This document shows positions 1-64,000 of a stretch of 64,000 bases of DNA, piece after piece. The notes under the pieces were generated by a model. It made no database searches, was not told the origin of the DNA, and worked only from the letters and a program-made list of their open reading frames with translations. Position numbers and translations under genes: made by a program. Where the stretch lies: the NCBI GenBank assembly GCA_025924715.1, contig JAICHV010000002.1, forward strand, positions 1 through 64,000, written 5' to 3'. Position 1 is the first letter of the stretch. Each line of letters begins with the position of its first letter. Origin of the DNA: Alphaproteobacteria bacterium. Its GTDB lineage: Bacteria > Pseudomonadota > Alphaproteobacteria > Micropepsales > Micropepsaceae.

Positions 1-652
1 TCTTGACCACGCCTTCAACGATCTGCTTCTCGTGCAGCGAGGCGACCAGGCTGGTGCGTTCCTCGGCGCGGCGCTCTTCCAGGACGGCGCGGCGCGACAC
101 CACGATATTGCCGCGGCGCCGGTCCATTTTCAGTATCTGGAAAAGCTGGGGCTGGTTCATCAGCGGGCCGACATCGCGCATCGGGCGCACATCGACTTGG
201 CTGCCGGGCAGGAAGGCCACGGCGCCGTCCAGATCGACGGTGAAGCCGCCCTTGACCCGGCCGAAGATCACGCCGGTGACGCGGTCCTGATCGTTGAAGG
301 CCTTTTCCAGCTTGATCCAGCTTTCCTCGCGGCGGGCCTTGTCGCGGCTCAGCACCGCTTCGCCCAGCGCGTTCTCGACCCGCTCCAGATAGACTTCGAC
401 TTCATCGCCGACATTGACGTTGGCCGGGATGCCCGGCATGGCGAATTCCTTGAGGCTGATCCGCCCTTCGGTTTTCAGCCCGACATCGACCATGGCGAAG
501 TCGTTCTCGATGGAAACGATGGTGCCCTTGATGACATTGCCCTCCTGGGGCGACTGGGTCTGGAAGCTTTGTTCCAGCATCGCCGCGAAATCGTCGCGGC
601 TGGGGGCGGCAATGGAAGATTCGGTCTTGGTCTGGGTTGTGGCGCGAGCCAT
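1..652 (-). CDS. rpsA: 30S ribosomal protein S1, N-terminal part (runs off the left edge)
   Basis: Reverse translation from ATG at 652: MARATTQTKTESSIAAPSRDDFAAMLEQSF...EGNVIKGTIVSIENDFAMVDVGLKTEGRISLKEF; S1 repeats; sits downstream of cmk as in many proteobacteria. Not in the ORF track because no stop lies in the window. Confidence 0.93.
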   Translation of the reverse strand, partial: MARATTQTKTESSIAAPSRDDFAAMLEQSFQTQSPQEGNVIKGTIVSIENDFAMVDVGLKTEGRISLKEFAMPGIPANVNVGDEVEVYLERVENALGEAVLSRDKARREESWIKLEKAFNDQDRVTGVIFGRVKGGFTVDLDGAVAFLPGSQVDVRPMRDVGPLMNQPQLFQILKMDRRRGNIVVSRRAVLEERRAEERTSLVASLHEKQIVEGVVK

Positions 653-783
653 ACGGTTTCAGTCCTTACATGTCGTGCATGCCAAATGGCTTTCGCCATC
701 GGTCTTCCCGAACGGTGACATGACCGCCGGGCGGTTGGGTTTTGGATAAAGTAAGCGGGTGGCCCGAAAGCCGCCGGGCCTCC

Positions 784-1458
784 TTAGCCCCTGTGGCGGT
801 CTTTGAGCGCGCCCTCGACCTTTGGAGAAACAAGGGCCAGGGCTGCCGCGAACGCCGCGTCTATACCCAAATCGGAGGTATCGAGCAAGCCGGCGCCGGG
901 GGCCTGGATCAGGGGAGAGACGGCCCGGGTCTTGTCGGCCAGGTCGCGGGCCACAAGTTCCCGCAGCAAGTCGCCTTCATCGCGGACAATGCCCATCGCC
1001 TGTAATTCCTGCCAGCGGCGGTGGGCGCGGATTTCGGGCCGGGCATCGACATAGAGTTTGGCGGTGGCGTCGGGGGCAATGACACTGCCGATATCGCGCC
1101 CATCCATCACCGCGCCGGGGCTGCCCCCCGGCGGGCGGGCCAGGAAGCCGCGCTGGAAATCCAAAAGGGCCGCGCGCACCGCCGGGATCGCGGCAACTTG
1201 CGAGGCGGCCCTGCCGATCACATCGGTGCGGATCGAGGGACCGCCGGCCAGGGTCAGATCGATGGTCTGGGCTCCGCGCAAGGCATCATCGGGATTGTTG
1301 GGATCGCCTTTGGCTTCCAGCACCGCCAGCGCGGTCAGCCGATAGAGCGCCCCGGAATCCAGATGGGCGAAATGAAAATGCGCCGCGAGTTTTTTGGCCA
1401 GCGTGCCTTTGCCTGACGCGGCGGTGCCATCGACGGCGATGACAATAGGTTTGCTCAC
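784..1458 (-). CDS. cmk: cytidylate kinase
   Basis: VSKPIVIAVDGTAASGKGTLAKKLA P-loop, DSGALYR and MDGRDIGSVIAPDA motifs; GTG start preferred over the track start at 1524. Confidence 0.95.
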   Translation of the reverse strand: MSKPIVIAVDGTAASGKGTLAKKLAAHFHFAHLDSGALYRLTALAVLEAKGDPNNPDDALRGAQTIDLTLAGGPSIRTDVIGRAASQVAAIPAVRAALLDFQRGFLARPPGGSPGAVMDGRDIGSVIAPDATAKLYVDARPEIRAHRRWQELQAMGIVRDEGDLLRELVARDLADKTRAVSPLIQAPGAGLLDTSDLGIDAAFAAALALVSPKVEGALKDRHRG

Positions 1459-1523
1459 GGTATCCCCCCCTCCCGCCTGGGGAGGGAGCGAATTTCTGCG
1501 TGGGCGTTTGCGGTATGTCGGCA

Positions 1524-2870
1524 TCAGCTCTTCACCCCTTCCAACACCGCACCCAAGGCCCGCATCTTGCCTTCGTAATCGGGGAAGCTTGTCGCGATCA
1601 TGGTCACATCGTCCACCGTCACCGGGTTTTCGCTGGCCAGGCCCATGGTGAGGAAGCTCATGGCGATGCGGTGGTCCAGATGGGTGGCGACCGTGCCGCC
1701 GCCGGGCACTTTGGGCATCCCGCGCACGGTGAGATTGTTGTCGCTTTCATCTGCCTCGACGCCGTTGGCGGCAAGGCCCGCCATGATCGCAGCCAGCCGG
1801 TCGCTTTCCTTCACCCGCAATTCTTCCAGCCCCATCATCACCGTCTGCCCCCGCGCAAACGCCGCGGCGACGGCCAGGATGGGATATTCGTCGATCATGG
1901 ATGGCGCGCGCTCCGCCGGCACGGTCACGCCCTTCAATTGGGAATGCCGCACCGTCAGATCGCCGATCTCCTCGCCGCCGCTGATACGCCGGTCCGTGAT
2001 CTGAATATCGGCGCCCATCTCCAACAAAGTCTGGATCAGCCCGATGCGGCGCGGATTGAGCAGAATGGCCGGCAGCGAAATTTCCGATCCCGGCACGATC
2101 AACCCCGCCACCAGGGCGAAAGCGGCCGAGGATGGATCGCGCGGCACTTCCACCTGGGCCGCCTTCAATCGGATGCCTCCTTGCAGCACGATGGTCTCGC
2201 CCTGCCCCGCCGATCCAACCGTGATCTTGGCCCCGAAAGCGCTCAGCATTTTCTCGGTATGGTCGCGCGTCAGCGCCGCCTGGCTGATGCGGCTGATGCC
2301 ATCGGCGTTCAGCGCCGCCAGCAGCAGCGCCGACTTCACCTGGGCCGAAGCCACCCGCACTTGATAGGTGATCGGTTTGGCGGAGGCGGCGCCATGCAGC
2401 GTCACCGGCATCAGCGCCTTGGGGCCATCGCCTTCGAAGCGGGCGCCAAGCTGGGTCAAAGGTTCGAGCACCCGCGCCATCGGGCGGCTGCGCAGGCTGG
2501 CGTCGCCGGTAAAGATGGCGCGGATCGGCATGCCGGCCACGGCGCCCATCACCAGCCGCGAGCCCGTGCCGGACTTGCCGAAGTCCAGGGGCGCCGCCGG
2601 GGTGGTCCAGCACGCGCCCGTCACGCGCCAGGCGCCCGCGCCTTCCCGGACCAGCACCGCGCCCAGCGCCCGCAGCGCGCCGGCGGTGCTGAGCACGTCT
2701 TCGGATTCCAGCAAGCCCGTGACGGTGGTTTCCCCCGCCGCCATGGCCCCCAGGATCAGAGCCCGCTGGGAAATGGATTTGTCGCCCGGAACCTCAAACA
2801 GGCCCTTGAGAGCGCTAGCCTTTCGGGCACGAAGGGCGCGGGCATCGGGGTTGGCCTGTCCGGGTCGCAT
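1524..2870 (-). CDS. aroA: 3-phosphoshikimate 1-carboxyvinyltransferase (EPSP synthase)
   Basis: VPGDKSISQRALILGAMAAGETTVTGLLESEDVLST, GNSGT-like GKSGTGSRL, RVKESDRLAA motifs. Confidence 0.96.
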   Translation of the reverse strand: MRPGQANPDARALRARKASALKGLFEVPGDKSISQRALILGAMAAGETTVTGLLESEDVLSTAGALRALGAVLVREGAGAWRVTGACWTTPAAPLDFGKSGTGSRLVMGAVAGMPIRAIFTGDASLRSRPMARVLEPLTQLGARFEGDGPKALMPVTLHGAASAKPITYQVRVASAQVKSALLLAALNADGISRISQAALTRDHTEKMLSAFGAKITVGSAGQGETIVLQGGIRLKAAQVEVPRDPSSAAFALVAGLIVPGSEISLPAILLNPRRIGLIQTLLEMGADIQITDRRISGGEEIGDLTVRHSQLKGVTVPAERAPSMIDEYPILAVAAAFARGQTVMMGLEELRVKESDRLAAIMAGLAANGVEADESDNNLTVRGMPKVPGGGTVATHLDHRIAMSFLTMGLASENPVTVDDVTMIATSFPDYEGKMRALGAVLEGVKS

Positions 2871-2978
2871 GGAAGGGCTTGGTTACCTTTGACAAGGGGG
2901 ACTTATTTGTTTTGACAAGGGCTTGGGCCCGTGGCAAACGCGCCCCCTCGATAACCTCTTCTTCACGGGAACAGCACC

Positions 2979-3488
2979 TTGGTCAAGGCAGATCTTGGAA
3001 CAAAACGGGCCTGCCCCAGCTGCGCCGCCCGCTTCTACGACCTCACGAAGCGGCCGATCGAATGCCCCAAATGCGGCTACAGCTTTGAGCCGGAGACGCT
3101 TTACAAGCAGCGCCGCGGCCGTCAGCCCGAACCGGTCGCCGATGCCGGCGTGGTCCGCGCCGCCGAGACCGAGGACGAGGACAGCGACGACGAGAACGAG
3201 GACGCTGAGTCCGAGGCCGAAGACGAGGAAGAAGAAACCGTCGAGGAAGCTCCCCTGGTGGTCGCCGCCACCGGCGAAGATGAAGACGAAGCCGCCGAGG
3301 AAGAAGAAGCCGAAGCGGAATCCGGCATGTCGGTGGTCGAAGGCGACGAAGACGTCGCCATCGAGGACATCGAAGTGGAAGACGACGAGGAAGAAGAAGG
3401 CGATGACGGCCTTCTGGCCGAAGTCGAGGACGAAGAAGACGACGTTGCCGGCATCATCGATCCCGGCATCGCCAAGGACGAGAGTTAG
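2979..3488 (+). CDS. TIGR02300/FYDLN-type acidic protein
   Basis: KADLGTKRACPSCAARFYDLTKRPIECPKCGYSFEPE zinc-ribbon-like N-terminus followed by a long Glu/Asp-rich tail. Confidence 0.9.
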   Translation: MVKADLGTKRACPSCAARFYDLTKRPIECPKCGYSFEPETLYKQRRGRQPEPVADAGVVRAAETEDEDSDDENEDAESEAEDEEEETVEEAPLVVAATGEDEDEAAEEEEAEAESGMSVVEGDEDVAIEDIEVEDDEEEEGDDGLLAEVEDEEDDVAGIIDPGIAKDES

Positions 3489-3587
3489 TTTATATTGGTC
3501 GCATTGCCGGACGGAAAACCGCTTCACACTTTTCCTGGCAATGCTCTTGAAGTCCCTGTCCGCGCCCAACGGACAGGTCATTGGCAC

Positions 3588-3663
3588 GGGGCCATAGCTC
3601 AGCTGGGAGAGCGCCTGCATGGCATGCAGGAGGTCAGCGGTTCGATCCCGCTTGGCTCCACCA
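3588..3663 (+). tRNA. tRNA-Ala (anticodon GGC), CCA encoded
   Basis: GGGGCCATAGCTCAGCTGGGAGAGCGCCTGCATGGCATGCAGGAGGTCAGCGGTTCGATCCCGCTTGGCTCCACCA; full cloverleaf, anticodon loop ATGGCAT. Confidence 0.97.
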
Positions 3664-3696
3664 ATTCCCAGCGCAGCGGGAATTGGTGAGCCAAGC

Positions 3697-3885
3697 GCCG
3701 AGCGGGCGCTAGCGCCAGCGTAGCGCGCCCGCGAGGGTGGCACCGCCCTTAATTGTAAAACTCCGAATTACTCCCAAACCGCCGAGCGGGCGCTGGGCGG
3801 CTTAGCGACAGCGTCGTGGCCGCGCGTAGCGCGCCCGCGAGGGTGGCGCCGCCCTACATTATAAAATCCCGATTTGCTCCCTGAT
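3697..3885. repeat. Tandem pair of GC-rich palindromic intergenic repeats (REP-like)
   Basis: Two related units starting GCCGAGCGGGCGCT... and ending GCGCGCCCGCGAGGGTGGC(A/G)CCGCCCT..ATT.TAAAA at ~3697-3775 and ~3781-3885, each with an internal GCGGGCGC/GCGCCCGC palindrome. Confidence 0.7.
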
Positions 3886-3901
3886 AGCCGAGCGGTTTTG
3901 C

Positions 3902-5179
3902 CTAGCACGGCAAGTATTGCACTCTTTCCGCCCGGGAACGGTGCAGCGGGAAAGCGGGCACCGGCTCGAAGCCCGTCAGCGGCGCGCCGGACAGGGCTTT
4001 TCCCAGACCAAACCGTACGCCGCACCCGCGCGCGGTTTGGACCTGGCCCTCGCTGTCGAGTCCGGCCAGGCAAGTAAACCAGGGTCTGTCCTTGGCCCGG
4101 CGCACCAGCATCTGCGCGCCGGCAAGGCTCTTTTGCGGCGTGGCATATTGCGCAATCACCGCCGCGAGGCCGACGGTCGCCAAACTCGCGTCCAGGCTTG
4201 GAATACTGCGCGGGTTGTCGAACTCCACGATCGTGCGCAGGCCCGGCATCTTTAGCATCGCCAGCAGTTCGGCCAGCCGCCCGCTGGGAATGGTGGACGG
4301 CACTTGCTCGATCTTCAGCAGGATCGGGCAAGTCGGCGTGATCTTCAACGCCTTGAGCGCCGTGATGTAGCGAATGCGCGGGGACAGGGTCATCAGGGTG
4401 TCGTGTGAAACGCCGACGGTCAGGCCGCAGACTCCCTGGGCATCGTGGATCTTGCGGCTATATTCGCCGGCCGCGCCCAGCAAGGCGACTTCCAGCTCCA
4501 GCGCATCAAGCTCCCGATGCAAGCCCAAGGCGCGCGTTGCACTTTCGGCCGGCCTGCCATCTGTCCTGGTATAAAGCGCGATCAGGAGAGTCTTGCTTTC
4601 GTTTTTGGCCAGCTCCCAGACCGGAAAAAAGCCGACGGCATATCCACAGGCCGAGGCCAGCTCACACGCTCCCCGCAAGCCGCTTTGGGTCGTGCCGATG
4701 GTTTTGGCCCCGCTCAGTTCGGGCGCGGATCGAAAATGCAGCGTCTCCACGCCGGTCGTGTCGAGCGAGGATATGATCCGGTCCGCCGCCATTGTGGTGA
4801 GCACGGCAATCGGACCGGGCACCGGGCCCACCACGCTTTTGAGCGTGACGTCCTCATCCTGTTCCCCAAACACCAGGGCGCAAACCTGCTTTGCCACGGA
4901 GGCGCAACACAGCACGGCTTCTTCGTGGGAACAGCCGTGAAAGGTCGCGACATAGGCAACCTCGCCGATCCGGATGAAACTGTCCTGCGGTCCCTGCACA
5001 TTGCGCAAGGCCCGCTCGAACAACTGATGAATGAGATCGCGAAGCCGAGGCCATTTCGTGCCCAGCCGTTTTTTGATGGGTATCAAATTCAACAGGTTCA
5101 GCTTGCCGGCGCAGATCTGCATCGCCGCGCTGAGATCGTCTTCGGGACGGGGCTGTTTGCCGCTGGCGACGCGCTCCAT
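3902..5179 (-). CDS. Hypothetical protein with degenerate GGDEF-like and EAL-like regions
   Basis: 'FIRIGEVAYVATFHGCSHEEA' resembles a degenerate RxGGDEF segment; C-terminal 'FTCLAGLDSEGQVQTARGCGVRFGLGKALSGA' resembles the EAL-domain AEGVEteeql..lGvd..QGyl segment. Catalytic residues absent. Confidence 0.5.
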   Translation of the reverse strand: MERVASGKQPRPEDDLSAAMQICAGKLNLLNLIPIKKRLGTKWPRLRDLIHQLFERALRNVQGPQDSFIRIGEVAYVATFHGCSHEEAVLCCASVAKQVCALVFGEQDEDVTLKSVVGPVPGPIAVLTTMAADRIISSLDTTGVETLHFRSAPELSGAKTIGTTQSGLRGACELASACGYAVGFFPVWELAKNESKTLLIALYTRTDGRPAESATRALGLHRELDALELEVALLGAAGEYSRKIHDAQGVCGLTVGVSHDTLMTLSPRIRYITALKALKITPTCPILLKIEQVPSTIPSGRLAELLAMLKMPGLRTIVEFDNPRSIPSLDASLATVGLAAVIAQYATPQKSLAGAQMLVRRAKDRPWFTCLAGLDSEGQVQTARGCGVRFGLGKALSGAPLTGFEPVPAFPLHRSRAERVQYLPC

Positions 5180-5409
5180 CGAAATCGCTTGCTCCCTGCC
5201 GGACAACGCAACAACGCCGGCTCAATGCAATTCTATTCTGATGCGCTTGACGTGTGCCCGATGTACACGAGCGAAATTAAAAAATTGCGTAGCAAGGTTC
5301 CGCCGCCGTGGAACTTTGACAGCTGCGCAGATGAAAACCGGCAAGCAACACGCGAAGCCGGCAGCGCACGCACCCGGCGCGTGCGTTGGGAATGGCAAAC
5401 AGCGCATCC

Positions 5410-5428
5410 AATAGCCATTATGGCTATT
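5410..5428. promoter_or_regulatory. Perfect 9-1-9 palindrome, candidate operator
   Basis: AATAGCCAT-T-ATGGCTATT in the gap between the fadL-like gene and the downstream minus-strand gene; no T-tract to suggest a terminator. Confidence 0.45.
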
Positions 5429-5454
5429 GCGGCGGCCGCCGGACGGGCAAGCTT

Positions 5455-6744
5455 TCAATATTTGTAATGGGCCGACAGCGCCAGGATATCGACCGCCACC
5501 GTATAGGCGCCCGACAGCGTGATCGCATGGGTGATCGGGTCCGTGCTGTTGGCGCTGCTGTTCATGTTCGGGCGATCGAGCGCGAAGGAATGGCCATAGG
5601 CGCCGTCCAGCACCATGTGGTCGTTCCATTGATAGGACGCACCCAGCCCCAGCAAATAGCGGTCGCCATCGGGCAGGCTGACGGCGCGGAAGCGGCTGAC
5701 CACCGGGGTCTGGTCCCAGGCAAGCCCGGCTTTGAGCATCCAGGCATCGTCGAGGCGATAGGTACCACCCGCGGCAATCATCCAGCTGTCGCGATACCTC
5801 TCGTCATTGACGAAAGGCTGGTTCTGACTCTGGATTACCACTTGGCGAAATCCGCTCCACTGACTGAACTGTGCGTCGGCCGACAAAGTGAGATCGGGCG
5901 CGATCTGGCTGGTGATGCTGAGGCCCGAGGTCGCCGGCAGCCGCGCCTTGGCGCTGGCAGGGCTGTCGACCAGACCGAGCAGCGGGCTGACGCCGGCAAA
6001 ACTCAACCGGCCCTTGATATCGTGATCGATCGCCGAGCGGTAAGTGAGCCCCAGCCTGGTGTGGTCGTTCCATTGGGCGATGAGACCAAGATTGAACCCG
6101 AAAGCCCAATCATGGGCCTGGAAGCGGTAGATCCCATCCGGCGCCGGGCTTTGGAAGATCACCGCCTGGGGGATGGCGCTGCTGACATCGAGCTTGAGAT
6201 ATTGCATCGAAACGCCGGCGCCCACCGAAAACATGTCATTGATGCGCACGCCCAGGCTGGGATTGATGTCCACGCCCCGGGCCGAAGTCTTCAGGCCCAG
6301 ATAGCGGCCAACCCAATTGGAGTCATAGGAATTGGCGTTGCCGAAGGGCGCGGTGACCGCCATGCCCAGGCCGACATCCTGGTTCAGCTTGAGCACCGCA
6401 TAGATATTGGGCACGGCGGCGCTGAGGCCGCTGTCGCCGCCGTCATCGCCCCCGATCTGCGACCCGCGCAATTGGGCGCTGCCCTTGAAGTGCATCGACG
6501 GCAGGATCACCGCGGCGCCGGCTTCCAGTTCGGACCCGCGCAGCAGCGGCAGGCCGGCCGGATTGGAAAAGGCGGTATTGGCCGCGTCGGCCCGTGAGCC
6601 ATTGCCGGCATAACTGGTCGCAACCGCATCGGCGCTGTTTTCCCGCACCATGAAGCCGGCCGCCAAAGCGGCCTGCGATCCCGCGGCGACGGCCGCCACG
6701 CCCAGTGCGATAGCCAAAAGAAAAGAGTTGCGCCCCATCGTCAT
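5455..6744 (-). CDS. OmpP1/FadL family outer-membrane transporter
   Basis: Signal peptide then AAGFMVRENSADAVATSYAGNGSRADAANTAFSNPAGLPLL (FadL N-terminal hatch motif), aromatic C-terminus HYKY. Confidence 0.88.
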   Translation of the reverse strand: MTMGRNSFLLAIALGVAAVAAGSQAALAAGFMVRENSADAVATSYAGNGSRADAANTAFSNPAGLPLLRGSELEAGAAVILPSMHFKGSAQLRGSQIGGDDGGDSGLSAAVPNIYAVLKLNQDVGLGMAVTAPFGNANSYDSNWVGRYLGLKTSARGVDINPSLGVRINDMFSVGAGVSMQYLKLDVSSAIPQAVIFQSPAPDGIYRFQAHDWAFGFNLGLIAQWNDHTRLGLTYRSAIDHDIKGRLSFAGVSPLLGLVDSPASAKARLPATSGLSITSQIAPDLTLSADAQFSQWSGFRQVVIQSQNQPFVNDERYRDSWMIAAGGTYRLDDAWMLKAGLAWDQTPVVSRFRAVSLPDGDRYLLGLGASYQWNDHMVLDGAYGHSFALDRPNMNSSANSTDPITHAITLSGAYTVAVDILALSAHYKY

Positions 6745-6883
6745 CCAAATTTGAGAGGGGAAAAATCGCCACGATTCCATTCGTCGCGGCAAGTCAATTG
6801 CGCGGCGCGTGAAAGGTTCCCACGGAATTGTCGCGACTGTAAGCGACGTTTACAGCAAGGCGATGCTGCGCTGGTCGAGTGGC

Positions 6884-7369
6884 CTAGTCCGGACAGTCGC
6901 TGCCATAGGCGTTGAAATCCTCGATGCTCATGCGCGCCTGATCGGCGGCCTTTCTGCTCTCGCGCAGATTGACGGCGATGCGGTGGTTCTCGATCGTCAC
7001 CAGCGACGCCGCCAGTACCGTTCCGCCTTGCGCCGCGCGCACCTGCCGGGCCGCCAAAAAATTGCCGATACAGCGGCGAAAGCCATCCGACAGCGCGGCA
7101 TAGCGCTTGGCGGCCGCCATGGCCGCAACCACTTGGGCACGGGTGGCGACATGGCCGTTCACCGCCACAGGCATCACCGGCGCCCAGCAGCCATCCGCGG
7201 CATAGCTGGCCTTGGTCCAGGCGGGATCGGGCCTGCTATCGCCATCGCCCTCGCAGACCGGCGCGAAACGCGATGGGACGGTGGGCGAAGCACCGCGGCC
7301 GGCCACCGCCACCGATCCCAAGGCGCCAAGCGCGATCAGCAGAAGCGTGCCGGCTGCGATCCTATTCAT
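6884..7369 (-). CDS. Hypothetical secreted protein
   Basis: ORF with N-terminal signal-like segment MNRIAAGTLLLIALGALGSVAVAG; no family recognised. Confidence 0.6.
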   Translation of the reverse strand: MNRIAAGTLLLIALGALGSVAVAGRGASPTVPSRFAPVCEGDGDSRPDPAWTKASYAADGCWAPVMPVAVNGHVATRAQVVAAMAAAKRYAALSDGFRRCIGNFLAARQVRAAQGGTVLAASLVTIENHRIAVNLRESRKAADQARMSIEDFNAYGSDCPD

Positions 7370-7378
7370 GGCCGCCCG

Positions 7379-8686
7379 TTATGGATTGATAAGGCTGCCG
7401 CCGACCACATGCTGCTTGATCAGCGAGCTCAGCGGAACCAAGCCTTTATAGATGAATTTCTGCACCCGCTGCCCGCGATAGGTCTCGGTGGTGTAGATAT
7501 TGCCCTTGGAGTCCGTGACGATGCTGTGCACCGCATAGAACTGGCCGGGCTGCCGTCCGCCGCCGCCGAACCAATACAGCTCTTTCATGGTCTGCCGGTC
7601 GAAGACATGGATGGTCTGGTTGCTGCCGTCGGAAATATACATGAATTTTTGCTGCGGATCGCGGCTGAAGGCGATCTCCCACACCGAGCCGTCGCCCTTG
7701 GTCTTGGGCGCGAGCGCGTATTGCTTGACGTAAGTCCCGTCGAATTTGAACACCTGAATGCGGTTGTTGGTGCGATCGCAGACATAAATCAGCCCGTCAT
7801 TCGAAGGCTGAGCGCAATGCACCGGATTGCCGAATTGCGGCGAGTCCACATTGTAATGCGGTATCGGCTCGTCGCTGGGCGGCTTGCCATAGGCGCCCCA
7901 CATCCGCTTCAGCTTCATCGTCACCGGGTCCCACACCGAAACGCGGTGATTGCCATAGCCATCGGCGGCGACCAGTTCATTGGTGCCGGGCAGGAAGCGC
8001 ATCTGGGCAACGCCGCGCACATTCTCGGTGTCGAGGCTGCCCTTGCTGCCATTGGCATGGCCGATCTCGCCCAGGAATTTTCCCGTCGGGCTGAGCTTGA
8101 GGACGAAGCTGTCGTGATAGGTGCCGATTTCGCCGCCGCCTTCGCCCCGCATGGGCGCCGGTGCCGGCGCCGCACCGCGCGCGCCGCGCCCCGCAGCGGC
8201 GAATTGCTCGGCGCTTCCCGGCGCCGCCGCGCTGGGCTGGCCCGCGCCATTGGCGCCGATCCAGACATTGCCGTCCTTATCGACGGTGATGCCGTGATTG
8301 GAGGTCGGCCAATCATGGCCTTCGACCCGGCCGAAATGATTGATCAGATTGCCGGCAGGATTGAATTCCAGCACATCGGGCGCCGCCGTGCAGCAATCGG
8401 CCTCGCCCCTGGTGGCGTAGGATTCCTTCTGCTCCAGCGAGGCGGGACGGTGAATGATCCAGATATTGTCATGCGCATCGACCGAAGCCCCGATGGTCTG
8501 GCCGATGATCCAATGATTGGGCAAGGGCTTGGGCCAAAGGGGATCGACTTCGAATTTGGGCACCATGATGTCGCCGGCCGCTTGCGCCTGGGCCGGACGG
8601 TTCGCGACCAGGGGGCCGGCGGCCAGCCCCAGCGCGAGGGTGATCAGCGAAACGCAGGACAACAAATGTTGACGGCGGAATTTCAT
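7379..8686 (-). CDS. Secreted NHL-repeat / 6-bladed beta-propeller protein
   Basis: MKFRRQHLLSCVSLITLALGLAAGP signal peptide; repeated D-x-x-G-N-(V/I)-(W/Y) blades (VDKDGNVWIGANG, VTDSKGNIYTTETYRGQRVQKF, SNDGLIYVCDRTNNRIQVF). Confidence 0.82.
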   Translation of the reverse strand: MKFRRQHLLSCVSLITLALGLAAGPLVANRPAQAQAAGDIMVPKFEVDPLWPKPLPNHWIIGQTIGASVDAHDNIWIIHRPASLEQKESYATRGEADCCTAAPDVLEFNPAGNLINHFGRVEGHDWPTSNHGITVDKDGNVWIGANGAGQPSAAAPGSAEQFAAAGRGARGAAPAPAPMRGEGGGEIGTYHDSFVLKLSPTGKFLGEIGHANGSKGSLDTENVRGVAQMRFLPGTNELVAADGYGNHRVSVWDPVTMKLKRMWGAYGKPPSDEPIPHYNVDSPQFGNPVHCAQPSNDGLIYVCDRTNNRIQVFKFDGTYVKQYALAPKTKGDGSVWEIAFSRDPQQKFMYISDGSNQTIHVFDRQTMKELYWFGGGGRQPGQFYAVHSIVTDSKGNIYTTETYRGQRVQKFIYKGLVPLSSLIKQHVVGGSLINP

Positions 8687-8838
8687 GGCGCTCTCCCCAG
8701 CATGTGTTTTTCTACGGCGGGATGTTACACCGGACCCGGGCCGCCGCCCATCGCCCGGAACCTGAAAGGGAACAATTTCCCGCGCCGCGACACAATTCCA
8801 ACAAGACAAGCTGGCAGATGCGGCCTTAAGCTTGGTTT

Positions 8839-10350
8839 TTGCTCCCGGACTATACTTTGACAGCTTTTCTCGACGCCCGCTCCCTCCCCGCCGGCACCTC
8901 ACTTACCCCCGATCTTGCCATCGTGGGCGGCGGCCCTGCCGGCATCGCCCTCGCTCTGTCCCTGGCCGATAGCGGCCATGACATCCTGCTGTTGGAATCG
9001 GGGGGCCGGGCCTTCGATTCGCTCACCCAGGCCATGTACCGGGGCAGCGAAAGCGGAATTTCCTATGTGGCGCTGGACAGCGGCAGGCTGCGCTTCCTGG
9101 GCGGCAGCAGCAATCATTGGGGCGGCTGGTGCCGCCCCCTGGATGCGATCGATTTCGAGCGCCGCGACTGGATCCCCGCTTCGGGATGGCCCTTCGGTAT
9201 CGAGGAATTGAAGCCCTATTTCCCCCGCGCCCAGGAGCTGGTCGAGGCCGGCCCCTGGCTTTATGACAGCGCCGCGCCCGAACTGGCAGCCGCGGGAACG
9301 GTGCTGCCGCTGGCGCCGGGCGGCATTTACACCAGCTGGTTTCAATTCTCCAAAACCCGCGACAGCGTGCTGCCGACCTATTTCGGTCATCGTTATGGCG
9401 ACGATCTGAAACGCGCCGCCAAGATCACGCCCCTGCTCCACGCCAATGTCACGGCGCTGCGCCTGGCGCCCGGTGGCGCGCATGTGCAGCGGCTGGATGT
9501 CGCCACCCTGACCGGCAACCATCTGACCGTGACACCGCGCTTTACGGTGCTGGCCTGCGGGGCGATGGAAAATGCACGGCTGCTGCTGGCCTCGAACGAC
9601 GTGATCAAACCGGGCATCGGCAATCAGAACGATCTGGTCGGACGTTATTTCGCCGATCATCCGACGCCGCGCGAAGTGGCCACTCTGGTGCTGTTCGATG
9701 GCGGCCTGGCGCCTTTTTATGTCAACAACACGCCGCTCAAGAATGGCGCGATCGTGCTCGCGGCGCTTTCGCCCCATGCCCAGTTCGCCCGCAGCCAGCG
9801 CGTGGCGGGTTCGCTCACCACGGTGGAAAATCCGGTGGAGCTGGACGAATTGGGGACCGCCGCGGTGGTCGCCACCTCCCAGGCGCTGGGCGTGGACGCC
9901 AGCAACGCCAAGGCCTGGTCGCTGGGCTGCGGCATGGAATTGATGCCCGATCCCGACCGGCGCTTGACCCTGACCGGCGAGAAAGATGCCTTGGGTTTGC
10001 CGCGTCTGAAACTGGAGATGCGGATCAGCGATGCCGACTTCGCGCAATACCGGCGGACCCTGGTCGAGCTGGGCCGGCAATTGCTGGCAGCGCGGCTAGG
10101 CATGGTGCGGATCAATCCTCACGACCCGCACCAGGCGATGGATTGGGGCAATCATCATCTGGGAACCACCCGCATGAGCGAGGATCCCAAAAACGGCGTG
10201 GTCGATGCGCAGGCGCGGGTGCATGGTGTGGACAATCTCTATGTCGCCGGCAGTTCGGTGTTTCCCACTTATGGCTCGTCCAATCCCACCATGAATCTGA
10301 TCGCCTTGACCTTGCGTCTGGGCGATCATCTCAAAAAGGCGATGGCATGA
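8839..10350 (+). CDS. GMC-family FAD-dependent oxidoreductase
   Basis: DLAIVGGGPAGIALALSLADSGHDILLLESGG Rossmann motif; NHHLGTTRMSEDPKNGVVDAQARVHGVDNLYVAGSSVFPTYGSSNPTMNLIALTLRL C-terminal GMC motif. Confidence 0.93.
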   Translation: MLPDYTLTAFLDARSLPAGTSLTPDLAIVGGGPAGIALALSLADSGHDILLLESGGRAFDSLTQAMYRGSESGISYVALDSGRLRFLGGSSNHWGGWCRPLDAIDFERRDWIPASGWPFGIEELKPYFPRAQELVEAGPWLYDSAAPELAAAGTVLPLAPGGIYTSWFQFSKTRDSVLPTYFGHRYGDDLKRAAKITPLLHANVTALRLAPGGAHVQRLDVATLTGNHLTVTPRFTVLACGAMENARLLLASNDVIKPGIGNQNDLVGRYFADHPTPREVATLVLFDGGLAPFYVNNTPLKNGAIVLAALSPHAQFARSQRVAGSLTTVENPVELDELGTAAVVATSQALGVDASNAKAWSLGCGMELMPDPDRRLTLTGEKDALGLPRLKLEMRISDADFAQYRRTLVELGRQLLAARLGMVRINPHDPHQAMDWGNHHLGTTRMSEDPKNGVVDAQARVHGVDNLYVAGSSVFPTYGSSNPTMNLIALTLRLGDHLKKAMA

Positions 10351-10703
10351 GCGCGGTTTCGCGGCGGCTGACGATCGGCGGTCTGGCAGCGGCATTGCTG
10401 GCGGCGGGCGGCGCGGTGTGGACCCTGCATCCGTTCCGCAAGACCTATGCGCCCACGCCTTACGACGATCTTCTTGGGCAAGTGATGGACCGCCAAGCCG
10501 CGGCCAAGCTGGGCGCGGCGGTGGCCAAGAGCCGCCCGGGATTGACGCCGGCCAGCCTCGCCGCCCAGCTGCGCCGGCCCGGTCAAACGCTTAAGGCGCG
10601 CGCCGGCCGCGATGCGGCGGAAAACCGCCTGATCGAGGCTGAGGGGTGGGTTTTGCCGCAAAGCGTGGGACTTTATGCGGCCCTGGCGGCCCAGTTCGGC
10701 TGA
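10347..10703 (+). CDS. Small RR-leader protein translationally coupled to the GMC oxidoreductase
   Basis: ATGA overlap with the preceding gene; SRRLTIGGLAAALLAAGGAVW signal-like N-terminus; ends ...VEAEGWVLPQSVGLYAALAA-type tail. Confidence 0.65.
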   Translation: MSAVSRRLTIGGLAAALLAAGGAVWTLHPFRKTYAPTPYDDLLGQVMDRQAAAKLGAAVAKSRPGLTPASLAAQLRRPGQTLKARAGRDAAENRLIEAEGWVLPQSVGLYAALAAQFG

Positions 10704-10812
10704 GGCTTCATCTTTCGTAAACCATGTTGCTTAAACCCACCGCAATCGCTGCTCTTTAGATTCCGCTCCTGCGAGGGGGGTGGCCGCTTCGCTCTGCTTG
10801 CGAAGGTGGTCC

Positions 10813-13800
10813 GTGCCGGTTTCCTATCTGTCCAACGCCCAGATCGCCGGCTTGCCGGGCTATGCGCTGCGCAACCTGACCGCGAGCCAGATCGGCACGC
10901 TCAGCGCCACCCAGATCGGCGCCATCAGCACCAGCGGCATCAACGCCTTGGCCGACACCCAGGTGACGGCGCTGTCGACCACACAGTTGACCGGCCTCAC
11001 CACCACCCAGATTCCCAATTTCGTGCCGTCGATCCAATTCGACACGGCGCAATTGCTGGCGTTGAGCGCGGCCCAGGTCGGCGCGATGAGCGCCGGTCAA
11101 TTGGGCGCGATGGATTCCACGCACCTGTCCGTTCTCAGCACCGCCCAGTTCGGCGCCCTCAATCCGATCAATTTCGCCGGCTTCAGCGCCACCCAGGTGG
11201 CCGGGCTCGCCACCACCCAGATCGGCAGTCTGTCGGCCACCAAGCTGGGCAATTTCTCCGCCACCGAGATCGCCGAATTCACCGCCACCCAACTCGCCAG
11301 CCTGGCCGTTCCCAATGTCCGGGTGCTGACCTCCAGCGATTTCGCCGCCCTGAATGACACCCAGATCCAGGCCTTCACCACGACGCAGATTCAGGGGCTG
11401 ATCCTGGGGCAACTGAGAAGTCTCAGCGCCACAGATTTCGCCCGGCTGACACCGGCCCAGGCGGGGGCCCTGACCGCCTCGCAGCTCGGCGCGGCGCCGG
11501 TCACCAGCTTGAATGCATTGGACGCGACGCAAATCCAGGCGCTGGGCGATACCCAGCTGGTCGGCCTCACCACCACCCAGGTCGCCGGGCTGTCCACCAC
11601 CAGTTTCGGCGCTTTCACCGCCACCCAGGTGGGCGATCTCAGCGCCGTGCAATTCGGCGCGCTCTCGGCCGCCAATGCGGCTTTGCTGACCTCGACGGAA
11701 TTTTCCGCGCTCAGCACCACCAAGATTCAGGCGATGAGCACGGCGCAGATCGCCGGGCTGAGCGCAGCGGCCGTGGCGGCGATGGCGACCACCCAGATCG
11801 CCGCCTTGCTCAAGACACAAGTCGCCGCCCTCAGCACCACCAGCATGGGGCAATTTGATACCACCCAGCTTGGCGCCTTCAGCGCCACCCAGATCGGCGC
11901 TCTCACCAACAGCGAAATTTCGGCAATTTCCGGAACCGAGCTTTCCGTCCTCACCACCACCCAGCTTGGCGGCCTGAGCACCACCCAAATCCAGGGCCTT
12001 GCGGCCGGCGATATCGCCAGGCTGGCCGCCAGCCAGATTTCCGCATTGGCGGGGACGCAAATTCGCGCCTTCACCAGCACCGGCTTGAACGTTTTTGCCG
12101 ATACCCAGATTCAGGCGCTGAGCACCACCCAATTGGCCAGCCTCACCACCGGGCAGACCGGCGCCCTGGCCGATACGGTCTTCGCGGCTTTGAGCACCAC
12201 CCAGTTCGACAATTTCGCCACCACCCAGATCGCCGCCCTCTCCACCACCAATGCCGCCCAGTTCAGCGCCGGTGAAGTGCTGGGCCTGACCACTACTCAA
12301 ATCGGCGCCCTGGCCACCACCCAGATCGCGGCGCTGAACACGCTGGCCGCCGGCGCGCTGGCGACCACCCAGATCGCAAAATTGTCGTCCAGCCAGCTCG
12401 GCGCCCTCACCACCACCAGCATCGGACAATGGAACACCACCCAGGTGCAGGCTTTGACGCCGACCCAGATCGGCGCGCTCTCCAACAGCGATCTGTCCGC
12501 GATTGTCGATCTGACCGGGTTGACCACCACCCAGATCGGCGGCCTCACCACCACCCAGGTTCGCGGCTTGGCGGCGGGCGATGCCGGCACGCTGGCGACC
12601 ACCCAGCTCGCGGCATTCTCGGCCGCCCAGATCGGCGCCCTGACCACCACCAATCTCAATCTGCTGAGCGGCGCGCAAATCGAAAGCCTGGATGCCACTC
12701 AGTTGGCGAGCGGGTTGACCACCACCCAGGCCGCCAATCTGGCCGATACCAGCTTCGCCTATCTCACCGCCAGCCAAGTGGATGCCTTGGCCGGCAACCA
12801 GCTTGCCGCGCTCTCCACCACCAATGCCGGATCGCTCAGCGCCGCCGAGGTGGTAGGGCTCACCACCACGCAGGTCACGGCCCTGGCGACCACACAGATT
12901 TCCGCTTTGAGCGCCACCGCGGCGGGCGCCTTCACCACCACCCAGATCGCCAATCTCGCCGGCACCCAGCTCACCGCCCTTACAAGCACCAACATCGGGC
13001 AGTGGAACACCACCCAGGTGCAGGCGCTGGACGCGGCGCAGATCGGCTTGCTCTCGAACGCCGATCTTTCGGCAATCGTCGATCTTTCCGGTCTCACCAC
13101 GACACAGATTGGCGGCTTGGTGACGACGCAGCTGCAAGGCCTGGGATCGGCCGATGCCGGCCAGCTCGCCACCACCCAGCTCGCCGCCCTCGTCTCCACC
13201 CAGATCGGCGCGCTCAGCAGCACCACACTCAATACGCTGAGCGGCGCGCAGCTTCAGGCGCTGGATGTCGTGCAATTGGCGAGCGGTCTCACCACCACCC
13301 AAGCCGCGGCCTTGGCCGACACATCGTTCGCGGGTCTGAGTGCGGCGCAAGTGGACGCCTTCAGCACCAGCCAGCTCGCCGCCCTTTCCACCACCAATGC
13401 CGCGCAGTTGACCGGCACCGAAATCTCGGCGCTGACCACCACTCAGACCGGCGCCCTGGCGACGACGCAGATCGCGGTCTTAAACGCCAATGCCGCGGCC
13501 GCCCTGACCACCACCCAGATCGCCAATCTGGCGCTGACCCAAATCGGCGCCTTGACCGTTACCACCATCGGCCAATGGGGCAGCACTCAGGTGCAGGCCA
13601 TGAGCCCCGCGCAAATCGGCATTCTTTCCAATGCGGATTTGTCGGCGCTGGATCTGTCCGTCCTCACCACCACGCAAATCACCGGCCTGGCCGCCACCCA
13701 GCTTCAAGGGCTCAGCACCGGCGATGTGGGCGAATTGGTCACCACCCAGCTTGGCACTTTGGTCGCCAGCCAGATCGGCGCGTTTGGCAGCGCCAATCTG

Positions 13801-15213
13801 AATGCGCTCAGCAGCACCCAGCTTCAGGCCTTGGATGTCACCCAATTCGCCGGCGGTCTGACCACAACGGAAGCAGCTGCCCTGGCCGATACCAGCTTTG
13901 CCGGTCTCAGCGCGGCGCAAGTGGACGCGCTCGGCATCGGTCAGCTTGGCGCGCTGTCCACCACCAATATGGCCCAGTTCGGCGCCGGCGCCTTTGCCAG
14001 CCTGACCACCACGCAACTGGGCGCCTTCTCCGCAGACCAGATCGCGGCTCTGGGCGCCACCGCCAGCGCCGCCCTGGCCACCACCCAGATCGCCAGTCTG
14101 ACGCCGACCCAGCTCAGCGGCCTCAGCATCACCAGCATAGGCCTGCTGGACGTCACGCAGCTTCAGGCCTTCAGCCCGACCCAGATCGGACTGCTCTCGA
14201 ACACCGATTTGTCGGCGATCGCGGCGACCGAATTGTCGGCGCTGACCACCAGCCAGATCGGCGGGCTGACCACCACCCAAGTGCAGAATCTTTCCACCAG
14301 TGACTTCGCCAATCTGGTGACGACGCAGATCGACGCTTTCACGCCGGCGCAGATCGGCGCGCTCAGCACCACCAATCTGTGGACCCTGGACGACACCCAG
14401 ATCGGCAATCTCAGCACCACCCAGATCGGCGGCATCGCCGCGACCCAGCTCGCCAATCTGGACAGCGGCGATTTCGCCAAGCTGGCGACCACCCAGATCG
14501 CCGTGCTCAGTGCAACCCAATTCGCCGTCTTGCCTTATGCCGATCTGCTCTCGTTGGCCGATACCCAGATCCAAGCGCTCAGCACCACGCAAATCCAGGG
14601 CTGGAACACCACCGTGATTGGCGCCTTGACCGGCACCGATTTCGCCAGGTTGGCCGATACCCAAGTGGCCGCGCTGACCGCGGCACAGCTTGGCAGCCTG
14701 TCCAATGCCAATCTGGCCAGCCTCAGCACCACCGCCTTCAGCGCTTATAGCGCCACCCAGATCGGCGGCTTGCTGCCGTTCCAGTTGCATGCGTTGAACG
14801 CGACCGAGTTCTCCGCCCTGACCGACACCCAGTTCGCCGCCTTGTCGGCGCTGCAGCTCGGCAGCCTCACCACCACCAATCTGGAAACGCTCAGCGCCAC
14901 CCAAGTGGCGGCATTCAGCGTCACTCAGATCGGCGGCGTCACAGCCGGCCAGATGAACGGCTTCGATTCCACCTTCTTCAATGAACTGACGGCTACCGAG
15001 ATCGGAGCCTTGTCCAGCGCCGCCGTCGCCGCCATCGCCACCACCATCATCAACGGGCTTGATCCCACCCAGCTTCAATCGCTGAGCGTGGCCCAGATCC
15101 CCGCCCTTACCACCACGCAGATCTCCAGTCTCACCACCACCTTGGTGAACGCATTGACGCCGGCGCAGCAGGCGGCCTTGACGCCGGAACAGGTGCAGGC
15201 GCTGCCCGCCTAA
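10813..15213 (+). CDS. Giant octapeptide-repeat protein (~1466 aa)
   Basis: Continuous (L)(S/T)TTQ(I/L/V)xx 8-residue units over essentially the whole length; GTG 10813 with GAAGG upstream preferred over track start 10780. Confidence 0.85.
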   Translation: MPVSYLSNAQIAGLPGYALRNLTASQIGTLSATQIGAISTSGINALADTQVTALSTTQLTGLTTTQIPNFVPSIQFDTAQLLALSAAQVGAMSAGQLGAMDSTHLSVLSTAQFGALNPINFAGFSATQVAGLATTQIGSLSATKLGNFSATEIAEFTATQLASLAVPNVRVLTSSDFAALNDTQIQAFTTTQIQGLILGQLRSLSATDFARLTPAQAGALTASQLGAAPVTSLNALDATQIQALGDTQLVGLTTTQVAGLSTTSFGAFTATQVGDLSAVQFGALSAANAALLTSTEFSALSTTKIQAMSTAQIAGLSAAAVAAMATTQIAALLKTQVAALSTTSMGQFDTTQLGAFSATQIGALTNSEISAISGTELSVLTTTQLGGLSTTQIQGLAAGDIARLAASQISALAGTQIRAFTSTGLNVFADTQIQALSTTQLASLTTGQTGALADTVFAALSTTQFDNFATTQIAALSTTNAAQFSAGEVLGLTTTQIGALATTQIAALNTLAAGALATTQIAKLSSSQLGALTTTSIGQWNTTQVQALTPTQIGALSNSDLSAIVDLTGLTTTQIGGLTTTQVRGLAAGDAGTLATTQLAAFSAAQIGALTTTNLNLLSGAQIESLDATQLASGLTTTQAANLADTSFAYLTASQVDALAGNQLAALSTTNAGSLSAAEVVGLTTTQVTALATTQISALSATAAGAFTTTQIANLAGTQLTALTSTNIGQWNTTQVQALDAAQIGLLSNADLSAIVDLSGLTTTQIGGLVTTQLQGLGSADAGQLATTQLAALVSTQIGALSSTTLNTLSGAQLQALDVVQLASGLTTTQAAALADTSFAGLSAAQVDAFSTSQLAALSTTNAAQLTGTEISALTTTQTGALATTQIAVLNANAAAALTTTQIANLALTQIGALTVTTIGQWGSTQVQAMSPAQIGILSNADLSALDLSVLTTTQITGLAATQLQGLSTGDVGELVTTQLGTLVASQIGAFGSANLNALSSTQLQALDVTQFAGGLTTTEAAALADTSFAGLSAAQVDALGIGQLGALSTTNMAQFGAGAFASLTTTQLGAFSADQIAALGATASAALATTQIASLTPTQLSGLSITSIGLLDVTQLQAFSPTQIGLLSNTDLSAIAATELSALTTSQIGGLTTTQVQNLSTSDFANLVTTQIDAFTPAQIGALSTTNLWTLDDTQIGNLSTTQIGGIAATQLANLDSGDFAKLATTQIAVLSATQFAVLPYADLLSLADTQIQALSTTQIQGWNTTVIGALTGTDFARLADTQVAALTAAQLGSLSNANLASLSTTAFSAYSATQIGGLLPFQLHALNATEFSALTDTQFAALSALQLGSLTTTNLETLSATQVAAFSVTQIGGVTAGQMNGFDSTFFNELTATEIGALSSAAVAAIATTIINGLDPTQLQSLSVAQIPALTTTQISSLTTTLVNALTPAQQAALTPEQVQALPA
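11845..14700 (+). repeat. Higher-order repeats of ~190-192 aa (570-576 nt) inside the octapeptide-repeat gene
   Basis: The marker IGQWNTTQVQAL...QIG.LSN.DLSAI recurs at 11845 (variant), 12421, 12994, 13567, 14137 (variant); spacings 576, 573, 573, 570 nt. Confidence 0.85.
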
Positions 15214-15223
15214 CACCGCAATT

Positions 15224-16231
15224 TCAATTTTGCGGCGGGAACAAAACGCCGGGCACTTTAAGCTCGAACCCGAACGGCATCAGCGCGTTGAGGGTCGCAA
15301 GCTTGAGGCAAGCCGGAATGGCCGGCAGCGGCTGCGTGTCCTCGATGGCCTGGTTGACCCGATCTTCCAGCAAAAACAGATCCTGGCGCGAGCCCAAAGG
15401 GACTGTCATCTTGCCGTCGCGCGTTGCCGCGACCGTGGACGGGATATCGAAGACCAGGCGGTCCGGTTCCAACGCGCCAGCGGCATCGGCCTGCAAGGTA
15501 CCGGCGGCAAGAGGCACCATGTCGGGAGTCTTGTCGGAAGTTTGAGTCACCACCTCATAATTCCACTGATTGGCGGCAACACGGGTGAAGGTGAACGTAA
15601 ACGGGATTTGCCGGCCATTATTGGCGGCGATGCGGTAAGTCCGCATCGTCCGGCTGCCCGCCACCGCATGGACCAACACTTTGCCCGCCGGGTTGGAAAC
15701 AAAATGCAAGGTGATCACGCCTTGGATGTTTTTTTCCTGCGCCGCATCGGGGTAGCGCGCGTAGCGCTCGATCGCGCGATGCACACGCTCTTTATAGGCG
15801 TCGATGGTCTCGCAATTGGGATCTGGCGGCGGTTTGGGCGCAGCGGCGGTGCGTATGCCCTGGCCGCCATTGCCGTCGCCGCCACCGCCTGCCGATGACG
15901 GCATCACCCCTTGCGGCGTGCCGGACAGCGCGCTCTGCGGGGCGGGCGCGATGTCGATTTGCGGCGGCGCCAGATCGGACGGCTTGGGCGCCACCAGTTT
16001 GGGAATGGGAAGCGGCAAAGGAGGGCTTTTGTGTTCTTTCAAAAGCGCCAGCTCCACCGGCTTTTGGGCCGGAATTGGCAAGGACTGCTCGCGCAGGCCC
16101 AGAACAATCAGGACACCCAGCACCAGGTGAAGCAACACGACGAGGGCGCCGGCCCCCAGCTTCTTTCCCCATGCGGATGGACCGGGCGCGAAACGCTCGG
16201 GGGAGAGGCGGTTCTTATCAATTGGCGACAT
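15224..16231 (-). CDS. TonB-family-like protein with an insertion in the C-terminal domain
   Basis: N-terminal TM (GAGALVVLLHLVLGVLIVLGL), Pro-rich periplasmic linker, YPDAAQEKNIQGVITLHFVSNPAGKVLVHAVAGS TonB-C-like segment; terminal ATLNALMPFGFELKVPGVLF. Confidence 0.7.
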   Translation of the reverse strand: MSPIDKNRLSPERFAPGPSAWGKKLGAGALVVLLHLVLGVLIVLGLREQSLPIPAQKPVELALLKEHKSPPLPLPIPKLVAPKPSDLAPPQIDIAPAPQSALSGTPQGVMPSSAGGGGDGNGGQGIRTAAAPKPPPDPNCETIDAYKERVHRAIERYARYPDAAQEKNIQGVITLHFVSNPAGKVLVHAVAGSRTMRTYRIAANNGRQIPFTFTFTRVAANQWNYEVVTQTSDKTPDMVPLAAGTLQADAAGALEPDRLVFDIPSTVAATRDGKMTVPLGSRQDLFLLEDRVNQAIEDTQPLPAIPACLKLATLNALMPFGFELKVPGVLFPPQN

Positions 16232-16284
16232 CGGCAATCCCAAGCCCTAACCCGCGATGCGACGCTGCCCGGAGCGCAGATTAC

Positions 16285-17973
16285 CTATATTCGCACGGGA
16301 TCAACAAGCCTGGCCGGTATCAATCCGCGCAGCGAATTTCCGAAATAGAGTTCGCCTTCAAGATCGCACGCGCGAAGCACCGCTTCCTCGCATCGGCCTT
16401 GCGCGATCAGCTCGGCCCGCAACCTGCCATCCAGCACGCCACAGGCCAGCGGCGGGGTCAGGAGTTTTCCGCTGCGTTTGACGAAGACGTTGCTGCGGGA
16501 CCCCTCCGTCACCCCGCCTTCGTCATTGAGGAAAACCACTTCATCGGTGCCCAGCCGGGCCGCTTCGCTGTCGTAAAGATCGCGCCAACTGGTCTTGTGC
16601 CGATAAAAAATATCCTGGCGCGCGATGCGTTCGGGCGAAAGCGCGTAAGTCCAATGCGGCGGAGCCTGCGGCAGGGGCGCGGCGGTGGCGCGGTGAACGC
16701 CCACCTCGTCCAGCGTCAATCGCACCCGCAAGATCCCTTGGCCGTTCTGAACCGCCGCATCCAGCGCCCGGCGCGCCGCGGCATCGTTGAAGTTGAACCC
16801 GAACACAGGCGCCGATGCCGCCATCCGGGCGAGATGGCTTTCCAGCCGGACAAAGCCTCTGTCGAAGCGCAGAGTCTCAATCAATTCCAGCTTGCGGCGT
16901 CCGGCTTCGAAAAAACGTCCCTTGAGCAGGCATTCGGCATATTCGCCGCCGGCTGTTGAATCCTGCACCACCCCGCCGCCAAGGCCGAGTACGCCCTGGC
17001 CGCCGGCAATGGTGATGGTGCGGATAGCGACATTGAAGCGCGCCGAACCATCGGGCGCGAAAAAGCCGATCCCGCCGCAATAGGCGCCGCGCGGACTGGA
17101 TTCCAACGCCCGCAAAATCTCCATGGCGCGAATTTTCGGCGCGCCGGTCACCGAGCCGCAGGGAAACAGCGCCCGCAGAATATCGGCGATGGTGGAGCCC
17201 CGGCGCAGCTTCGCGATCACCGTCGAGACCATGGCGTGCAGCGTTGGATAAGTCTGGACTTCGAACAGATCGCGCACCGCCACCGAACCGGTCTGCGCAA
17301 TCCGGCTCAAATCGTTGCGGATCAGATCGACGATCATCAAATTCTCCGCCCGGTCCTTGGCCGAGTTCGCCAGCATCTCCGCGCCCCGCTCCAGCGGCGC
17401 GGTGCCTTTCATCGGCCGCGCGGTCAGCGCCCCATCCGGCGCCAGATCGAAGAACAATTCCGGCGACAGGCTGAGGATGTGCTTCGCGCCATCATCTATG
17501 TACGCGCAATGCGGCGCGGCGCCGGCATCGCGCAGCCGGCGATAAAAGCCGTAAGCATCGCCGGCAAAGGCAAAGCGCGCCCGGAAGCTGAGATTGGCCT
17601 GATAGATGTCGCCGCTCGCAATCGCCTCTTTCACCTGCGCAAAGGCGCGGCCATAAGCGGGCTCGTCCCAGTCGGGGCACAGCGGCCCGGCATAGGCGCG
17701 GCTCTCGACATCGGGCCGCTCCTCGGTGGGGCCCGAGAACACGCCAAAACACAGCAGCGGACCACCATCCGCCGGCATCAGGGGCGCCAGCCGGGGTTCC
17801 ATGGCATATCCAAGCTCATATCCCAGCCAGCCGGCCAGCCAATGGCCTTGGGCGCGGGCCTCCTCCAGCGCGGCCAGGGCCCCGGGCACCTCCTCCGGGC
17901 GGTCCGCCCGGATCAGCCGCAGGGGCTGATGGAAGGCCAGGCCGGCTTGCGCATCGTCCAAAACAACCCACAT
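16285..17973 (-). CDS. Aminodeoxychorismate synthase component I fused to class IV aminotransferase (PabB-PabC)
   Basis: GDIYQANLSFR, SLSPELFF, RPMKGTAPL, ENLMIVDLIRNDLSR, CGSVTGAPKIRAMEI (PabB), then class-IV aminotransferase region LIETLRFDRGFVRLESHLARM ... TEGSRSNVFV. Confidence 0.92.
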   Translation of the reverse strand: MWVVLDDAQAGLAFHQPLRLIRADRPEEVPGALAALEEARAQGHWLAGWLGYELGYAMEPRLAPLMPADGGPLLCFGVFSGPTEERPDVESRAYAGPLCPDWDEPAYGRAFAQVKEAIASGDIYQANLSFRARFAFAGDAYGFYRRLRDAGAAPHCAYIDDGAKHILSLSPELFFDLAPDGALTARPMKGTAPLERGAEMLANSAKDRAENLMIVDLIRNDLSRIAQTGSVAVRDLFEVQTYPTLHAMVSTVIAKLRRGSTIADILRALFPCGSVTGAPKIRAMEILRALESSPRGAYCGGIGFFAPDGSARFNVAIRTITIAGGQGVLGLGGGVVQDSTAGGEYAECLLKGRFFEAGRRKLELIETLRFDRGFVRLESHLARMAASAPVFGFNFNDAAARRALDAAVQNGQGILRVRLTLDEVGVHRATAAPLPQAPPHWTYALSPERIARQDIFYRHKTSWRDLYDSEAARLGTDEVVFLNDEGGVTEGSRSNVFVKRSGKLLTPPLACGVLDGRLRAELIAQGRCEEAVLRACDLEGELYFGNSLRGLIPARLVDPVRI

Positions 17974-18123
17974 GACGCCCTTCTGCCTGCCCGGCGGGGC
18001 TCTGTGCAACCCGCTCTGCCGAATGGTTGCTAACCCTTGAATGACGCCGGCGTCATCCCCATTTCCAGTACTCGGTGCCCTGGAGGGGCCGATCCCCGCG
18101 CTGCTCGAAAGGAGGGCTCGGAT

Positions 18124-18549
18124 ATGACCCGTGGACTGTTGAACAGCCCATTTTTGCTGGGCTTTGACCATCTCGAAAAGCTGCTGGAGCGCAACGCCAA
18201 AAGCGCCGGCGACGCCTATCCGCCCTACAATATCGAGGAATTGCCGGGCGGGCCGCAAAGCGGCTTGCGCATCACTTTGGCGGTGGCCGGCTTCGCCAAG
18301 GACGAGATTTCTGTCACCGTCGAGGACCGCCAATTGGTGATCCGCGGCAAGCAGATTGAGGCCGGCGACAAAACGTTCCTGCACCGCGGCATCGCGGCGC
18401 GACAATTTTTGCGGTCCTTTGTCCTGGCCGATGGCATCGAAGTCAAATCAGCCGCGTTGGAAAACGGATTGCTTAAAATTGATTTGGTACGCCCGGACAT
18501 CAAACCCAGTGTACGGGTCGTGGATATCAAGAATGGAGGCCTACAATGA
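18124..18549 (+). CDS. Hsp20/alpha-crystallin family small heat-shock protein
   Basis: NSPFLLGFDHLEKLLER..YPPYNIE..ITLAVAGFAKDEISVTVEDRQLVIRGKQ..FLHRGIAARQFLRSFVLADGIEVKSAALENGLLKIDL. Confidence 0.93.
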   Translation: MTRGLLNSPFLLGFDHLEKLLERNAKSAGDAYPPYNIEELPGGPQSGLRITLAVAGFAKDEISVTVEDRQLVIRGKQIEAGDKTFLHRGIAARQFLRSFVLADGIEVKSAALENGLLKIDLVRPDIKPSVRVVDIKNGGLQ

Positions 18550-18791
18550 CCGATCGTTTCGAAGCAGAGGGTAATATGGCGGGAATGGGGCGCATCGCCT
18601 ACATCAAGCCCACCGACAGCGAGGAAGCGCATCGTCTTGGCCTCCTGCCCGAGAATATCGATCTACCCCAGGGCATGAAGCTCTATGTCCTGCATGCCGA
18701 GGACGGCAGCGTCCTGGGGTACACCGACGCCTGGGCCAGCGCCTATGGCGCGGCGGTGCAGAACGAATTGACGCCGATGAGCGTGCACTGA
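18546..18791 (+). CDS. DUF1150 family protein
   Basis: GRIAYIKPTDSEEAHRLG...LYVLHAEDGSVLGYTDAWASAYGAAVQNELTPMSVH; overlaps hsp20 stop, the usual alphaproteobacterial pair. Confidence 0.88.
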   Translation: MTDRFEAEGNMAGMGRIAYIKPTDSEEAHRLGLLPENIDLPQGMKLYVLHAEDGSVLGYTDAWASAYGAAVQNELTPMSVH

Positions 18792-18820
18792 CGACGTCAC
18801 ATCTTGCAAAAAGACCAAAA

Positions 18821-18847
18821 GGCCGGAAGCATCGCTTCCGGCCTTTT
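18821..18847 (+). terminator. Rho-independent terminator after hsp20-DUF1150
   Basis: GGCCGGAAGC-ATC-GCTTCCGGCC followed by TTTTT. Confidence 0.92.
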
Positions 18848-18871
18848 TCGTTGTCAGGATCGGAGACCGAC

Positions 18872-19639
18872 ATGCGTTGGATCGTCACCAGTTTCGCCGT
18901 CTTGCTGCTGAGCGCCACAGCCGGAGCGGCCCAAGAGGCGGCCACGCCGCCCGCCGAACAGGCGCCGCCGGCGGCACCCTCCAATCCGCCTATGGTGGGG
19001 CCGCAAATCCTGATCAGCACCTCGATGGGCGATATGACGCTGCAGCTCGATCCCGTGCATGCGCCCAAAAGCGTCGCCAATATCCTGCGTTATGTGAAGG
19101 AGAAGCATTATGACGGCACCGTGGTCTACCGGGTGGTCAAAGGCTTCATCATCCAGATGGGAAGCTGGGACGCCAATGTGAAAGGCCGGCCGGGGCATGC
19201 TCCGATTGTGTTCGAAGGCGCCAATGGGCTTTCCAATCTGCGCGGCACCGTCGCCTTGGCCCATGCCGAGGATCCCAACAGCGCGGGCGCCGATTTCTTC
19301 ATCAACATGTCCGACAACACCGCGCTCAATCATGTCGAGGGCGATCCCGAAAAGATCGGCTATACCGTATTCGGCCAGGTGATTTCGGGCATGGATGTCG
19401 CCGATGCGATTTCTGTGGTGCCGGTGGGCGATCACGGCCCGATGCCGGGGGCGGCGCCGGTCGATCCGGTCACGATCAAGAAAGTCAGCCTATTGCCCAG
19501 TGAGGAATGGCACGCCGGGTGCAAGGCCGGCGCGATTCCCGCCAGCGCCTGCGAAGCGGCGATGGTGCTGCCGCCTGATAAACCGGCACCGGGGCGCGCT
19601 ACGCCGCCTGGCTCGACGAGCCGCCGGTCTGGTCGGTGA
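18872..19639 (+). CDS. Secreted cyclophilin-type peptidyl-prolyl isomerase
   Basis: Signal peptide; VYRVVKGFIIQMGSWD, GTVALAHAEDPNSAGADFFINMSDN, YTVFGQVISGMDVADAI. Confidence 0.92.
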   Translation: MRWIVTSFAVLLLSATAGAAQEAATPPAEQAPPAAPSNPPMVGPQILISTSMGDMTLQLDPVHAPKSVANILRYVKEKHYDGTVVYRVVKGFIIQMGSWDANVKGRPGHAPIVFEGANGLSNLRGTVALAHAEDPNSAGADFFINMSDNTALNHVEGDPEKIGYTVFGQVISGMDVADAISVVPVGDHGPMPGAAPVDPVTIKKVSLLPSEEWHAGCKAGAIPASACEAAMVLPPDKPAPGRATPPGSTSRRSGR

Positions 19640-20072
19640 GAATGGCGTAAATCGCTTCGGCACTTTTGGCCGCGCGCAGTTTTTCGCAGGTGCCCTGGTG
19701 GCGCAGCAGACGCGAGACCCGCGCCAGGGCCTTGAGGTGATCGGCGCCGGCGCTTTCCGGGGCCAGCAGCATGAACACCAGATCAACCGGCTGGCTGTCC
19801 ACCGCCTCGTAATCGATGCCGTTCTCCAGCCGCGCGAAGACGCCGGTGATGGCGGTGACCCCTTCCATGCGGCCATGGGGAATGGCGATGCCGGAACCCA
19901 CGCCGGTGGTGCCCAGGCGCTCGCGTTCCATCAAGGTCTCGAAGATGCGCTTTTCCGGCAGCCGCGTCAGGACATGGGCGCGCCCTGAAAGTTCCTGGAG
20001 CAATTGCTTCTTGGTCTGGGCCTTGAGCGCGGCAAGCACGGCATCGGGGGCAAGCAGGTCGGAAATATTCAT
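19599..20072 (-). CDS. ptsN: PTS IIA-like nitrogen regulatory protein PtsN
   Basis: MNISDLLAPDAVLAALKAQTKKQLLQELS...ERERLGTTGVGSGIAIPHGRMEGV...DLVFMLLAPESAGADHLKALARVSRLLR. Confidence 0.93.
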   Translation of the reverse strand: MNISDLLAPDAVLAALKAQTKKQLLQELSGRAHVLTRLPEKRIFETLMERERLGTTGVGSGIAIPHGRMEGVTAITGVFARLENGIDYEAVDSQPVDLVFMLLAPESAGADHLKALARVSRLLRHQGTCEKLRAAKSAEAIYAILTDQTGGSSSQAA

Positions 20073-20250
20073 CAACATTCCTTGGGAAGGCCGCGTCCAA
20101 CTGGTCTTTACGTTGTTGCGGAGCGGTCTGGCTTGGCGTGTCCGGAAACGTTCCGGCCGCGACGATAGGCCCCAAAAAGCGGCGGGTTCATAGGCCCAAG
20201 ATTTGTGAAAGTCAACGCCGCCGAACGGGGGCGGCAAAGGCCGCGAAAAT

Positions 20251-21774
20251 TCAGCGAAACGCGGCGCCGCCGCCCTCGCCCGATTTGAGCCGCCGGCGTT
20301 CCACCGACGAGGGGATTCGCAGGGCGTCGCGATATTTTGCGACCGTGCGGCGGGCAATGTTCACGCCGTCCGCGGTGAGCAGCGCGACGATGCGGTCGTC
20401 GGAGAGAATCTCGTCCCCCTGCTCATTTTCGATCATCTCGCGGATGCGGTCGCGCACCGCCTCGGCACTGTGCGATTCCGCGCCGTTCACCGATTGGATC
20501 GAGGCGGTGAAGAAATATTTGAGTTCGAACACCCCGCGCGGCGTGGCGATATATTTGTTGGAGGTGACGCGGCTGACCGTCGATTCATGCATCTGGATGG
20601 CGTCGGCGATGGTGCGCAGATTGAGGGGGCGCAGATGGCGCACGCCATAGGTGAGGAAGGCGTCCTGCTGGCGCACGATCTCGGTGGAGACTTTCAGGAT
20701 GGTGCGGGCGCGCTGGTCCAGACTCTTGACCAGCCAATTGGCGTTGTTGAAACAGTCGGTGAGGTAATTCTTGGCTTCCTTGTCGCGCGCGCCCTTGGCG
20801 ACTTGCGCATAATAACGCGAATTGACCAACAGCCGCGGCAAGGTGTCGGAATTCAGCTCCACCAGCCAGCCGCCGTCGGGTCCCACGCGCACGAAAACGT
20901 CCGGCACCACCGGCTGTACCGGTTCGGAGCCGAAATTGAGGCCGGGGCGCGGATTGAGGGCGCGGATTTCGCCGATCATCTCGGCGATATCCTCGGCATC
21001 GACGCCGCAAAGGGCGGTGAGCTGGCTCATGTCGCGGCGCGCCACCAGATCGAGCCGGGTGAGCAGCGCCGCCATCGCCGGATCGAGCCGGTCCTTGGCC
21101 TTGAGCTGGATCCCTAAGCATTCGGCGATATCACGCGCCGCCACGCCGACCGGATCGAAGCCCTGGAGCACGCCCAGCACCCGCGCCACCACGTCGACCT
21201 CGCAGCCGAGCCGCTGGGCCAGTTCCGCAAGATCGGCGCGCAGATAGCCGGCCTCGTCCACCGCGTCGATCAGGGTGAGGCAGATCAGCCGGTCCTCGCC
21301 GCTCAGGGCGGCGATGGCAAGCTGTTCTTCCAGATGATCCTTGAGGGACCCGCCGCCCGCGACCGAGGATTCCAGCATGTCCTCATCGCCTTCGAAACGG
21401 CCGGAGGATTTGACGGTGGTCCAATCGGTCAGCGGCTGCTGCGTGCCAGCAGCGGCCTGCGGAGCATCGCCGCCGTCATACATGTTGTCATGGGCGCTGG
21501 AATCCAGATCGGCGACCTTGGAGAAATCCTCCCGCGCCAGGGATTCGTCGGCCCGTTCACTGGGGGCGGCCTCGCGTTCGACCACCTCGCGCTCGCCATC
21601 CGGTTTGGCGGCGCTCTCATCGCGCTCGAGCAAGGGATTGCGCTCGAGCTCGGACTCGCAATAGTCGGAGAGTTCGATATTGGACAATTGCAGCAGCTTG
21701 ATCGCCTGCTGCAATTGGGGGGTCATGACCAGGGACTGGCCCTGCCGGATTTCCAGTCTCTGTCCGACCGCCAT
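20251..21774 (-). CDS. rpoN: RNA polymerase sigma-54 factor
   Basis: RLEIRQGQSLVMTPQLQQAIKLLQLSNIEL; DNA-binding RTIADAIQMHESTVSRVTSNKY and RPON box IARRTVAKYRDALRIPSS. Confidence 0.97.
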   Translation of the reverse strand: MAVGQRLEIRQGQSLVMTPQLQQAIKLLQLSNIELSDYCESELERNPLLERDESAAKPDGEREVVEREAAPSERADESLAREDFSKVADLDSSAHDNMYDGGDAPQAAAGTQQPLTDWTTVKSSGRFEGDEDMLESSVAGGGSLKDHLEEQLAIAALSGEDRLICLTLIDAVDEAGYLRADLAELAQRLGCEVDVVARVLGVLQGFDPVGVAARDIAECLGIQLKAKDRLDPAMAALLTRLDLVARRDMSQLTALCGVDAEDIAEMIGEIRALNPRPGLNFGSEPVQPVVPDVFVRVGPDGGWLVELNSDTLPRLLVNSRYYAQVAKGARDKEAKNYLTDCFNNANWLVKSLDQRARTILKVSTEIVRQQDAFLTYGVRHLRPLNLRTIADAIQMHESTVSRVTSNKYIATPRGVFELKYFFTASIQSVNGAESHSAEAVRDRIREMIENEQGDEILSDDRIVALLTADGVNIARRTVAKYRDALRIPSSVERRRLKSGEGGGAAFR

Positions 21775-21783
21775 GGGAAGGGC

Positions 21784-22581
21784 CTACAGCGAGAACTTTT
21801 CGCCGAGATAGACGCGGCGGACATCCCGATCGCTAACGATATCGGCCGGGGTGCCTTCGCGCAGCACATGGCCGTCATGAAGAATATAGGCGCGGTCGAT
21901 CATCTCCAGCGCATCGCGCACATTGTGGTCGGTGATCAGCACGCCGATGCCGCGGTCCTTCAGATGCATCACCAGGTCGCGGATTTCGCTGACCGCGATG
22001 GGGTCGATGCCGGCCAGCGGTTCGTCCAGCAACACGTAAGAGGGATGGGTCGCCAAGGCGCGGGCGATTTCCACGCGCCGGCGTTCGCCGCCCGACAGCG
22101 CGATGGCGGGCGTGTTGCGCACATGGGTGATGCCGAATTCCGCCAGCAGAGCCTCGACCGCGGCCTCCAGCCGGGCGGGATCGGGCTCGAGCAATTCGGC
22201 GGTAGCGCGGATATTCTGTTCGGCGGTGAGGCCGCGAAAGATCGAGGCCTCTTGCGGCAGATAGCCGATGCCCATGCGGGCGCGCCGGTACATCGGCAAA
22301 GAGGTGACGTCATGGCCGTCGACCTCGATGGTGCCGCTGTCGGCGGCGATCAGGCCCGAGATGATGTAGAAACAGGTGGTCTTGCCGGCGCCATTGGGGC
22401 CGAGCAGGCCGACCACTTCGCCGCGCTTGACGTTGAGGCTGACCGACCGCACCACCGGGCGCTTTTTGAAGCTTTTGCCGATGCGGGTGACGACCAACCC
22501 GCGGCCGCCGTCGATCACGCGGGGCCTACTGCCGGTTTCCCGGGCTGTTTCGCTGGAATCCTGGTCGTTCTCAAAGCTCAT
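21784..22581 (-). CDS. lptB: LPS export ABC transporter ATP-binding protein
   Basis: GLLGPNGAGKTTCFYIISGL, LSGGERRRVEIARALATHPSYVLLDEPLAGIDPIAV. Confidence 0.96.
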   Translation of the reverse strand: MSFENDQDSSETARETGSRPRVIDGGRGLVVTRIGKSFKKRPVVRSVSLNVKRGEVVGLLGPNGAGKTTCFYIISGLIAADSGTIEVDGHDVTSLPMYRRARMGIGYLPQEASIFRGLTAEQNIRATAELLEPDPARLEAAVEALLAEFGITHVRNTPAIALSGGERRRVEIARALATHPSYVLLDEPLAGIDPIAVSEIRDLVMHLKDRGIGVLITDHNVRDALEMIDRAYILHDGHVLREGTPADIVSDRDVRRVYLGEKFSL

Positions 22582-22615
22582 ACAAAAATCATGCCTGTTC
22601 GTGTTTAAGAAAGCC

Positions 22616-23116
22616 CTAATTGTCCTTGGGCGGCGGCGGGGTCAGGACCATATGCACCCGGCCGTCAGTCGATCCGGGGGCGGAAGGCTTGGAATCCACC
22701 TGGGCGATCCCGGTGGCCAGATTGTAGGTGCCATGGGTGCCGCTCAGCACATTCTTGTCATGCTTGAGCACGACATGGCCTTCCAGGGTGATGAGCTTCT
22801 TGGGCACGTCATAGACGCCGCTATCGCCGCTGGCGATGCCGGATTTTTGCGACACCACCACGACATGGCCGGTGGCGGTGATCTTGTCGGGCTGTTTGGC
22901 GACATAAGTGACGTGTACGATATCGGTGCGCATCTTCATGTCGCAGGAGCTGACCACGACATTGCCGGAAAGCACGCCGGTATTGTCCTTTTCGTTGGCA
23001 GTGACCTTGTCGGCATCGACGCTGATCTCGCAATTGCCCTTGAGCGGCGCCGGCGCGGCCGCAATGGCGGTGCTCCAGGCGGCGAAGATCGACACAGCCA
23101 GCAAAAGTTTTTTCAT
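22616..23116 (-). CDS. lptA: LptA-like LPS transport periplasmic protein
   Basis: Signal peptide, OstA-like DADKVTANEKDNTGVLSGNVVVSSCDMKMRTDIVHV; located between lptB and lptC. Confidence 0.9.
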   Translation of the reverse strand: MKKLLLAVSIFAAWSTAIAAAPAPLKGNCEISVDADKVTANEKDNTGVLSGNVVVSSCDMKMRTDIVHVTYVAKQPDKITATGHVVVVSQKSGIASGDSGVYDVPKKLITLEGHVVLKHDKNVLSGTHGTYNLATGIAQVDSKPSAPGSTDGRVHMVLTPPPPKDN

Positions 23117-23766
23117 TTTCTTCCTCCCGTCATCACCATATGGACATGACCTTGCAGCGTCAGAACGCCCTGCCCGCGGTCATAATGAAACTGGTCCGCT
23201 CGCAAGGTGCCGGAAGGTCCCTGTCCGGTCACCGTTGCATGGCCATGGACCACGCCGCGATTGAGATCCACCGACGCCTCGCTGGTGTGCAGTTCATAGC
23301 CGGAATCGGAGAAAACACTGATGCCGCCGCCCACCTCCAGCTTGCCCGCTGCCATGTCGACCCAGCCGCGCGCGGCATTGGCGTTCAGCCAGCCGCCCTT
23401 GTCCAAGGCCAAGTCGGCCTCCACCTTGGTCAGCCGCGCCTGTTTGGGATTCTTGGCATCCTGGGTCGCCGCCTCTGCCGTGATCACGAAGGGATGGCCC
23501 TTGCCGTCCACGCCGGTGAGGCGCGGCTTGGTCATGGTAAGATCGTTCTTCAGGATGCCCAGCTTTTCATAAGTCATCGACAACCGGGTGGGCTGGCGCT
23601 GCACGAAAAAGAAGGCCAGCACGGCGACGATGATGGCGAAAGCGGCGGTGGGCAGAGCCCGCTTCATGATGCCGACGAATTGGGTATAGCGCAGCGCCTC
23701 CAGCGCGGTCGAGCGGGCCCTGGCCGACCAGTCATGACGGATATCCAGGCGCGGCGATGGCTTCAT
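23113..23766 (-). CDS. lptC: LPS export ABC transporter periplasmic protein LptC
   Basis: Single N-terminal TM, LTGVDGKGHPFVITAEAATQDAKNP..., GHATVTGQGPSGTLRADQFHYDRGQGVLTLQGHVHM; gene order. Confidence 0.9.
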   Translation of the reverse strand: MKPSPRLDIRHDWSARARSTALEALRYTQFVGIMKRALPTAAFAIIVAVLAFFFVQRQPTRLSMTYEKLGILKNDLTMTKPRLTGVDGKGHPFVITAEAATQDAKNPKQARLTKVEADLALDKGGWLNANAARGWVDMAAGKLEVGGGISVFSDSGYELHTSEASVDLNRGVVHGHATVTGQGPSGTLRADQFHYDRGQGVLTLQGHVHMVMTGGRK

Positions 23767-24791
23767 TGCAGCCCCGCACTCAGGCAGTCATGGATATGCA
23801 GCACGCCGACCGGCAGGCGGCCGGCGTCATCCGCATCCAGCACGAATAATTGGGTGATCTTCATTTCGTTCATCAGCGCCAGGGCTTCGGCGGCGAGTTG
23901 GCCGGGATGGGCGATCTTGGGGCTGCGGCTCATCACTTGCGCCGCGGTGCGGGCCTTCAGATCGCTGTCGATATGGCGGCGGACATCGCCATCGGTGACG
24001 ATGCCGATCAAGGCGCCCGACGCATCGACGACGCCGACACAGCCCAGACGCCCCGACGCCATGGTAAGCAGCACATCGGCCATCACGCTGTTCTCGCGCG
24101 CCAGCGGCAATTCCGCGCCGGTATGCATCAAATCCGAGACCCGGATCAGGGCGCGGCCCAAACTGCCGCCGGGATGGAAATCGCGATATTGGTCGGAGGA
24201 AAATCCTTTGCGCTCCATCAGCGCCACCGCCAGCGCATCGCCCAGGCTCAGCATCATGGTGGTGGAGGTGGTAGGCGCCAGACCCATGGGACAGGCTTCG
24301 GGCGCGCGGGGCAGCAGCAGACCGACATCGGCCGCCTGCATCAACGTGGACTGCGGATTGCTGGCGATGCCGATCAAGGGAATACGGCAGCGCTTGGCAT
24401 AGGTGATGAGATTGGACAGCTCCGCCGTCTCCCCGCCCCAGGACAGCATCACCAGCACATCGTCGCGGGTGACGGCGCCAAGATCGCCATGGCTGGCTTC
24501 GGCGGGATGGACGAAATAGGCGGGCGTGCCGGTGGACGACAGGGTGGCGGCGATCTTGCGGGCGATGTGACCGGACTTGCCCATGCCGCTGACGATCACG
24601 CGGCCGCTTTTGCCGTTTTCCTGCGCCGCCAATATCACGTCCAGGGCGCGGATGAATTGCCCATCCAAGGCGGCAGCCAGGGCGGTCAAAGCGTCGCTGG
24701 CCTGGGAGAGCACCCGCTGGGCGGCAGCCAGGTCATCCTTGGCCTGGGCTTCGGATGTCACCGGCTGGAGATGGGTCTTGCGCGGCGCCAT
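23763..24791 (-). CDS. kdsD: KpsF/GutQ arabinose-5-phosphate isomerase
   Basis: SIS domain (RVIVSGMGKSGHIARKIAATLSSTGTPAYFVHPAEASHGDLGAV) plus two CBS domains. Confidence 0.94.
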   Translation of the reverse strand: MAPRKTHLQPVTSEAQAKDDLAAAQRVLSQASDALTALAAALDGQFIRALDVILAAQENGKSGRVIVSGMGKSGHIARKIAATLSSTGTPAYFVHPAEASHGDLGAVTRDDVLVMLSWGGETAELSNLITYAKRCRIPLIGIASNPQSTLMQAADVGLLLPRAPEACPMGLAPTTSTTMMLSLGDALAVALMERKGFSSDQYRDFHPGGSLGRALIRVSDLMHTGAELPLARENSVMADVLLTMASGRLGCVGVVDASGALIGIVTDGDVRRHIDSDLKARTAAQVMSRSPKIAHPGQLAAEALALMNEMKITQLFVLDADDAGRLPVGVLHIHDCLSAGLQ

Positions 24792-24946
24792 ATAAGCCTT
24801 TGAAGGTTTGTTTCTTTTTGCAAGGCTGCGGCTTTGGACCAAAGTCGGCGGCAGCCTTAAGCGAATATCGTGCCAAGTTTGGCCCAACCCGCCCCCTGGT
24901 TCAAGCGCCCTTTCGCAGCTGCGGTAAACATTGGGGCGGGACGGAT

Positions 24947-25085
24947 GACGCCCTCAGGACGCAAAAGACCCGCGCCCAATGGGTATCCCGGCGCGAGGGA
25001 TTTTGTGGCCTGAGCAGGAGCGTCGCGCGCAGCGTGCGTGAGCACGTGAGCACGCGCGACGCCCTCAGGACGCAAAAGACCCGCG
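24947..25085. repeat. 28-bp perfect direct repeat flanking a palindromic segment
   Basis: GACGCCCTCAGGACGCAAAAGACCCGCG at 24947-24974 and 25058-25085; between them CGTCGCGCG...CGCGCGACG inverted repeat. Confidence 0.85.
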
Positions 25086-25086
25086 G

Positions 25087-25698
25087 CTAATGCGCGAAGA
25101 TGTCGATCTCTTCCCAGCCGGCCAGATCCAATTCGGCGCGGGCGGGCAGGAAGTTGAAGCAGGCTTGCGCCAGATGGGTGCGGCCCTCGCGCGCCAGCAT
25201 GGTGTCGAGCGCGGTCTTCAAGGCGTGCAGATGGGCGACGTCGCTGGCGGCATAGGCGAGCTGCTTTTCGGTGAGTTCGGCGGCGCCCCAATCGGAGCTT
25301 TGCTGTTCCTTGGACAGTTCGATGCCCAGCAATTCGCGCACCAGATCCTTGAGACCATGACGGTCGGTATAGGTGCGCACCAGCTTGGAGGCGATCTTGG
25401 TGCAATAGACCGGCTTGCAGTCGACCTTCAGATAGCGCCGGAACATGGCGATATCGAAACGGGCGAAGTGAAACAGCTTGGTGACGGCGGGATCGGCCAG
25501 CATGCGGCGCAGATTGGGGGCAGCATATTCGCCGGCGGCGAATTGCACCGCATGGCAGACCCCGTCGCCCGCCGACAACTGCGCCAGGCAGAGCCGGTCG
25601 CGATAGGGATTGAGCCCCAGGGTTTCTGTATCGATCGCCACCAGCGGACCGAGGGACAGACCATCCGGCAGATCGCCCTTGTGTAACTTTATTTTCAT
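25087..25698 (-). CDS. rnd: Ribonuclease D-like 3'-5' exonuclease
   Basis: VAIDTETLGLNPYRDRLCLAQL DEDD exonuclease motif, HFARFDIAMFRR, YAASDVAHLHAL. Confidence 0.9.
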   Translation of the reverse strand: MKIKLHKGDLPDGLSLGPLVAIDTETLGLNPYRDRLCLAQLSAGDGVCHAVQFAAGEYAAPNLRRMLADPAVTKLFHFARFDIAMFRRYLKVDCKPVYCTKIASKLVRTYTDRHGLKDLVRELLGIELSKEQQSSDWGAAELTEKQLAYAASDVAHLHALKTALDTMLAREGRTHLAQACFNFLPARAELDLAGWEEIDIFAH

Positions 25699-25800
25699 CG
25701 AGTCGCCTTGTTGCCGGCAGAATAAGGGGCTCTGTCCGGCAATGCCAGTGTAGGGACGCAGTGTAGCGACAGAGCGCGTGATTTGCCGTAAAAATGGGAT

Positions 25801-26484
25801 ATGAGCGCGAACACCGCCACGCGATGGCAGGACGGCAGGGGCTTTGCCGTGTCGGTCCTGCTGCACTTGGCCGCCGCGTTTCTGTTCCTGTGGTGGCACA
25901 GGGGTCATCAGGCGCCTGCCGCTCCGGTATTGCCGGCCATGAATGTGGACCTGGTGGCCCAGCCTCAAATGGCGCCGGGTCCCGCGGGCGGTTCGCCGGC
26001 CCAGCATCGCGCCGCGGTCCGCACCGCGCCGGTGATCCTGGGGCAGCGGCCCAAAGCGGTGACTCCCGCGCCCGATGCATTGGAAGCGCGCATCGCCGGG
26101 CTGGCCACCCTGACCGCCCCGTCCGGCGTCCTTGGCACGCCCGACAATGAAGGCGCGGGGGGCGGGGCGGGGGCCGGCGGCGGTTATGCGCTGGCCGATT
26201 ATGTGCGGGCGCAGATTCTGCGGCGCTGGTGGCCGGCGCTTTCGGACGGCGCCTCGGCCGGCATGCCGGTGGCGCTGAAACTGACCATGAGCCGCACCGG
26301 GGTCTTGTCGAATATCCGCATCCTGGATCAGGTCCGTTTCAACACCGACAAGGTCTTTCGCGGCATGGCGCTGAGCGCGCGCAATGCCGCGCTCAATGCT
26401 TCCCCCATCGCATTGCCGCCGGGGCGCTATGAGGCGATGACGGAAATCAGCATCACCCTGGATCCGCGCGCGGTGCTGCGCTGA
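25801..26484 (+). CDS. TolA/TonB-like periplasm-spanning protein
   Basis: N-terminal TM FAVSVLLHLAAAFLFLWWHR; Gly/Pro linker; C-terminal YVRAQILRRWWPAL...VALKLTMSRTGVLSNIRILD domain. Confidence 0.7.
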   Translation: MSANTATRWQDGRGFAVSVLLHLAAAFLFLWWHRGHQAPAAPVLPAMNVDLVAQPQMAPGPAGGSPAQHRAAVRTAPVILGQRPKAVTPAPDALEARIAGLATLTAPSGVLGTPDNEGAGGGAGAGGGYALADYVRAQILRRWWPALSDGASAGMPVALKLTMSRTGVLSNIRILDQVRFNTDKVFRGMALSARNAALNASPIALPPGRYEAMTEISITLDPRAVLR

Positions 26485-27360
26485 TCAGGGCAGGCTTCGC
26501 GCCACGCGAAATCCCGCCAGGCTGGAGTAATCATAATCCCCGTCGCCCCCGGCGCCGCTGCGGGCGGCAGAGCGGATGAAGATCGGCACATTGTTCCAGG
26601 CGCCGCCGCGCAGGACATATTTCGCGCAAGGCTGCGCCGTCCAGGCGCTGCCGTCGGCCGGCGCGCCGACATAAGAAGGATGCCAGCAATCCGCCGTCCA
26701 TTCCCAGGCATTGCCCAGCATGCCGACCACGCCGAACGGATTGGCGGCAAAGGCATCGACGGGGCCCAGCAGGTGATTGTCGAAAGGCGAGCCGCAGCCA
26801 TTGCAATTGGCATTGCCGCTGCCGATGGCGTCGCCCCACCAGCGCGCGGTGCTCGTGCCGGCACGGGCGGCATATTCCCATTCCGCCTCGCTGGGCAACC
26901 GATAAGGCGTGCCGCTGATGCCGGGATGGGCGGCCTTAACCTGCTGGTTCAGCCAGGCGACATAGGCCAGCGCGTCGGTATGGTCTAAGCACACCGCCGG
27001 CCAGCGCGGCGGCTCGTTTTGCGATGGCGGATAGGCCAGGCCCCGCGGGCCTTGATGCCAGCCCAGTTCCAGGGTCGGGTTGCAAGGTTTGGGCTGATAG
27101 CCCCTGCCGCGCAGGAAGGCGAGAAATTCGTCGCTGGTCACCGGATATTTTCCCAGTGCGAAAGCCTTCACGCTCACCACATGCTGGGGGCCTTCGGAAT
27201 CGAAGCGGCCGGGCTCATGCGCCGGGCTGCCCATGAGGACCTTTCCCGCTCCGATCGCCACCATCTGGGGACAATCGGCGCATTCGCGGAATTCCTCCGC
27301 CGCCATGGCGCCGCCGCACCAGGTCAGCAGCAGACCGAGCGCCCAAATGCGAAGGCTCAT
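26485..27360 (-). CDS. Secreted SUMF1/formylglycine-generating-enzyme-like domain protein
   Basis: MGSPAHEPGRFDSEGPQHVVSVKAFALGKYPVTSDEF, YRLPSEAEWEYAARAG, GNAWEWTADCW, YVLRGGAWNN. Confidence 0.9.
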   Translation of the reverse strand: MSLRIWALGLLLTWCGGAMAAEEFRECADCPQMVAIGAGKVLMGSPAHEPGRFDSEGPQHVVSVKAFALGKYPVTSDEFLAFLRGRGYQPKPCNPTLELGWHQGPRGLAYPPSQNEPPRWPAVCLDHTDALAYVAWLNQQVKAAHPGISGTPYRLPSEAEWEYAARAGTSTARWWGDAIGSGNANCNGCGSPFDNHLLGPVDAFAANPFGVVGMLGNAWEWTADCWHPSYVGAPADGSAWTAQPCAKYVLRGGAWNNVPIFIRSAARSGAGGDGDYDYSSLAGFRVARSLP

Positions 27361-27737
27361 GGACCCAGCACCAGCCGCTCGCAGGCTTGCAGCAACAGCC
27401 GCACATCGATGGGCTTGCTCAGAAAGGCACTATTGGCCACCTGCCGTGCCGGGTCGATCGGATTGGCGCTGACATAGATCACCGGCATGGTGGAATGAAA
27501 TTTGCGCGCCTCTTCGGCCACGTCCCAGCCATCCATCGCCCCGGGCAGACGAATATCGGTGATCAGAAAATCGGCATGTTCCAGCCGTGTGATCGCGTCC
27601 GCGCCGTTGGCGGCTTCCAGTACGCGCCAACCCGCGCGGCCAAGTTCTTCCGCCAGCTCCATCCGCAGAAGAAACTCGTCCTCGACCACCAGTCCCAGGA
27701 AATCTTTACGCTCGCGCATCGCACCGCCCATAGCCAT
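27357..27737 (-). CDS. Single-domain response regulator
   Basis: VVEDEFLLRMELAEELGRAGWRVLEAANGADAI...DFLITDIRLPGAMDGWDVA...PVIYVSANP..FLSKPID. Confidence 0.9.
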   Translation of the reverse strand: MAMGGAMRERKDFLGLVVEDEFLLRMELAEELGRAGWRVLEAANGADAITRLEHADFLITDIRLPGAMDGWDVAEEARKFHSTMPVIYVSANPIDPARQVANSAFLSKPIDVRLLLQACERLVLGP

Positions 27738-27972
27738 GACGCCAACCGCGAGCGGCAGTTTTCGTTCCCTATTGTACGGAACCAACCCGATCCCTGGGCG
27801 TTGGTCTGTGGGGGATGTTCGCCGGGCTCCAAGGCAATGACCGAAAAACGAGAATTTTGCCTTTGCGCGTCGGAACTTAATCCCCATACGCCATTTTGAC
27901 CCCCTTCACACGCCGCTGGCAAGGGAGAGCCGCGTTGGGGCGGGGTAAACTGCGAAAGATGAAAGATCGGGG

Positions 27973-29325
27973 ATGAGCGCCGCTGCAGAATTGATGCCCT
28001 TGCTGACCCAGGCGCCTGCCGAAGCCCTGCTGCGTGCCTTGCCGGTGGCGGTCTATACCACCGATCCCGACGGCTATATCACCTTCTACAACCAGGCGGC
28101 GGCGGAGTTCTGGGGCCGCGCCCCGGTGCTGGGCGAGGAACGCTGGTGCGGCTCGTACCGCCTTTATTGGCCCGATGGGCAGCCCCTGCCCCTGAGCGAA
28201 TGTCCCATGGCGACGGCGCTGAAGTCGGGCGAGGCGGTGCGCAATGTGGAAGCGATCATGGAGCGGCCCGATGGCAGCCGGGCGACCTTCCTGCCCTTTC
28301 CCACGCCGCTGTTCGATCCGGCCGGCCGGCTGACCGGCGGCATCAACATGCTGGTCGACATTACCGAGCGCCAGCACATCGACGAGATGAAAGAGCATTT
28401 CAGCGCCATCGTCGCATCGTCGGACGACGCCATCATCTCGAAAAACCTGGACGGCATCATCCGCAGCTGGAATCAGGGCGCCGAGCGGGTGTTCGGCTAT
28501 ACGCCGGAGGAAGCGATCGGGCGGCATGTCTCGATTCTGATTCCGGCCGATCGGCTGGACGAGGAGCCCGGCATCATTGAGCGCATCCGACGCGGTATCC
28601 GCATCCACCATTACGAGACCAAGCGCCAGCGCAAGGATGGCAGCCTGATCGATATCTCGCTCACGGTTTCGCCGATCAAGAATTCCCGGGGGGACGTGAT
28701 CGGCGCCTCGAAAATCGCCCGCGACATCACCGAACGCAAACGCGCCGAGGAAACCAAGGAGCTGCTGCTGCAGGAGATCAAGCACCGCGTCAAGAACACG
28801 CTGGGCACGGTGCAGGCGATCGCCTCGCAGACCTTCCGCGATGCTCCGCCCCAGGAGCGCGAGGCCTTCACCGCAAGGCTGCGGGCGCTTTCGGCGGCGC
28901 ATGATCTTCTCACCCAACGCGATTTCGATCAGGTCTCGGCCCGGCAAATGACCGCCCGCGCGCTGGCCCCGTTCCAGGAGAATCGCGCCGAACGGATTCA
29001 CATGCGCGGGGACGACATCATCCTCAACGCCAATCAAGGCCTGTTGCTGGCGATGGCGATCCATGAACTGGCGACCAATGCGGTCAAATATGGCGCCCTT
29101 TGCAATGAAACCGGCGAGGTCCATGTCGATTGGCAGATCGGCGAGGAAAGCGGCCGGCGTCTGGTCTTTCACTGGCGCGAAAGCGGCGGTCCCCCCGTCA
29201 CCTTGCCCAGCCGCAAAGGCTTTGGCTCCATGCTGCTGGAACGGGCGCTGCAGCAGGAACAGGGCGGCTCTCGGATCACCTATGCGCCCACCGGCGTGCA
29301 TTGCACCCTGGAAATGAAACTCTAG
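27973..29325 (+). CDS. PAS-PAS sensor histidine kinase of the HWE type
   Basis: Two PAS segments; EIKHRVKNTLGTVQAIASQTFRDAPPQEREAFTARLRALSAAHDLLTQ and HELATNAVKYGAL. Confidence 0.93.
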   Translation: MSAAAELMPLLTQAPAEALLRALPVAVYTTDPDGYITFYNQAAAEFWGRAPVLGEERWCGSYRLYWPDGQPLPLSECPMATALKSGEAVRNVEAIMERPDGSRATFLPFPTPLFDPAGRLTGGINMLVDITERQHIDEMKEHFSAIVASSDDAIISKNLDGIIRSWNQGAERVFGYTPEEAIGRHVSILIPADRLDEEPGIIERIRRGIRIHHYETKRQRKDGSLIDISLTVSPIKNSRGDVIGASKIARDITERKRAEETKELLLQEIKHRVKNTLGTVQAIASQTFRDAPPQEREAFTARLRALSAAHDLLTQRDFDQVSARQMTARALAPFQENRAERIHMRGDDIILNANQGLLLAMAIHELATNAVKYGALCNETGEVHVDWQIGEESGRRLVFHWRESGGPPVTLPSRKGFGSMLLERALQQEQGGSRITYAPTGVHCTLEMKL

Positions 29326-29385
29326 AGTCTTGCGAGCGGCGTCTCGGCGGGATAAGGGATCCGCGGCAGCGGAAAACTTTGCTTC

Positions 29386-29763
29386 ATGACCGACGCGCTG
29401 ATCCCGCCCGAGCTCCAGGCCTTTGTCCTGGACAATATCGACAGCGTCGCCGAATTGGAGGCGCTTTTGCTGCTTCACAAATATCCGGAGCAGGACTGGC
29501 CGCTGCCGGCGGCGGCCCAGCGGCTTTACATCGACGAAGCGGCGGCGGCCCAGGTGCTGGCGCGGCTATCGTCGCGGGGGCTTTGTTCCGGCGGCGCGGC
29601 GGGCTACCGCATCGTCCACGCCGATCCCGCCGGCGTTGCTCTGATCGATGCGCTGGCCCAGGCCTATGCCCGCTATCTGATCCCCGTTACCAATCTGATT
29701 CACGACAAGCCTTCCCGCATCCAGCAATTCGCCGACGCCTTCAAATTCCGAAAGGACAAATAG
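29386..29763 (+). CDS. Conserved hypothetical, possible winged-helix-like protein
   Basis: 125-aa ORF; co-directional with the next two membrane genes, 1-nt spacing. Confidence 0.6.
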   Translation: MTDALIPPELQAFVLDNIDSVAELEALLLLHKYPEQDWPLPAAAQRLYIDEAAAAQVLARLSSRGLCSGGAAGYRIVHADPAGVALIDALAQAYARYLIPVTNLIHDKPSRIQQFADAFKFRKDK

Positions 29764-29764
29764 A

Positions 29765-30022
29765 ATGGCCGCGACGATTTATTTCCTCTGCGCGCTCGTG
29801 GCTTCAATCTGCGCCGCTTTGCTTTTGCGCGCCTATCAGCGGCAACATTATCGCCTGCTGCTGTGGAGCGGGCTGTGCTTCGCCGGCCTCACGCTCAACA
29901 ACATTCTGCTGGTCGCGGACAAGATTTTCCTTCCCGAGACGGACCTTACGGTCTGGCGCACATTGGTCGCCCTGATGTCGCTCGGCGTGCTTCTCTTCGG
30001 CCTGATCTGGGATGCCAACTGA
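29765..30022 (+). CDS. Small three-TM membrane protein (DUF5985-like)
   Basis: Hydrophobic segments IYFLCALVASICAALLLRAY..., overlaps next gene. Confidence 0.65.
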   Translation: MAATIYFLCALVASICAALLLRAYQRQHYRLLLWSGLCFAGLTLNNILLVADKIFLPETDLTVWRTLVALMSLGVLLFGLIWDAN

Positions 30023-30288
30023 TGGTGCTGCTGCGAACATTGTTGGCGGGGGCGGTGTCGATGGCGGCGCTGGTGGCGGCGCTGTTTTTCCTGCGCTTCT
30101 GGCTGCGCACCCGCGACCGCTTTTTCCTGCTGTTTTCGGTCGCCTTCGCCATTTATGCGGCCAGCCAGTTCATCCTGGGGATCGCCGATGTCTCGGAATT
30201 CGAGCCCTTTTATTATCTGCCGCGGCTGGTGACCTTTGCCTTGATCGTGGTGGCGGTGGTCGACAAGAACCGCGCAAACCGGGGCTGA
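30022..30288 (+). CDS. Small membrane protein (DUF5985-like), paralogue-like partner of the previous gene
   Basis: MVLLRTLLAGAVSMAALVAALFFLRFWLRTRDRFFLLFSVAFAIYAASQFILGI; start overlaps previous stop. Confidence 0.65.
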   Translation: MVLLRTLLAGAVSMAALVAALFFLRFWLRTRDRFFLLFSVAFAIYAASQFILGIADVSEFEPFYYLPRLVTFALIVVAVVDKNRANRG

Positions 30289-30357
30289 AGCCGGACGATT
30301 TGCGCAAGGCCGGCTTTGGCCCTAGCGTCCCCGCCGCCATCGAGCCGGGGATTCCCA

Positions 30358-31019
30358 TGCGTCTTTTTCTCACCGCGTCATTCGCCAGCCTTCTCCTCGC
30401 CGCGCCCGTCCTGGCGCAAGGCGTCCCGGGCCCCGCCTCCCCGCCCATTGCCGGCACGGTCAAATCCTTTGACGGCAAGACGCTGGAGGTGAGCGCCACC
30501 GGCGGCGCGGCCCTTAGCGTGGCCGTGACGCCCGCCACCCGCATCACCCTGACCGTTCCCAAGACCGTGGCGGACATCAAGCCGGGCGATTTCATCGCTT
30601 CCGGCGGCACCCGCGGTCCGGACGGTGTGCTGCGGGCCAATGAGATCCGCATCTTTTCCGCGCCCGGCGGCGAAGGCCAGTTTCCCATGGCCCAGCCCGG
30701 CCAGACCATGACCAACGCCACGGTCACCCAAGTGATGACCGACGCCACGGTCAAACAGGTGGGCGGCGGCAAGGCGCCCGTGATCAAGCTCAGCTTTCAT
30801 GGCGCCGGCGCGCCCGGCTCGGCCAATTGCACGGGCCGGTCGGCGGATGCCCCGGGCGGCGCCGGAAAAGGATGTGTCGGCGAGACCGAATTCGAAGTCC
30901 CCGCCAATGTCAAAGTGGTGGCGCAGCTTCCCGGCGATGCTTCAATGCTGAAGCCCGGCGCCAAGGTCAGTGTCGGCGCAGCCAATGGCCAGGCCACCCG
31001 CATCACGATCTCGCAATAG
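30358..31019 (+). CDS. Secreted DUF5666-like protein
   Basis: Signal peptide MRLFLTASFASLLLAAPVLAQG; GTVKSFDGKTLEV...DIKPGDFIASGG...NEIRIF repeats. Confidence 0.7.
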
Positions 31020-31029
31020 CCTCGCGGCG

Positions 31030-31179
31030 TCAGTGCCGCTTGAAATATTGCACGTCGCGTTCGTGCTTTTGCGCCGCCGCGCGTGATTTGAAGGTGCCCA
31101 GATTGCGGCGCTTGCCGGTCTTGGGATTTTTCTTACGGGAGTAGAGCCGGTATTCGCCCGAGGCGAGTTTGCGGATCAT
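31030..31179 (-). CDS. 49-aa basic conserved miniprotein (not in ORF track)
   Basis: MIRKLASGEYRLYSRKKNPKTGKRRNLGTFKSRAAAQKHERDVQYFKRH from hand translation of the minus strand. Confidence 0.8.
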   Translation of the reverse strand: MIRKLASGEYRLYSRKKNPKTGKRRNLGTFKSRAAAQKHERDVQYFKRH

Positions 31180-31191
31180 GGTTTGCGGTCC

Positions 31192-32949
31192 TTATCGCAG
31201 TGCGAAGGTATACAGCGCATTTCCGCACTGGACACTGACATATTGTTTTTTGCCGATCATGTAAGTGATCGGACCGGCGGCAACCGACGGGCCGAGATTG
31301 GTTTCGAACAGCAATTTGCCGCTCCGGCTATCCAAGGCGACGAACTGGCCGTCCCGTCCACCGACGAACAACATGTTGGAAGCCGTGGTCAGGATACCGC
31401 CTTCGGGAGAAGCGGCCGATAACCGGAAGGTCCATTTGCGTTTCAGGGTCCGCGGATCCCAGGCCACGACCGAGCCGAACACATCGTCGCCGGGCTGCAC
31501 TTGACGCAAGGGCCCGGTGCCTTCGAAATTCTGGCCGGCCGCGAATTCCGGCGGCGCCACGTTCTTGCGATAGGTGCCGGACGTGTTCTCCCAAGTGGTG
31601 ATGTAAAACAGACCGGTCTCGGGACTGTAGGAGGGATTGTACCAGTTGGTCGCGCCCTGATTGCCGGGATAAACCAAGGTGCCTTGCTCGGTCGGCAAGA
31701 TTCCGGGCGTGCGGATCGGCCGTCCCTTGTCGTCAAAGCTCTGAACCCAGTTCGTCTTGGCGAAGGGCTTGGCGGTTATGAATTCCCCGGTGACCCGATC
31801 CAGCGCGTAAGTCACGCCGCTGCGATTGGCCCAGAGCATGACCTTCCGAGGCCGCCCCTGCAGCGTGATATCCGCCAGCACCGGCACCTGGGTGGAATCC
31901 CAATCGAATTCGTCATGGGGCGAGAACTGATAATGCCATTTCAGCGTGCCGGTGTCGGCGTCCAGCGCGATCACCGATGAGGCGTAAAGATTGTCCCCCA
32001 GACGGTTGTCGCCGTTGTAATCCGGACCGGCATTTCCCGTGCCCCAAAAGGTGAGATTGGTATCCGGGTCGAAGGAGCCGGTCACCCAAATCGGGGCGCC
32101 GCCATGCAGATAGGAATCATTGGGCTTGCCGTCCTTGCCCGCCCAAGTCTCGTAACCGGCTTCCCCGGGCCCGGGGACGGTGTTGAATTTCCAAACCTGT
32201 TTTCCGGTGTTCACGTCATAGGCAGCCAGAAATCCCCGCACGCCATGCTCGCCGCCCGCCACCCCCGTCAGCACCTTGTCGTGAATGACCAAAGGCGCGA
32301 CCGTCATGGCATATTGCTGCTGTTCGTCGGCGACCTGGGTCGACCAGATCTCCTTACCGGTCTTGGCATCGATGGCGATGAGCTTGGAATCCAGTCCCGC
32401 CAGGAAAAGCTTGCCGTCGAGAATGGCCAGGCCCCGCGTGACGTTCCCGCAGCAGGGGTTTCGCGTGCCGGTGACCGGCTTATGGGAATATTGCCAAATG
32501 AATTTTCCCGTCGCGGCGTTGAGCGCGATGACATCGTTGGGACTTTGGACCGTGTACATGATGCCGTCGACCACCAAGGGCGTGGTTTCGTTCTTGTCCA
32601 GGGAGCGCGACTGGTAGACCCATTTCAGCGCCAAAGTCTTCGCGTTCGCGGGCGTGATCTGCTTCAAGGCGCTGTGGCGGCGGCCGGTATAATCGCCCGA
32701 ATAGGTCAGCCAATTCTGGGGCTCCTGACTGGCGTGCAGGATCCGTTCAAACGGAACCGGCGTGACATCTGCGCCGCGGTTCGGCGGGTCGCCGCGCCCT
32801 TGCGCGCCGGGTGCCGCCCTGGGGGCGTCGGGAGCGGCAGCGGCCCCTGGCGCGGCCGGAGCGCCGCCGCCCTGCGCCTGGGTTTTCAACGTGCCAAGCA
32901 TCGCGGTGGTGGCAATCAAAGCCGTGAACAGGACAGCAGATTTCTTCAT
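31192..32949 (-). CDS. PQQ-dependent dehydrogenase (quinoprotein alcohol/glucose dehydrogenase family)
   Basis: Signal peptide; NWLTYSGDYTGRRHSALKQITPANAKTLALKWVYQ; W-motif propeller blades; NPCCGNVTRGLAI vicinal Cys. Confidence 0.92.
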   Translation of the reverse strand: MKKSAVLFTALIATTAMLGTLKTQAQGGGAPAAPGAAAAPDAPRAAPGAQGRGDPPNRGADVTPVPFERILHASQEPQNWLTYSGDYTGRRHSALKQITPANAKTLALKWVYQSRSLDKNETTPLVVDGIMYTVQSPNDVIALNAATGKFIWQYSHKPVTGTRNPCCGNVTRGLAILDGKLFLAGLDSKLIAIDAKTGKEIWSTQVADEQQQYAMTVAPLVIHDKVLTGVAGGEHGVRGFLAAYDVNTGKQVWKFNTVPGPGEAGYETWAGKDGKPNDSYLHGGAPIWVTGSFDPDTNLTFWGTGNAGPDYNGDNRLGDNLYASSVIALDADTGTLKWHYQFSPHDEFDWDSTQVPVLADITLQGRPRKVMLWANRSGVTYALDRVTGEFITAKPFAKTNWVQSFDDKGRPIRTPGILPTEQGTLVYPGNQGATNWYNPSYSPETGLFYITTWENTSGTYRKNVAPPEFAAGQNFEGTGPLRQVQPGDDVFGSVVAWDPRTLKRKWTFRLSAASPEGGILTTASNMLFVGGRDGQFVALDSRSGKLLFETNLGPSVAAGPITYMIGKKQYVSVQCGNALYTFALR

Positions 32950-33638
32950 AAGGACAACTCCTTGGACCAAGCCCCCGTGGCCGGTAGTTGAACTCTAAAG
33001 TTTTTGCGTCAAAGCGTTTTGCTGATGGTGCGCGCAATCGCGCGGCGGCGCCGAGGCGGAATCGTAATTCACATGGCCCCACCGGCGCAATACCGGCGCG
33101 AGTCGCGACGACCATGTTGCACTGCGGCGCTCTTCAAATAGCCCAGTCGAAGGAGCGGCCGATGGCTTTTTGTTCGACCAGCCGGCTTCGGAAAATATCT
33201 GCTCATGTACCTTTTGCGCCACCGAGATGATGCGCATGAATGTCAGCACGGGACCGACCGCACGCAGGTTTTGCCCATCATGCAATAAGCCGCATCCAAA
33301 ACCGCAACGCGATGTCCGGCTGATCGCAGGAGGAACCCGGCGCCAAGCCCCCCCGCGGCCTTGCGGCGGCGGACCAGATGGCGGAAATTCCAAGGACATC
33401 CACGGCGGGCTGGCAAACTCCCTATATAAGCGGGGGCGAAACGCGCGTCACCGAGCCGAAGTTAAGAATATCTCTGTTTGTCAATATGTTAGGTGCCATA
33501 GTGATCCTTCTGATCGAACAGTAAGCTATACGTAAGCCCACGTCTGCGGCTGACACTAAAGCCAAGCCTCGCGCCGCCTCCCCGTCTTCTGGAGTCCACC
33601 CGGGCGCCTCCATGACAGCCCGCAGCCACGCGGAAAGT

Positions 33639-33783
33639 GGGTATCGCAGTGGGTACGCGGAAAAGCGGGTATCACCCATAGACGTCTGTAGAACAGCCAC
33701 AATGTTAGCGCGAACGGCTGGCTCCGAAGCCCCAAAGCGCGGCCGATTTGAAGAAATCGTATCCGCGGGTATCGCAGTGGGTA
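33639..33783. repeat. 17-bp direct repeat pair upstream of the integrase
   Basis: GGGTATCGCAGTGGGTA at 33639-33655 and 33767-33783; related GGGTATC copies between them. Confidence 0.75.
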
Positions 33784-34012
33784 TCTCAAATTGAGGTATC
33801 CACATATCGCAGAAGCGCCCCACTGCCCGTGCCAGGTGAGGGCTTACACACATCATCGCGGAGTTCCCGAAAATAATAATCATTGGCGTGTTGTCCACCG
33901 GTGTCTACCGATGTGCAAAACGTCGATAGAATAACGACTAAATGTATTTTTGGTCTTGGCATTCGGAGCGAGACGTCTTTGAATAAGCGGGTACTGATTT
34001 GCCGAGACCGCG

Positions 34013-35272
34013 ATGCCGCTCACAAACACAGCGATTCAAAACGCGAAGCCATCTGGGAAGCCCTACAAACTTTCCGATGGGAACGGCCTGTGGCTGGAAG
34101 TGCGGTCGAGCGGCGTAAAACTCTGGCGGTATCGCTATCGGATCGGCGGCAAGGAGAACGTGTTCGCCATCGGAGAATTCTGCAACGGCAAGCACCCTGC
34201 GCATATTTCGCTGGAAGCGGCGCGGCGCGCCCGAGATGAAGCCAGGGAACTCGTGCGAAAAGGCATTCATCCCTCACACAATCGGCAAGCCAAAGTACGA
34301 GATCAGGTCCGCAGCAACGGGAACACTTTTAAAGCCATCGCAGAGGAGTGGATTGCCAGGAAGTCTCCCAACTGGGTACCGAAGACCAAGGACCAGATCG
34401 TCCACGTCTTTAAGACTGACGTATTTCCAAGCATCGGCTCCCTCCCGATCACCGCTGTTACGCCTCCGGATATCCTGAAAATTCTTAATTCGGTAAATGA
34501 ACGGGGCGCCAACACGTTCGCTCATCTTATCAGACAGTGGGTTTCAGCAGTTTTCCGGTTTGCTATCGCAACCCTTCGTGCCGACAACGACCCAGCTGCC
34601 CCCCTTCAAGGGGCCATCATTCGCAACAAAACAAAACATTGCAGGGCCCTTTCTCGCGACGAACTAAAAGAGCTTTTAAACGCACTTCATACTTATGGCG
34701 GGGAGCCCGGCACCCTATTTGCGCTTCAACTCATATTGCTCACATTCGCCCGCACTATCGAGTTGCGCGCTGCAAAATGGGAAGAGTTTGACTTCAAGAA
34801 AGCGGAATGGCGTGTACCAGCCCAGCGCATGAAAATGCGCGAAGAACACGTTATCCCGCTTTCCCGCCAAGCAGTGGCGATTCTAAGGGCCCTGTATGTC
34901 ATCAATGGTCACCGGGAATACCTGTTTCCAAACCGCCGAGACCCCAAGCGCTATATCACTGCCACGACCTTGAATCGAGCTTTGGAGAGAATGGGCTTTT
35001 TAGGACAAGGTTCGATCGGTTTTTCTGCTCATGGTTTCCGGGCGACCGCTTCGACTATGTTGAACGAATCGGGATTTAGATCCGACGTGATTGAAAAGCA
35101 GTTGGCCCACCAGGAGCGTAACAAAGTTCGCGCAAGCTATAACCATGCCAGCTATATGGATGAGCGTCGGGTGATGATGCAGGTCTGGGCTGACATGATC
35201 GATGAAATTTCTGGCGAAACGTCCAATAACACGCTGGCGTTCGTACAATCGCTCACTTACCAGCCAGCCTAA
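34013..35272 (+). CDS. P4-type tyrosine recombinase/integrase (DUF4102 N-terminal)
   Basis: MPLTNTAIQNAKPSGKPYKLSDGNGLWLEVRSSGVKLWRYRYRIGGKENVFAIGEF; catalytic LLTFARTIELRAAKWEEFDF, HGFRATASTMLNE, QLAHQERNKVRASYNHASY. Confidence 0.96.
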   Translation: MPLTNTAIQNAKPSGKPYKLSDGNGLWLEVRSSGVKLWRYRYRIGGKENVFAIGEFCNGKHPAHISLEAARRARDEARELVRKGIHPSHNRQAKVRDQVRSNGNTFKAIAEEWIARKSPNWVPKTKDQIVHVFKTDVFPSIGSLPITAVTPPDILKILNSVNERGANTFAHLIRQWVSAVFRFAIATLRADNDPAAPLQGAIIRNKTKHCRALSRDELKELLNALHTYGGEPGTLFALQLILLTFARTIELRAAKWEEFDFKKAEWRVPAQRMKMREEHVIPLSRQAVAILRALYVINGHREYLFPNRRDPKRYITATTLNRALERMGFLGQGSIGFSAHGFRATASTMLNESGFRSDVIEKQLAHQERNKVRASYNHASYMDERRVMMQVWADMIDEISGETSNNTLAFVQSLTYQPA

Positions 35273-35442
35273 TTCTAGATTGATAGCGGGAATGTTCTCA
35301 AACTTGGCTACCTAACAATCACCCCACATTTTACCATCTCATGACATATCGGGCGAGCAGACGCCCTTCGAAGCTAGCGTGGTTGATTTCCGCACCTCGG
35401 TGCGATCAACAGTTGTCACGCAATGTTAGTTTGCAATGCGAG

Positions 35443-36105
35443 TTATACCGTCTTGCTCGCTCGACGCCGCTGGTATCCAGCAAGCTGCAAAAGAGCAGTG
35501 ATCATAACTGCCACGATGGCCGTGCCAAGAAACGGAAGCGTCTGGCTTTCTATGCCTTTTTGATAAGTGAATGTATGCACGGCAGTTAGAGCGAAGCAAA
35601 CATAGTTCCACCGCTGAAGCTGTTTCCAACCCGATGTGCCCAATTTGCGGAGCGAAGCATCGTTTGACGTGGCAAGGAGCGCCAGCAGGACAAAGCTCGC
35701 TATTAGGCCAGTATAGTTCGCGAACCCAAAGAGGTCGTGACGCACAGGCAAAAAATGCTTCTGCTGCCAATTCTCGTAGATGTAATAAAGCCAGGGCCGC
35801 CCGCGCAGATGCACACATTGCCCAACGACGACGTGAAATAAGCCGGCAATACCTGCCCAGATTCCGATGTCGCGCCGAAAATCCATCGAAACCGCCAATC
35901 GATCACCCGCAATGATTTTTAGAGGACCGATCAGAAGCGTAGCGGAGAGCAGCACTAGTGCCGGATACGCACTGGAAAAACTGAGCCGAGTCAGCACATC
36001 GGGAAAAGACCGGGTGACGTAAAGCGCGTATCCGCTGGCCAAAATAGCCAAGCCAATAGGAAGATGATGCCGCGAAAGGCGGCGCGATAGACGGCGGGAG
36101 ATCAT
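35443..36105 (-). CDS. Ferric-reductase-like transmembrane protein (MsrQ-like)
   Basis: Multi-TM; FRRDIGIWAGIAGLFHVVVGQCVHLRG, LFGFANYTGLIASFVLLALLATSND, WNYVCFALTAVHTFTYQ heme-His pattern. Confidence 0.8.
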   Translation of the reverse strand: MISRRLSRRLSRHHLPIGLAILASGYALYVTRSFPDVLTRLSFSSAYPALVLLSATLLIGPLKIIAGDRLAVSMDFRRDIGIWAGIAGLFHVVVGQCVHLRGRPWLYYIYENWQQKHFLPVRHDLFGFANYTGLIASFVLLALLATSNDASLRKLGTSGWKQLQRWNYVCFALTAVHTFTYQKGIESQTLPFLGTAIVAVMITALLQLAGYQRRRASKTV

Positions 36106-36150
36106 GACAGCCTGGTCCTGAGATTGCTTTTCGGTCGGCTACAGGACCAA

Positions 36151-36615
36151 TCAGGGCGCTGTAAGCAGCTTGGTCACAGAAGCGGGCCGCTTGCTGCCGG
36201 GGGCGTCAACCCAATCGGCTGTGGTCCCATCAGCAAAGAATTGATGCGCCTTCCAGGAGAGCTCCACGCCCCCCTGCGGATTGCGCGCGGTAAAGCCATA
36301 TATGCGCGCCCATCCGGGCAGTATCTCTCCGCGCCAGGTGATAATCGAAGTTCCCGCCTCGCCTTTACTCACATCATAGGGCTTGCCTGCATCATCGACG
36401 GACACAAGTTCGACGCCTTGCGGTAGAACCAGCTCAACCTTTGTGGTCGTCACCTTGCCTTCCGTCGGGACGGTCACTTTATAGCTCTCCGTCGCGCCCA
36501 ATTTCGATTCCGCAGGCATCACGCGAACATGCGCGCTCGCTACGGTCGCTGCGAGTACCGTGGCGCTAGCCAACACAAGGCCCGCGACCTGGGCACGCCA
36601 TGTATATGAACTCAT
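36151..36615 (-). CDS. YcnI/DUF1775 family copper-associated protein
   Basis: Signal peptide then AHVRVMPAESKLGATESYKVTVPTEGKVTTTKVELVLPQGVE. Confidence 0.88.
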   Translation of the reverse strand: MSSYTWRAQVAGLVLASATVLAATVASAHVRVMPAESKLGATESYKVTVPTEGKVTTTKVELVLPQGVELVSVDDAGKPYDVSKGEAGTSIITWRGEILPGWARIYGFTARNPQGGVELSWKAHQFFADGTTADWVDAPGSKRPASVTKLLTAP

Positions 36616-36634
36616 GCCTTCTCCCCTTTTTTGG

Positions 36635-37390
36635 TTAAAACCACACTCTCACGCCGGCGCTGAATCGCAAGTTCGATGCGTGGTCTCCAGCAAGCCGCGC
36701 CAAGCGCGCGGTATCGCCAAACTTGTTCTCATAAGTGACACCTATATAGGGCGCCAATTTGCGTGTGATCTCATAGCGGAGTCGCAGACCTGTATCGAGA
36801 TCGGCGAGACCGGCGCCGATCATGCGCCGAGGGTCATCTTTGGAATAGAAGTTCATCTCTATTTGCGGCTGCAGTATCAAGGTCTGCGTCAAAAGCAGAT
36901 CGTAATTGCCTTCCAGCTTGCCGGCCAGGTGGCCACGGTCGCTCACATAACCCGTGGCGGAGACATGGAAAAAGAGCGGCGCCAGACCCTCGATCCCAAA
37001 GGCGGCCCAACCGCGACCGGGGGCAGAGTCGAGATCGTAGCGAAGCCCACCTTGGACATTAAAATAAGTGCTGATGGGGCGTGCGTATAGGATTTCCTGA
37101 TCGCCTTCTTCCATCACGCCCTTGGTAACCGTGCCCTCGGTCTTGAGCACGACCCGGTTCATATCGGTTCCGGCCCAGCCTTCACCCTCCCAGCGAAAGC
37201 TGCCGTCACGGCCAAAACGGCCTTCGAGCTGATCGAGGAGGAGATGATAAAAGACATGTTCATCATCCACCGGCGCGCCGAATGGCGCGGCAGCAGACGG
37301 ACCGCCCATCGTCATCTGGGCTTGGGCGGGTGCTGCGAACAATAGCGATGTAAGGCCGGCGAAGACTACCGCAAGAGGCAAGGTCTTCAT
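36635..37390 (-). CDS. copB: Copper resistance outer-membrane protein CopB
   Basis: DDEHVFYHLLLDQLEGRFGRDGSFRWEGEGWAGTDMNRVVLKTEG...GLRLRYEITRKLAPYIGVTYENKFGDTA...RVWF. Confidence 0.94.
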   Translation of the reverse strand: MKTLPLAVVFAGLTSLLFAAPAQAQMTMGGPSAAAPFGAPVDDEHVFYHLLLDQLEGRFGRDGSFRWEGEGWAGTDMNRVVLKTEGTVTKGVMEEGDQEILYARPISTYFNVQGGLRYDLDSAPGRGWAAFGIEGLAPLFFHVSATGYVSDRGHLAGKLEGNYDLLLTQTLILQPQIEMNFYSKDDPRRMIGAGLADLDTGLRLRYEITRKLAPYIGVTYENKFGDTARLARLAGDHASNLRFSAGVRVWF

Positions 37391-39273
37391 GCCACCACCA
37401 CGGTCCGGAACATGCCCATCTCCATGTGGTAAAGGAGATGGCAATGGAATGCCCAATAACCAGGGGTATCTGCCGTGAATACGACATTCACCCGCTCGCC
37501 TGGTTTTATGTTGATGGTGTGCTTGGAAGGCATCGCATCTTGCCCATTTTCCACCTGGAAGAAAAACCCGTGCAGATGGATGGGGTGCTCCATCATCGTG
37601 TCATTGATCAGCGCAAAACGTATGCGCTCGCCCAATTTGACATGAATGGGCTCAGCCTCCGAGAATTTCTTACCATCAAAGCCCCAAGTCCAGCGCTCCA
37701 TATTGCCCGTCAAATGAAACTGCAATTCGCGCGTGGGAGGTGAGGCGTCTGCCGTCTTGAGGGCAGCAAGCAGCGCATAGGTAAGGACATTGCGACCGTT
37801 GCCGTCGAGGCCTGTACCCGCTTCCTTTTGCCGATCCTTGGTTTCCATCGCTACATTGTCTACGGCGGGCTGACCCTGCATCATCTTGGGATCGACGCCA
37901 TCAGCATTGCTTGACGGCACCTCGGCCTTGCGAATGCCCGGCATATTGGCCATGTCCGCATCCGACATGCCCGGCATCTTCATCCCGGGCATACTGTCCA
38001 TCTTCATCCCCGGCATATCCTGATGCGCCGGACCCGACATGTTCATGCCGGGCATATCGGCATGGCTATCCTTCATGCCTGGCATTCCGGGCATATCTAT
38101 ACCGGACATACCGCCCATCGACATTCCGCTCATGCCGGCCATGTCGTTCATGCCCATATCGGTCATGGTGCGCATGGGTCTCGCGTCCATTGTTGGAATA
38201 GCCGCTGCCAAACCGGCCCGTGTCGCAAGCGTGGCGCGCGCATAGCCGCTGCGGTCCTGCGCCTGCGCGAAGATCGTGTAAGCCTCAAGCTCCTCTGGCG
38301 TGACGATTGCGTCGTAGGTTTCCGCCACGCCAATCCGAAATTCATCAACGAACACGGGTTGAACATCGCCGCCGTCCGCTTGCACGATTTTCATGGGCAA
38401 TCCGGGAATACGAACATCGAAGGTCGACATCGAAGAGCCATTGATGAACCGCAGGCGTATTTTCTCGCCACGATTGAAGAGCCCCGTCCAGTTCGCGGCC
38501 GGCGGCTGACCGTTGATGAGAAAGGTGTAGGTGGAGCCGGTCACATCCATGATGTCGGTCGGACTCATGCGCATCTTGCCCCACATCAGCCTGTCGGCCA
38601 GGGTTGCGGATAGCCCCTGCCGCCTGGAATCGGCAATGAAGGTGCCGAGTGTGCGCTGGCCGTAATTGTAGTAGTCGCCCTGTTGCTTGAGATTGGACAC
38701 GACCGTCATGGGATCTTCGTCGGTCCAGTCCGAGAGCATCACGACATAATCGCGATCATAGGCGTAGGTTTCTTTGGCCTTGGGCTCAAAGATGAGCGGG
38801 CCGTAGAGGCCCGTCTGCTCCTGCATGCCGCTATGGCTGTGATACCAATATGTGCCGCCTTGGACGATCGGGAAACGGTACGTGAAGGTTTCACCCGGCA
38901 TGATCCCTTTGAAGGTCAGGCCAGGCACGCCGTCCATATTGTTGGGCAGGCGAACGCCGTGCCAGTGAATCGAGGTCGGCTCATTGAGCCGGTTGGTGAC
39001 GTTGATCGTCGCCATTTCGCCTTCCCGAAACCGAAGGATGGGCGCGGGGACGGACCCGTTCACGGCCGTCGCTGTGCGGGCGCGCCCGGTAACATTGATC
39101 GGCACGGAGCCGATTGTGAGGTTCAGCTGATTGCCAGTCAGGGTTTGTTGGGTCTCCGTTGCTGCCGCGCGGCCCGCAAACGCAAAAAGGCTCGCCGCGC
39201 CGGTTCCAGCAAGGGCAATGCCCTCGACAAAGCGCCTGCGGGTCAACGGAGAAGGCGGTATGGCGTGTTTCAA
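37387..39273 (-). CDS. copA: Copper resistance multicopper oxidase CopA with Met-rich insert
   Basis: Tat-type leader LTRRRFVEGIALAGTGAASLFAFAG; SIHWHGVRLPNNMDGVPG, YWYHSHSGMQEQTGLYGPLIFEP, HPIHLHGFFFQVENG, GYWAFHCHLLYHMEMGMFRTVVV. Confidence 0.96.
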   Translation of the reverse strand: MKHAIPPSPLTRRRFVEGIALAGTGAASLFAFAGRAAATETQQTLTGNQLNLTIGSVPINVTGRARTATAVNGSVPAPILRFREGEMATINVTNRLNEPTSIHWHGVRLPNNMDGVPGLTFKGIMPGETFTYRFPIVQGGTYWYHSHSGMQEQTGLYGPLIFEPKAKETYAYDRDYVVMLSDWTDEDPMTVVSNLKQQGDYYNYGQRTLGTFIADSRRQGLSATLADRLMWGKMRMSPTDIMDVTGSTYTFLINGQPPAANWTGLFNRGEKIRLRFINGSSMSTFDVRIPGLPMKIVQADGGDVQPVFVDEFRIGVAETYDAIVTPEELEAYTIFAQAQDRSGYARATLATRAGLAAAIPTMDARPMRTMTDMGMNDMAGMSGMSMGGMSGIDMPGMPGMKDSHADMPGMNMSGPAHQDMPGMKMDSMPGMKMPGMSDADMANMPGIRKAEVPSSNADGVDPKMMQGQPAVDNVAMETKDRQKEAGTGLDGNGRNVLTYALLAALKTADASPPTRELQFHLTGNMERWTWGFDGKKFSEAEPIHVKLGERIRFALINDTMMEHPIHLHGFFFQVENGQDAMPSKHTINIKPGERVNVVFTADTPGYWAFHCHLLYHMEMGMFRTVVVA

Positions 39274-39318
39274 CGAGTCCCCCGGGGCGGATCACGAGGA
39301 GATACGCATCGTCCCTCG

Positions 39319-39897
39319 TCACCCCTCTCCGGAATCTGACCCTAAATCCGATAAAATCTTCTTTCGCGCCCTATAAAGGCGCATTTCAATGGCTTTCGGG
39401 GTGGTGCCGAGTTCCCGAGCCGCCTCAATGTGAGAAAGCCCGCTCACAGTGGTGAGCAACACTGGCTCTTTGTAAAACGAGGAGAGCCGGCTGATGGCCT
39501 TGTCCAGCCGGCTCAAGCGTTCGGATTCGGCATCCTGCGCATCGATGTCCTCGCCAGGGATGGCAGGCTCGCCGCCCCGTGTTTCTGCCGCGAACGCTTT
39601 CAAGATCAGATTGCGGACTTTTTGCCGCCGCGCAAAGTCGCGGCATTTGTTGAGAGCAATGACCCGCAGCCATGACAGAAACGGTCGTTCGGGATCGTAT
39701 CTGGCCAGACCCGTCCACGCCGACACGAAACAGTTTTGCAAAATGTCATAGGCGTCATCGCCTTGGCCTACATAGCGGCGTACAAAACGATAAATGCCGC
39801 CCTTATGGCGCCGCACCAGGAACTCAAAAGCCTCGCGATCTCCGCCTTTGGCGGCAGTGGCGATCTGTTCATCAGAATCTGCCTCGCCAAACCTCAC
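39319..39897 (-). CDS. ECF-type RNA polymerase sigma factor (CnrH-like)
   Basis: EFLVRRHKGGIYRFVRRYVGQGDDAYDILQNCFVSAWTGLARYDPERPFLSWLRVIALNKCRDFARRQKV ... SGLSHIEAARELGTTPKAIEMRLYRARKKI. Confidence 0.92.
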   Translation of the reverse strand: MRFGEADSDEQIATAAKGGDREAFEFLVRRHKGGIYRFVRRYVGQGDDAYDILQNCFVSAWTGLARYDPERPFLSWLRVIALNKCRDFARRQKVRNLILKAFAAETRGGEPAIPGEDIDAQDAESERLSRLDKAISRLSSFYKEPVLLTTVSGLSHIEAARELGTTPKAIEMRLYRARKKILSDLGSDSGEG

Positions 39898-40334
39898 GGC
39901 CGCTCGGCGCCGAGCGTCTTATCGACAGAGGAATCGAACAATTTGGCCTGTTCCGGCGTCAATACCGAGCGCATGGCGAGTACATGTTTCACAGTACGAA
40001 CCTGTAGCGCCGCCATCGCGGTGTGAAAGCGGTGAACGGCCCGCTCGATTTCAGCGCTGTCGGGCTTGGCCTCGGTCAGGGCGCGCGCGAGCTCTTTGTT
40101 GGCGGCCCGCATTTCGGTTTGATACGCCGAACGATCTTTGGCAAAGGTGCTCTCAAGCTGGCCGATTTGCGTTTCTTGGTCGCTGGTCAGGTTCAGGTCG
40201 CGGTGCAGAACCGTATCCAGATCGTCCTGCCCTGTGGCGCGATGCAATCCATACTCGACCCCCGCCCACCCGGCCAAACCGCCAGCGAGGGCGGTCACAA
40301 GCAGCATCGCGAGAAACATCCGCCAATTCATCAT
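39894..40334 (-). CDS. Membrane-anchored periplasmic heavy-metal sensor (CnrX-like)
   Basis: N-terminal TM; HRDLNLTSDQETQIGQLESTFAKDRSAYQTEMRAANKELARAL...VKHVLAMRSVLTPEQAKLFD. Confidence 0.8.
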   Translation of the reverse strand: MMNWRMFLAMLLVTALAGGLAGWAGVEYGLHRATGQDDLDTVLHRDLNLTSDQETQIGQLESTFAKDRSAYQTEMRAANKELARALTEAKPDSAEIERAVHRFHTAMAALQVRTVKHVLAMRSVLTPEQAKLFDSSVDKTLGAERP

Positions 40335-40603
40335 CAATGCGACCCAAGCAGGAGATGGGAGGGCGCGAGATTTTCCTCCGCGACAAATGCAGCAGGTTGT
40401 GACACGTGCGCGGCTACAGCCGCGCCGGTGGCAGCGCTTGCGATAACCGCCAGCGCAAGAACGAGCCCCTGCCACGATGCCAGCAGCCGACCCGCCGCCT
40501 GCAACGCCTGGAGATGACGTTCGCGGCGCCAGACATCGGATTCAAGTCCGTCCAGATTGACGCGATCCCGCGCGTTCAGCCGGGAAATGTCCTTTTCAAG
40601 CAT
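40334..40603 (-). CDS. Small single-TM anti-sigma-like protein (CnrY-like)
   Basis: MLEKDISRLNARDRVNLDGLESDVWRRERHLQALQAAGRLLASWQGLVLALAVIASAATGAAVAAH; overlaps the cnrX-like start; position. Confidence 0.7.
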   Translation of the reverse strand: MLEKDISRLNARDRVNLDGLESDVWRRERHLQALQAAGRLLASWQGLVLALAVIASAATGAAVAAHVSQPAAFVAEENLAPSHLLLGSH

Positions 40604-40808
40604 ATCGGTGTTCCAAATTAACGCCCTCTGATACGCACTGGGCTTTTCTAACCCTCTCCAAGCGACTTGATCTGCAAATTGGCTCAAAGCACTGCATTGT
40701 CTAACATATTCGCCATTTTCCAACCAGATGTGCAACCGAGGTGTTTCTTAGGGAGGGATCAGCCGACCTGCAGCGTATTGAATGCTGTAACCCTCAAGGG
40801 ATCTACCC

Positions 40809-41177
40809 ATGACATTTTCAAAGTCTCTAGCGGCCACCATCCTGATGTGCGGGACGCTTGCGGTCTCTTCAGGCGTGGCCTTTGCCCATGCCGCCCTGGT
40901 TCAGTCGGACCCCGCGCCGAATAGCACCGTTGCGACACCCAAGGCGATCAAACTGACGTTCAGCGAGAAACTGACTCCCGCCTTCTCGGGCTTCGAACTC
41001 TCCATGAGCGATGGCATGACCATGAAGGTTGCCACCAAACTGTCCGACGACGGCAAAAGCCTTATTGGCACGCCGGCCGGATCGTTCATGTCCGGCGCCT
41101 ACAAAATCGCTTGGCACGCGACGTCCGCCGACGATGGCCATCGCATGGATGGATCGCTGATGTTCAAGGTCAAATGA
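40809..41177 (+). CDS. copC: Copper resistance periplasmic protein CopC
   Basis: AHAALVQSDPAPNSTVATPKAIKLTFSEKLTPAFSGFELSMSDG...GAYKIAWHATSADDGHRMDGSLMFKVK. Confidence 0.95.
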   Translation: MTFSKSLAATILMCGTLAVSSGVAFAHAALVQSDPAPNSTVATPKAIKLTFSEKLTPAFSGFELSMSDGMTMKVATKLSDDGKSLIGTPAGSFMSGAYKIAWHATSADDGHRMDGSLMFKVK

Positions 41178-42103
41178 TTTTGACCGATTTTTTGGTCATA
41201 GCCTCGCGTTTTGTTGAGTATGGTGGAGCGATGATCCTGTTCGGGTCATCGCTTTTTCTTCTTTACAGCCACCCTTTTGCGGCACCAATTTCGCCGGCGG
41301 GCCCCGTTCGCGTGAAGTACCTCCTCATTTGCGGAGCACTTGGACTTTTCATCGCCACCGCCCTTGGCTTTCTGGCACAGACGGCAGGCTTGGCCGGATC
41401 GTTCGGAGCCGCGATAGCGCCCGACACGCTCAAAGCCGTTCTAGGAATGAATTTTGGTCCCTCCAGCCTCATACGGCTGTTGGCTGCCGTGATCGCAATT
41501 GTCGCTTCCCTATGGGCACGGCCAGGCCGCGGCCTCTGGCTCCTATGCTGCCTTTGCGGAGCTGTCGCTTGCGCAAGCTTTTCCTGGATGGGGCATGGCG
41601 CGGCCACGGAGGGTCCGGGACGGCTGCTGCATCTGGCCGGTGATATTTTGCACAGCCTGGCAGCCGCTGGCTGGATCGGTGCTCTGGCTGTCTTTTGCGT
41701 GCTGCTTGTCACGCCGTCTCAATCGGCTCCTGAGCAGAAAGCGCTGTGCGCGTCACTCGCCCAGTTTTCCGGAGTGGGCACCGCACTGGTCATCATTATT
41801 GTCGGGTCGGGACTGATCAACAGCTTCTTTCTGGTCGGCTGGAATCCGACCTCCATAGCGCATAGCCGGTATGGCCAGGTTCTCGCCGCCAAATTGATCC
41901 TTTTCGCCATCATGCTGGCGCTCGCGGCCGCGAACCGCTTTCGGAATACGCCCTCCCTGGCCTTGGCGCTGGACAATAGGTCGTCTGCAGCGACAGAGGT
42001 GGCGCGCCTGCGCAAAAGCATTTTTTCCGAAACTATCACCGCTTTTGGTGTGCTCGCGCTCGTAAGCTGGCTCGGCACGCTGGCGCCGGTGACGGCGCAA
42101 TAA
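41174..42103 (+). CDS. copD: Copper resistance membrane protein CopD
   Basis: Polytopic; overlaps copC stop (ATGA); GRLLHLAGDILHSLAAAGWIGALAVF, KLILFAIMLALAAANRFR. Confidence 0.93.
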   Translation: MILTDFLVIASRFVEYGGAMILFGSSLFLLYSHPFAAPISPAGPVRVKYLLICGALGLFIATALGFLAQTAGLAGSFGAAIAPDTLKAVLGMNFGPSSLIRLLAAVIAIVASLWARPGRGLWLLCCLCGAVACASFSWMGHGAATEGPGRLLHLAGDILHSLAAAGWIGALAVFCVLLVTPSQSAPEQKALCASLAQFSGVGTALVIIIVGSGLINSFFLVGWNPTSIAHSRYGQVLAAKLILFAIMLALAAANRFRNTPSLALALDNRSSAATEVARLRKSIFSETITAFGVLALVSWLGTLAPVTAQ

Positions 42104-42187
42104 CGCATTTTCAAGGACATAAGACGGAGCTATCTGCGTTCACGCTGAGCGCCAATCCTAGACCCATCCCCCAAGAAGGATACGACT

Positions 42188-42652
42188 ATGCAGCCTTCCG
42201 ATCACAAAACGGCGATGTATCGGCGCTTCGCCGTAATGATGGTGTTGTCGTTCGCCCTGATGTTTGCATTCATGTATGCGATGGTAGATAGCCTGGCCAA
42301 TGTCTATCCCAACCTGAACCAAGCCTATATGGCCGGCCTCATGGTTGCGCCGATGGCCATCCTGGAACTGCTTCTTATGGGGGGCATGTATCCCAAAAAG
42401 AAATGGAATGTAGTCATCATTGGCTTGGCGGCCTTGTTCCTGCTTTTGTGTTGGGTCGGCATTCGCGAACAGGCGGCGATTACCAACAAATCGTTTTTGC
42501 GGTCCATGATCCCGCATCACGCCGGGGCAATCCTGATGTGCAACAAAGCTCCGATAACCGATGTGGAGCTTCGTAAGCTGTGCAGCAATATTGTAAAATC
42601 TCAACAGCAGGAGATCGACCAGATGAAGGGCATGCTTCAGCGCCTGAAGTGA
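42188..42652 (+). CDS. DUF305 family membrane protein
   Basis: NKSFLRSMIPHHAGAILMCNKAPITDVELRKLCSNIVKSQQQEIDQMKGML. Confidence 0.9.
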   Translation: MQPSDHKTAMYRRFAVMMVLSFALMFAFMYAMVDSLANVYPNLNQAYMAGLMVAPMAILELLLMGGMYPKKKWNVVIIGLAALFLLLCWVGIREQAAITNKSFLRSMIPHHAGAILMCNKAPITDVELRKLCSNIVKSQQQEIDQMKGMLQRLK

Positions 42653-42666
42653 AGGACTAACCCGTC

Positions 42667-42936
42667 TTAGTTGGGACGGGCCTTTTTCAGCCCTTGCATT
42701 TTCTTCACCCGGTGAAAAAGCCGCATGCTCGCAATATCGGCACTGACAAATTGGGAAGACTGTGCGCCGTGTGTGTGCAGCAGGACATTGGCGTGAGCCG
42801 TGGCAGCAGCATATTCGCCGTAAGCGGTCCTAAATTCATCGCTCTGGGCCGGGTTGACTGCCTTGGTTATGGGAGCCTCATCTGGCATGCCTCCGTGCAG
42901 CCGGGCAAAGACTCTATGCAGGTTCAACAGCTTCAT
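42667..42936 (-). CDS. Hypothetical protein co-transcribed with csoR-like gene
   Basis: ORF overlapping the csoR-like stop by 4 nt. Confidence 0.55.
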   Translation of the reverse strand: MKLLNLHRVFARLHGGMPDEAPITKAVNPAQSDEFRTAYGEYAAATAHANVLLHTHGAQSSQFVSADIASMRLFHRVKKMQGLKKARPN

Positions 42937-43208
42937 CGCGCCGCTCTTTCAAGAAGCTCGATGAGTTCTGCCGCTTTTTTGCGTTGTTCGCCGGCATCGC
43001 CGCTGACAATGGCGCCCTCGATGCAATGACCCATATGCTCCTTAAGCATCTGCGATTCCACACGTACCAGCGCCGCGCGGATCGCTTGCGTCTGTGTCAG
43101 AACATCAATGCAGTAGCGCTCGTCCTCAATCATCCCGATGACGCCGCGGACCTGGCCTTCGATACGGCTGAGACGTTTTAAGGTCGATACCTTGATGTCT
43201 TTGCGCAT
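42933..43208 (-). CDS. CsoR/RcnR-family metal-sensitive repressor
   Basis: MRKDIKVSTLKRLSRIEGQVRGVIGMIEDERYCIDVLTQTQAIRAALVRVESQMLKEHMGHCIEGAI; conserved Cys..His..Cys. Confidence 0.95.
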   Translation of the reverse strand: MRKDIKVSTLKRLSRIEGQVRGVIGMIEDERYCIDVLTQTQAIRAALVRVESQMLKEHMGHCIEGAIVSGDAGEQRKKAAELIELLERAAR

Positions 43209-43216
43209 GCTTCCTA

Positions 43217-43235
43217 TATACCCCCATAGGGTATA
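43217..43235. promoter_or_regulatory. CsoR-type operator
   Basis: TATACCC-CCATA-GGGTATA inverted repeat in the divergent csoR/miniprotein-ATPase intergenic region. Confidence 0.85.
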
Positions 43236-43252
43236 GAAAACAAGAGGTGACC

Positions 43253-43456
43253 ATGACGGACACAAATCGGTCCAGCGGCGCATGTTGCGGCGGGACGAGT
43301 AAAACGGCACAAGGCGAACCGCACCAGCCTAGCGCAAAGCCAAATGGAGGCAGTGGGTGCGGTTGCGGCGACTCGAAAAAAACCGCCTCGGAGGTTTCTG
43401 TCCTTAAGCCGTTTACGGCGGAAAAAGCTGACGGCGGGTGCTGCGGTGGCAAGTGA
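43253..43456 (+). CDS. Cys-rich miniprotein (putative metal-binding)
   Basis: [67 protein letters not shown]; 3 Cys pairs; overlaps P-ATPase start. Confidence 0.75.
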
Positions 43457-45848
43457 AGCCAACGAACATTCTTGCGACCACGGCGCCAAGCCCAATCAGA
43501 GCGCCAGCGGCACCGGAGCGGTAGATCCGCTGACAGACCCTGTCTGCGGTATGCGCGTCGATCCGGCAACAGCGAAGCATCGCGCCGACCATGGCGGCGA
43601 TACCTATTTTTTCTGCAGCGGGGGGTGCCGCGAGAAATTTCTCGCGGACCCTGACAAGTACATTGGCAAAGCCGATCAAGCTAACGCCTCACGTCACCAT
43701 CACGGCACCGGTCAAGAAGCCGGGCCGGGAGATGCGGACGTGATCTACACCTGCCCTATGCATCCGCAGATTCGGCAAAAGGGGCCTGGGCATTGCCCGA
43801 TCTGCGGCATGGCACTGGAACCAGTCAACGCGGCCGATGCGGACGGGCCAAATCCCGAACTTATCGATATGTCGCGCCGATTCTGGGTTGGACTGGCTTT
43901 GGCGCTGCCGGTGTTCGTCTTGGAAATGGGCGGACATCTGTTCGATCTGCATCACCTGATCGCGCCGCAGATTTCCGTCTGGGTTCAATTCGTGCTGAGC
44001 ACGCCCGTTGTTCTGTGGGCAGGCTGGCCGTTCTTTGTCCGGGGTTGGGCCTCGCTGGTAAACCGCTCGCTCAACATGTTCACCTTGATCGCGCTGGGCA
44101 TCGGCACAGCCTATGGCTACAGCGTGATCGCAACGCTTGCGCCAGGTATTTTTCCCACCACGCTGCGTATGGATGGGATGGTGCCGGTCTATTACGAGGC
44201 CGCTGCTGTCATCACCGTTTTGGTGCTGCTGGGACAGGTTTTCGAATTGCGAGCCCGTGCCGGGACGGGCAGCGCTATCCGCGCCTTGCTGAACTTGGCG
44301 CCCCCGCGGGCCTTCCGGCTGCGCGACGATGGCGGGGAGGACGACGTGTCCCTGGACGCGGTGCAGGTGGGCGACCGTCTTCGGGTAAAGCCGGGCGGTC
44401 GTGTGCCGGTGGATGGCACTGTGATCGAAGGCGCGAGTTCGGTCGATGAATCGATAGTGACAGGTGAATCCCTGTCCGTGGAAAAGGAAGCTGGCGCCAA
44501 GCTGATTGGTGGCACCGTGAATGGCACCGGTGTGCTCGTTATGCGCGCGGATAAGATCGGAAGCGACACGGTTTTGGCGCGCATCGTCGCGATGGTTTCG
44601 GACGCGCAGCGAAGCCGCGCTCCAATTCAAAGGCTGGCCGATCAGGTTTCGGGCTGGTTCGTGCCTGCAGTTATCGCGGTGGCGGTGCTTTCTTTTGCTG
44701 GCTGGATGTTTTGGGGACCGCAGCCAGCCTTCGCCAATGCGCTGGTGGCGGCAGTGTCGGTGGTCATCATCGCCTGCCCCTGTGCGCTAGGTCTCGCAAC
44801 ACCGATGTCTATCATGGTGGGCGTCGGTAAGGGCGCGGGCGCCGGCATCCTTATCAAAAATGCGGAAGCGCTGGAGCGTTTCGAGAAGGTCGATACCCTG
44901 GTGGTGGACAAGACCGGCACGCTCACCGAAGGCCGGCCGCGGTTGACCGCTATTGTGCCGGCGGAGGGTTTTGACGAAGGACGGATACTTTCATTGGCCG
45001 CAAGCCTGGAACGGTCCAGTGAACATCCCTTGGCGGCGGCTATATTGACGGCCGCAAAGGATCGAAAGGCTCCGCTATACGATGTGGCGGATTTTCGGTC
45101 GATTACCGGCAAGGGTATCTCCGGCACCGTGGATGGCAAGCAGGTCGCTGTCGGAACGGCGCAGTTGCTGAAAGATCTGAGCGTCGATTCGGCCGCGATG
45201 GATGCGCGTGCTGATGAGCTGCGGCGTGATGGCGCCACGGCAATGTTCCTGGCGGTGGATGGGCATATTGCCGGTATTCTCGCCATCGCCGATCCGATCA
45301 AATCAACGACACTGGCCGCCCTCACTCAGCTGCGGGCCAAAAACATCCGCATCGTGATGCTGACCGGGGATAACCGCACCACGGCGGAAGCTGTGGCCGC
45401 TACGCTTGGGATCAAGGAGATCGAGGCCGGCATTTTGCCAGATGGCAAAAACGCTGTGATACGCAGATTGCGGAGCGAAGGCCGCATCGTCGCGATGGCA
45501 GGTGACGGGGTCAACGATGCCCCCGCTTTGGCTGAAGCGGATATCGGCATCGCGATGGGAACCGGCACCGACGTCGCCATTGAAAGTGCTGGTGTAACGC
45601 TGGTCAAGGGCGATCTGGCCGGGATTGCACGTGCGCAAGCCTTGAGCCGAGCCACGATGAACAACATCCGCCAGAATCTTGTGCTCGCCTTTGTCTATAA
45701 CGTGATCGGGATACCGATCGCGGCGGGCGCGCTCTATCCGGCCTTCGGCCTTTTGCTCAGCCCGGTTATCGCAGCGGGGGCGATGAGCCTCAGCTCGGTA
45801 TCGGTGATTGCCAATGCCCTGCGTTTGCGTTGGACGGCGCTGGATTAG
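43446..45848 (+). CDS. Copper-translocating P-type ATPase with YHS and heavy-metal-binding N-terminal domains
   Basis: [39 protein letters not shown] (YHS), [78 protein letters not shown]. Confidence 0.95.
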
Positions 45849-45945
45849 CGGGCGGTCCGGGGTGTCCAGCGGCCCAAACTCACGAATTGTTCACCCGGTT
45901 GGGCCATCCTTGATCCACCCGGTTCCGGCGTATAGGGTTCGGATC

Positions 45946-46329
45946 ATGTTTGCGCATCGTTTTGGAAAGCAAATTGCGGCCTTCGCTCTCGCGCTGGGGA
46001 TTTTTCTCAGCGGCGTTGGACCGTCTTGGGCTGTTCCTGCCGGTAGCGATAGTTCCATGCCTGGCATGGCGATGGCGATGTCCGATATGGACATGTCTTC
46101 GAACTGCGCTGCGATGGAAAAATCATCGCCGGGTAAGCACATGCCTTGCAAAGGCGGCGATAGTTCCTGTGCCGTTTGCGCGGCCTGCGCTGTGAATGTC
46201 GGTGTGCCGCAAGGTTTCTTGCCAGTGACATTGCTCTATCACGGTCATATCCGGGCGGTTTCGCGCGAGGCGGATCGCAGCTCCGTGGCAACCCCTCCCC
46301 CACTTCCTCCTCCCATCTTGCGCGTCTAG
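45946..46329 (+). CDS. Small secreted Met/Cys-rich protein
   Basis: Signal peptide; SDSSMPGMAMAMSDMDMSSNCAAMEKSSPGKHMPCKGGDSSCAVCAACAV. Confidence 0.7.
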   Translation: MFAHRFGKQIAAFALALGIFLSGVGPSWAVPAGSDSSMPGMAMAMSDMDMSSNCAAMEKSSPGKHMPCKGGDSSCAVCAACAVNVGVPQGFLPVTLLYHGHIRAVSREADRSSVATPPPLPPPILRV

Positions 46330-46436
46330 GAAGCGAAACCGCTCGCAAAGCGCGGGCGTGATCGCTTGTTTGTTCGCCAGGGTTCGCGCTTTTGCGCGTC
46401 CAGCGAACGCCCTTTCCTATGGCTCAAGCATTCAGC

Positions 46437-46454
46437 CTCACGCCTTCGCGTGAG
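46437..46454 (+). promoter_or_regulatory. Short stable hairpin in the leader of the FixH/YtkA-like gene
   Basis: CTCACGC-CTTC-GCGTGAG immediately before GCAGGAGG RBS-like sequence. Confidence 0.4.
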
Positions 46455-46468
46455 CAGGAGGATTTCCC

Positions 46469-46936
46469 GTGAATACCAGCATGACCAATCGGCACGTTTA
46501 TCGCGCCGTGATTCCCGCAATAGTGATTTTGGTGATTGCCGCGGCCGCGCCCGCGCCCGCGCGCGCGCAAGGCACGGACATGGCCATGAAGGGGTCGGGT
46601 GCGATGGCCACTATGGGCTATCGCTATGAACTGGCCGGGCCAGTCCAGACCAGCGCTGGCAAAAGCACGGTATCGGTGCGCCTGGTGCATGAGGGCAAGC
46701 CGGTCTCCGGCGCGATCATCATCCAGTCCCGCGCCGATATGGGGCCGATAGGCATGACCGCTATGACAGCGCCGATCAGGCCGCTGGGCGAGAAGCCGCC
46801 AGGCACCTACCGCTTTGAAGTCTCCAACGGTCCGGTGTGGAACAAGCCGGACAACTGGGCGCTCAGCTTCTCTGCAAAGGTCCAGGGCGTCGCCCAGACT
46901 GTCAGCGGAAGCGTCACCGTCAAGCTCGCGCCCTGA
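46469..46936 (+). CDS. FixH/YtkA-like periplasmic protein
   Basis: Signal peptide; YELAGPVQTSAGKSTVSVRLVHEGKPVSGAIIIQSRADMGPIGMTAMTAPI...GTYRFEVSNGPVWNKPDNWALSFSAKVQG. Confidence 0.78.
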   Translation: MNTSMTNRHVYRAVIPAIVILVIAAAAPAPARAQGTDMAMKGSGAMATMGYRYELAGPVQTSAGKSTVSVRLVHEGKPVSGAIIIQSRADMGPIGMTAMTAPIRPLGEKPPGTYRFEVSNGPVWNKPDNWALSFSAKVQGVAQTVSGSVTVKLAP

Positions 46937-47011
46937 CGCACAGGTCTCGCGCATCGTCCGGCCTAATGCCGGCCGGTGCGCGGCCGATGCGGGTTCACAA
47001 GGAGACAGATC

Positions 47012-48463
47012 GTGCAAACAACTCGCGTTCAAGCCATTGCGCTCACCCTGGCGGCTATTGGTCTTTTGGCTGCCGGCGCTGGGGCCGGTTATTGGCTCCG
47101 GCCGTCTGCTCCCAAGGCGGCGGCGGCGGCGCCTGCGACGGCCACGTCGGCTGCGGTGGCCCCTCCCGCAGATCGAACACCGATTTATTACCAAGACCCC
47201 GATGGCAAGGCCGATTATTCCCAGACGCCAAAGAAGACGGCGGACGGGCGCGACTATAAGGCGGTCTATGCGGATGCAAGCACTGCCGCAGACCCGAAGC
47301 CTGCCGGCAAAGGCAAGATTCTCTACTATCGCAATCCAATGGGCCTTCCCGACACGTCCCTCGTGCCGAAAAAGGATTCCATGGGGATGGACTATATCCC
47401 GGTCCATGACGGCGAGGACGAATCCGGGGTCGTCACCGTGAGTCCGGCGCGCATGCAGATGCTGGGCGTCCGGACTGTGCCGGTTCAGACCACGGAGAGT
47501 GTTCCCCATACCGTACAGGCCGCAGGAACTGTTCAGCCTGCCGAAAACAGCATCGCGGTCGTCAACACCAAATTTGACGGCTTTGTCGAGAAGCTGTTTG
47601 TCGCCACCACCGGCCAGGCAGTGCGCGCAGGGCAGCCATTGGCACAGGTATGGGTCCAAACACCTGATGTGACGACCAGGATGGGGCCTGACATCGTCAC
47701 CCGCGAGGTCGATTACATCGTAGCGATGCAGCAACATGACGACGCTGCGATGGCGCGCGCCCTGCAAAATCTTCGTAATTACGGAATTCCCGACTCCGCA
47801 ATTGCCGAAATTCGTCGTACCGGCCAGGCGACGCGGTCAATCACCGTATCGGCGCCGTTCAGCGGCACCATCACCGAAAAGCCAGCGATCGTAGGAATGC
47901 GGTTCAATACCGGCGATCCGCTCTTCAAGATTGCGGACCTGTCCCAGGTATGGGTCATGGCCGATGTGCCCGAACAGGATCTGGGCGTAATCCGAAAGGG
48001 CCAATCCGCCCATGTGACGTTCGTGGCCTTTCCGGGACGCAGTTTCACCGGCACGGTCGATTTCATCTATCCCGCCCTTACGGCAAATACCCGCACCGGG
48101 CAGGTCCGTATCATACTATCCAACAAAGATGGATTGCTGCGTGCGTCCATGTATGCGGCCGTTTCGATTGATGCCGCCGCCGCCGATTCCGGACCCGTCC
48201 TGCTCGTGCCAGACTCCGCGATCATCGACAGCGGAACCGCGCAGGTCGTCTTAATTGCCAAAGGCCAGGGCCGGTTTGAACCCCGTCCTGTCCACATCGG
48301 TGCTCGCGGCAACGGAACCACGCAGATTCTCGGCGGGCTCAAACCGGGCGAGCAGGTGGTGGTGGGTGCCAACTTCCTGATCGATGCCGAAAGCAACCTG
48401 CGGGCCGCCTTGCAGACCTTTACGGCAGACAAGGACAAAGCCGCCACGGGAGGCACACCGTGA
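47012..48463 (+). CDS. cusB: CusB-like RND periplasmic adaptor
   Basis: YYRNPMGLPDTSLVPKKDSMGMDYIPVHD metal-binding segment; barrel-sandwich hybrid adaptor architecture; adjacent cusA. Confidence 0.93.
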   Translation: MQTTRVQAIALTLAAIGLLAAGAGAGYWLRPSAPKAAAAAPATATSAAVAPPADRTPIYYQDPDGKADYSQTPKKTADGRDYKAVYADASTAADPKPAGKGKILYYRNPMGLPDTSLVPKKDSMGMDYIPVHDGEDESGVVTVSPARMQMLGVRTVPVQTTESVPHTVQAAGTVQPAENSIAVVNTKFDGFVEKLFVATTGQAVRAGQPLAQVWVQTPDVTTRMGPDIVTREVDYIVAMQQHDDAAMARALQNLRNYGIPDSAIAEIRRTGQATRSITVSAPFSGTITEKPAIVGMRFNTGDPLFKIADLSQVWVMADVPEQDLGVIRKGQSAHVTFVAFPGRSFTGTVDFIYPALTANTRTGQVRIILSNKDGLLRASMYAAVSIDAAAADSGPVLLVPDSAIIDSGTAQVVLIAKGQGRFEPRPVHIGARGNGTTQILGGLKPGEQVVVGANFLIDAESNLRAALQTFTADKDKAATGGTP

Positions 48464-51400
48464 TCGCCCGGATTATCGAACTATCTGCCCGCAACCGCAT
48501 AGTCATCCTGCTGATGACCTTGGTGGTGATAGCAGTGGGAATCTGGGCCATCCTCGCCACCCCGCTCGATGCCATTCCCGATCTCTCCGATCCGCAAGTG
48601 ATCGTCTACACCGAATATGCCGGCGAGGCCCCCCAGGTGGTCGAGGATCAGGTCACCTATCCGCTGACCACGGCGCTTTTGGCGGTCCCGAAATCCAAGG
48701 TCGTGCGCGGGTTCTCCTTTTTCGGCGTTTCATTCGTCTATGTCGTGTTCGAGGACGGCACCGATATTTACTGGGCGCGCAGTCGCGTTCTGGAATACCT
48801 CAATTTCGCCCAGAAAAAGCTACCGGCTGGGGTGACACCGTCGCTGGGGCCGGATGCGACCGGCGTGGGCTGGGTGTTCGAATATGCCGTGATCGGAACC
48901 CAGCGCACTCTCGCCGAGCTACGCTCCATCCAGGACTGGTTTGTTCGGTTTCAGCTCACCAAGGCCGGGGGTGTGGCGGAAGTCGCCAGTCTCGGCGGGT
49001 TCGTCAAGCAGTACCAGGTGGTGGTCGATCCCACAAAGTTGCGGGCCTTTGGTATCCCCCTGTCACAGGTCACAGGCGCCATCCGTGCCAGCAATGCGGA
49101 TGTCGGTGGCAGCACCATCGAGATGAGCGAACGCGAATATATGGTACGCGGCCGAGGTTATCTCAAAGGTATCGGCGATCTGGAAAACATCGTCCTCAAG
49201 AGCGCGGGCGGCACGCCTGTCCTGGTCAAAGACGTGGCGCGCGTGGAACTGGGGCCTGAAGAGCGCCGGGGATTGGCGGAGCTCAACGGCCAAGGCGAAG
49301 TCGCCGCCGGCATCGTGTTGCAACGCGACGGTGAAAATGCCCTCAACGTGATCAAGAACGTCAAGCAGAAGATCGCCGAAATCGCCGGAAGCCTGCCCAA
49401 AGGCGTTTCGATTCTACCTGTCTATGACCGCTCCAATCTCATTTATCGCGCCATCGACACACTCAAGCATACCCTAATCGAGGAAAGCATCATCATTGCG
49501 CTTGTCTGCATGGTGTTCCTCTTGCATGTCCGTAGCGCCCTAGTCGCCATCATCATGCTGCCGGTCGGCGTTTTGATGGCGTTTATCGTGATGCATGCCA
49601 TTGGCATCAGTTCGAACATCATGAGCCTGGGCGGCATCGCCATCTCTGCCGGCGCCATGGTGGACGCAGCGATTGTGATGATCGAGAACGCTCACAAAAA
49701 ATTGGAACGAGCCGGGCCGAACGATTCCCGAATCGACATTCTCATCAAAGCGGCCATGGAAGTGGGGCCCGCCCTATTCTTCAGCCTGCTGGTTATCACC
49801 GTGTCTTTCCTGCCAGTCTTCACCCTGGAAGAGCAGGAAGGGCGATTGTTCAAGCCTCTCGTCTACACTCACACCTTCGCGCTGGCCGCCGCGGCGCTGC
49901 TATCGGTGACCCTGGCGCCGGTGCTGATGATCCTTTTTGTCCGTGGCCGGATTCTGCCGGAACGGAAAAACCCGGTGAACCGTGCATTGATCTGGGCATA
50001 TCGCCCCATCATCGATGGAGTGTTACGGCACCGCAAACTGACCATCGTCCTCGCTGTTTTAGCGCTCGCGGTCTCTGTTTATCCAGTCACCAAAATCGGT
50101 AGTGAGTTCATGCCCACCTTGAACGAAGGCACGCTGCTGTACATGCCGGTCAGCCTGCCCAGCATGTCGATCACCAAAGCTGCTCAGCTGATCCAGTTAC
50201 AGGACCGGATCATCAAGAGCTTTCCCGAGGTAGAGTCCGTATTCGGCAAGGCCGGCCGGGCAGGAACCGCCACCGATCCGGCCCCAGTGGAGATGTTTGA
50301 GACCGTCATCAACCTCAAGCCTGAAGAGACCTGGCCCAAAGGCATGACCGGAGACAAGCTGGTCGCGGACATGAATCAGGCGCTGATGTTTCCGGGTGTC
50401 AGCAACGCCTGGACCATGCCGATCAAGGCGCGCATTGACATGCTTTCGACGGGCATCCGCACCCCCGTCGGCGTCAAGGTCTATGGCCCTGACCTGGCCC
50501 AGATCGACCGTCTTTCCAAGAAGATCGAGGCCGTCGTGCGCAAAGTACCAGGGACAACCAGCGCCTTCGCGGAGAGGGTGTTGGGCGGCTACTACCTCAA
50601 CATCGAACCTGACCGTGCCGCCCTCGCCCGCTACGGCCTTTCCATTGACGATGTCCAGAACGTCGTGCGGACCGCGCTCGGCGGCGAAATGGTGACCGAG
50701 ACCGTCGAAGGCCGGGAGCGCTACGGCGTCACTGTCCGGTATCCGCGGGATTTCCGCGATGACCCCAGCGCCATCGCGCGCGAGGTGCTGGTCAACGCAC
50801 CCGACGGTACGTCCATCCCGCTGGGACAGGTCGCCTCCGTCCGGATTGCCCAGGGACCGCCCTCCATACGCACCGAGAATGCTCAGCTCGTGGATTACAT
50901 CTATGTCGACATGCAGGGGCGTGACCTTGGCGGCTATGTCAACGAAGCCCGAAAGGCCGTGGCGGATCAGGTTGCGATGCCGCCGGGCTATCACGTCGAA
51001 TGGAGCGGGCAATTTGAGTATCTCCAGCGCGCGGCCAATCGCCTCAAAACCGTCGTCCCGGTGACGTTGCTAGTGATCATCCTGCTGCTCTACATGAATT
51101 TCCGGCGCCTGACGGAGACCTTTATCGTGATGCTATCGGTGCCGTTCGCGCTGACTGGAGGTTTCTGGCTCATGTATTGGATGGGGTTCAATATGAGCGT
51201 CGCGGTCGCGGTTGGCTTTATCGCCCTCGCCGGTGTTGCGGCAGAAACCGGTGTGGTCATGTTGATCTATCTCGACAACGCGCTGTCGGCCCTAATTGCC
51301 CAGCGCAAAGTGGAAGGCCGCGATTTTACCACGAAGGATTTGTATCAGGCAATCATGGAAGGAGCGGTTGAGCGAGTGCGGCCTAAAATGATGACTGTTG

Positions 51401-51591
51401 TTGCCATCATGGCCAGCCTTCTGCCCATCCTTTGGAGTACCGGAACAGGGTCCGAGGTCATGAAGCGCATTGCCGTACCGCTGGTCGGCGGGATGTTATC
51501 GTCCACGGTCCTTACCTTGATCGTTATTCCGGTGATCTACGCGATCGTCAAAGGCCGCAATTTGAAACTGGCGCCACGAGTCAGCGTCTAA
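48460..51591 (+). CDS. cusA: CusA-type heavy-metal efflux RND permease
   Basis: IPDLSDPQVIVYTEYAGEAPQVVEDQVTYPL; GGIAISAGAMVDAAIVMIENAHKKLE; FMPTLNEGTLLYMPVSLPSMS. Confidence 0.96.
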   Translation: MIARIIELSARNRIVILLMTLVVIAVGIWAILATPLDAIPDLSDPQVIVYTEYAGEAPQVVEDQVTYPLTTALLAVPKSKVVRGFSFFGVSFVYVVFEDGTDIYWARSRVLEYLNFAQKKLPAGVTPSLGPDATGVGWVFEYAVIGTQRTLAELRSIQDWFVRFQLTKAGGVAEVASLGGFVKQYQVVVDPTKLRAFGIPLSQVTGAIRASNADVGGSTIEMSEREYMVRGRGYLKGIGDLENIVLKSAGGTPVLVKDVARVELGPEERRGLAELNGQGEVAAGIVLQRDGENALNVIKNVKQKIAEIAGSLPKGVSILPVYDRSNLIYRAIDTLKHTLIEESIIIALVCMVFLLHVRSALVAIIMLPVGVLMAFIVMHAIGISSNIMSLGGIAISAGAMVDAAIVMIENAHKKLERAGPNDSRIDILIKAAMEVGPALFFSLLVITVSFLPVFTLEEQEGRLFKPLVYTHTFALAAAALLSVTLAPVLMILFVRGRILPERKNPVNRALIWAYRPIIDGVLRHRKLTIVLAVLALAVSVYPVTKIGSEFMPTLNEGTLLYMPVSLPSMSITKAAQLIQLQDRIIKSFPEVESVFGKAGRAGTATDPAPVEMFETVINLKPEETWPKGMTGDKLVADMNQALMFPGVSNAWTMPIKARIDMLSTGIRTPVGVKVYGPDLAQIDRLSKKIEAVVRKVPGTTSAFAERVLGGYYLNIEPDRAALARYGLSIDDVQNVVRTALGGEMVTETVEGRERYGVTVRYPRDFRDDPSAIAREVLVNAPDGTSIPLGQVASVRIAQGPPSIRTENAQLVDYIYVDMQGRDLGGYVNEARKAVADQVAMPPGYHVEWSGQFEYLQRAANRLKTVVPVTLLVIILLLYMNFRRLTETFIVMLSVPFALTGGFWLMYWMGFNMSVAVAVGFIALAGVAAETGVVMLIYLDNALSALIAQRKVEGRDFTTKDLYQAIMEGAVERVRPKMMTVVAIMASLLPILWSTGTGSEVMKRIAVPLVGGMLSSTVLTLIVIPVIYAIVKGRNLKLAPRVSV

Positions 51592-51627
51592 GGGCGCCCT
51601 GGCCCGAAAATTTGCGTTGCAGGCCCT

Positions 51628-51665
51628 TAGCAAGTCTGCTAAGTCGCCATAGCAATTCTGCTAAG
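51628..51665. promoter_or_regulatory. Paired 16-bp inverted repeats (candidate XRE operator)
   Basis: TTAGCA-AGTC-TGCTAA (51628-51643) and aTAGCA-ATTC-TGCTAa (51650-51665), 22 bp centre to centre, ending 6 bp before ATG 51672. Confidence 0.75.
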
Positions 51666-51671
51666 GTGACC

Positions 51672-52007
51672 ATGACGGCTCTTCGCAAAGCGCGCAAACA
51701 GAACAATGCAGATGTCATTGCGGCACAATGTTCGCGTGTGCTGCTGGGCCTTCGCAAACATACCGGCGAAACCCAAGCGCAGGTCGCCAAGCGGCTTCGC
51801 ATGACCGAGTCTATGATTTCGCGGCTGGAAAGCGGCACCCATGTTCCCAGCCTCAAAACGCTGTGTCGTATAGCCGATGCTTTCGACAGGGAGCTGGAAA
51901 TCGCTTTCCACGAGCATGAACATACCCATGCTGACGGAACCCGCCATTCCCACCCCCATCATCACCTTGATCCCGATCATCGGCACACACATGGAGACAA
52001 AAAATGA
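51672..52007 (+). CDS. XRE-family HTH regulator with His-rich C-terminal tail
   Basis: GETQAQVAKRLRMTESMISRLESGTHVPSLKTLCRIADAFDRELEIAFHEHEHTHADGTRHSHPHHHLDPDHRHTHGDKK. Confidence 0.9.
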   Translation: MTALRKARKQNNADVIAAQCSRVLLGLRKHTGETQAQVAKRLRMTESMISRLESGTHVPSLKTLCRIADAFDRELEIAFHEHEHTHADGTRHSHPHHHLDPDHRHTHGDKK

Positions 52008-52669
52008 TCCAGCCCGCAGAATGGCTCCTGATCGGCGCGGTGGGCACTGTCGGCGTCCTCCACACCATGGTTCCGGATCACTGGGCGCCGATAACATTGC
52101 TAGCCCGTCAGCGCGGATGGTCGCGAGGACAAACCGCACGCGCCGCACTCGGCGCGGGAACTGGCCACGTTGTCTCTACCCTACTTTTGGGATTGCTTGT
52201 CTGGGGGGCCGGTGTCGCTGTCGCCGCGAAGTTCGGCCACTGGATTGAAATCCTCTCCAGTATCGCGCTGATCAGTTTTGGGCTGTGGATTGCTGTTTCT
52301 GGCTGGCGCGAAATGGTCGCGGAACGCGACCATGAACAGGCGCACACCCATGGGCACGCCCACAGTCACGATCATGATCCGACGGCTAAAGGCCAAAGAA
52401 CCGCGTTACTTCTGATTGTGGGTTCCTCGCCCATGATTGAAGGGCTCCCCGCCTTCTTCGCGGCAGGCAAATATGGAATTGGGCTGATTGTGACCATGTC
52501 ACTCGTCTTTGCGGCCGCCACTATCGCAACGTATGTCGCGCTGTGCGTGGGATCAGTCGCAGGTCTACAGCGCGTTTCGCTCGGGCCGCTGGAAAAATAC
52601 GGCGAAGTCCTGAGCGGCCTGTTTATCGCTGCGGTGGGCGTTATCTTTTGGATATGGCCGATCCTTTGA
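52004..52669 (+). CDS. HX4DH-type Ni/Co permease-like protein with His-rich loop (RcnA/UreH-like)
   Basis: HTMVPDHW (H-X4-D-H) in TM2 region; loop RDHEQAHTHGHAHSHDHDPT; polytopic; overlaps the XRE stop. Confidence 0.78.
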   Translation: MIQPAEWLLIGAVGTVGVLHTMVPDHWAPITLLARQRGWSRGQTARAALGAGTGHVVSTLLLGLLVWGAGVAVAAKFGHWIEILSSIALISFGLWIAVSGWREMVAERDHEQAHTHGHAHSHDHDPTAKGQRTALLLIVGSSPMIEGLPAFFAAGKYGIGLIVTMSLVFAAATIATYVALCVGSVAGLQRVSLGPLEKYGEVLSGLFIAAVGVIFWIWPIL

Positions 52670-52723
52670 TACCCATGTGCAGCAATACAGTGATCTGTGC
52701 CAAGACTGTTCGGAGGTAACAAG

Positions 52724-53872
52724 ATGCTGCCTGAGAAGCGTCATACCTGGTTAATTATCGTCGCACTGGTTATCGTCGCCGCGGGGAGCGGCTTTGGCAT
52801 TGCGCGTTGGACCGGACAGCCCCTCCCAACCCCCACTGCCGCTCCCGCGCCAGTGGGGCCGGCGACACTGAAAATCGATTTCAAGGAGATTGCCGCTGCG
52901 GGGATCGTTGTCGAGCCGGCTGTTGGTGGAAATCTGAATGCTGAAATACTAGCTCCAGCGACGACGGCGGCGCAGCCTAATGGCGTTGCCACCCTGACCG
53001 CCCACGCCGAAGGGATAATCTCGCGCCTCAACAAGCGGCTGGGTGATCCGGTCAGGGCGGGCGAGGTACTGGCAGTTGTGGACAGCAAGGATGCGGCGCA
53101 GATTGCGTCTGACCGCGCTAGCGCGGAAGCAAGAGCCGTGTTAGCGCGTCGGATCGCAGAGCAGGAAGACTCGCTTTTCCAGCAGGGGGCAACCTCAAAA
53201 CGATCACTGCAAACGGCACAGGCGAGCCTCGCGGCAGCAGAGGCGGATACCCAGCGCGCCCGAAATGCCGCAGCCACCGTCAATCTCGCATCGGACGGCC
53301 ACTCTGTTGCGGTGATTAGCCCCCTGTCCGGCCGTATAACCGCGCAGACAGCGGCGTTGGGTGCCTATGTCCGAACGGAAACGGAGCTGTTCCGAATCTC
53401 CGATCCCCGCCTGGTCCAAGTCGAGGTCCAGCTGGCCGCCATCGACGCTGCGCGTGTACAACCGGGCGATCCGGCAATCTTGATGTTGCCCAATGGTGCC
53501 ACCGCCAGGGCGGTCGTGCGATCCGTCACGCCCGCGCTCGATCCCCAGACCAAAACCCAGACCGCTGTGCTGTCGGTGCCGGACGGCCTTCCCCTGGCCC
53601 CCGGCCAAACCTTGCAAGTCCGCATCAGTCTCAAAAGCACTGCGGCGACCGGAATTATCCTTCCCGAGGAAGCCGTGCAGATGATCGATGGCCGCGACGC
53701 AGTATTCGCGCGAACCAACAACGGTTTTATCGTTCGCCATGTAGCGGTTGGATCGCGTGGCGCGGGGCGCGCTTCAATTATATCTGGATTGCAGCCGGGC
53801 GAGCAGATTGCCACCCGCAACGCTTTTCTGCTGAAGGCCGAGCTTGGTAAAGGCGGTGAGGACGAGGAATGA
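52724..53872 (+). CDS. CzcB-like RND periplasmic adaptor
   Basis: N-terminal TM; AHAEGIISRLNKRLGDPVRAGEVLAVVDSKDAAQIASDRASAEA; PLSGRITAQTAALGAYVRTETELFRISDPRLVQVEVQL. Confidence 0.92.
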   Translation: MLPEKRHTWLIIVALVIVAAGSGFGIARWTGQPLPTPTAAPAPVGPATLKIDFKEIAAAGIVVEPAVGGNLNAEILAPATTAAQPNGVATLTAHAEGIISRLNKRLGDPVRAGEVLAVVDSKDAAQIASDRASAEARAVLARRIAEQEDSLFQQGATSKRSLQTAQASLAAAEADTQRARNAAATVNLASDGHSVAVISPLSGRITAQTAALGAYVRTETELFRISDPRLVQVEVQLAAIDAARVQPGDPAILMLPNGATARAVVRSVTPALDPQTKTQTAVLSVPDGLPLAPGQTLQVRISLKSTAATGIILPEEAVQMIDGRDAVFARTNNGFIVRHVAVGSRGAGRASIISGLQPGEQIATRNAFLLKAELGKGGEDEE

Positions 53873-56800
53873 TCGCGAAGATCATATCCTTCTCGGTCCG
53901 GGCACGGTGGGTCATCTTGGTCCTGACCCTGATAGCTGCAGGCGCAGGTGTGTGGCAGGCCCTGCTGTTGCCTATCGACGTGACTCCGGACATCACTAAC
54001 AAGCAAGTCCAGATCAATACGGTGATCCCCACCTTGTCGCCGGTGGAGGTCGAGAAGCGCGTCACTTACCCCATTGAAACAGCGCTGACCGGCCTGGACG
54101 GCGTAGAAAGCACGCGCTCTTTCTCGCGCAATGGCTTTTCGCAAGTCACTGCCGTCTTCAAGGAAGATACCGATCTCTACTTTATGCGCCAACGGGTGCT
54201 TGAACGGCTAGGTCAGGCGCGGCCCGACTTGCCGGCCGGCGCAGATCCACAAATGGGGCCCGTATCCACAGGGCTTGGCGAAGTGTTCCATTACGATGTG
54301 GAATTCAAGCACCCTGATGGTAAAGGCGCGGACGTTAAGGACGGAAAACCAGGTTGGCAAAGTGATGGCAGCTACCTCACAGATGAAGGGGAAAAGCTGA
54401 CCGACCACTTGGCGCAGATGGCGTATTTGCGCACGGTGCAGGACTGGATCGTTCGGCCCCAGCTTCGCGCCGTTGCGGGCCTGGCAGATGTCGATTCGCT
54501 GGGCGGCTATGTGAAGCAGTATGTCGTAGAGCCCGATTCCGCCAAACTTGCCTCCTTTGGCGTCTCCTATACGGATTTGGCGGATGCGCTGGAGAAAGCC
54601 AATCTTTCGGTTGGGGCAGATTTTATCCAGCGATCAGGGGAAGCCTATCTCGTCCGTGGCGATGGCCGCCTGCATAGCGCCGATCAGATCGGCCGCGCTA
54701 TTGTGGCCAGCCGCAATGGAGTGCCGGTCGCGGTGCGCGATCTCGCTACCGTTAGGATCGGCGGCGAGCTGCGGCGGGGCGCCGCGAGCCATGATGGGCA
54801 CGAAACCGTCATCGGCAGCGCGTTGATGCTGGTGGGTGCCAACAGCCGGATCGTCGCGAAAGCGGTGGGCGACCGGCTGCAAGAGATCAGCCATACCATG
54901 CCCAACGACATAGCCCTTGTCCCGTTGCTGGATCGGTCGCAACTCGTCGTCGCCACCATCTCGACAGTGGGGCGCAACCTTGCGGAAGGCGCATTGCTGG
55001 TCATTGCGGTCTTGTTCGTCCTCCTGGGTAACTGGCGTGCGGCGCTGATCGCCACATTGGTCATCCCGCTCGCCATGTTGATGAGCGCCATCGGCATGAA
55101 TGGGCTCCATATTTCCGGCAACCTGATGAGCCTTGGCGCGCTAGATTTCGGGTTGATTATCGACGGTGCCGTAATCATCGTGGAAAACAATCTGCGCCGC
55201 CATGCCGAGCGACAGGCGCGGGAGGGCCGTCAACTCAATAGGGACGAACGTCTGGAGGAAGTTGTCCAATCTTCCCAGGAAATGGTCCGCCCAACCGTCT
55301 ATGGCCAGATCATTATTTTCTTGGTGTTCCTGCCTTGCCTGACCTTTCAGGGCGTCGAAGGCAAGATGTTCTCGCCCATGGTCATCACGCTTATGTTGGC
55401 GTTGGCCAGTGCGTTTGTACTGTCCCTTACCTTCGTCCCCGCCATGGTCGCGCTGTTGCTGACCGGACATGTCAATGAGGAAGAAGTTAAGGTCATTCGC
55501 AAAGCCAAGGCGCTATACGAACCCTGGCTTCATCGCGCCATTGCCCGGCCATGGCCTTTCATCGGCGCGGCGTTCGGTACATTCGCCGTCGCTCTCATAG
55601 TCTTCATGTTTGTCGGACGTGAATTTATGCCGACTTTGGATGAGCAGAATCTGAACCTGTCCTCGGTCCGTATTCCCTCGACTTCCATAGACCAGTCTCT
55701 TGCGATCGACCTGCCGCTGGAGCGAAACGTCTTGGCTTTGCCGGAAGTCCTCACCACCTACTCCAAAGCTGGCACTGCCAGCTTGGCTGCCGATCCTATG
55801 CCGCCAAACGCTTCGGACAACTATGTCATCCTGAAGCCGAAAAGTGAGTGGCCCACAGGGATTACGACAAAAGACCAGGTGATCGAGCGCATCCGAGCCA
55901 AGACCGAACATATGGTCGGTAACAACTATGATGTGACACAGCCCATCGAGATGCGTTTCAATGAATTGATCGGCGGCGTGCGCAGTGATGTTGCGGTGAA
56001 GGTCTATGGCGATAATCTCAACGCCATGAACAACAGCGCTCAGCAGATCGCGGCTTTGCTGCAGAAGGTTCCGGGGGCAGCCGATGTGCGGGTGGCCCAG
56101 ACCCGCGGATTCCCGACCTTCGATATCCGTTTCGACCGCGATGCCATCAGTCGATATGGCCTGACCATGAAAGATGTGGCGGACACAATCTCGACCGCTA
56201 TGGGCGGGCGCGCGGCCGGGCAGATTTTTGAGGGAGACCGGCGTTTCGATGTTGTGGTTCGGCTGGCCAATGCCCAACGCAGCGATGTGGATGCGCTAGG
56301 CGCCCTACCCGTGATGTTACCAAGCCCATTGCTTTCTCCAGGCGTGGAAGGTACGCCCGAAGCGTCGGTCCCGCTGAGCCGGCTGGTCAGTTTTCGCTTT
56401 TCGGAAGGCCTCAATGAAGTCAGCCGCGACAATGGCCGTCGCCGCATTTACGTTGAAGCCAACGTAAAGGGTAACGACTTGGGCTCCTTCGTGACAGAGG
56501 CCCAGAAGCGCATCGGCAAGGAAGTAAAACTGCCTCCCGGCATGACGATAGAATGGGGTGGTCAATACCAAAATCTTCAGGCGGCCACCGCACGACTTGT
56601 TATCCTGGTGCCGATCTGTTTGGCGATGATATTTGGTGTTCTCTATATGGCGTTAGGCGAGGCTACCCTGGCGGCCTTGGTGTTTACTGCCGTTCCCATG
56701 GCATTGGCCGGCGGCGTGTTTGCCATCGCGCTGCGAGGCATCCCCTTTTCGGTCTCGACGGCCGTAGGCTTCATCGCTGTTTCTGGTGTAGCCGTGTTGA

Positions 56801-57105
56801 ATGGCCTGGTCCTGATTTCCGCAATGAGACGCCGGCAGGAGATGGGCCACGGACTCGATGTTTCCATCGTGGAAGGAGCTATGGAACGCGTGCGGCCTGT
56901 GCTGATGACCGCCCTAGTCGCATCGCTCGGCTTCGTTCCGATGGCGATTGCGACCGGCACCGGTGCCGAAGTACAGCGTCCGCTTGCAACAGTCGTGATT
57001 GGCGGGCTCATCACTTCGACCGCGCTTACGTTGTTCGTTCTGCCTGCCATCTGTCATTTGGTCATGCGAAGGCGTAAATCTGCACTTCCAATGGAAGTCA
57101 CATAA
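53869..57105 (+). CDS. CzcA-family heavy-metal efflux RND permease
   Basis: DVTPDITNKQVQINTVIPTLSPVEVEKRVTYPIETALTGLDGVESTRSFSRNGFSQVTAVF; LGALDFGLIIDGAVIIVENNLRRHAE; REFMPTLDEQNL. Confidence 0.95.
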   Translation: MIAKIISFSVRARWVILVLTLIAAGAGVWQALLLPIDVTPDITNKQVQINTVIPTLSPVEVEKRVTYPIETALTGLDGVESTRSFSRNGFSQVTAVFKEDTDLYFMRQRVLERLGQARPDLPAGADPQMGPVSTGLGEVFHYDVEFKHPDGKGADVKDGKPGWQSDGSYLTDEGEKLTDHLAQMAYLRTVQDWIVRPQLRAVAGLADVDSLGGYVKQYVVEPDSAKLASFGVSYTDLADALEKANLSVGADFIQRSGEAYLVRGDGRLHSADQIGRAIVASRNGVPVAVRDLATVRIGGELRRGAASHDGHETVIGSALMLVGANSRIVAKAVGDRLQEISHTMPNDIALVPLLDRSQLVVATISTVGRNLAEGALLVIAVLFVLLGNWRAALIATLVIPLAMLMSAIGMNGLHISGNLMSLGALDFGLIIDGAVIIVENNLRRHAERQAREGRQLNRDERLEEVVQSSQEMVRPTVYGQIIIFLVFLPCLTFQGVEGKMFSPMVITLMLALASAFVLSLTFVPAMVALLLTGHVNEEEVKVIRKAKALYEPWLHRAIARPWPFIGAAFGTFAVALIVFMFVGREFMPTLDEQNLNLSSVRIPSTSIDQSLAIDLPLERNVLALPEVLTTYSKAGTASLAADPMPPNASDNYVILKPKSEWPTGITTKDQVIERIRAKTEHMVGNNYDVTQPIEMRFNELIGGVRSDVAVKVYGDNLNAMNNSAQQIAALLQKVPGAADVRVAQTRGFPTFDIRFDRDAISRYGLTMKDVADTISTAMGGRAAGQIFEGDRRFDVVVRLANAQRSDVDALGALPVMLPSPLLSPGVEGTPEASVPLSRLVSFRFSEGLNEVSRDNGRRRIYVEANVKGNDLGSFVTEAQKRIGKEVKLPPGMTIEWGGQYQNLQAATARLVILVPICLAMIFGVLYMALGEATLAALVFTAVPMALAGGVFAIALRGIPFSVSTAVGFIAVSGVAVLNGLVLISAMRRRQEMGHGLDVSIVEGAMERVRPVLMTALVASLGFVPMAIATGTGAEVQRPLATVVIGGLITSTALTLFVLPAICHLVMRRRKSALPMEVT

Positions 57106-57402
57106 ATGCGCTGGTCTTGCCACGCCCCAGCCGCAGTTGTGGCCCTTCTCTTTCTTGCGGGTTGTTCACGTCCGGCCCAACATGAAGTCGATGCCTGCAA
57201 ACAGACCGCAATTCGCGAAGGCGCGGGTCACCAGCTTAACGATGACGACGTTGGTGAACTAACAGAGGCTTGCATGGCCGCGAAGGGCTTCGCCCTAAGA
57301 GAAACCGGCAAGCGTTGCCCGGACAACGTCGCGACCGCCACCAATCCAGGCTGTTATTATCGAGATAATTTCCTGGGGCGCGTGAGCACTACATTTTGGT
57401 AG
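57106..57402 (+). CDS. Small putative lipoprotein
   Basis: MRWSCHAPAAVVALLFLAGC lipobox; immediately follows czcA-like stop. Confidence 0.7.
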   Translation: MRWSCHAPAAVVALLFLAGCSRPAQHEVDACKQTAIREGAGHQLNDDDVGELTEACMAAKGFALRETGKRCPDNVATATNPGCYYRDNFLGRVSTTFW

Positions 57403-57463
57403 TCAGTTGAACAACCTCTTGAAAACTCTTTCTCAATATCCAACAAGGAGTGGCGATGATCTG

Positions 57464-58825
57464 TTATGGGAACTTCAGTTCAACTCGAAGTCCAGGAGTG
57501 TTGTTTTCCAAGCTTAAACGAATTTCGTGTAGCGCTGCGATCGCCGCGACGAGAGCCAGCCCCAAACCCGAACCCGGCATGTTGCGGCTCCGGTCAAGAC
57601 GATAAAAGCGCGCCAATACCTTCGATCGCTCACTGTCCGGAATACCCGGGCCGTTATCGGAGATACTGGCTATCACCTGACCATTCACCGAAGATAGGGT
57701 GCTATTAATTTGAGTACCTGGCGGCGTATGGCCGAGCGCATTATCGATCAGGTTGGTGAACATCTGTGCCAGTAATTCGCCGTCTCCTTGAACGGAAATA
57801 TCTGCCATGTGATCGGCTACCAACACTTTCTGCAGATCTTCCGCAACCGGCTGGTAGGCCAAATAGACCCTGTTCATAATCTCGCTCAAATCGACCACGC
57901 CGAAGCGCTGGCGCCCGATCCCCCCCTCCAACGAACCGATGCGCAGCAGCGCTCTAAATATCGTAAGGATATTGTCTGTCTGGGCGATTGCCAGCTCCAC
58001 TCCGGCATCGTAGTTCTCGATCGAGCTGGACTCGCGCGTGGCCTCAAGGTGTTGCCGAAGGCGACTCAAAGGTGTACGGAGATCGTGCGCTATATCCGTC
58101 GAGACTTGCCGCATTCCTTCCATGAGCGCTCCAATTCTATCCAACATTCGGTTTAGATTGGCCGACAGGGCGTCGAATTCAGGACTCATTCCGATTGTGG
58201 GTAAGCGCTCAGCTAGATTGCCCTCCATAATGCGCGAAACTGATTCATTGACGCGGTCCAATCGCCGCATAAAAAGGCCACCGATTACAAAACCTCCTAC
58301 CAGCGCGAAAAGCGAAATTCCGGCCCCACTCCAGATAGTGAACAGGTTTAGTCTGTGCCGAAGCTCCTGCACATCGTAGGCGTCGGTAGCGATGACAAGC
58401 AAACTCCCGTCGCTCAAGCGCGTCCCGAAACTTTTCAGTTGTTCAATGCCGCCCTCCCGATCGGTACCGACATCATCGTCAGCGATCAAAACGGTACCCC
58501 AGCCTAGCCCCGCCCTACCGCCGCCAAGATCGTTGACCAATATCTTGCCGTCTGCGTCTTCGAACAGGTAACGGAACTGCTGCTCCCGAGCCGAATGGCG
58601 GTGCCGTTGAATCGCCGTGAGCAAGGCCTTACGGCCACCTTCACGATCTTCGGTGGAAAGTACCGCTGCTTCACTTTGCAGGCTGCCTGCAATTGCTTCC
58701 TGCGCATAGCGGGAGATAGAGCTCTCGACCGTCCATAACAATATCAGCGAACCCGCCGCAAAAAGGAGAGCGAGCAACGAAGCAAAGCGAAACGCTCCGC
58801 TGCGAAATATTTCAGCCCGCCGCAT
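57464..58825 (-). CDS. HAMP-containing sensor histidine kinase
   Basis: Two TMs; VSTDIAHDLRTPLSRLRQHLEATRE H-box; NLIDNALGHTPPGT; SGLGLALVAAIAALHE. Confidence 0.94.
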   Translation of the reverse strand: MRRAEIFRSGAFRFASLLALLFAAGSLILLWTVESSISRYAQEAIAGSLQSEAAVLSTEDREGGRKALLTAIQRHRHSAREQQFRYLFEDADGKILVNDLGGGRAGLGWGTVLIADDDVGTDREGGIEQLKSFGTRLSDGSLLVIATDAYDVQELRHRLNLFTIWSGAGISLFALVGGFVIGGLFMRRLDRVNESVSRIMEGNLAERLPTIGMSPEFDALSANLNRMLDRIGALMEGMRQVSTDIAHDLRTPLSRLRQHLEATRESSSIENYDAGVELAIAQTDNILTIFRALLRIGSLEGGIGRQRFGVVDLSEIMNRVYLAYQPVAEDLQKVLVADHMADISVQGDGELLAQMFTNLIDNALGHTPPGTQINSTLSSVNGQVIASISDNGPGIPDSERSKVLARFYRLDRSRNMPGSGLGLALVAAIAALHEIRLSLENNTPGLRVELKFP

Positions 58826-59489
58826 TGATCCGGTATCCCGCCCCCCGAATAGTATGAATCAACTCCTGGCCGAAGCCACGGTCCACTTTGGAGCGCAAAC
58901 GGCTCATGTGGCTTTCTATGACGTTGGTGTTGGGATCAAAATGAAACGACCACACATTCTCCAACAGCATCGTGCGCGTTACGACTTCGCCGGCGTGTCG
59001 CATGAGGTACTCCAGGAGTTTGAATTCCTGCGCCTGAAGATCAATTAATCGATTTCCGCGCCGCACTGTTCGTTTGACCAGATCAACCTCCAAGTCGGCG
59101 ATGCGCAAAACTGTCACTACATCGGAGACCGGCTGGCGCCTGCCAAGGGCATTAACACGTGCCAAGAACTCAATCGCGGCGAACGGCTTCACAAGATAGT
59201 CGTCTGCGCCCGCATCCAGCCCCTCCACCCGGTCATTCACCCCGTCCATTGCAGTCAGAAATAGTGCCGGCGTCCGAATCCCCGCCGCGCGCAACGCTTT
59301 CAACACACCGAGTCCCTCAATGCCGGAAACCATCCGATCGAGGATCAGAACGGAATATGCATTGCTTGATCCAAGAAAAATCGCGTCTTGACCGGTTGCG
59401 CAGGTGTCCACGACATGGCCAGCGGCGGTGAGAGCGCGCTCAAGATGGGTCCGTGTTGTCTCATCGTCTTCCAGCAACAGGAGCTTCAC
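58812..59489 (-). CDS. OmpR-family response regulator
   Basis: MKLLLLEDDETTRTHLERALTAAGHVVDTCATG...LILDRMVSGIEGLGVL..PALFLTA..DDYLVKPFAAIE; winged-helix C-terminus; overlaps kinase by 14 nt. Confidence 0.95.
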   Translation of the reverse strand: MKLLLLEDDETTRTHLERALTAAGHVVDTCATGQDAIFLGSSNAYSVLILDRMVSGIEGLGVLKALRAAGIRTPALFLTAMDGVNDRVEGLDAGADDYLVKPFAAIEFLARVNALGRRQPVSDVVTVLRIADLEVDLVKRTVRRGNRLIDLQAQEFKLLEYLMRHAGEVVTRTMLLENVWSFHFDPNTNVIESHMSRLRSKVDRGFGQELIHTIRGAGYRINAAG

Positions 59490-59624
59490 ATCGTTACCTA
59501 GCGATCTGAGAAACAGGACGAAGGAACTCTAATCTAAACCGCGCGTTCGCGCGGTAGGGCAAGTTGGGAATAGCTAATGTTCGGGTCATCTCCGCTCCAA
59601 TCGGCAGGGCCTATATGCCTATAG

Positions 59625-59639
59625 GAGCATTCTGCTCCT
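59625..59639. promoter_or_regulatory. Inverted repeat upstream of PepSY gene
   Basis: GGAGCA-TTC-TGCTCC directly upstream of ATG 59654; opposite the divergent two-component operon. Confidence 0.45.
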
Positions 59640-59653
59640 TGGAGTGTAATATC

Positions 59654-59968
59654 ATGAAAATCACCACCACTGTCATTGCGTTGGCGGCGATTGCCGCTGG
59701 TACTTCCGCCTACGCGCAGGCCGCGCATCCCCTGAAAGGCGCAGAACTCGCGCCGATGGCCCATGTGACTCTGGCAGACGCCCGGGCCGTCGGCCTGAAA
59801 GCGCGGCCGGGTACCATTGTTGACCAGGAATTGGAAAAGGAATCCGGCGGCAGTGGCCTCCGCTATTCCTTCGACATCAAGAGCGCCGGAAAAGTTTATG
59901 AGGTAGGTGTCGACGCCAAGACCGGACGTGTGCTGGAAAACGGCGCGGAAGGAAAGAATCCCGACTGA
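59654..59968 (+). CDS. PepSY-domain periplasmic protein
   Basis: Signal peptide; VTLADARAVGLKARPGTIVDQELEKESGGSGLRYSFDIKSAGKVYEVGVDAKTGRVLENG. Confidence 0.88.
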   Translation: MKITTTVIALAAIAAGTSAYAQAAHPLKGAELAPMAHVTLADARAVGLKARPGTIVDQELEKESGGSGLRYSFDIKSAGKVYEVGVDAKTGRVLENGAEGKNPD

Positions 59969-59975
59969 TCATACG

Positions 59976-61415
59976 ATGTTCAACCCCCGGCTGCCGAAGA
60001 TAAGTCCGCGCCTCCAAAACCACGGACCTTCTGCGGCTGGGGGCACACGCATCAAGACCTGTATGATGGCAGGCCGCCGCGTCTTCTTCAGTGCGACGGC
60101 CTGTTCATTCTTACTGGCAGCCTGTGCGCAATATACGCCTCTTCCCCTCGCGACCAGCGCGCCTCTTGCCAGTTCCCTAACGGAACAAAATACGAAGTCC
60201 GGCGTGCTCGCGCCACTGACCGTGCCCCAGGTGGTCGCCCTGGCCCTTGAGCGCAATCCAGATTTGCGGGCTCTTCGAGCGCGGCACGGTATCGCCCAAT
60301 CCCAATTGCTTCAGGCAGGCGTCCTGCCCAATCCCTCCTTGTCGGGATCTTTTTTACCATTGTTGTCAGGGATCGGGAGCGTACCCGCTTGGACAATCAG
60401 CTTAACTCAAGATATCAAGCCGCTGATAACCTATCGTTCGAAGGTGCGCGGCGCCGAATATTCTGCCCAGCAGGTGGACGCGGAAATCCTGTGGCAGGAG
60501 TGGCTAATAGCGGGACAGGCGCGGCAATTGGCAGTCGACCTGATTGAAGGCGCGAGAACCCGCCCGTTACTTGAACAAGAATACGAATTGTTATCCCGAC
60601 GTAACGCTATATTGCAAAATGCTCTCGTGGCGGGCAACGTCACGTTAGTCACGGCTGCACCGACATTGGTGGCACTGCAAGCGGCCCGCACCAGTCTGGA
60701 TGCGCTCGACCAGCGCCAACTTCATTCACAGCACCAATTGAACGCTTTGCTCGGACTGGCGCCAAGTGCCATGCTGCCCCTGGCCAGCAGTGTCGATCTG
60801 CCGCCCTTTGATCCGGACGCTATCAGGGCACAACTCGCCAGCCTTCCAGACCGTCGTCCGGATATGTTGGCACTTCGACTCGGCTATGCCGCTCAGGATG
60901 AAGCGGTACATGAGCAGATTCTCGCACAGTTCCCCGACCTGGTGCTCGGCGCCAATGCCAATAGCGATAACGCTCGGGTAATCAATGGCGGACCACAAGC
61001 CACAATCGGATTGCCCATATTCGATCGCAATCAGGGCAATGTCGCGATTGCACGTGCGACGCGCGCGCAGCTAAACGCCGCCTATTCAGCCCGGTTGGCG
61101 GCAGTGACAGGCGAGGTAGGCGGATTGCTTCGGGAGATGGAGCAACTATCAGCTCAGCTGGCCGTGGTACGCACCGACCTCCCCGCGGCCCGATTGGCCG
61201 CGACAAGAGCTGCAGCCGCGTTTGGCGCTTCGAACCTCGACGAACGGAGCTATGTCGATCTTCTCACCAACAGCTTCACTAAGGAGCAAGAAGTGATGAG
61301 CCTTGAACTAGCGCTGCTCGATCGGCAAGTCGCTCTGCAGACATTGGTTGGGGCCGACCTGCCGAGCGTTGACACATTGTCCCCTATGGCCAGCGATAGG
61401 ACAGCCCAGCAATGA
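59976..61415 (+). CDS. TolC/OprM-family outer-membrane efflux protein
   Basis: LLAACAQYTPLPL lipobox-like; VPQVVALALERNPDLRALRARHGIAQSQLLQAGVLPNPSLSGS; ATRAQLNAAYSARLAAVTGEVGGLLREM. Alternative start near 60063. Confidence 0.9.
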   Translation: MFNPRLPKISPRLQNHGPSAAGGTRIKTCMMAGRRVFFSATACSFLLAACAQYTPLPLATSAPLASSLTEQNTKSGVLAPLTVPQVVALALERNPDLRALRARHGIAQSQLLQAGVLPNPSLSGSFLPLLSGIGSVPAWTISLTQDIKPLITYRSKVRGAEYSAQQVDAEILWQEWLIAGQARQLAVDLIEGARTRPLLEQEYELLSRRNAILQNALVAGNVTLVTAAPTLVALQAARTSLDALDQRQLHSQHQLNALLGLAPSAMLPLASSVDLPPFDPDAIRAQLASLPDRRPDMLALRLGYAAQDEAVHEQILAQFPDLVLGANANSDNARVINGGPQATIGLPIFDRNQGNVAIARATRAQLNAAYSARLAAVTGEVGGLLREMEQLSAQLAVVRTDLPAARLAATRAAAAFGASNLDERSYVDLLTNSFTKEQEVMSLELALLDRQVALQTLVGADLPSVDTLSPMASDRTAQQ

Positions 61416-62440
61416 GATCGGCGTGCACAATCCTAGTGACGCTCATGCTGTTGACCGGCTGCGGCCCATCCTCTGACCCTGCGCCCAGTCCCCCCAGTGT
61501 GCTCGTAACCACCGCAGCGGCCGTGCGGGGGAGTTTGCCGGATATTCTCACCGCTTATGGCAGTGCGGCGCCCTCGCTCAGTGGTTCCCAAACGCTCAGC
61601 GTACAGCAAGCCGGCCAAGTTACGCGCCTCAATGCAACCCCCAACGCGACGGTACACAGGGGCCAGACCTTAGTCGTATTCACCGTTGATCCGGCGTCTC
61701 TCAGCGCATATCGCCAAGCCGTAAGCGCCCTGGCGGCGGCGCAGAAGCAGCGCGACACAACCGCCCAATTGCTCGCGCAGCAGTTGGCGACGCGGGATCA
61801 ACTTACGCAAGCCGATAAGGCTGTCTCGGACGCAGCGGCAGCACTTGATGCATTGCGGCAGATCGGCGGTGGCGAGGCTGTGCGTTTTTTAAAGGCGCCA
61901 TTCGATGGAATTGTCTCGGCGATCTCCGTCGCCCAAGGCGATAGAACGCAACCTGGCGCAGCGCTGGTTACTGTGGCCAATGGCAGTGAAATCGTCGCCA
62001 CCGTGGGTGTCGATCCCTCCGTCCGCGCTAGTGTGCGTGCGGGCCAATCCGCAGAACTGAATCGATTGAGCGGCGGCCCACCGGTCGCGGGGCATGTAAT
62101 TCGCGTCGATAGCGCCCTCAATCCCAAAACACGGCAGATCAATGTTGATATCGCGATTGCGGAAGGCGGATTGTTGCCTGGCGAAGCGTTGCGCGCCGGC
62201 ATACGGATCGGCAACGTGCCGGGCTGGATGGTCCCCCATCGTGCTGTGGTGACCTCTGACAACGGCGCTCACCTATATCAGATATCGGCCGGAAAGGCCG
62301 TTGCGGTTCCAGTGACGGTCAGTCTGACTGGCTTGCAAATGGATGTCGTCCAGGGTTCGCTCAACCAGAGCCGCCGGCTGATCGTTGACGGCGCCTACCA
62401 AGTCCAGGATGGCGACGCGGTCCGCGTGGCGGGTCGCTAA
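61412..62440 (+). CDS. RND periplasmic adaptor (MFP), lipoprotein type
   Basis: MLLTGC lipobox; VQQAGQVTRLNATPNATVHRGQTLVVFTVDPASLSAYRQAVSAL; FLKAPFDGIVSAISVAQGDRTQPGAALVTVANGSEIVATVGV. Confidence 0.9.
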   Translation: MRSACTILVTLMLLTGCGPSSDPAPSPPSVLVTTAAAVRGSLPDILTAYGSAAPSLSGSQTLSVQQAGQVTRLNATPNATVHRGQTLVVFTVDPASLSAYRQAVSALAAAQKQRDTTAQLLAQQLATRDQLTQADKAVSDAAAALDALRQIGGGEAVRFLKAPFDGIVSAISVAQGDRTQPGAALVTVANGSEIVATVGVDPSVRASVRAGQSAELNRLSGGPPVAGHVIRVDSALNPKTRQINVDIAIAEGGLLPGEALRAGIRIGNVPGWMVPHRAVVTSDNGAHLYQISAGKAVAVPVTVSLTGLQMDVVQGSLNQSRRLIVDGAYQVQDGDAVRVAGR

Positions 62441-64000
62441 TGTCTTTCACCACGCTATTGGGCTCGCAGTCTCGCGCATTTGTCACAATCGCCCTCGCCG
62501 CAACGTTGGCAGGCCTTGTCGCAGCAATCTCACTTCCCATTGGATTATTTCCGCAGGTGGCGTTTCCTCGCGTGGTGGTCGATCTGGATGCTGGGAGCCG
62601 GCCGGCCGATCAGACCGCTCTGCTCATAACCCGTCCCGTGGAAGAGGCGATCCGGGCTGTCCCAGGCGTGCAAGACGTGCGTTCGGAAACCACCCGCGGC
62701 TCGGCTCAGATATCGATTGATTTCGGTTGGGGTCGCGACATGGTCGCGAGCACCCTCCTCGTCGATAGTGCCGTAGCCCGGGCAGTCGGAGGGCTGCCAG
62801 CTGGCACTTCCTACAATGTACGACGAATGGATCCGACGGTCTTTCCGATCATTTCATACGCGCTGCTTTCTGACACGACCTCGCCGGTCGCTCTGCAGGA
62901 CCTTGCACGCTACCAGATCACGCCATTGCTGTCGGCAATCCCCGGTCTCGCGCGTGTCAGCGTCCAGGGTGGCGATACCGCCGAGGTTGAAGTACTCGCC
63001 GATCCCCACCGGTTGAGCGCCTATGGCCTGGCGCTCAGCGATGTCGCAACAGCCATTCGTAACGCCAATGTACTCAGCGCAGTGGGACAAGTGCAGGATC
63101 GTGGCCGTTTGTCGCTCGTCTTAGCCGACCGCACTGTAACCAATGCAGCGAACGTTGGTGCCATTGTGGTACGCGCCGACCCAGCAGGCGTGGTGCGCGT
63201 TAGCGATTTGGCCACAGTGCAGCTCGGCGTTGTTCCGAAGTGGCAACGCATCGTTGAGGACGGCAAGCCAGCTGTCCTGTTCAATATCTATGAGCAACCA
63301 GATGGCAATGCCGTTCAAGTTGCTCACACCGTTGCGCAGAAGTTGCTGGCCTTCAAGTTGCCACCGGGTGTGCGTCTGGTGAATTGGTACGACCAAAGCG
63401 AACTCGTCACCCAATCAGTAGCCAGCGTCCGCGATGCGGTGGTGATGGGATTGCTACTGGCAGCGGCGGTTCTGTTCGTCTTTCTTCGCAACTGGCGGGT
63501 CACGCTCGTTGCGATAATTGTGGTTCCAGCAACCCTGGCCACCACCGTACTGGTGCTGAGCATGCTGGGCATGAGCTTTAACATTATGACGCTAGGAGGC
63601 ATTGCGGCGGCCGTAGGATTGCTGATCGACGATGTGATCGTTATGATTGAGCACATCGCTCGGCGCGCCGGCGTTCTCGGATCGGATGGCCGGCCAGCGG
63701 GAGAAGCCAGCGTGCTTCCGGCAGCTCGCGAATTCATGGCGCCTTTGACCGGTTCAAGTCTGGCAACCTTGATTGTATTCCTCCCGCTCAGCTTCCTGAC
63801 GGGCGTTACCGGAGCCTTTTCCAAGGCGCTGTCGGTCACAATGGCGGCGGCCCTAGCCATATCTTGGGCGATGGCTGCGTTCGTGGTGCCGCTTCTGGCC
63901 TCTGGCCTCGTGGATTTCAAGAAGTGGCATGACCCGGGGGCTGCGGGAAAGGGCTGGCTCGCTCGGCACCATGACGATGCACTCGACTCGCTGACAGAGC
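62440..64000 (+). CDS. RND efflux permease, N-terminal part (runs off right edge; not in ORF track)
   Basis: TAATG overlap with adaptor; MSFTTLLGSQSRAFVTIALAATLAGLVAAISLPIGLFPQVAFPRVVVDLDAGSRPADQTALLITRPVEEAIRAVPGVQDVRSETTRGSAQISIDF...GLLIDDVIVMIEHIARR. Confidence 0.92.
   Translation, partial: MSFTTLLGSQSRAFVTIALAATLAGLVAAISLPIGLFPQVAFPRVVVDLDAGSRPADQTALLITRPVEEAIRAVPGVQDVRSETTRGSAQISIDFGWGRDMVASTLLVDSAVARAVGGLPAGTSYNVRRMDPTVFPIISYALLSDTTSPVALQDLARYQITPLLSAIPGLARVSVQGGDTAEVEVLADPHRLSAYGLALSDVATAIRNANVLSAVGQVQDRGRLSLVLADRTVTNAANVGAIVVRADPAGVVRVSDLATVQLGVVPKWQRIVEDGKPAVLFNIYEQPDGNAVQVAHTVAQKLLAFKLPPGVRLVNWYDQSELVTQSVASVRDAVVMGLLLAAAVLFVFLRNWRVTLVAIIVVPATLATTVLVLSMLGMSFNIMTLGGIAAAVGLLIDDVIVMIEHIARRAGVLGSDGRPAGEASVLPAAREFMAPLTGSSLATLIVFLPLSFLTGVTGAFSKALSVTMAAALAISWAMAAFVVPLLASGLVDFKKWHDPGAAGKGWLARHHDDALDSLTE

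Follow-up and report, generated by a model that had tools for sequence, protein, structure and literature searches.

What does a bacterium do with a giant protein that consists of little else than eight-residue repeats? This question is raised by an open frame of 1466 codons, 10813 (GTG) to 15213 on the forward strand, in the window (the whole stretch of 64,000 nt that was analyzed). An earlier note had described its product as octapeptides grouped into larger blocks, had suggested a solenoid scaffold, adhesin or intracellular filament, and had called fold and function undescribed. Here we report the family, predicted fold, periodicity and gene neighborhoods of the protein. On balance, and with a slightly better than even chance, we regard the ALTTAQ protein, as its repeat family is named, as a giant surface rod that would be O-glycosylated in the cytoplasm and exported independently of Sec, by a type I secretion system (T1SS) where one is present.

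Family Assignment and Block Structure

The frame contains no internal stop, and its product matched PF20080 (ALTTAQ) with 424.9 bits against a gathering score of 26.4 (E 1.6e-130; 46 stretches above threshold). By this match, the window protein is a member of an existing, uncharacterized Pfam repeat family. Around 180 octads with the consensus L-[TS]-T-T-Q-[IVL]-A-A make up about 98% of the protein, and self-identity at a lag of eight residues is 0.29, compared with a maximum of 0.16 in 200 shuffles, so that an octapeptide-built protein is confirmed. Trimeric Gp5 or TrcR domains were rejected, since these Pfam matches are low-scoring and lie in low-complexity sequence; a single weak TAL-effector match occurred in one homologue only (L104, E 0.003). 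A phage origin was also rejected, with no match among 50,697 phage records.

The proposed higher-order period of ~573 nt is real. Five blocks of 190-192 aa (Table 1) are 46-71% identical in protein and 57-71% in DNA. Block 2 is 71% identical to the next block, whereas other in-phase placements have a mean of 25% and a maximum of 31%. Of the sequence landmark that had been assigned to all five blocks, the exact IGQW is found in only 3/5, with MGQFDTTQ at 11845 and IGLLDVTQ at 14137. Likewise, 24 octapeptides per block applies to the 192-aa block, while blocks of 190-191 aa combine 23 octads with an additional Gly and a single irregular unit of 5-6 residues. Duplication of whole blocks is strongly supported, and the length of the 192-aa block also corresponds to an integral number of turns of the period described below.

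Table 1. Positions of the ALTTAQ gene, its parts and its neighbors in the window.
Feature	Position	Strand	Evidence
ALTTAQ-repeat giant protein, 1466 aa	10813..15213	+	PF20080 match, ORF, start evidence
Shine-Dalgarno-like GAAGGTGG, 3 nt 5' of GTG start	10802..10809	+	sequence
Conserved N-terminal cap octads, residues 1-120, without Sec signal	10813..11172	+	homologue N-termini
Block 1, 192 aa	11845..12420	+	
Block 2, 191 aa, IGQW landmark; within AF2 model 12520-13671	12421..12993	+	
Block 3, 191 aa, with IGQW landmark; shares 71% identity with block 2	12994..13566	+	
Block 4, 190 aa, IGQW landmark	13567..14136	+	
Block 5, 191 aa, the most divergent (47-51%)	14137..14709	+	
C-terminal octads with stop codon, lacking the RTX or EF-hand tail of beta/Pseudomonas members	14854..15213	+	
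Upstream neighbor, 118-aa protein overlapping GMC oxidoreductase stop; not counted as part of the system	10347..10703	+	
Downstream neighbor, convergent, TonB-C-like protein (weak match); not counted as part of the system	15224..16243	-	

Residues 3-120 align one to one, with the same residue numbers, with the N-termini of three homologues (L111, from a Caulobacter sp. MAG, L009 and L095) at 46-52% identity. This alignment and the Shine-Dalgarno-like GAAGGTGG support the GTG at 10813 as the start. The N-terminus reads VPVSYLSNAQIAGL, and helical octads begin at residue 8 in a single-sequence model. Neither a Sec signal peptide nor a TM segment was found in the N-terminal sequence or in this model, in agreement with the earlier note. 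The TonB-like neighbor was rejected as a conserved partner because it is not kept beside ALTTAQ genes elsewhere.

A Predicted Short-Helix Solenoid

An AF2 model of two blocks (12520-13671, 384 aa) reached a pLDDT of 95.9 and a pTM of 0.84 and shows one 5-6-residue helix per octad throughout. The single-sequence model of the N-terminus has the same fold (pLDDT 84.9). The models strongly support that the ALTTAQ protein folds as a long screw-like alpha-solenoid, as had been suggested. An LRR or TLR-like fold was rejected, with weak PDB sequence matches (E >= 0.017) and no strands in the AF2 model.

The best PDB sequence match of the window protein was HeliScrew4 (9zem, E 3e-10), a protein of 120 aa that we take to be designed from its name and sequence. 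Among solved structures it alone is clearly related by sequence, and like ALTTAQ it consists of 8-residue units (LTPEQIAA-type). However, natural ALTTAQ proteins are 1,300-4,500+ aa long, Thr-rich and arranged in super-repeats, and the likeness is one of sequence only: 9zem was absent among the Foldseek PDB matches listed (library to April 2026). A match to a solved fold was rejected in that search, whose listed matches were distant alpha-solenoids only (best mesothelin, TM 0.39 at most), and no convincing fold match was found among viral structures.

A Period of 3.42 Octads

In a set of 42 relatives, the octad pattern follows a single period of 3.42 octads. Super-repeat lengths (17, 24, 48 octads and so on) are approximately integer multiples of this turn, and the 192-aa block, with its 24 octads, equals 7 turns. 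In the window protein alone the period is weak (p 0.03), probably because the irregular units shift the register. Among the 41 other proteins, p < 0.01 was not reached in 10, including four with p near 1.

GT41 Genes Often Adjoin ALTTAQ Genes

Of 24 dereplicated loci for which both flanks were available, 17 had a GT41 gene at a distance of up to 5 kb, mostly immediately adjacent to the ALTTAQ gene, and 7 had none in this range. GT41 is by far the most frequent neighbor family of ALTTAQ genes (27 groups, with 10 for the runner-up). These enzymes are OGT-like, with XcOGT as best match (E 7e-82). PF13844 was above cut-off in 10/10 tested and a TPR domain was present in 10/10 scanned; furthermore, His276 and Lys445, the latter aligned to the OGT catalytic Lys, are invariant in 14 aligned sequences. 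GT41 is also present in 22/22 further ALTTAQ genomes, and among alphas in 5/6 versus 84/283 (Fisher p 0.012). The genome of Caulobacter vibrioides, used as a control, contains PF20080 together with PF13844. Ser/Thr at octad positions 2-4 averages 68% in GT41-linked proteins versus 46-65% per unlinked protein (p 0.001), an enrichment that is correlational and confounded by ancestry. The contig scan was seeded with a single Niveispirillum segment, and the sample of relatives is therefore biased toward Thr-rich members.

No GT41 or T1SS gene lies near the window copy within the 64 kb. The source genome (G000), searched by family, has only one GT41 gene, directly 3' of a second, larger ALTTAQ gene. 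The window copy may seem a decaying or neutral paralogue of that linked gene, without function of its own. Its lack of a conserved neighborhood, the irregular block units with the weaker 3.42-octad signal (p 0.03) and the GT41-linked form in G007, G010 and G017 of the same genus (3.2 kaa in G007 and G010) would fit such decay. Yet all 1466 codons are still open, the N-terminus is conserved and the AF2 fold is confident, and we judge decay quite improbable, the least probable of the readings considered here. In the reading that we favor, the window copy is an orphan paralogue that would be modified in trans by the only GT41 of the genome.

Secretion and Flagellar Genes

A T1SS ABC and HlyD pair adjoins the ALTTAQ gene in about ten relatives (Niveispirillum, Roseomonas/Neoroseomonas, Magnetococcales, Cereibacter and Pseudomonas). 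In Pseudomonas, ABC, HlyD and TolC exceed NCBIfam cut-offs, and in Roseomonas and Neoroseomonas the gene order is ABC-HlyD-ALTTAQ-GT41-GT41. Beta/Pseudomonas members carry an EF-hand-like or RTX-like C-terminal tail, and an RTX or calcium-binding tail was found in L079, L104, L106, L110, L116, L117 and L090. EF-hand-like tails of such kind occur in T1SS substrates. In G007 and G010, no HlyD above the TIGR01843 cut-off, no strong T1SS ABC and no canonical T1SS were found; the source genome has one intact T1SS, located beside a protease-like gene. The earlier suggestion of an adhesin or filament fits the T1SS and GT41 genes beside the relatives, but the window copy has neither.

ALTTAQ could also be an intracellular solenoid scaffold or filament on which GT41 acts inside the cell, with the T1SS neighbors serving other cargo. 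GT41 enzymes are cytoplasmic, a signal peptide is absent and the fold is strongly predicted from residue 8 onward, members of the same genus are without T1SS, and the ALTTAQ copies of L070 and L076 have neither a GT41 nor a T1SS neighbor. Evidence against an intracellular role, which we consider unlikely, comes from the way the genes are ordered in Roseomonas and Neoroseomonas, and from the tails of the beta/Pseudomonas members.

In five lineages the ALTTAQ gene lies within flagellar clusters, namely in Ferrovibrio (flhB, fliR), Rhodovastum (flhA, flhB, fliR, fliI), a Spartobacteria MAG (fliF, fliG), Agrobacterium rosae (fliF, flagellins) and Duganella levis (fliM, fliR, flgK, flgI). These loci favor a flagellum-associated protein, an appendage coat or accessory that would be exported by the flagellar type III route and modified by an FlmG-like TPR-glycosyltransferase. 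In Caulobacter, FlmG is a cytoplasmic enzyme, described only as GT-B superfamily, whose TPR domain binds the substrate and which O-glycosylates flagellin before export (PMC7591256). The missing canonical T1SS in G007 and G010 is in line with this as well. However, no flagellar gene was found near the remaining loci, about ten loci have T1SS genes, and Duganella levis, though a flagellar-cluster member, has a T1SS-type EF-hand tail. A flagellar role is improbable in our view.

Discussion

We favor an exported, glycosylated rod. A sugar-coated surface filament is probable because the relatives adjoin an O-GlcNAc-transferase-like gene and often a type I secretion pump. Each octad would form one short, Thr/Ser-capped helix, and the helices would stack into a screw-like alpha-solenoid whose surface pattern recurs every 3.42 octads. 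The TPR domain of the GT41 partner (O-GlcNAc-transferase/SPINDLY type) may read the repeat, and exposed Thr/Ser would be glycosylated in the cytoplasm. Export would proceed without a Sec signal, via T1SS where present, and yield a sugar-coated surface or matrix rod. We infer glycosylation, export route, surface location and the function of the window copy. A wider view, which we hold tentatively and at somewhat less than even chance, is that ALTTAQ proteins are widespread giant short-helix-screw glycoproteins, dedicated substrates of many bacterial GT41s and exported by T1SS, with super-repeats quantized to whole 3.42-octad turns so that separate faces would carry a stripe of charged residues (Asp5, Glu2, Arg/Lys7) and one of Thr/Gln, for the display of glycans and for lateral packing.

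Known systems share parts of this scheme. HMW1C/HMW1 also pairs a cytoplasmic GT41 enzyme with a giant exported protein, but HMW1C is an N-glycosyltransferase and export is by two-partner secretion (TpsB), whereas the ALTTAQ-linked GT41 is of the TPR/OGT type and the exporter would be a T1SS. FlmG and flagellin resemble it in TPR-domain substrate binding and O-glycosylation before export, but the ALTTAQ substrate is a giant solenoid. Giant T1SS adhesins of the LapA/BapA type are similar in the T1SS neighbors and in the EF-hand-like C-terminal tail of beta/Pseudomonas members; they are built from beta-sandwich repeats, not from an alpha-helical short-helix screw, and the window copy has neither tail nor neighbor.

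The description of the protein as undescribed holds for its function, on which no paper was found and to which the PF20080 entry assigns nothing in the family output, but not for the repeat, which is already curated as PF20080 and of which a designed protein with the same pattern has been solved (9zem). New here are the predicted fold, the GT41/T1SS context and the 3.42-octad rule for PF20080; a surface-filament role for the family appears to have been described by nobody.

The single sharp 3.42-octad period is a structural rule that was obtained purely from sequences and that corresponds, at a higher order, to the heptads of coiled coils. It predicts that the structure rotates by about 105 degrees from one octad to the next (or its alias). 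To our knowledge, most bacterial GT41/OGT enzymes have no established physiological substrate. One GT41/OGT-type bacterial enzyme had no detectable in vitro activity (PMC4683255). With the conserved pairing of ALTTAQ and GT41 genes, cultivable bacteria provide a specific candidate GT41 substrate that is rich in Thr.

The Window Protein Consists Mostly of Octads, With Five Larger Blocks

Pfam model PF20080 (ALTTAQ) matches the window protein with 424.9 bits, and the gene belongs to a known, uncharacterised repeat family. NCBIfam was found to hold no model for the repeat, and among the papers searched none names ALTTAQ or PF20080 and none proved relevant to the repeat string. The GTG start is probably correct, since GAAGGTGG lies ahead of it and residues 3-120 align one-to-one with homologue N-termini. 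About 180 octads (8-residue units, consensus L-[TS]-T-T-Q-[ILV]-[AG]-[AG]) make up 98% of the protein, and its lag-8 autocorrelation is 0.29 compared to at most 0.16 in 200 shuffles, bearing out the octapeptide composition proposed in the earlier note. The higher-order period claimed there was likewise recovered: the five blocks are pairwise 47-71% identical in protein and 57-71% in DNA, whereas other in-phase placements of block 2 reach a mean of 25%. The recurring landmark held in part, because blocks are found at all five positions but exact IGQW only in the middle three. The observation on this gene is confirmed.

Coordinates of the ALTTAQ genes and other features discussed
Feature	Record	Coordinates	Strand	Remarks
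ALTTAQ-repeat gene	Window	10813-15213	+	1466 open codons, GTG start
Five blocks	Window	Starts 11845, 12421, 12994, 13567, 14137	+	190-192 aa each
Modelled segment	Window	12520-13671
Second ALTTAQ gene, source genome	L009 + L010 (C32/C49)	7011-12653 + 3-1802
GT41 gene downstream of it		1946-5572
Tyrosine integrase	Window	34013-35272
Island-like region	Window	34013-62440
Different-repeat ORF	L066 (same genus)	4883-17116	-	4,078 aa
Three-frame ALTTAQ gene	L082 (pCC1524)	11798-19209
Thr-poorer ALTTAQ protein	L070	7597-12663
Thr-poorer ALTTAQ protein	L076	8477-13549

The family is patchy in alphaproteobacteria (6/289 sampled genomes), with further named loci in Acetobacteraceae, Betaproteobacteria, one Magnetococcales MAG and one Spartobacteria MAG. 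Relatives are also encoded on plasmids recorded from, among others, Rhizobium, Shinella, Cereibacter and Pseudomonas; those with an annotation mostly go by 'heme utilization protein' or hypothetical protein. The different-repeat ORF (SDFVTLADDSSVLDALTDSQIDGL...) has one weak PF20080 match.

Super-Repeats and Predicted Fold

Relatives from unrelated taxa showed best self-match lags of 17, 24, 48, 55, 62, 68, 41, 7 and 10 octads. Octad-level autocorrelation of 42 proteins, leaving out pairs within duplicated blocks, peaked only once, at f = 0.292 per octad, a period of 3.42 (bootstrap 95%: 3.41-3.43). The power of this peak was 0.577, while 150 octad shuffles reached 0.084 at most. The period was individually significant (p < 0.01) in 31 proteins and weak in the window protein taken alone (p 0.03). 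We infer that 3.42 is the number of octads per superhelical turn, whole-octad sampling giving f and 1-f alike, and the block would therefore be seven turns. None of the 47 leading super-repeat lags is more than 0.17 turn away from a whole turn number (chance ~40% within 0.2), lags not being independent owing to shared ancestry. Q5/D5, T3, G8, E2, D4 and R7/K7 carry the period, implying stripes of charged versus Thr/Gln residues.

AlphaFold modelling, suggested in the earlier note, was run with AF2 on the modelled segment plus 60 further alignment rows and yielded a confident short-helix repeat (pLDDT 95.9, pTM 0.84), each octad forming one 5-6-residue helix; residues 1-300 modelled without alignment gave the same pattern (pLDDT 84.9). 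HeliScrew4 (9zem), taken as a designed protein, was the top PDB match by sequence. Because Foldseek against PDB found distant alpha-solenoids only (mesothelin TM <=0.39), the predicted natural fold seems to be without a solved natural example, 9zem having been compared by sequence only.

GT41 and Secretion Neighbors

Neighbors were searched with local HMMs built from annotated ALTTAQ neighbors. All 10 TPR neighbor proteins scanned were GT41 (PF13844), O-GlcNAc-transferase-like glycosyltransferases. After dereplication, 24 loci had >=2.5 kb of sequence on each side; GT41 lay <=1.5 kb from the ALTTAQ gene in 13 of them and <=5 kb in 17. With most of the genomes carrying 1-6 GT41 genes, we estimate ~2% as expected (p ~1e-24, ancestry ignored). 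GT41 was present in 22/22 other ALTTAQ genomes tested and in 89/289 alphaproteobacterial genomes overall. The linked enzymes match XcOGT and human OGT, and the position aligned to the catalytic Lys (PMC4683255) is invariant in 14 sequences. GT41-linked proteins have more Ser/Thr at octad positions 2-4 (68%) than unlinked proteins do (p 0.001). The source genome has a second, larger ALTTAQ gene (at least ~2400 aa), split across two contigs whose ends both encode the same ~40 aa; the genome's only GT41 gene follows it, with a UDP-sugar epimerase-like gene and an FkbM-like methyltransferase.

Type I secretion (T1SS) ABC and HlyD genes adjoin the ALTTAQ gene in ~10 loci of several lineages; Roseomonas/Neoroseomonas show the arrangement ABC-HlyD-ALTTAQ-GT41-GT41. 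For Pseudomonas the family identity of the secretion genes was confirmed, and beta and Pseudomonas members carry an EF-hand-like tail. Against T1SS export, no canonical T1SS was found in two same-genus genomes (G007, G010), and the intact T1SS of the source genome adjoins a protease-like gene. The ALTTAQ genes of five unrelated lineages are located within or next to flagellar clusters (L081, L073/L100, L109, L115, L116), which the T1SS model does not explain and which counts against it; export via the flagellar route is possible. The window copy, with a GMC oxidoreductase pair on one side and a TonB-like gene on the other, is isolated, which counts against the GT41/T1SS proposal; an intracellular role is also possible.

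The Thr-poorer proteins have neither GT41 nor T1SS neighbors; a 1741-aa kinase/AAA/GAF/histidine-kinase protein is encoded upstream of that at L070. On Pseudomonas asturiensis plasmid pCC1524 the three-frame gene, beside intact GT41 and T1SS, perhaps reflects decay or sequencing error. Elsewhere in the window, the integrase precedes a copper/heavy-metal block (multicopper oxidase, CopD-like protein, P-type ATPase, two RND systems, TolC-like protein) that looks like an integrated metal-resistance island.

FlmG glycosylates flagellin in the cytoplasm before export, a precedent for a dedicated enzyme (PMC7591256). In the GT41/T1SS proposal, a dedicated enzyme would glycosylate the giant helical screw in the cytoplasm, and the screw would then leave the cell via T1SS without a Sec signal. 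HMW1C with HMW1 is a second precedent for such dedicated glycosylation ahead of export, and the ALTTAQ proposal would follow the same logic as both pairs. The function of the orphan window copy is the least certain part. What is new for this family is its predicted fold, the quantisation of its super-repeats and the putative GT41/T1SS partnership.
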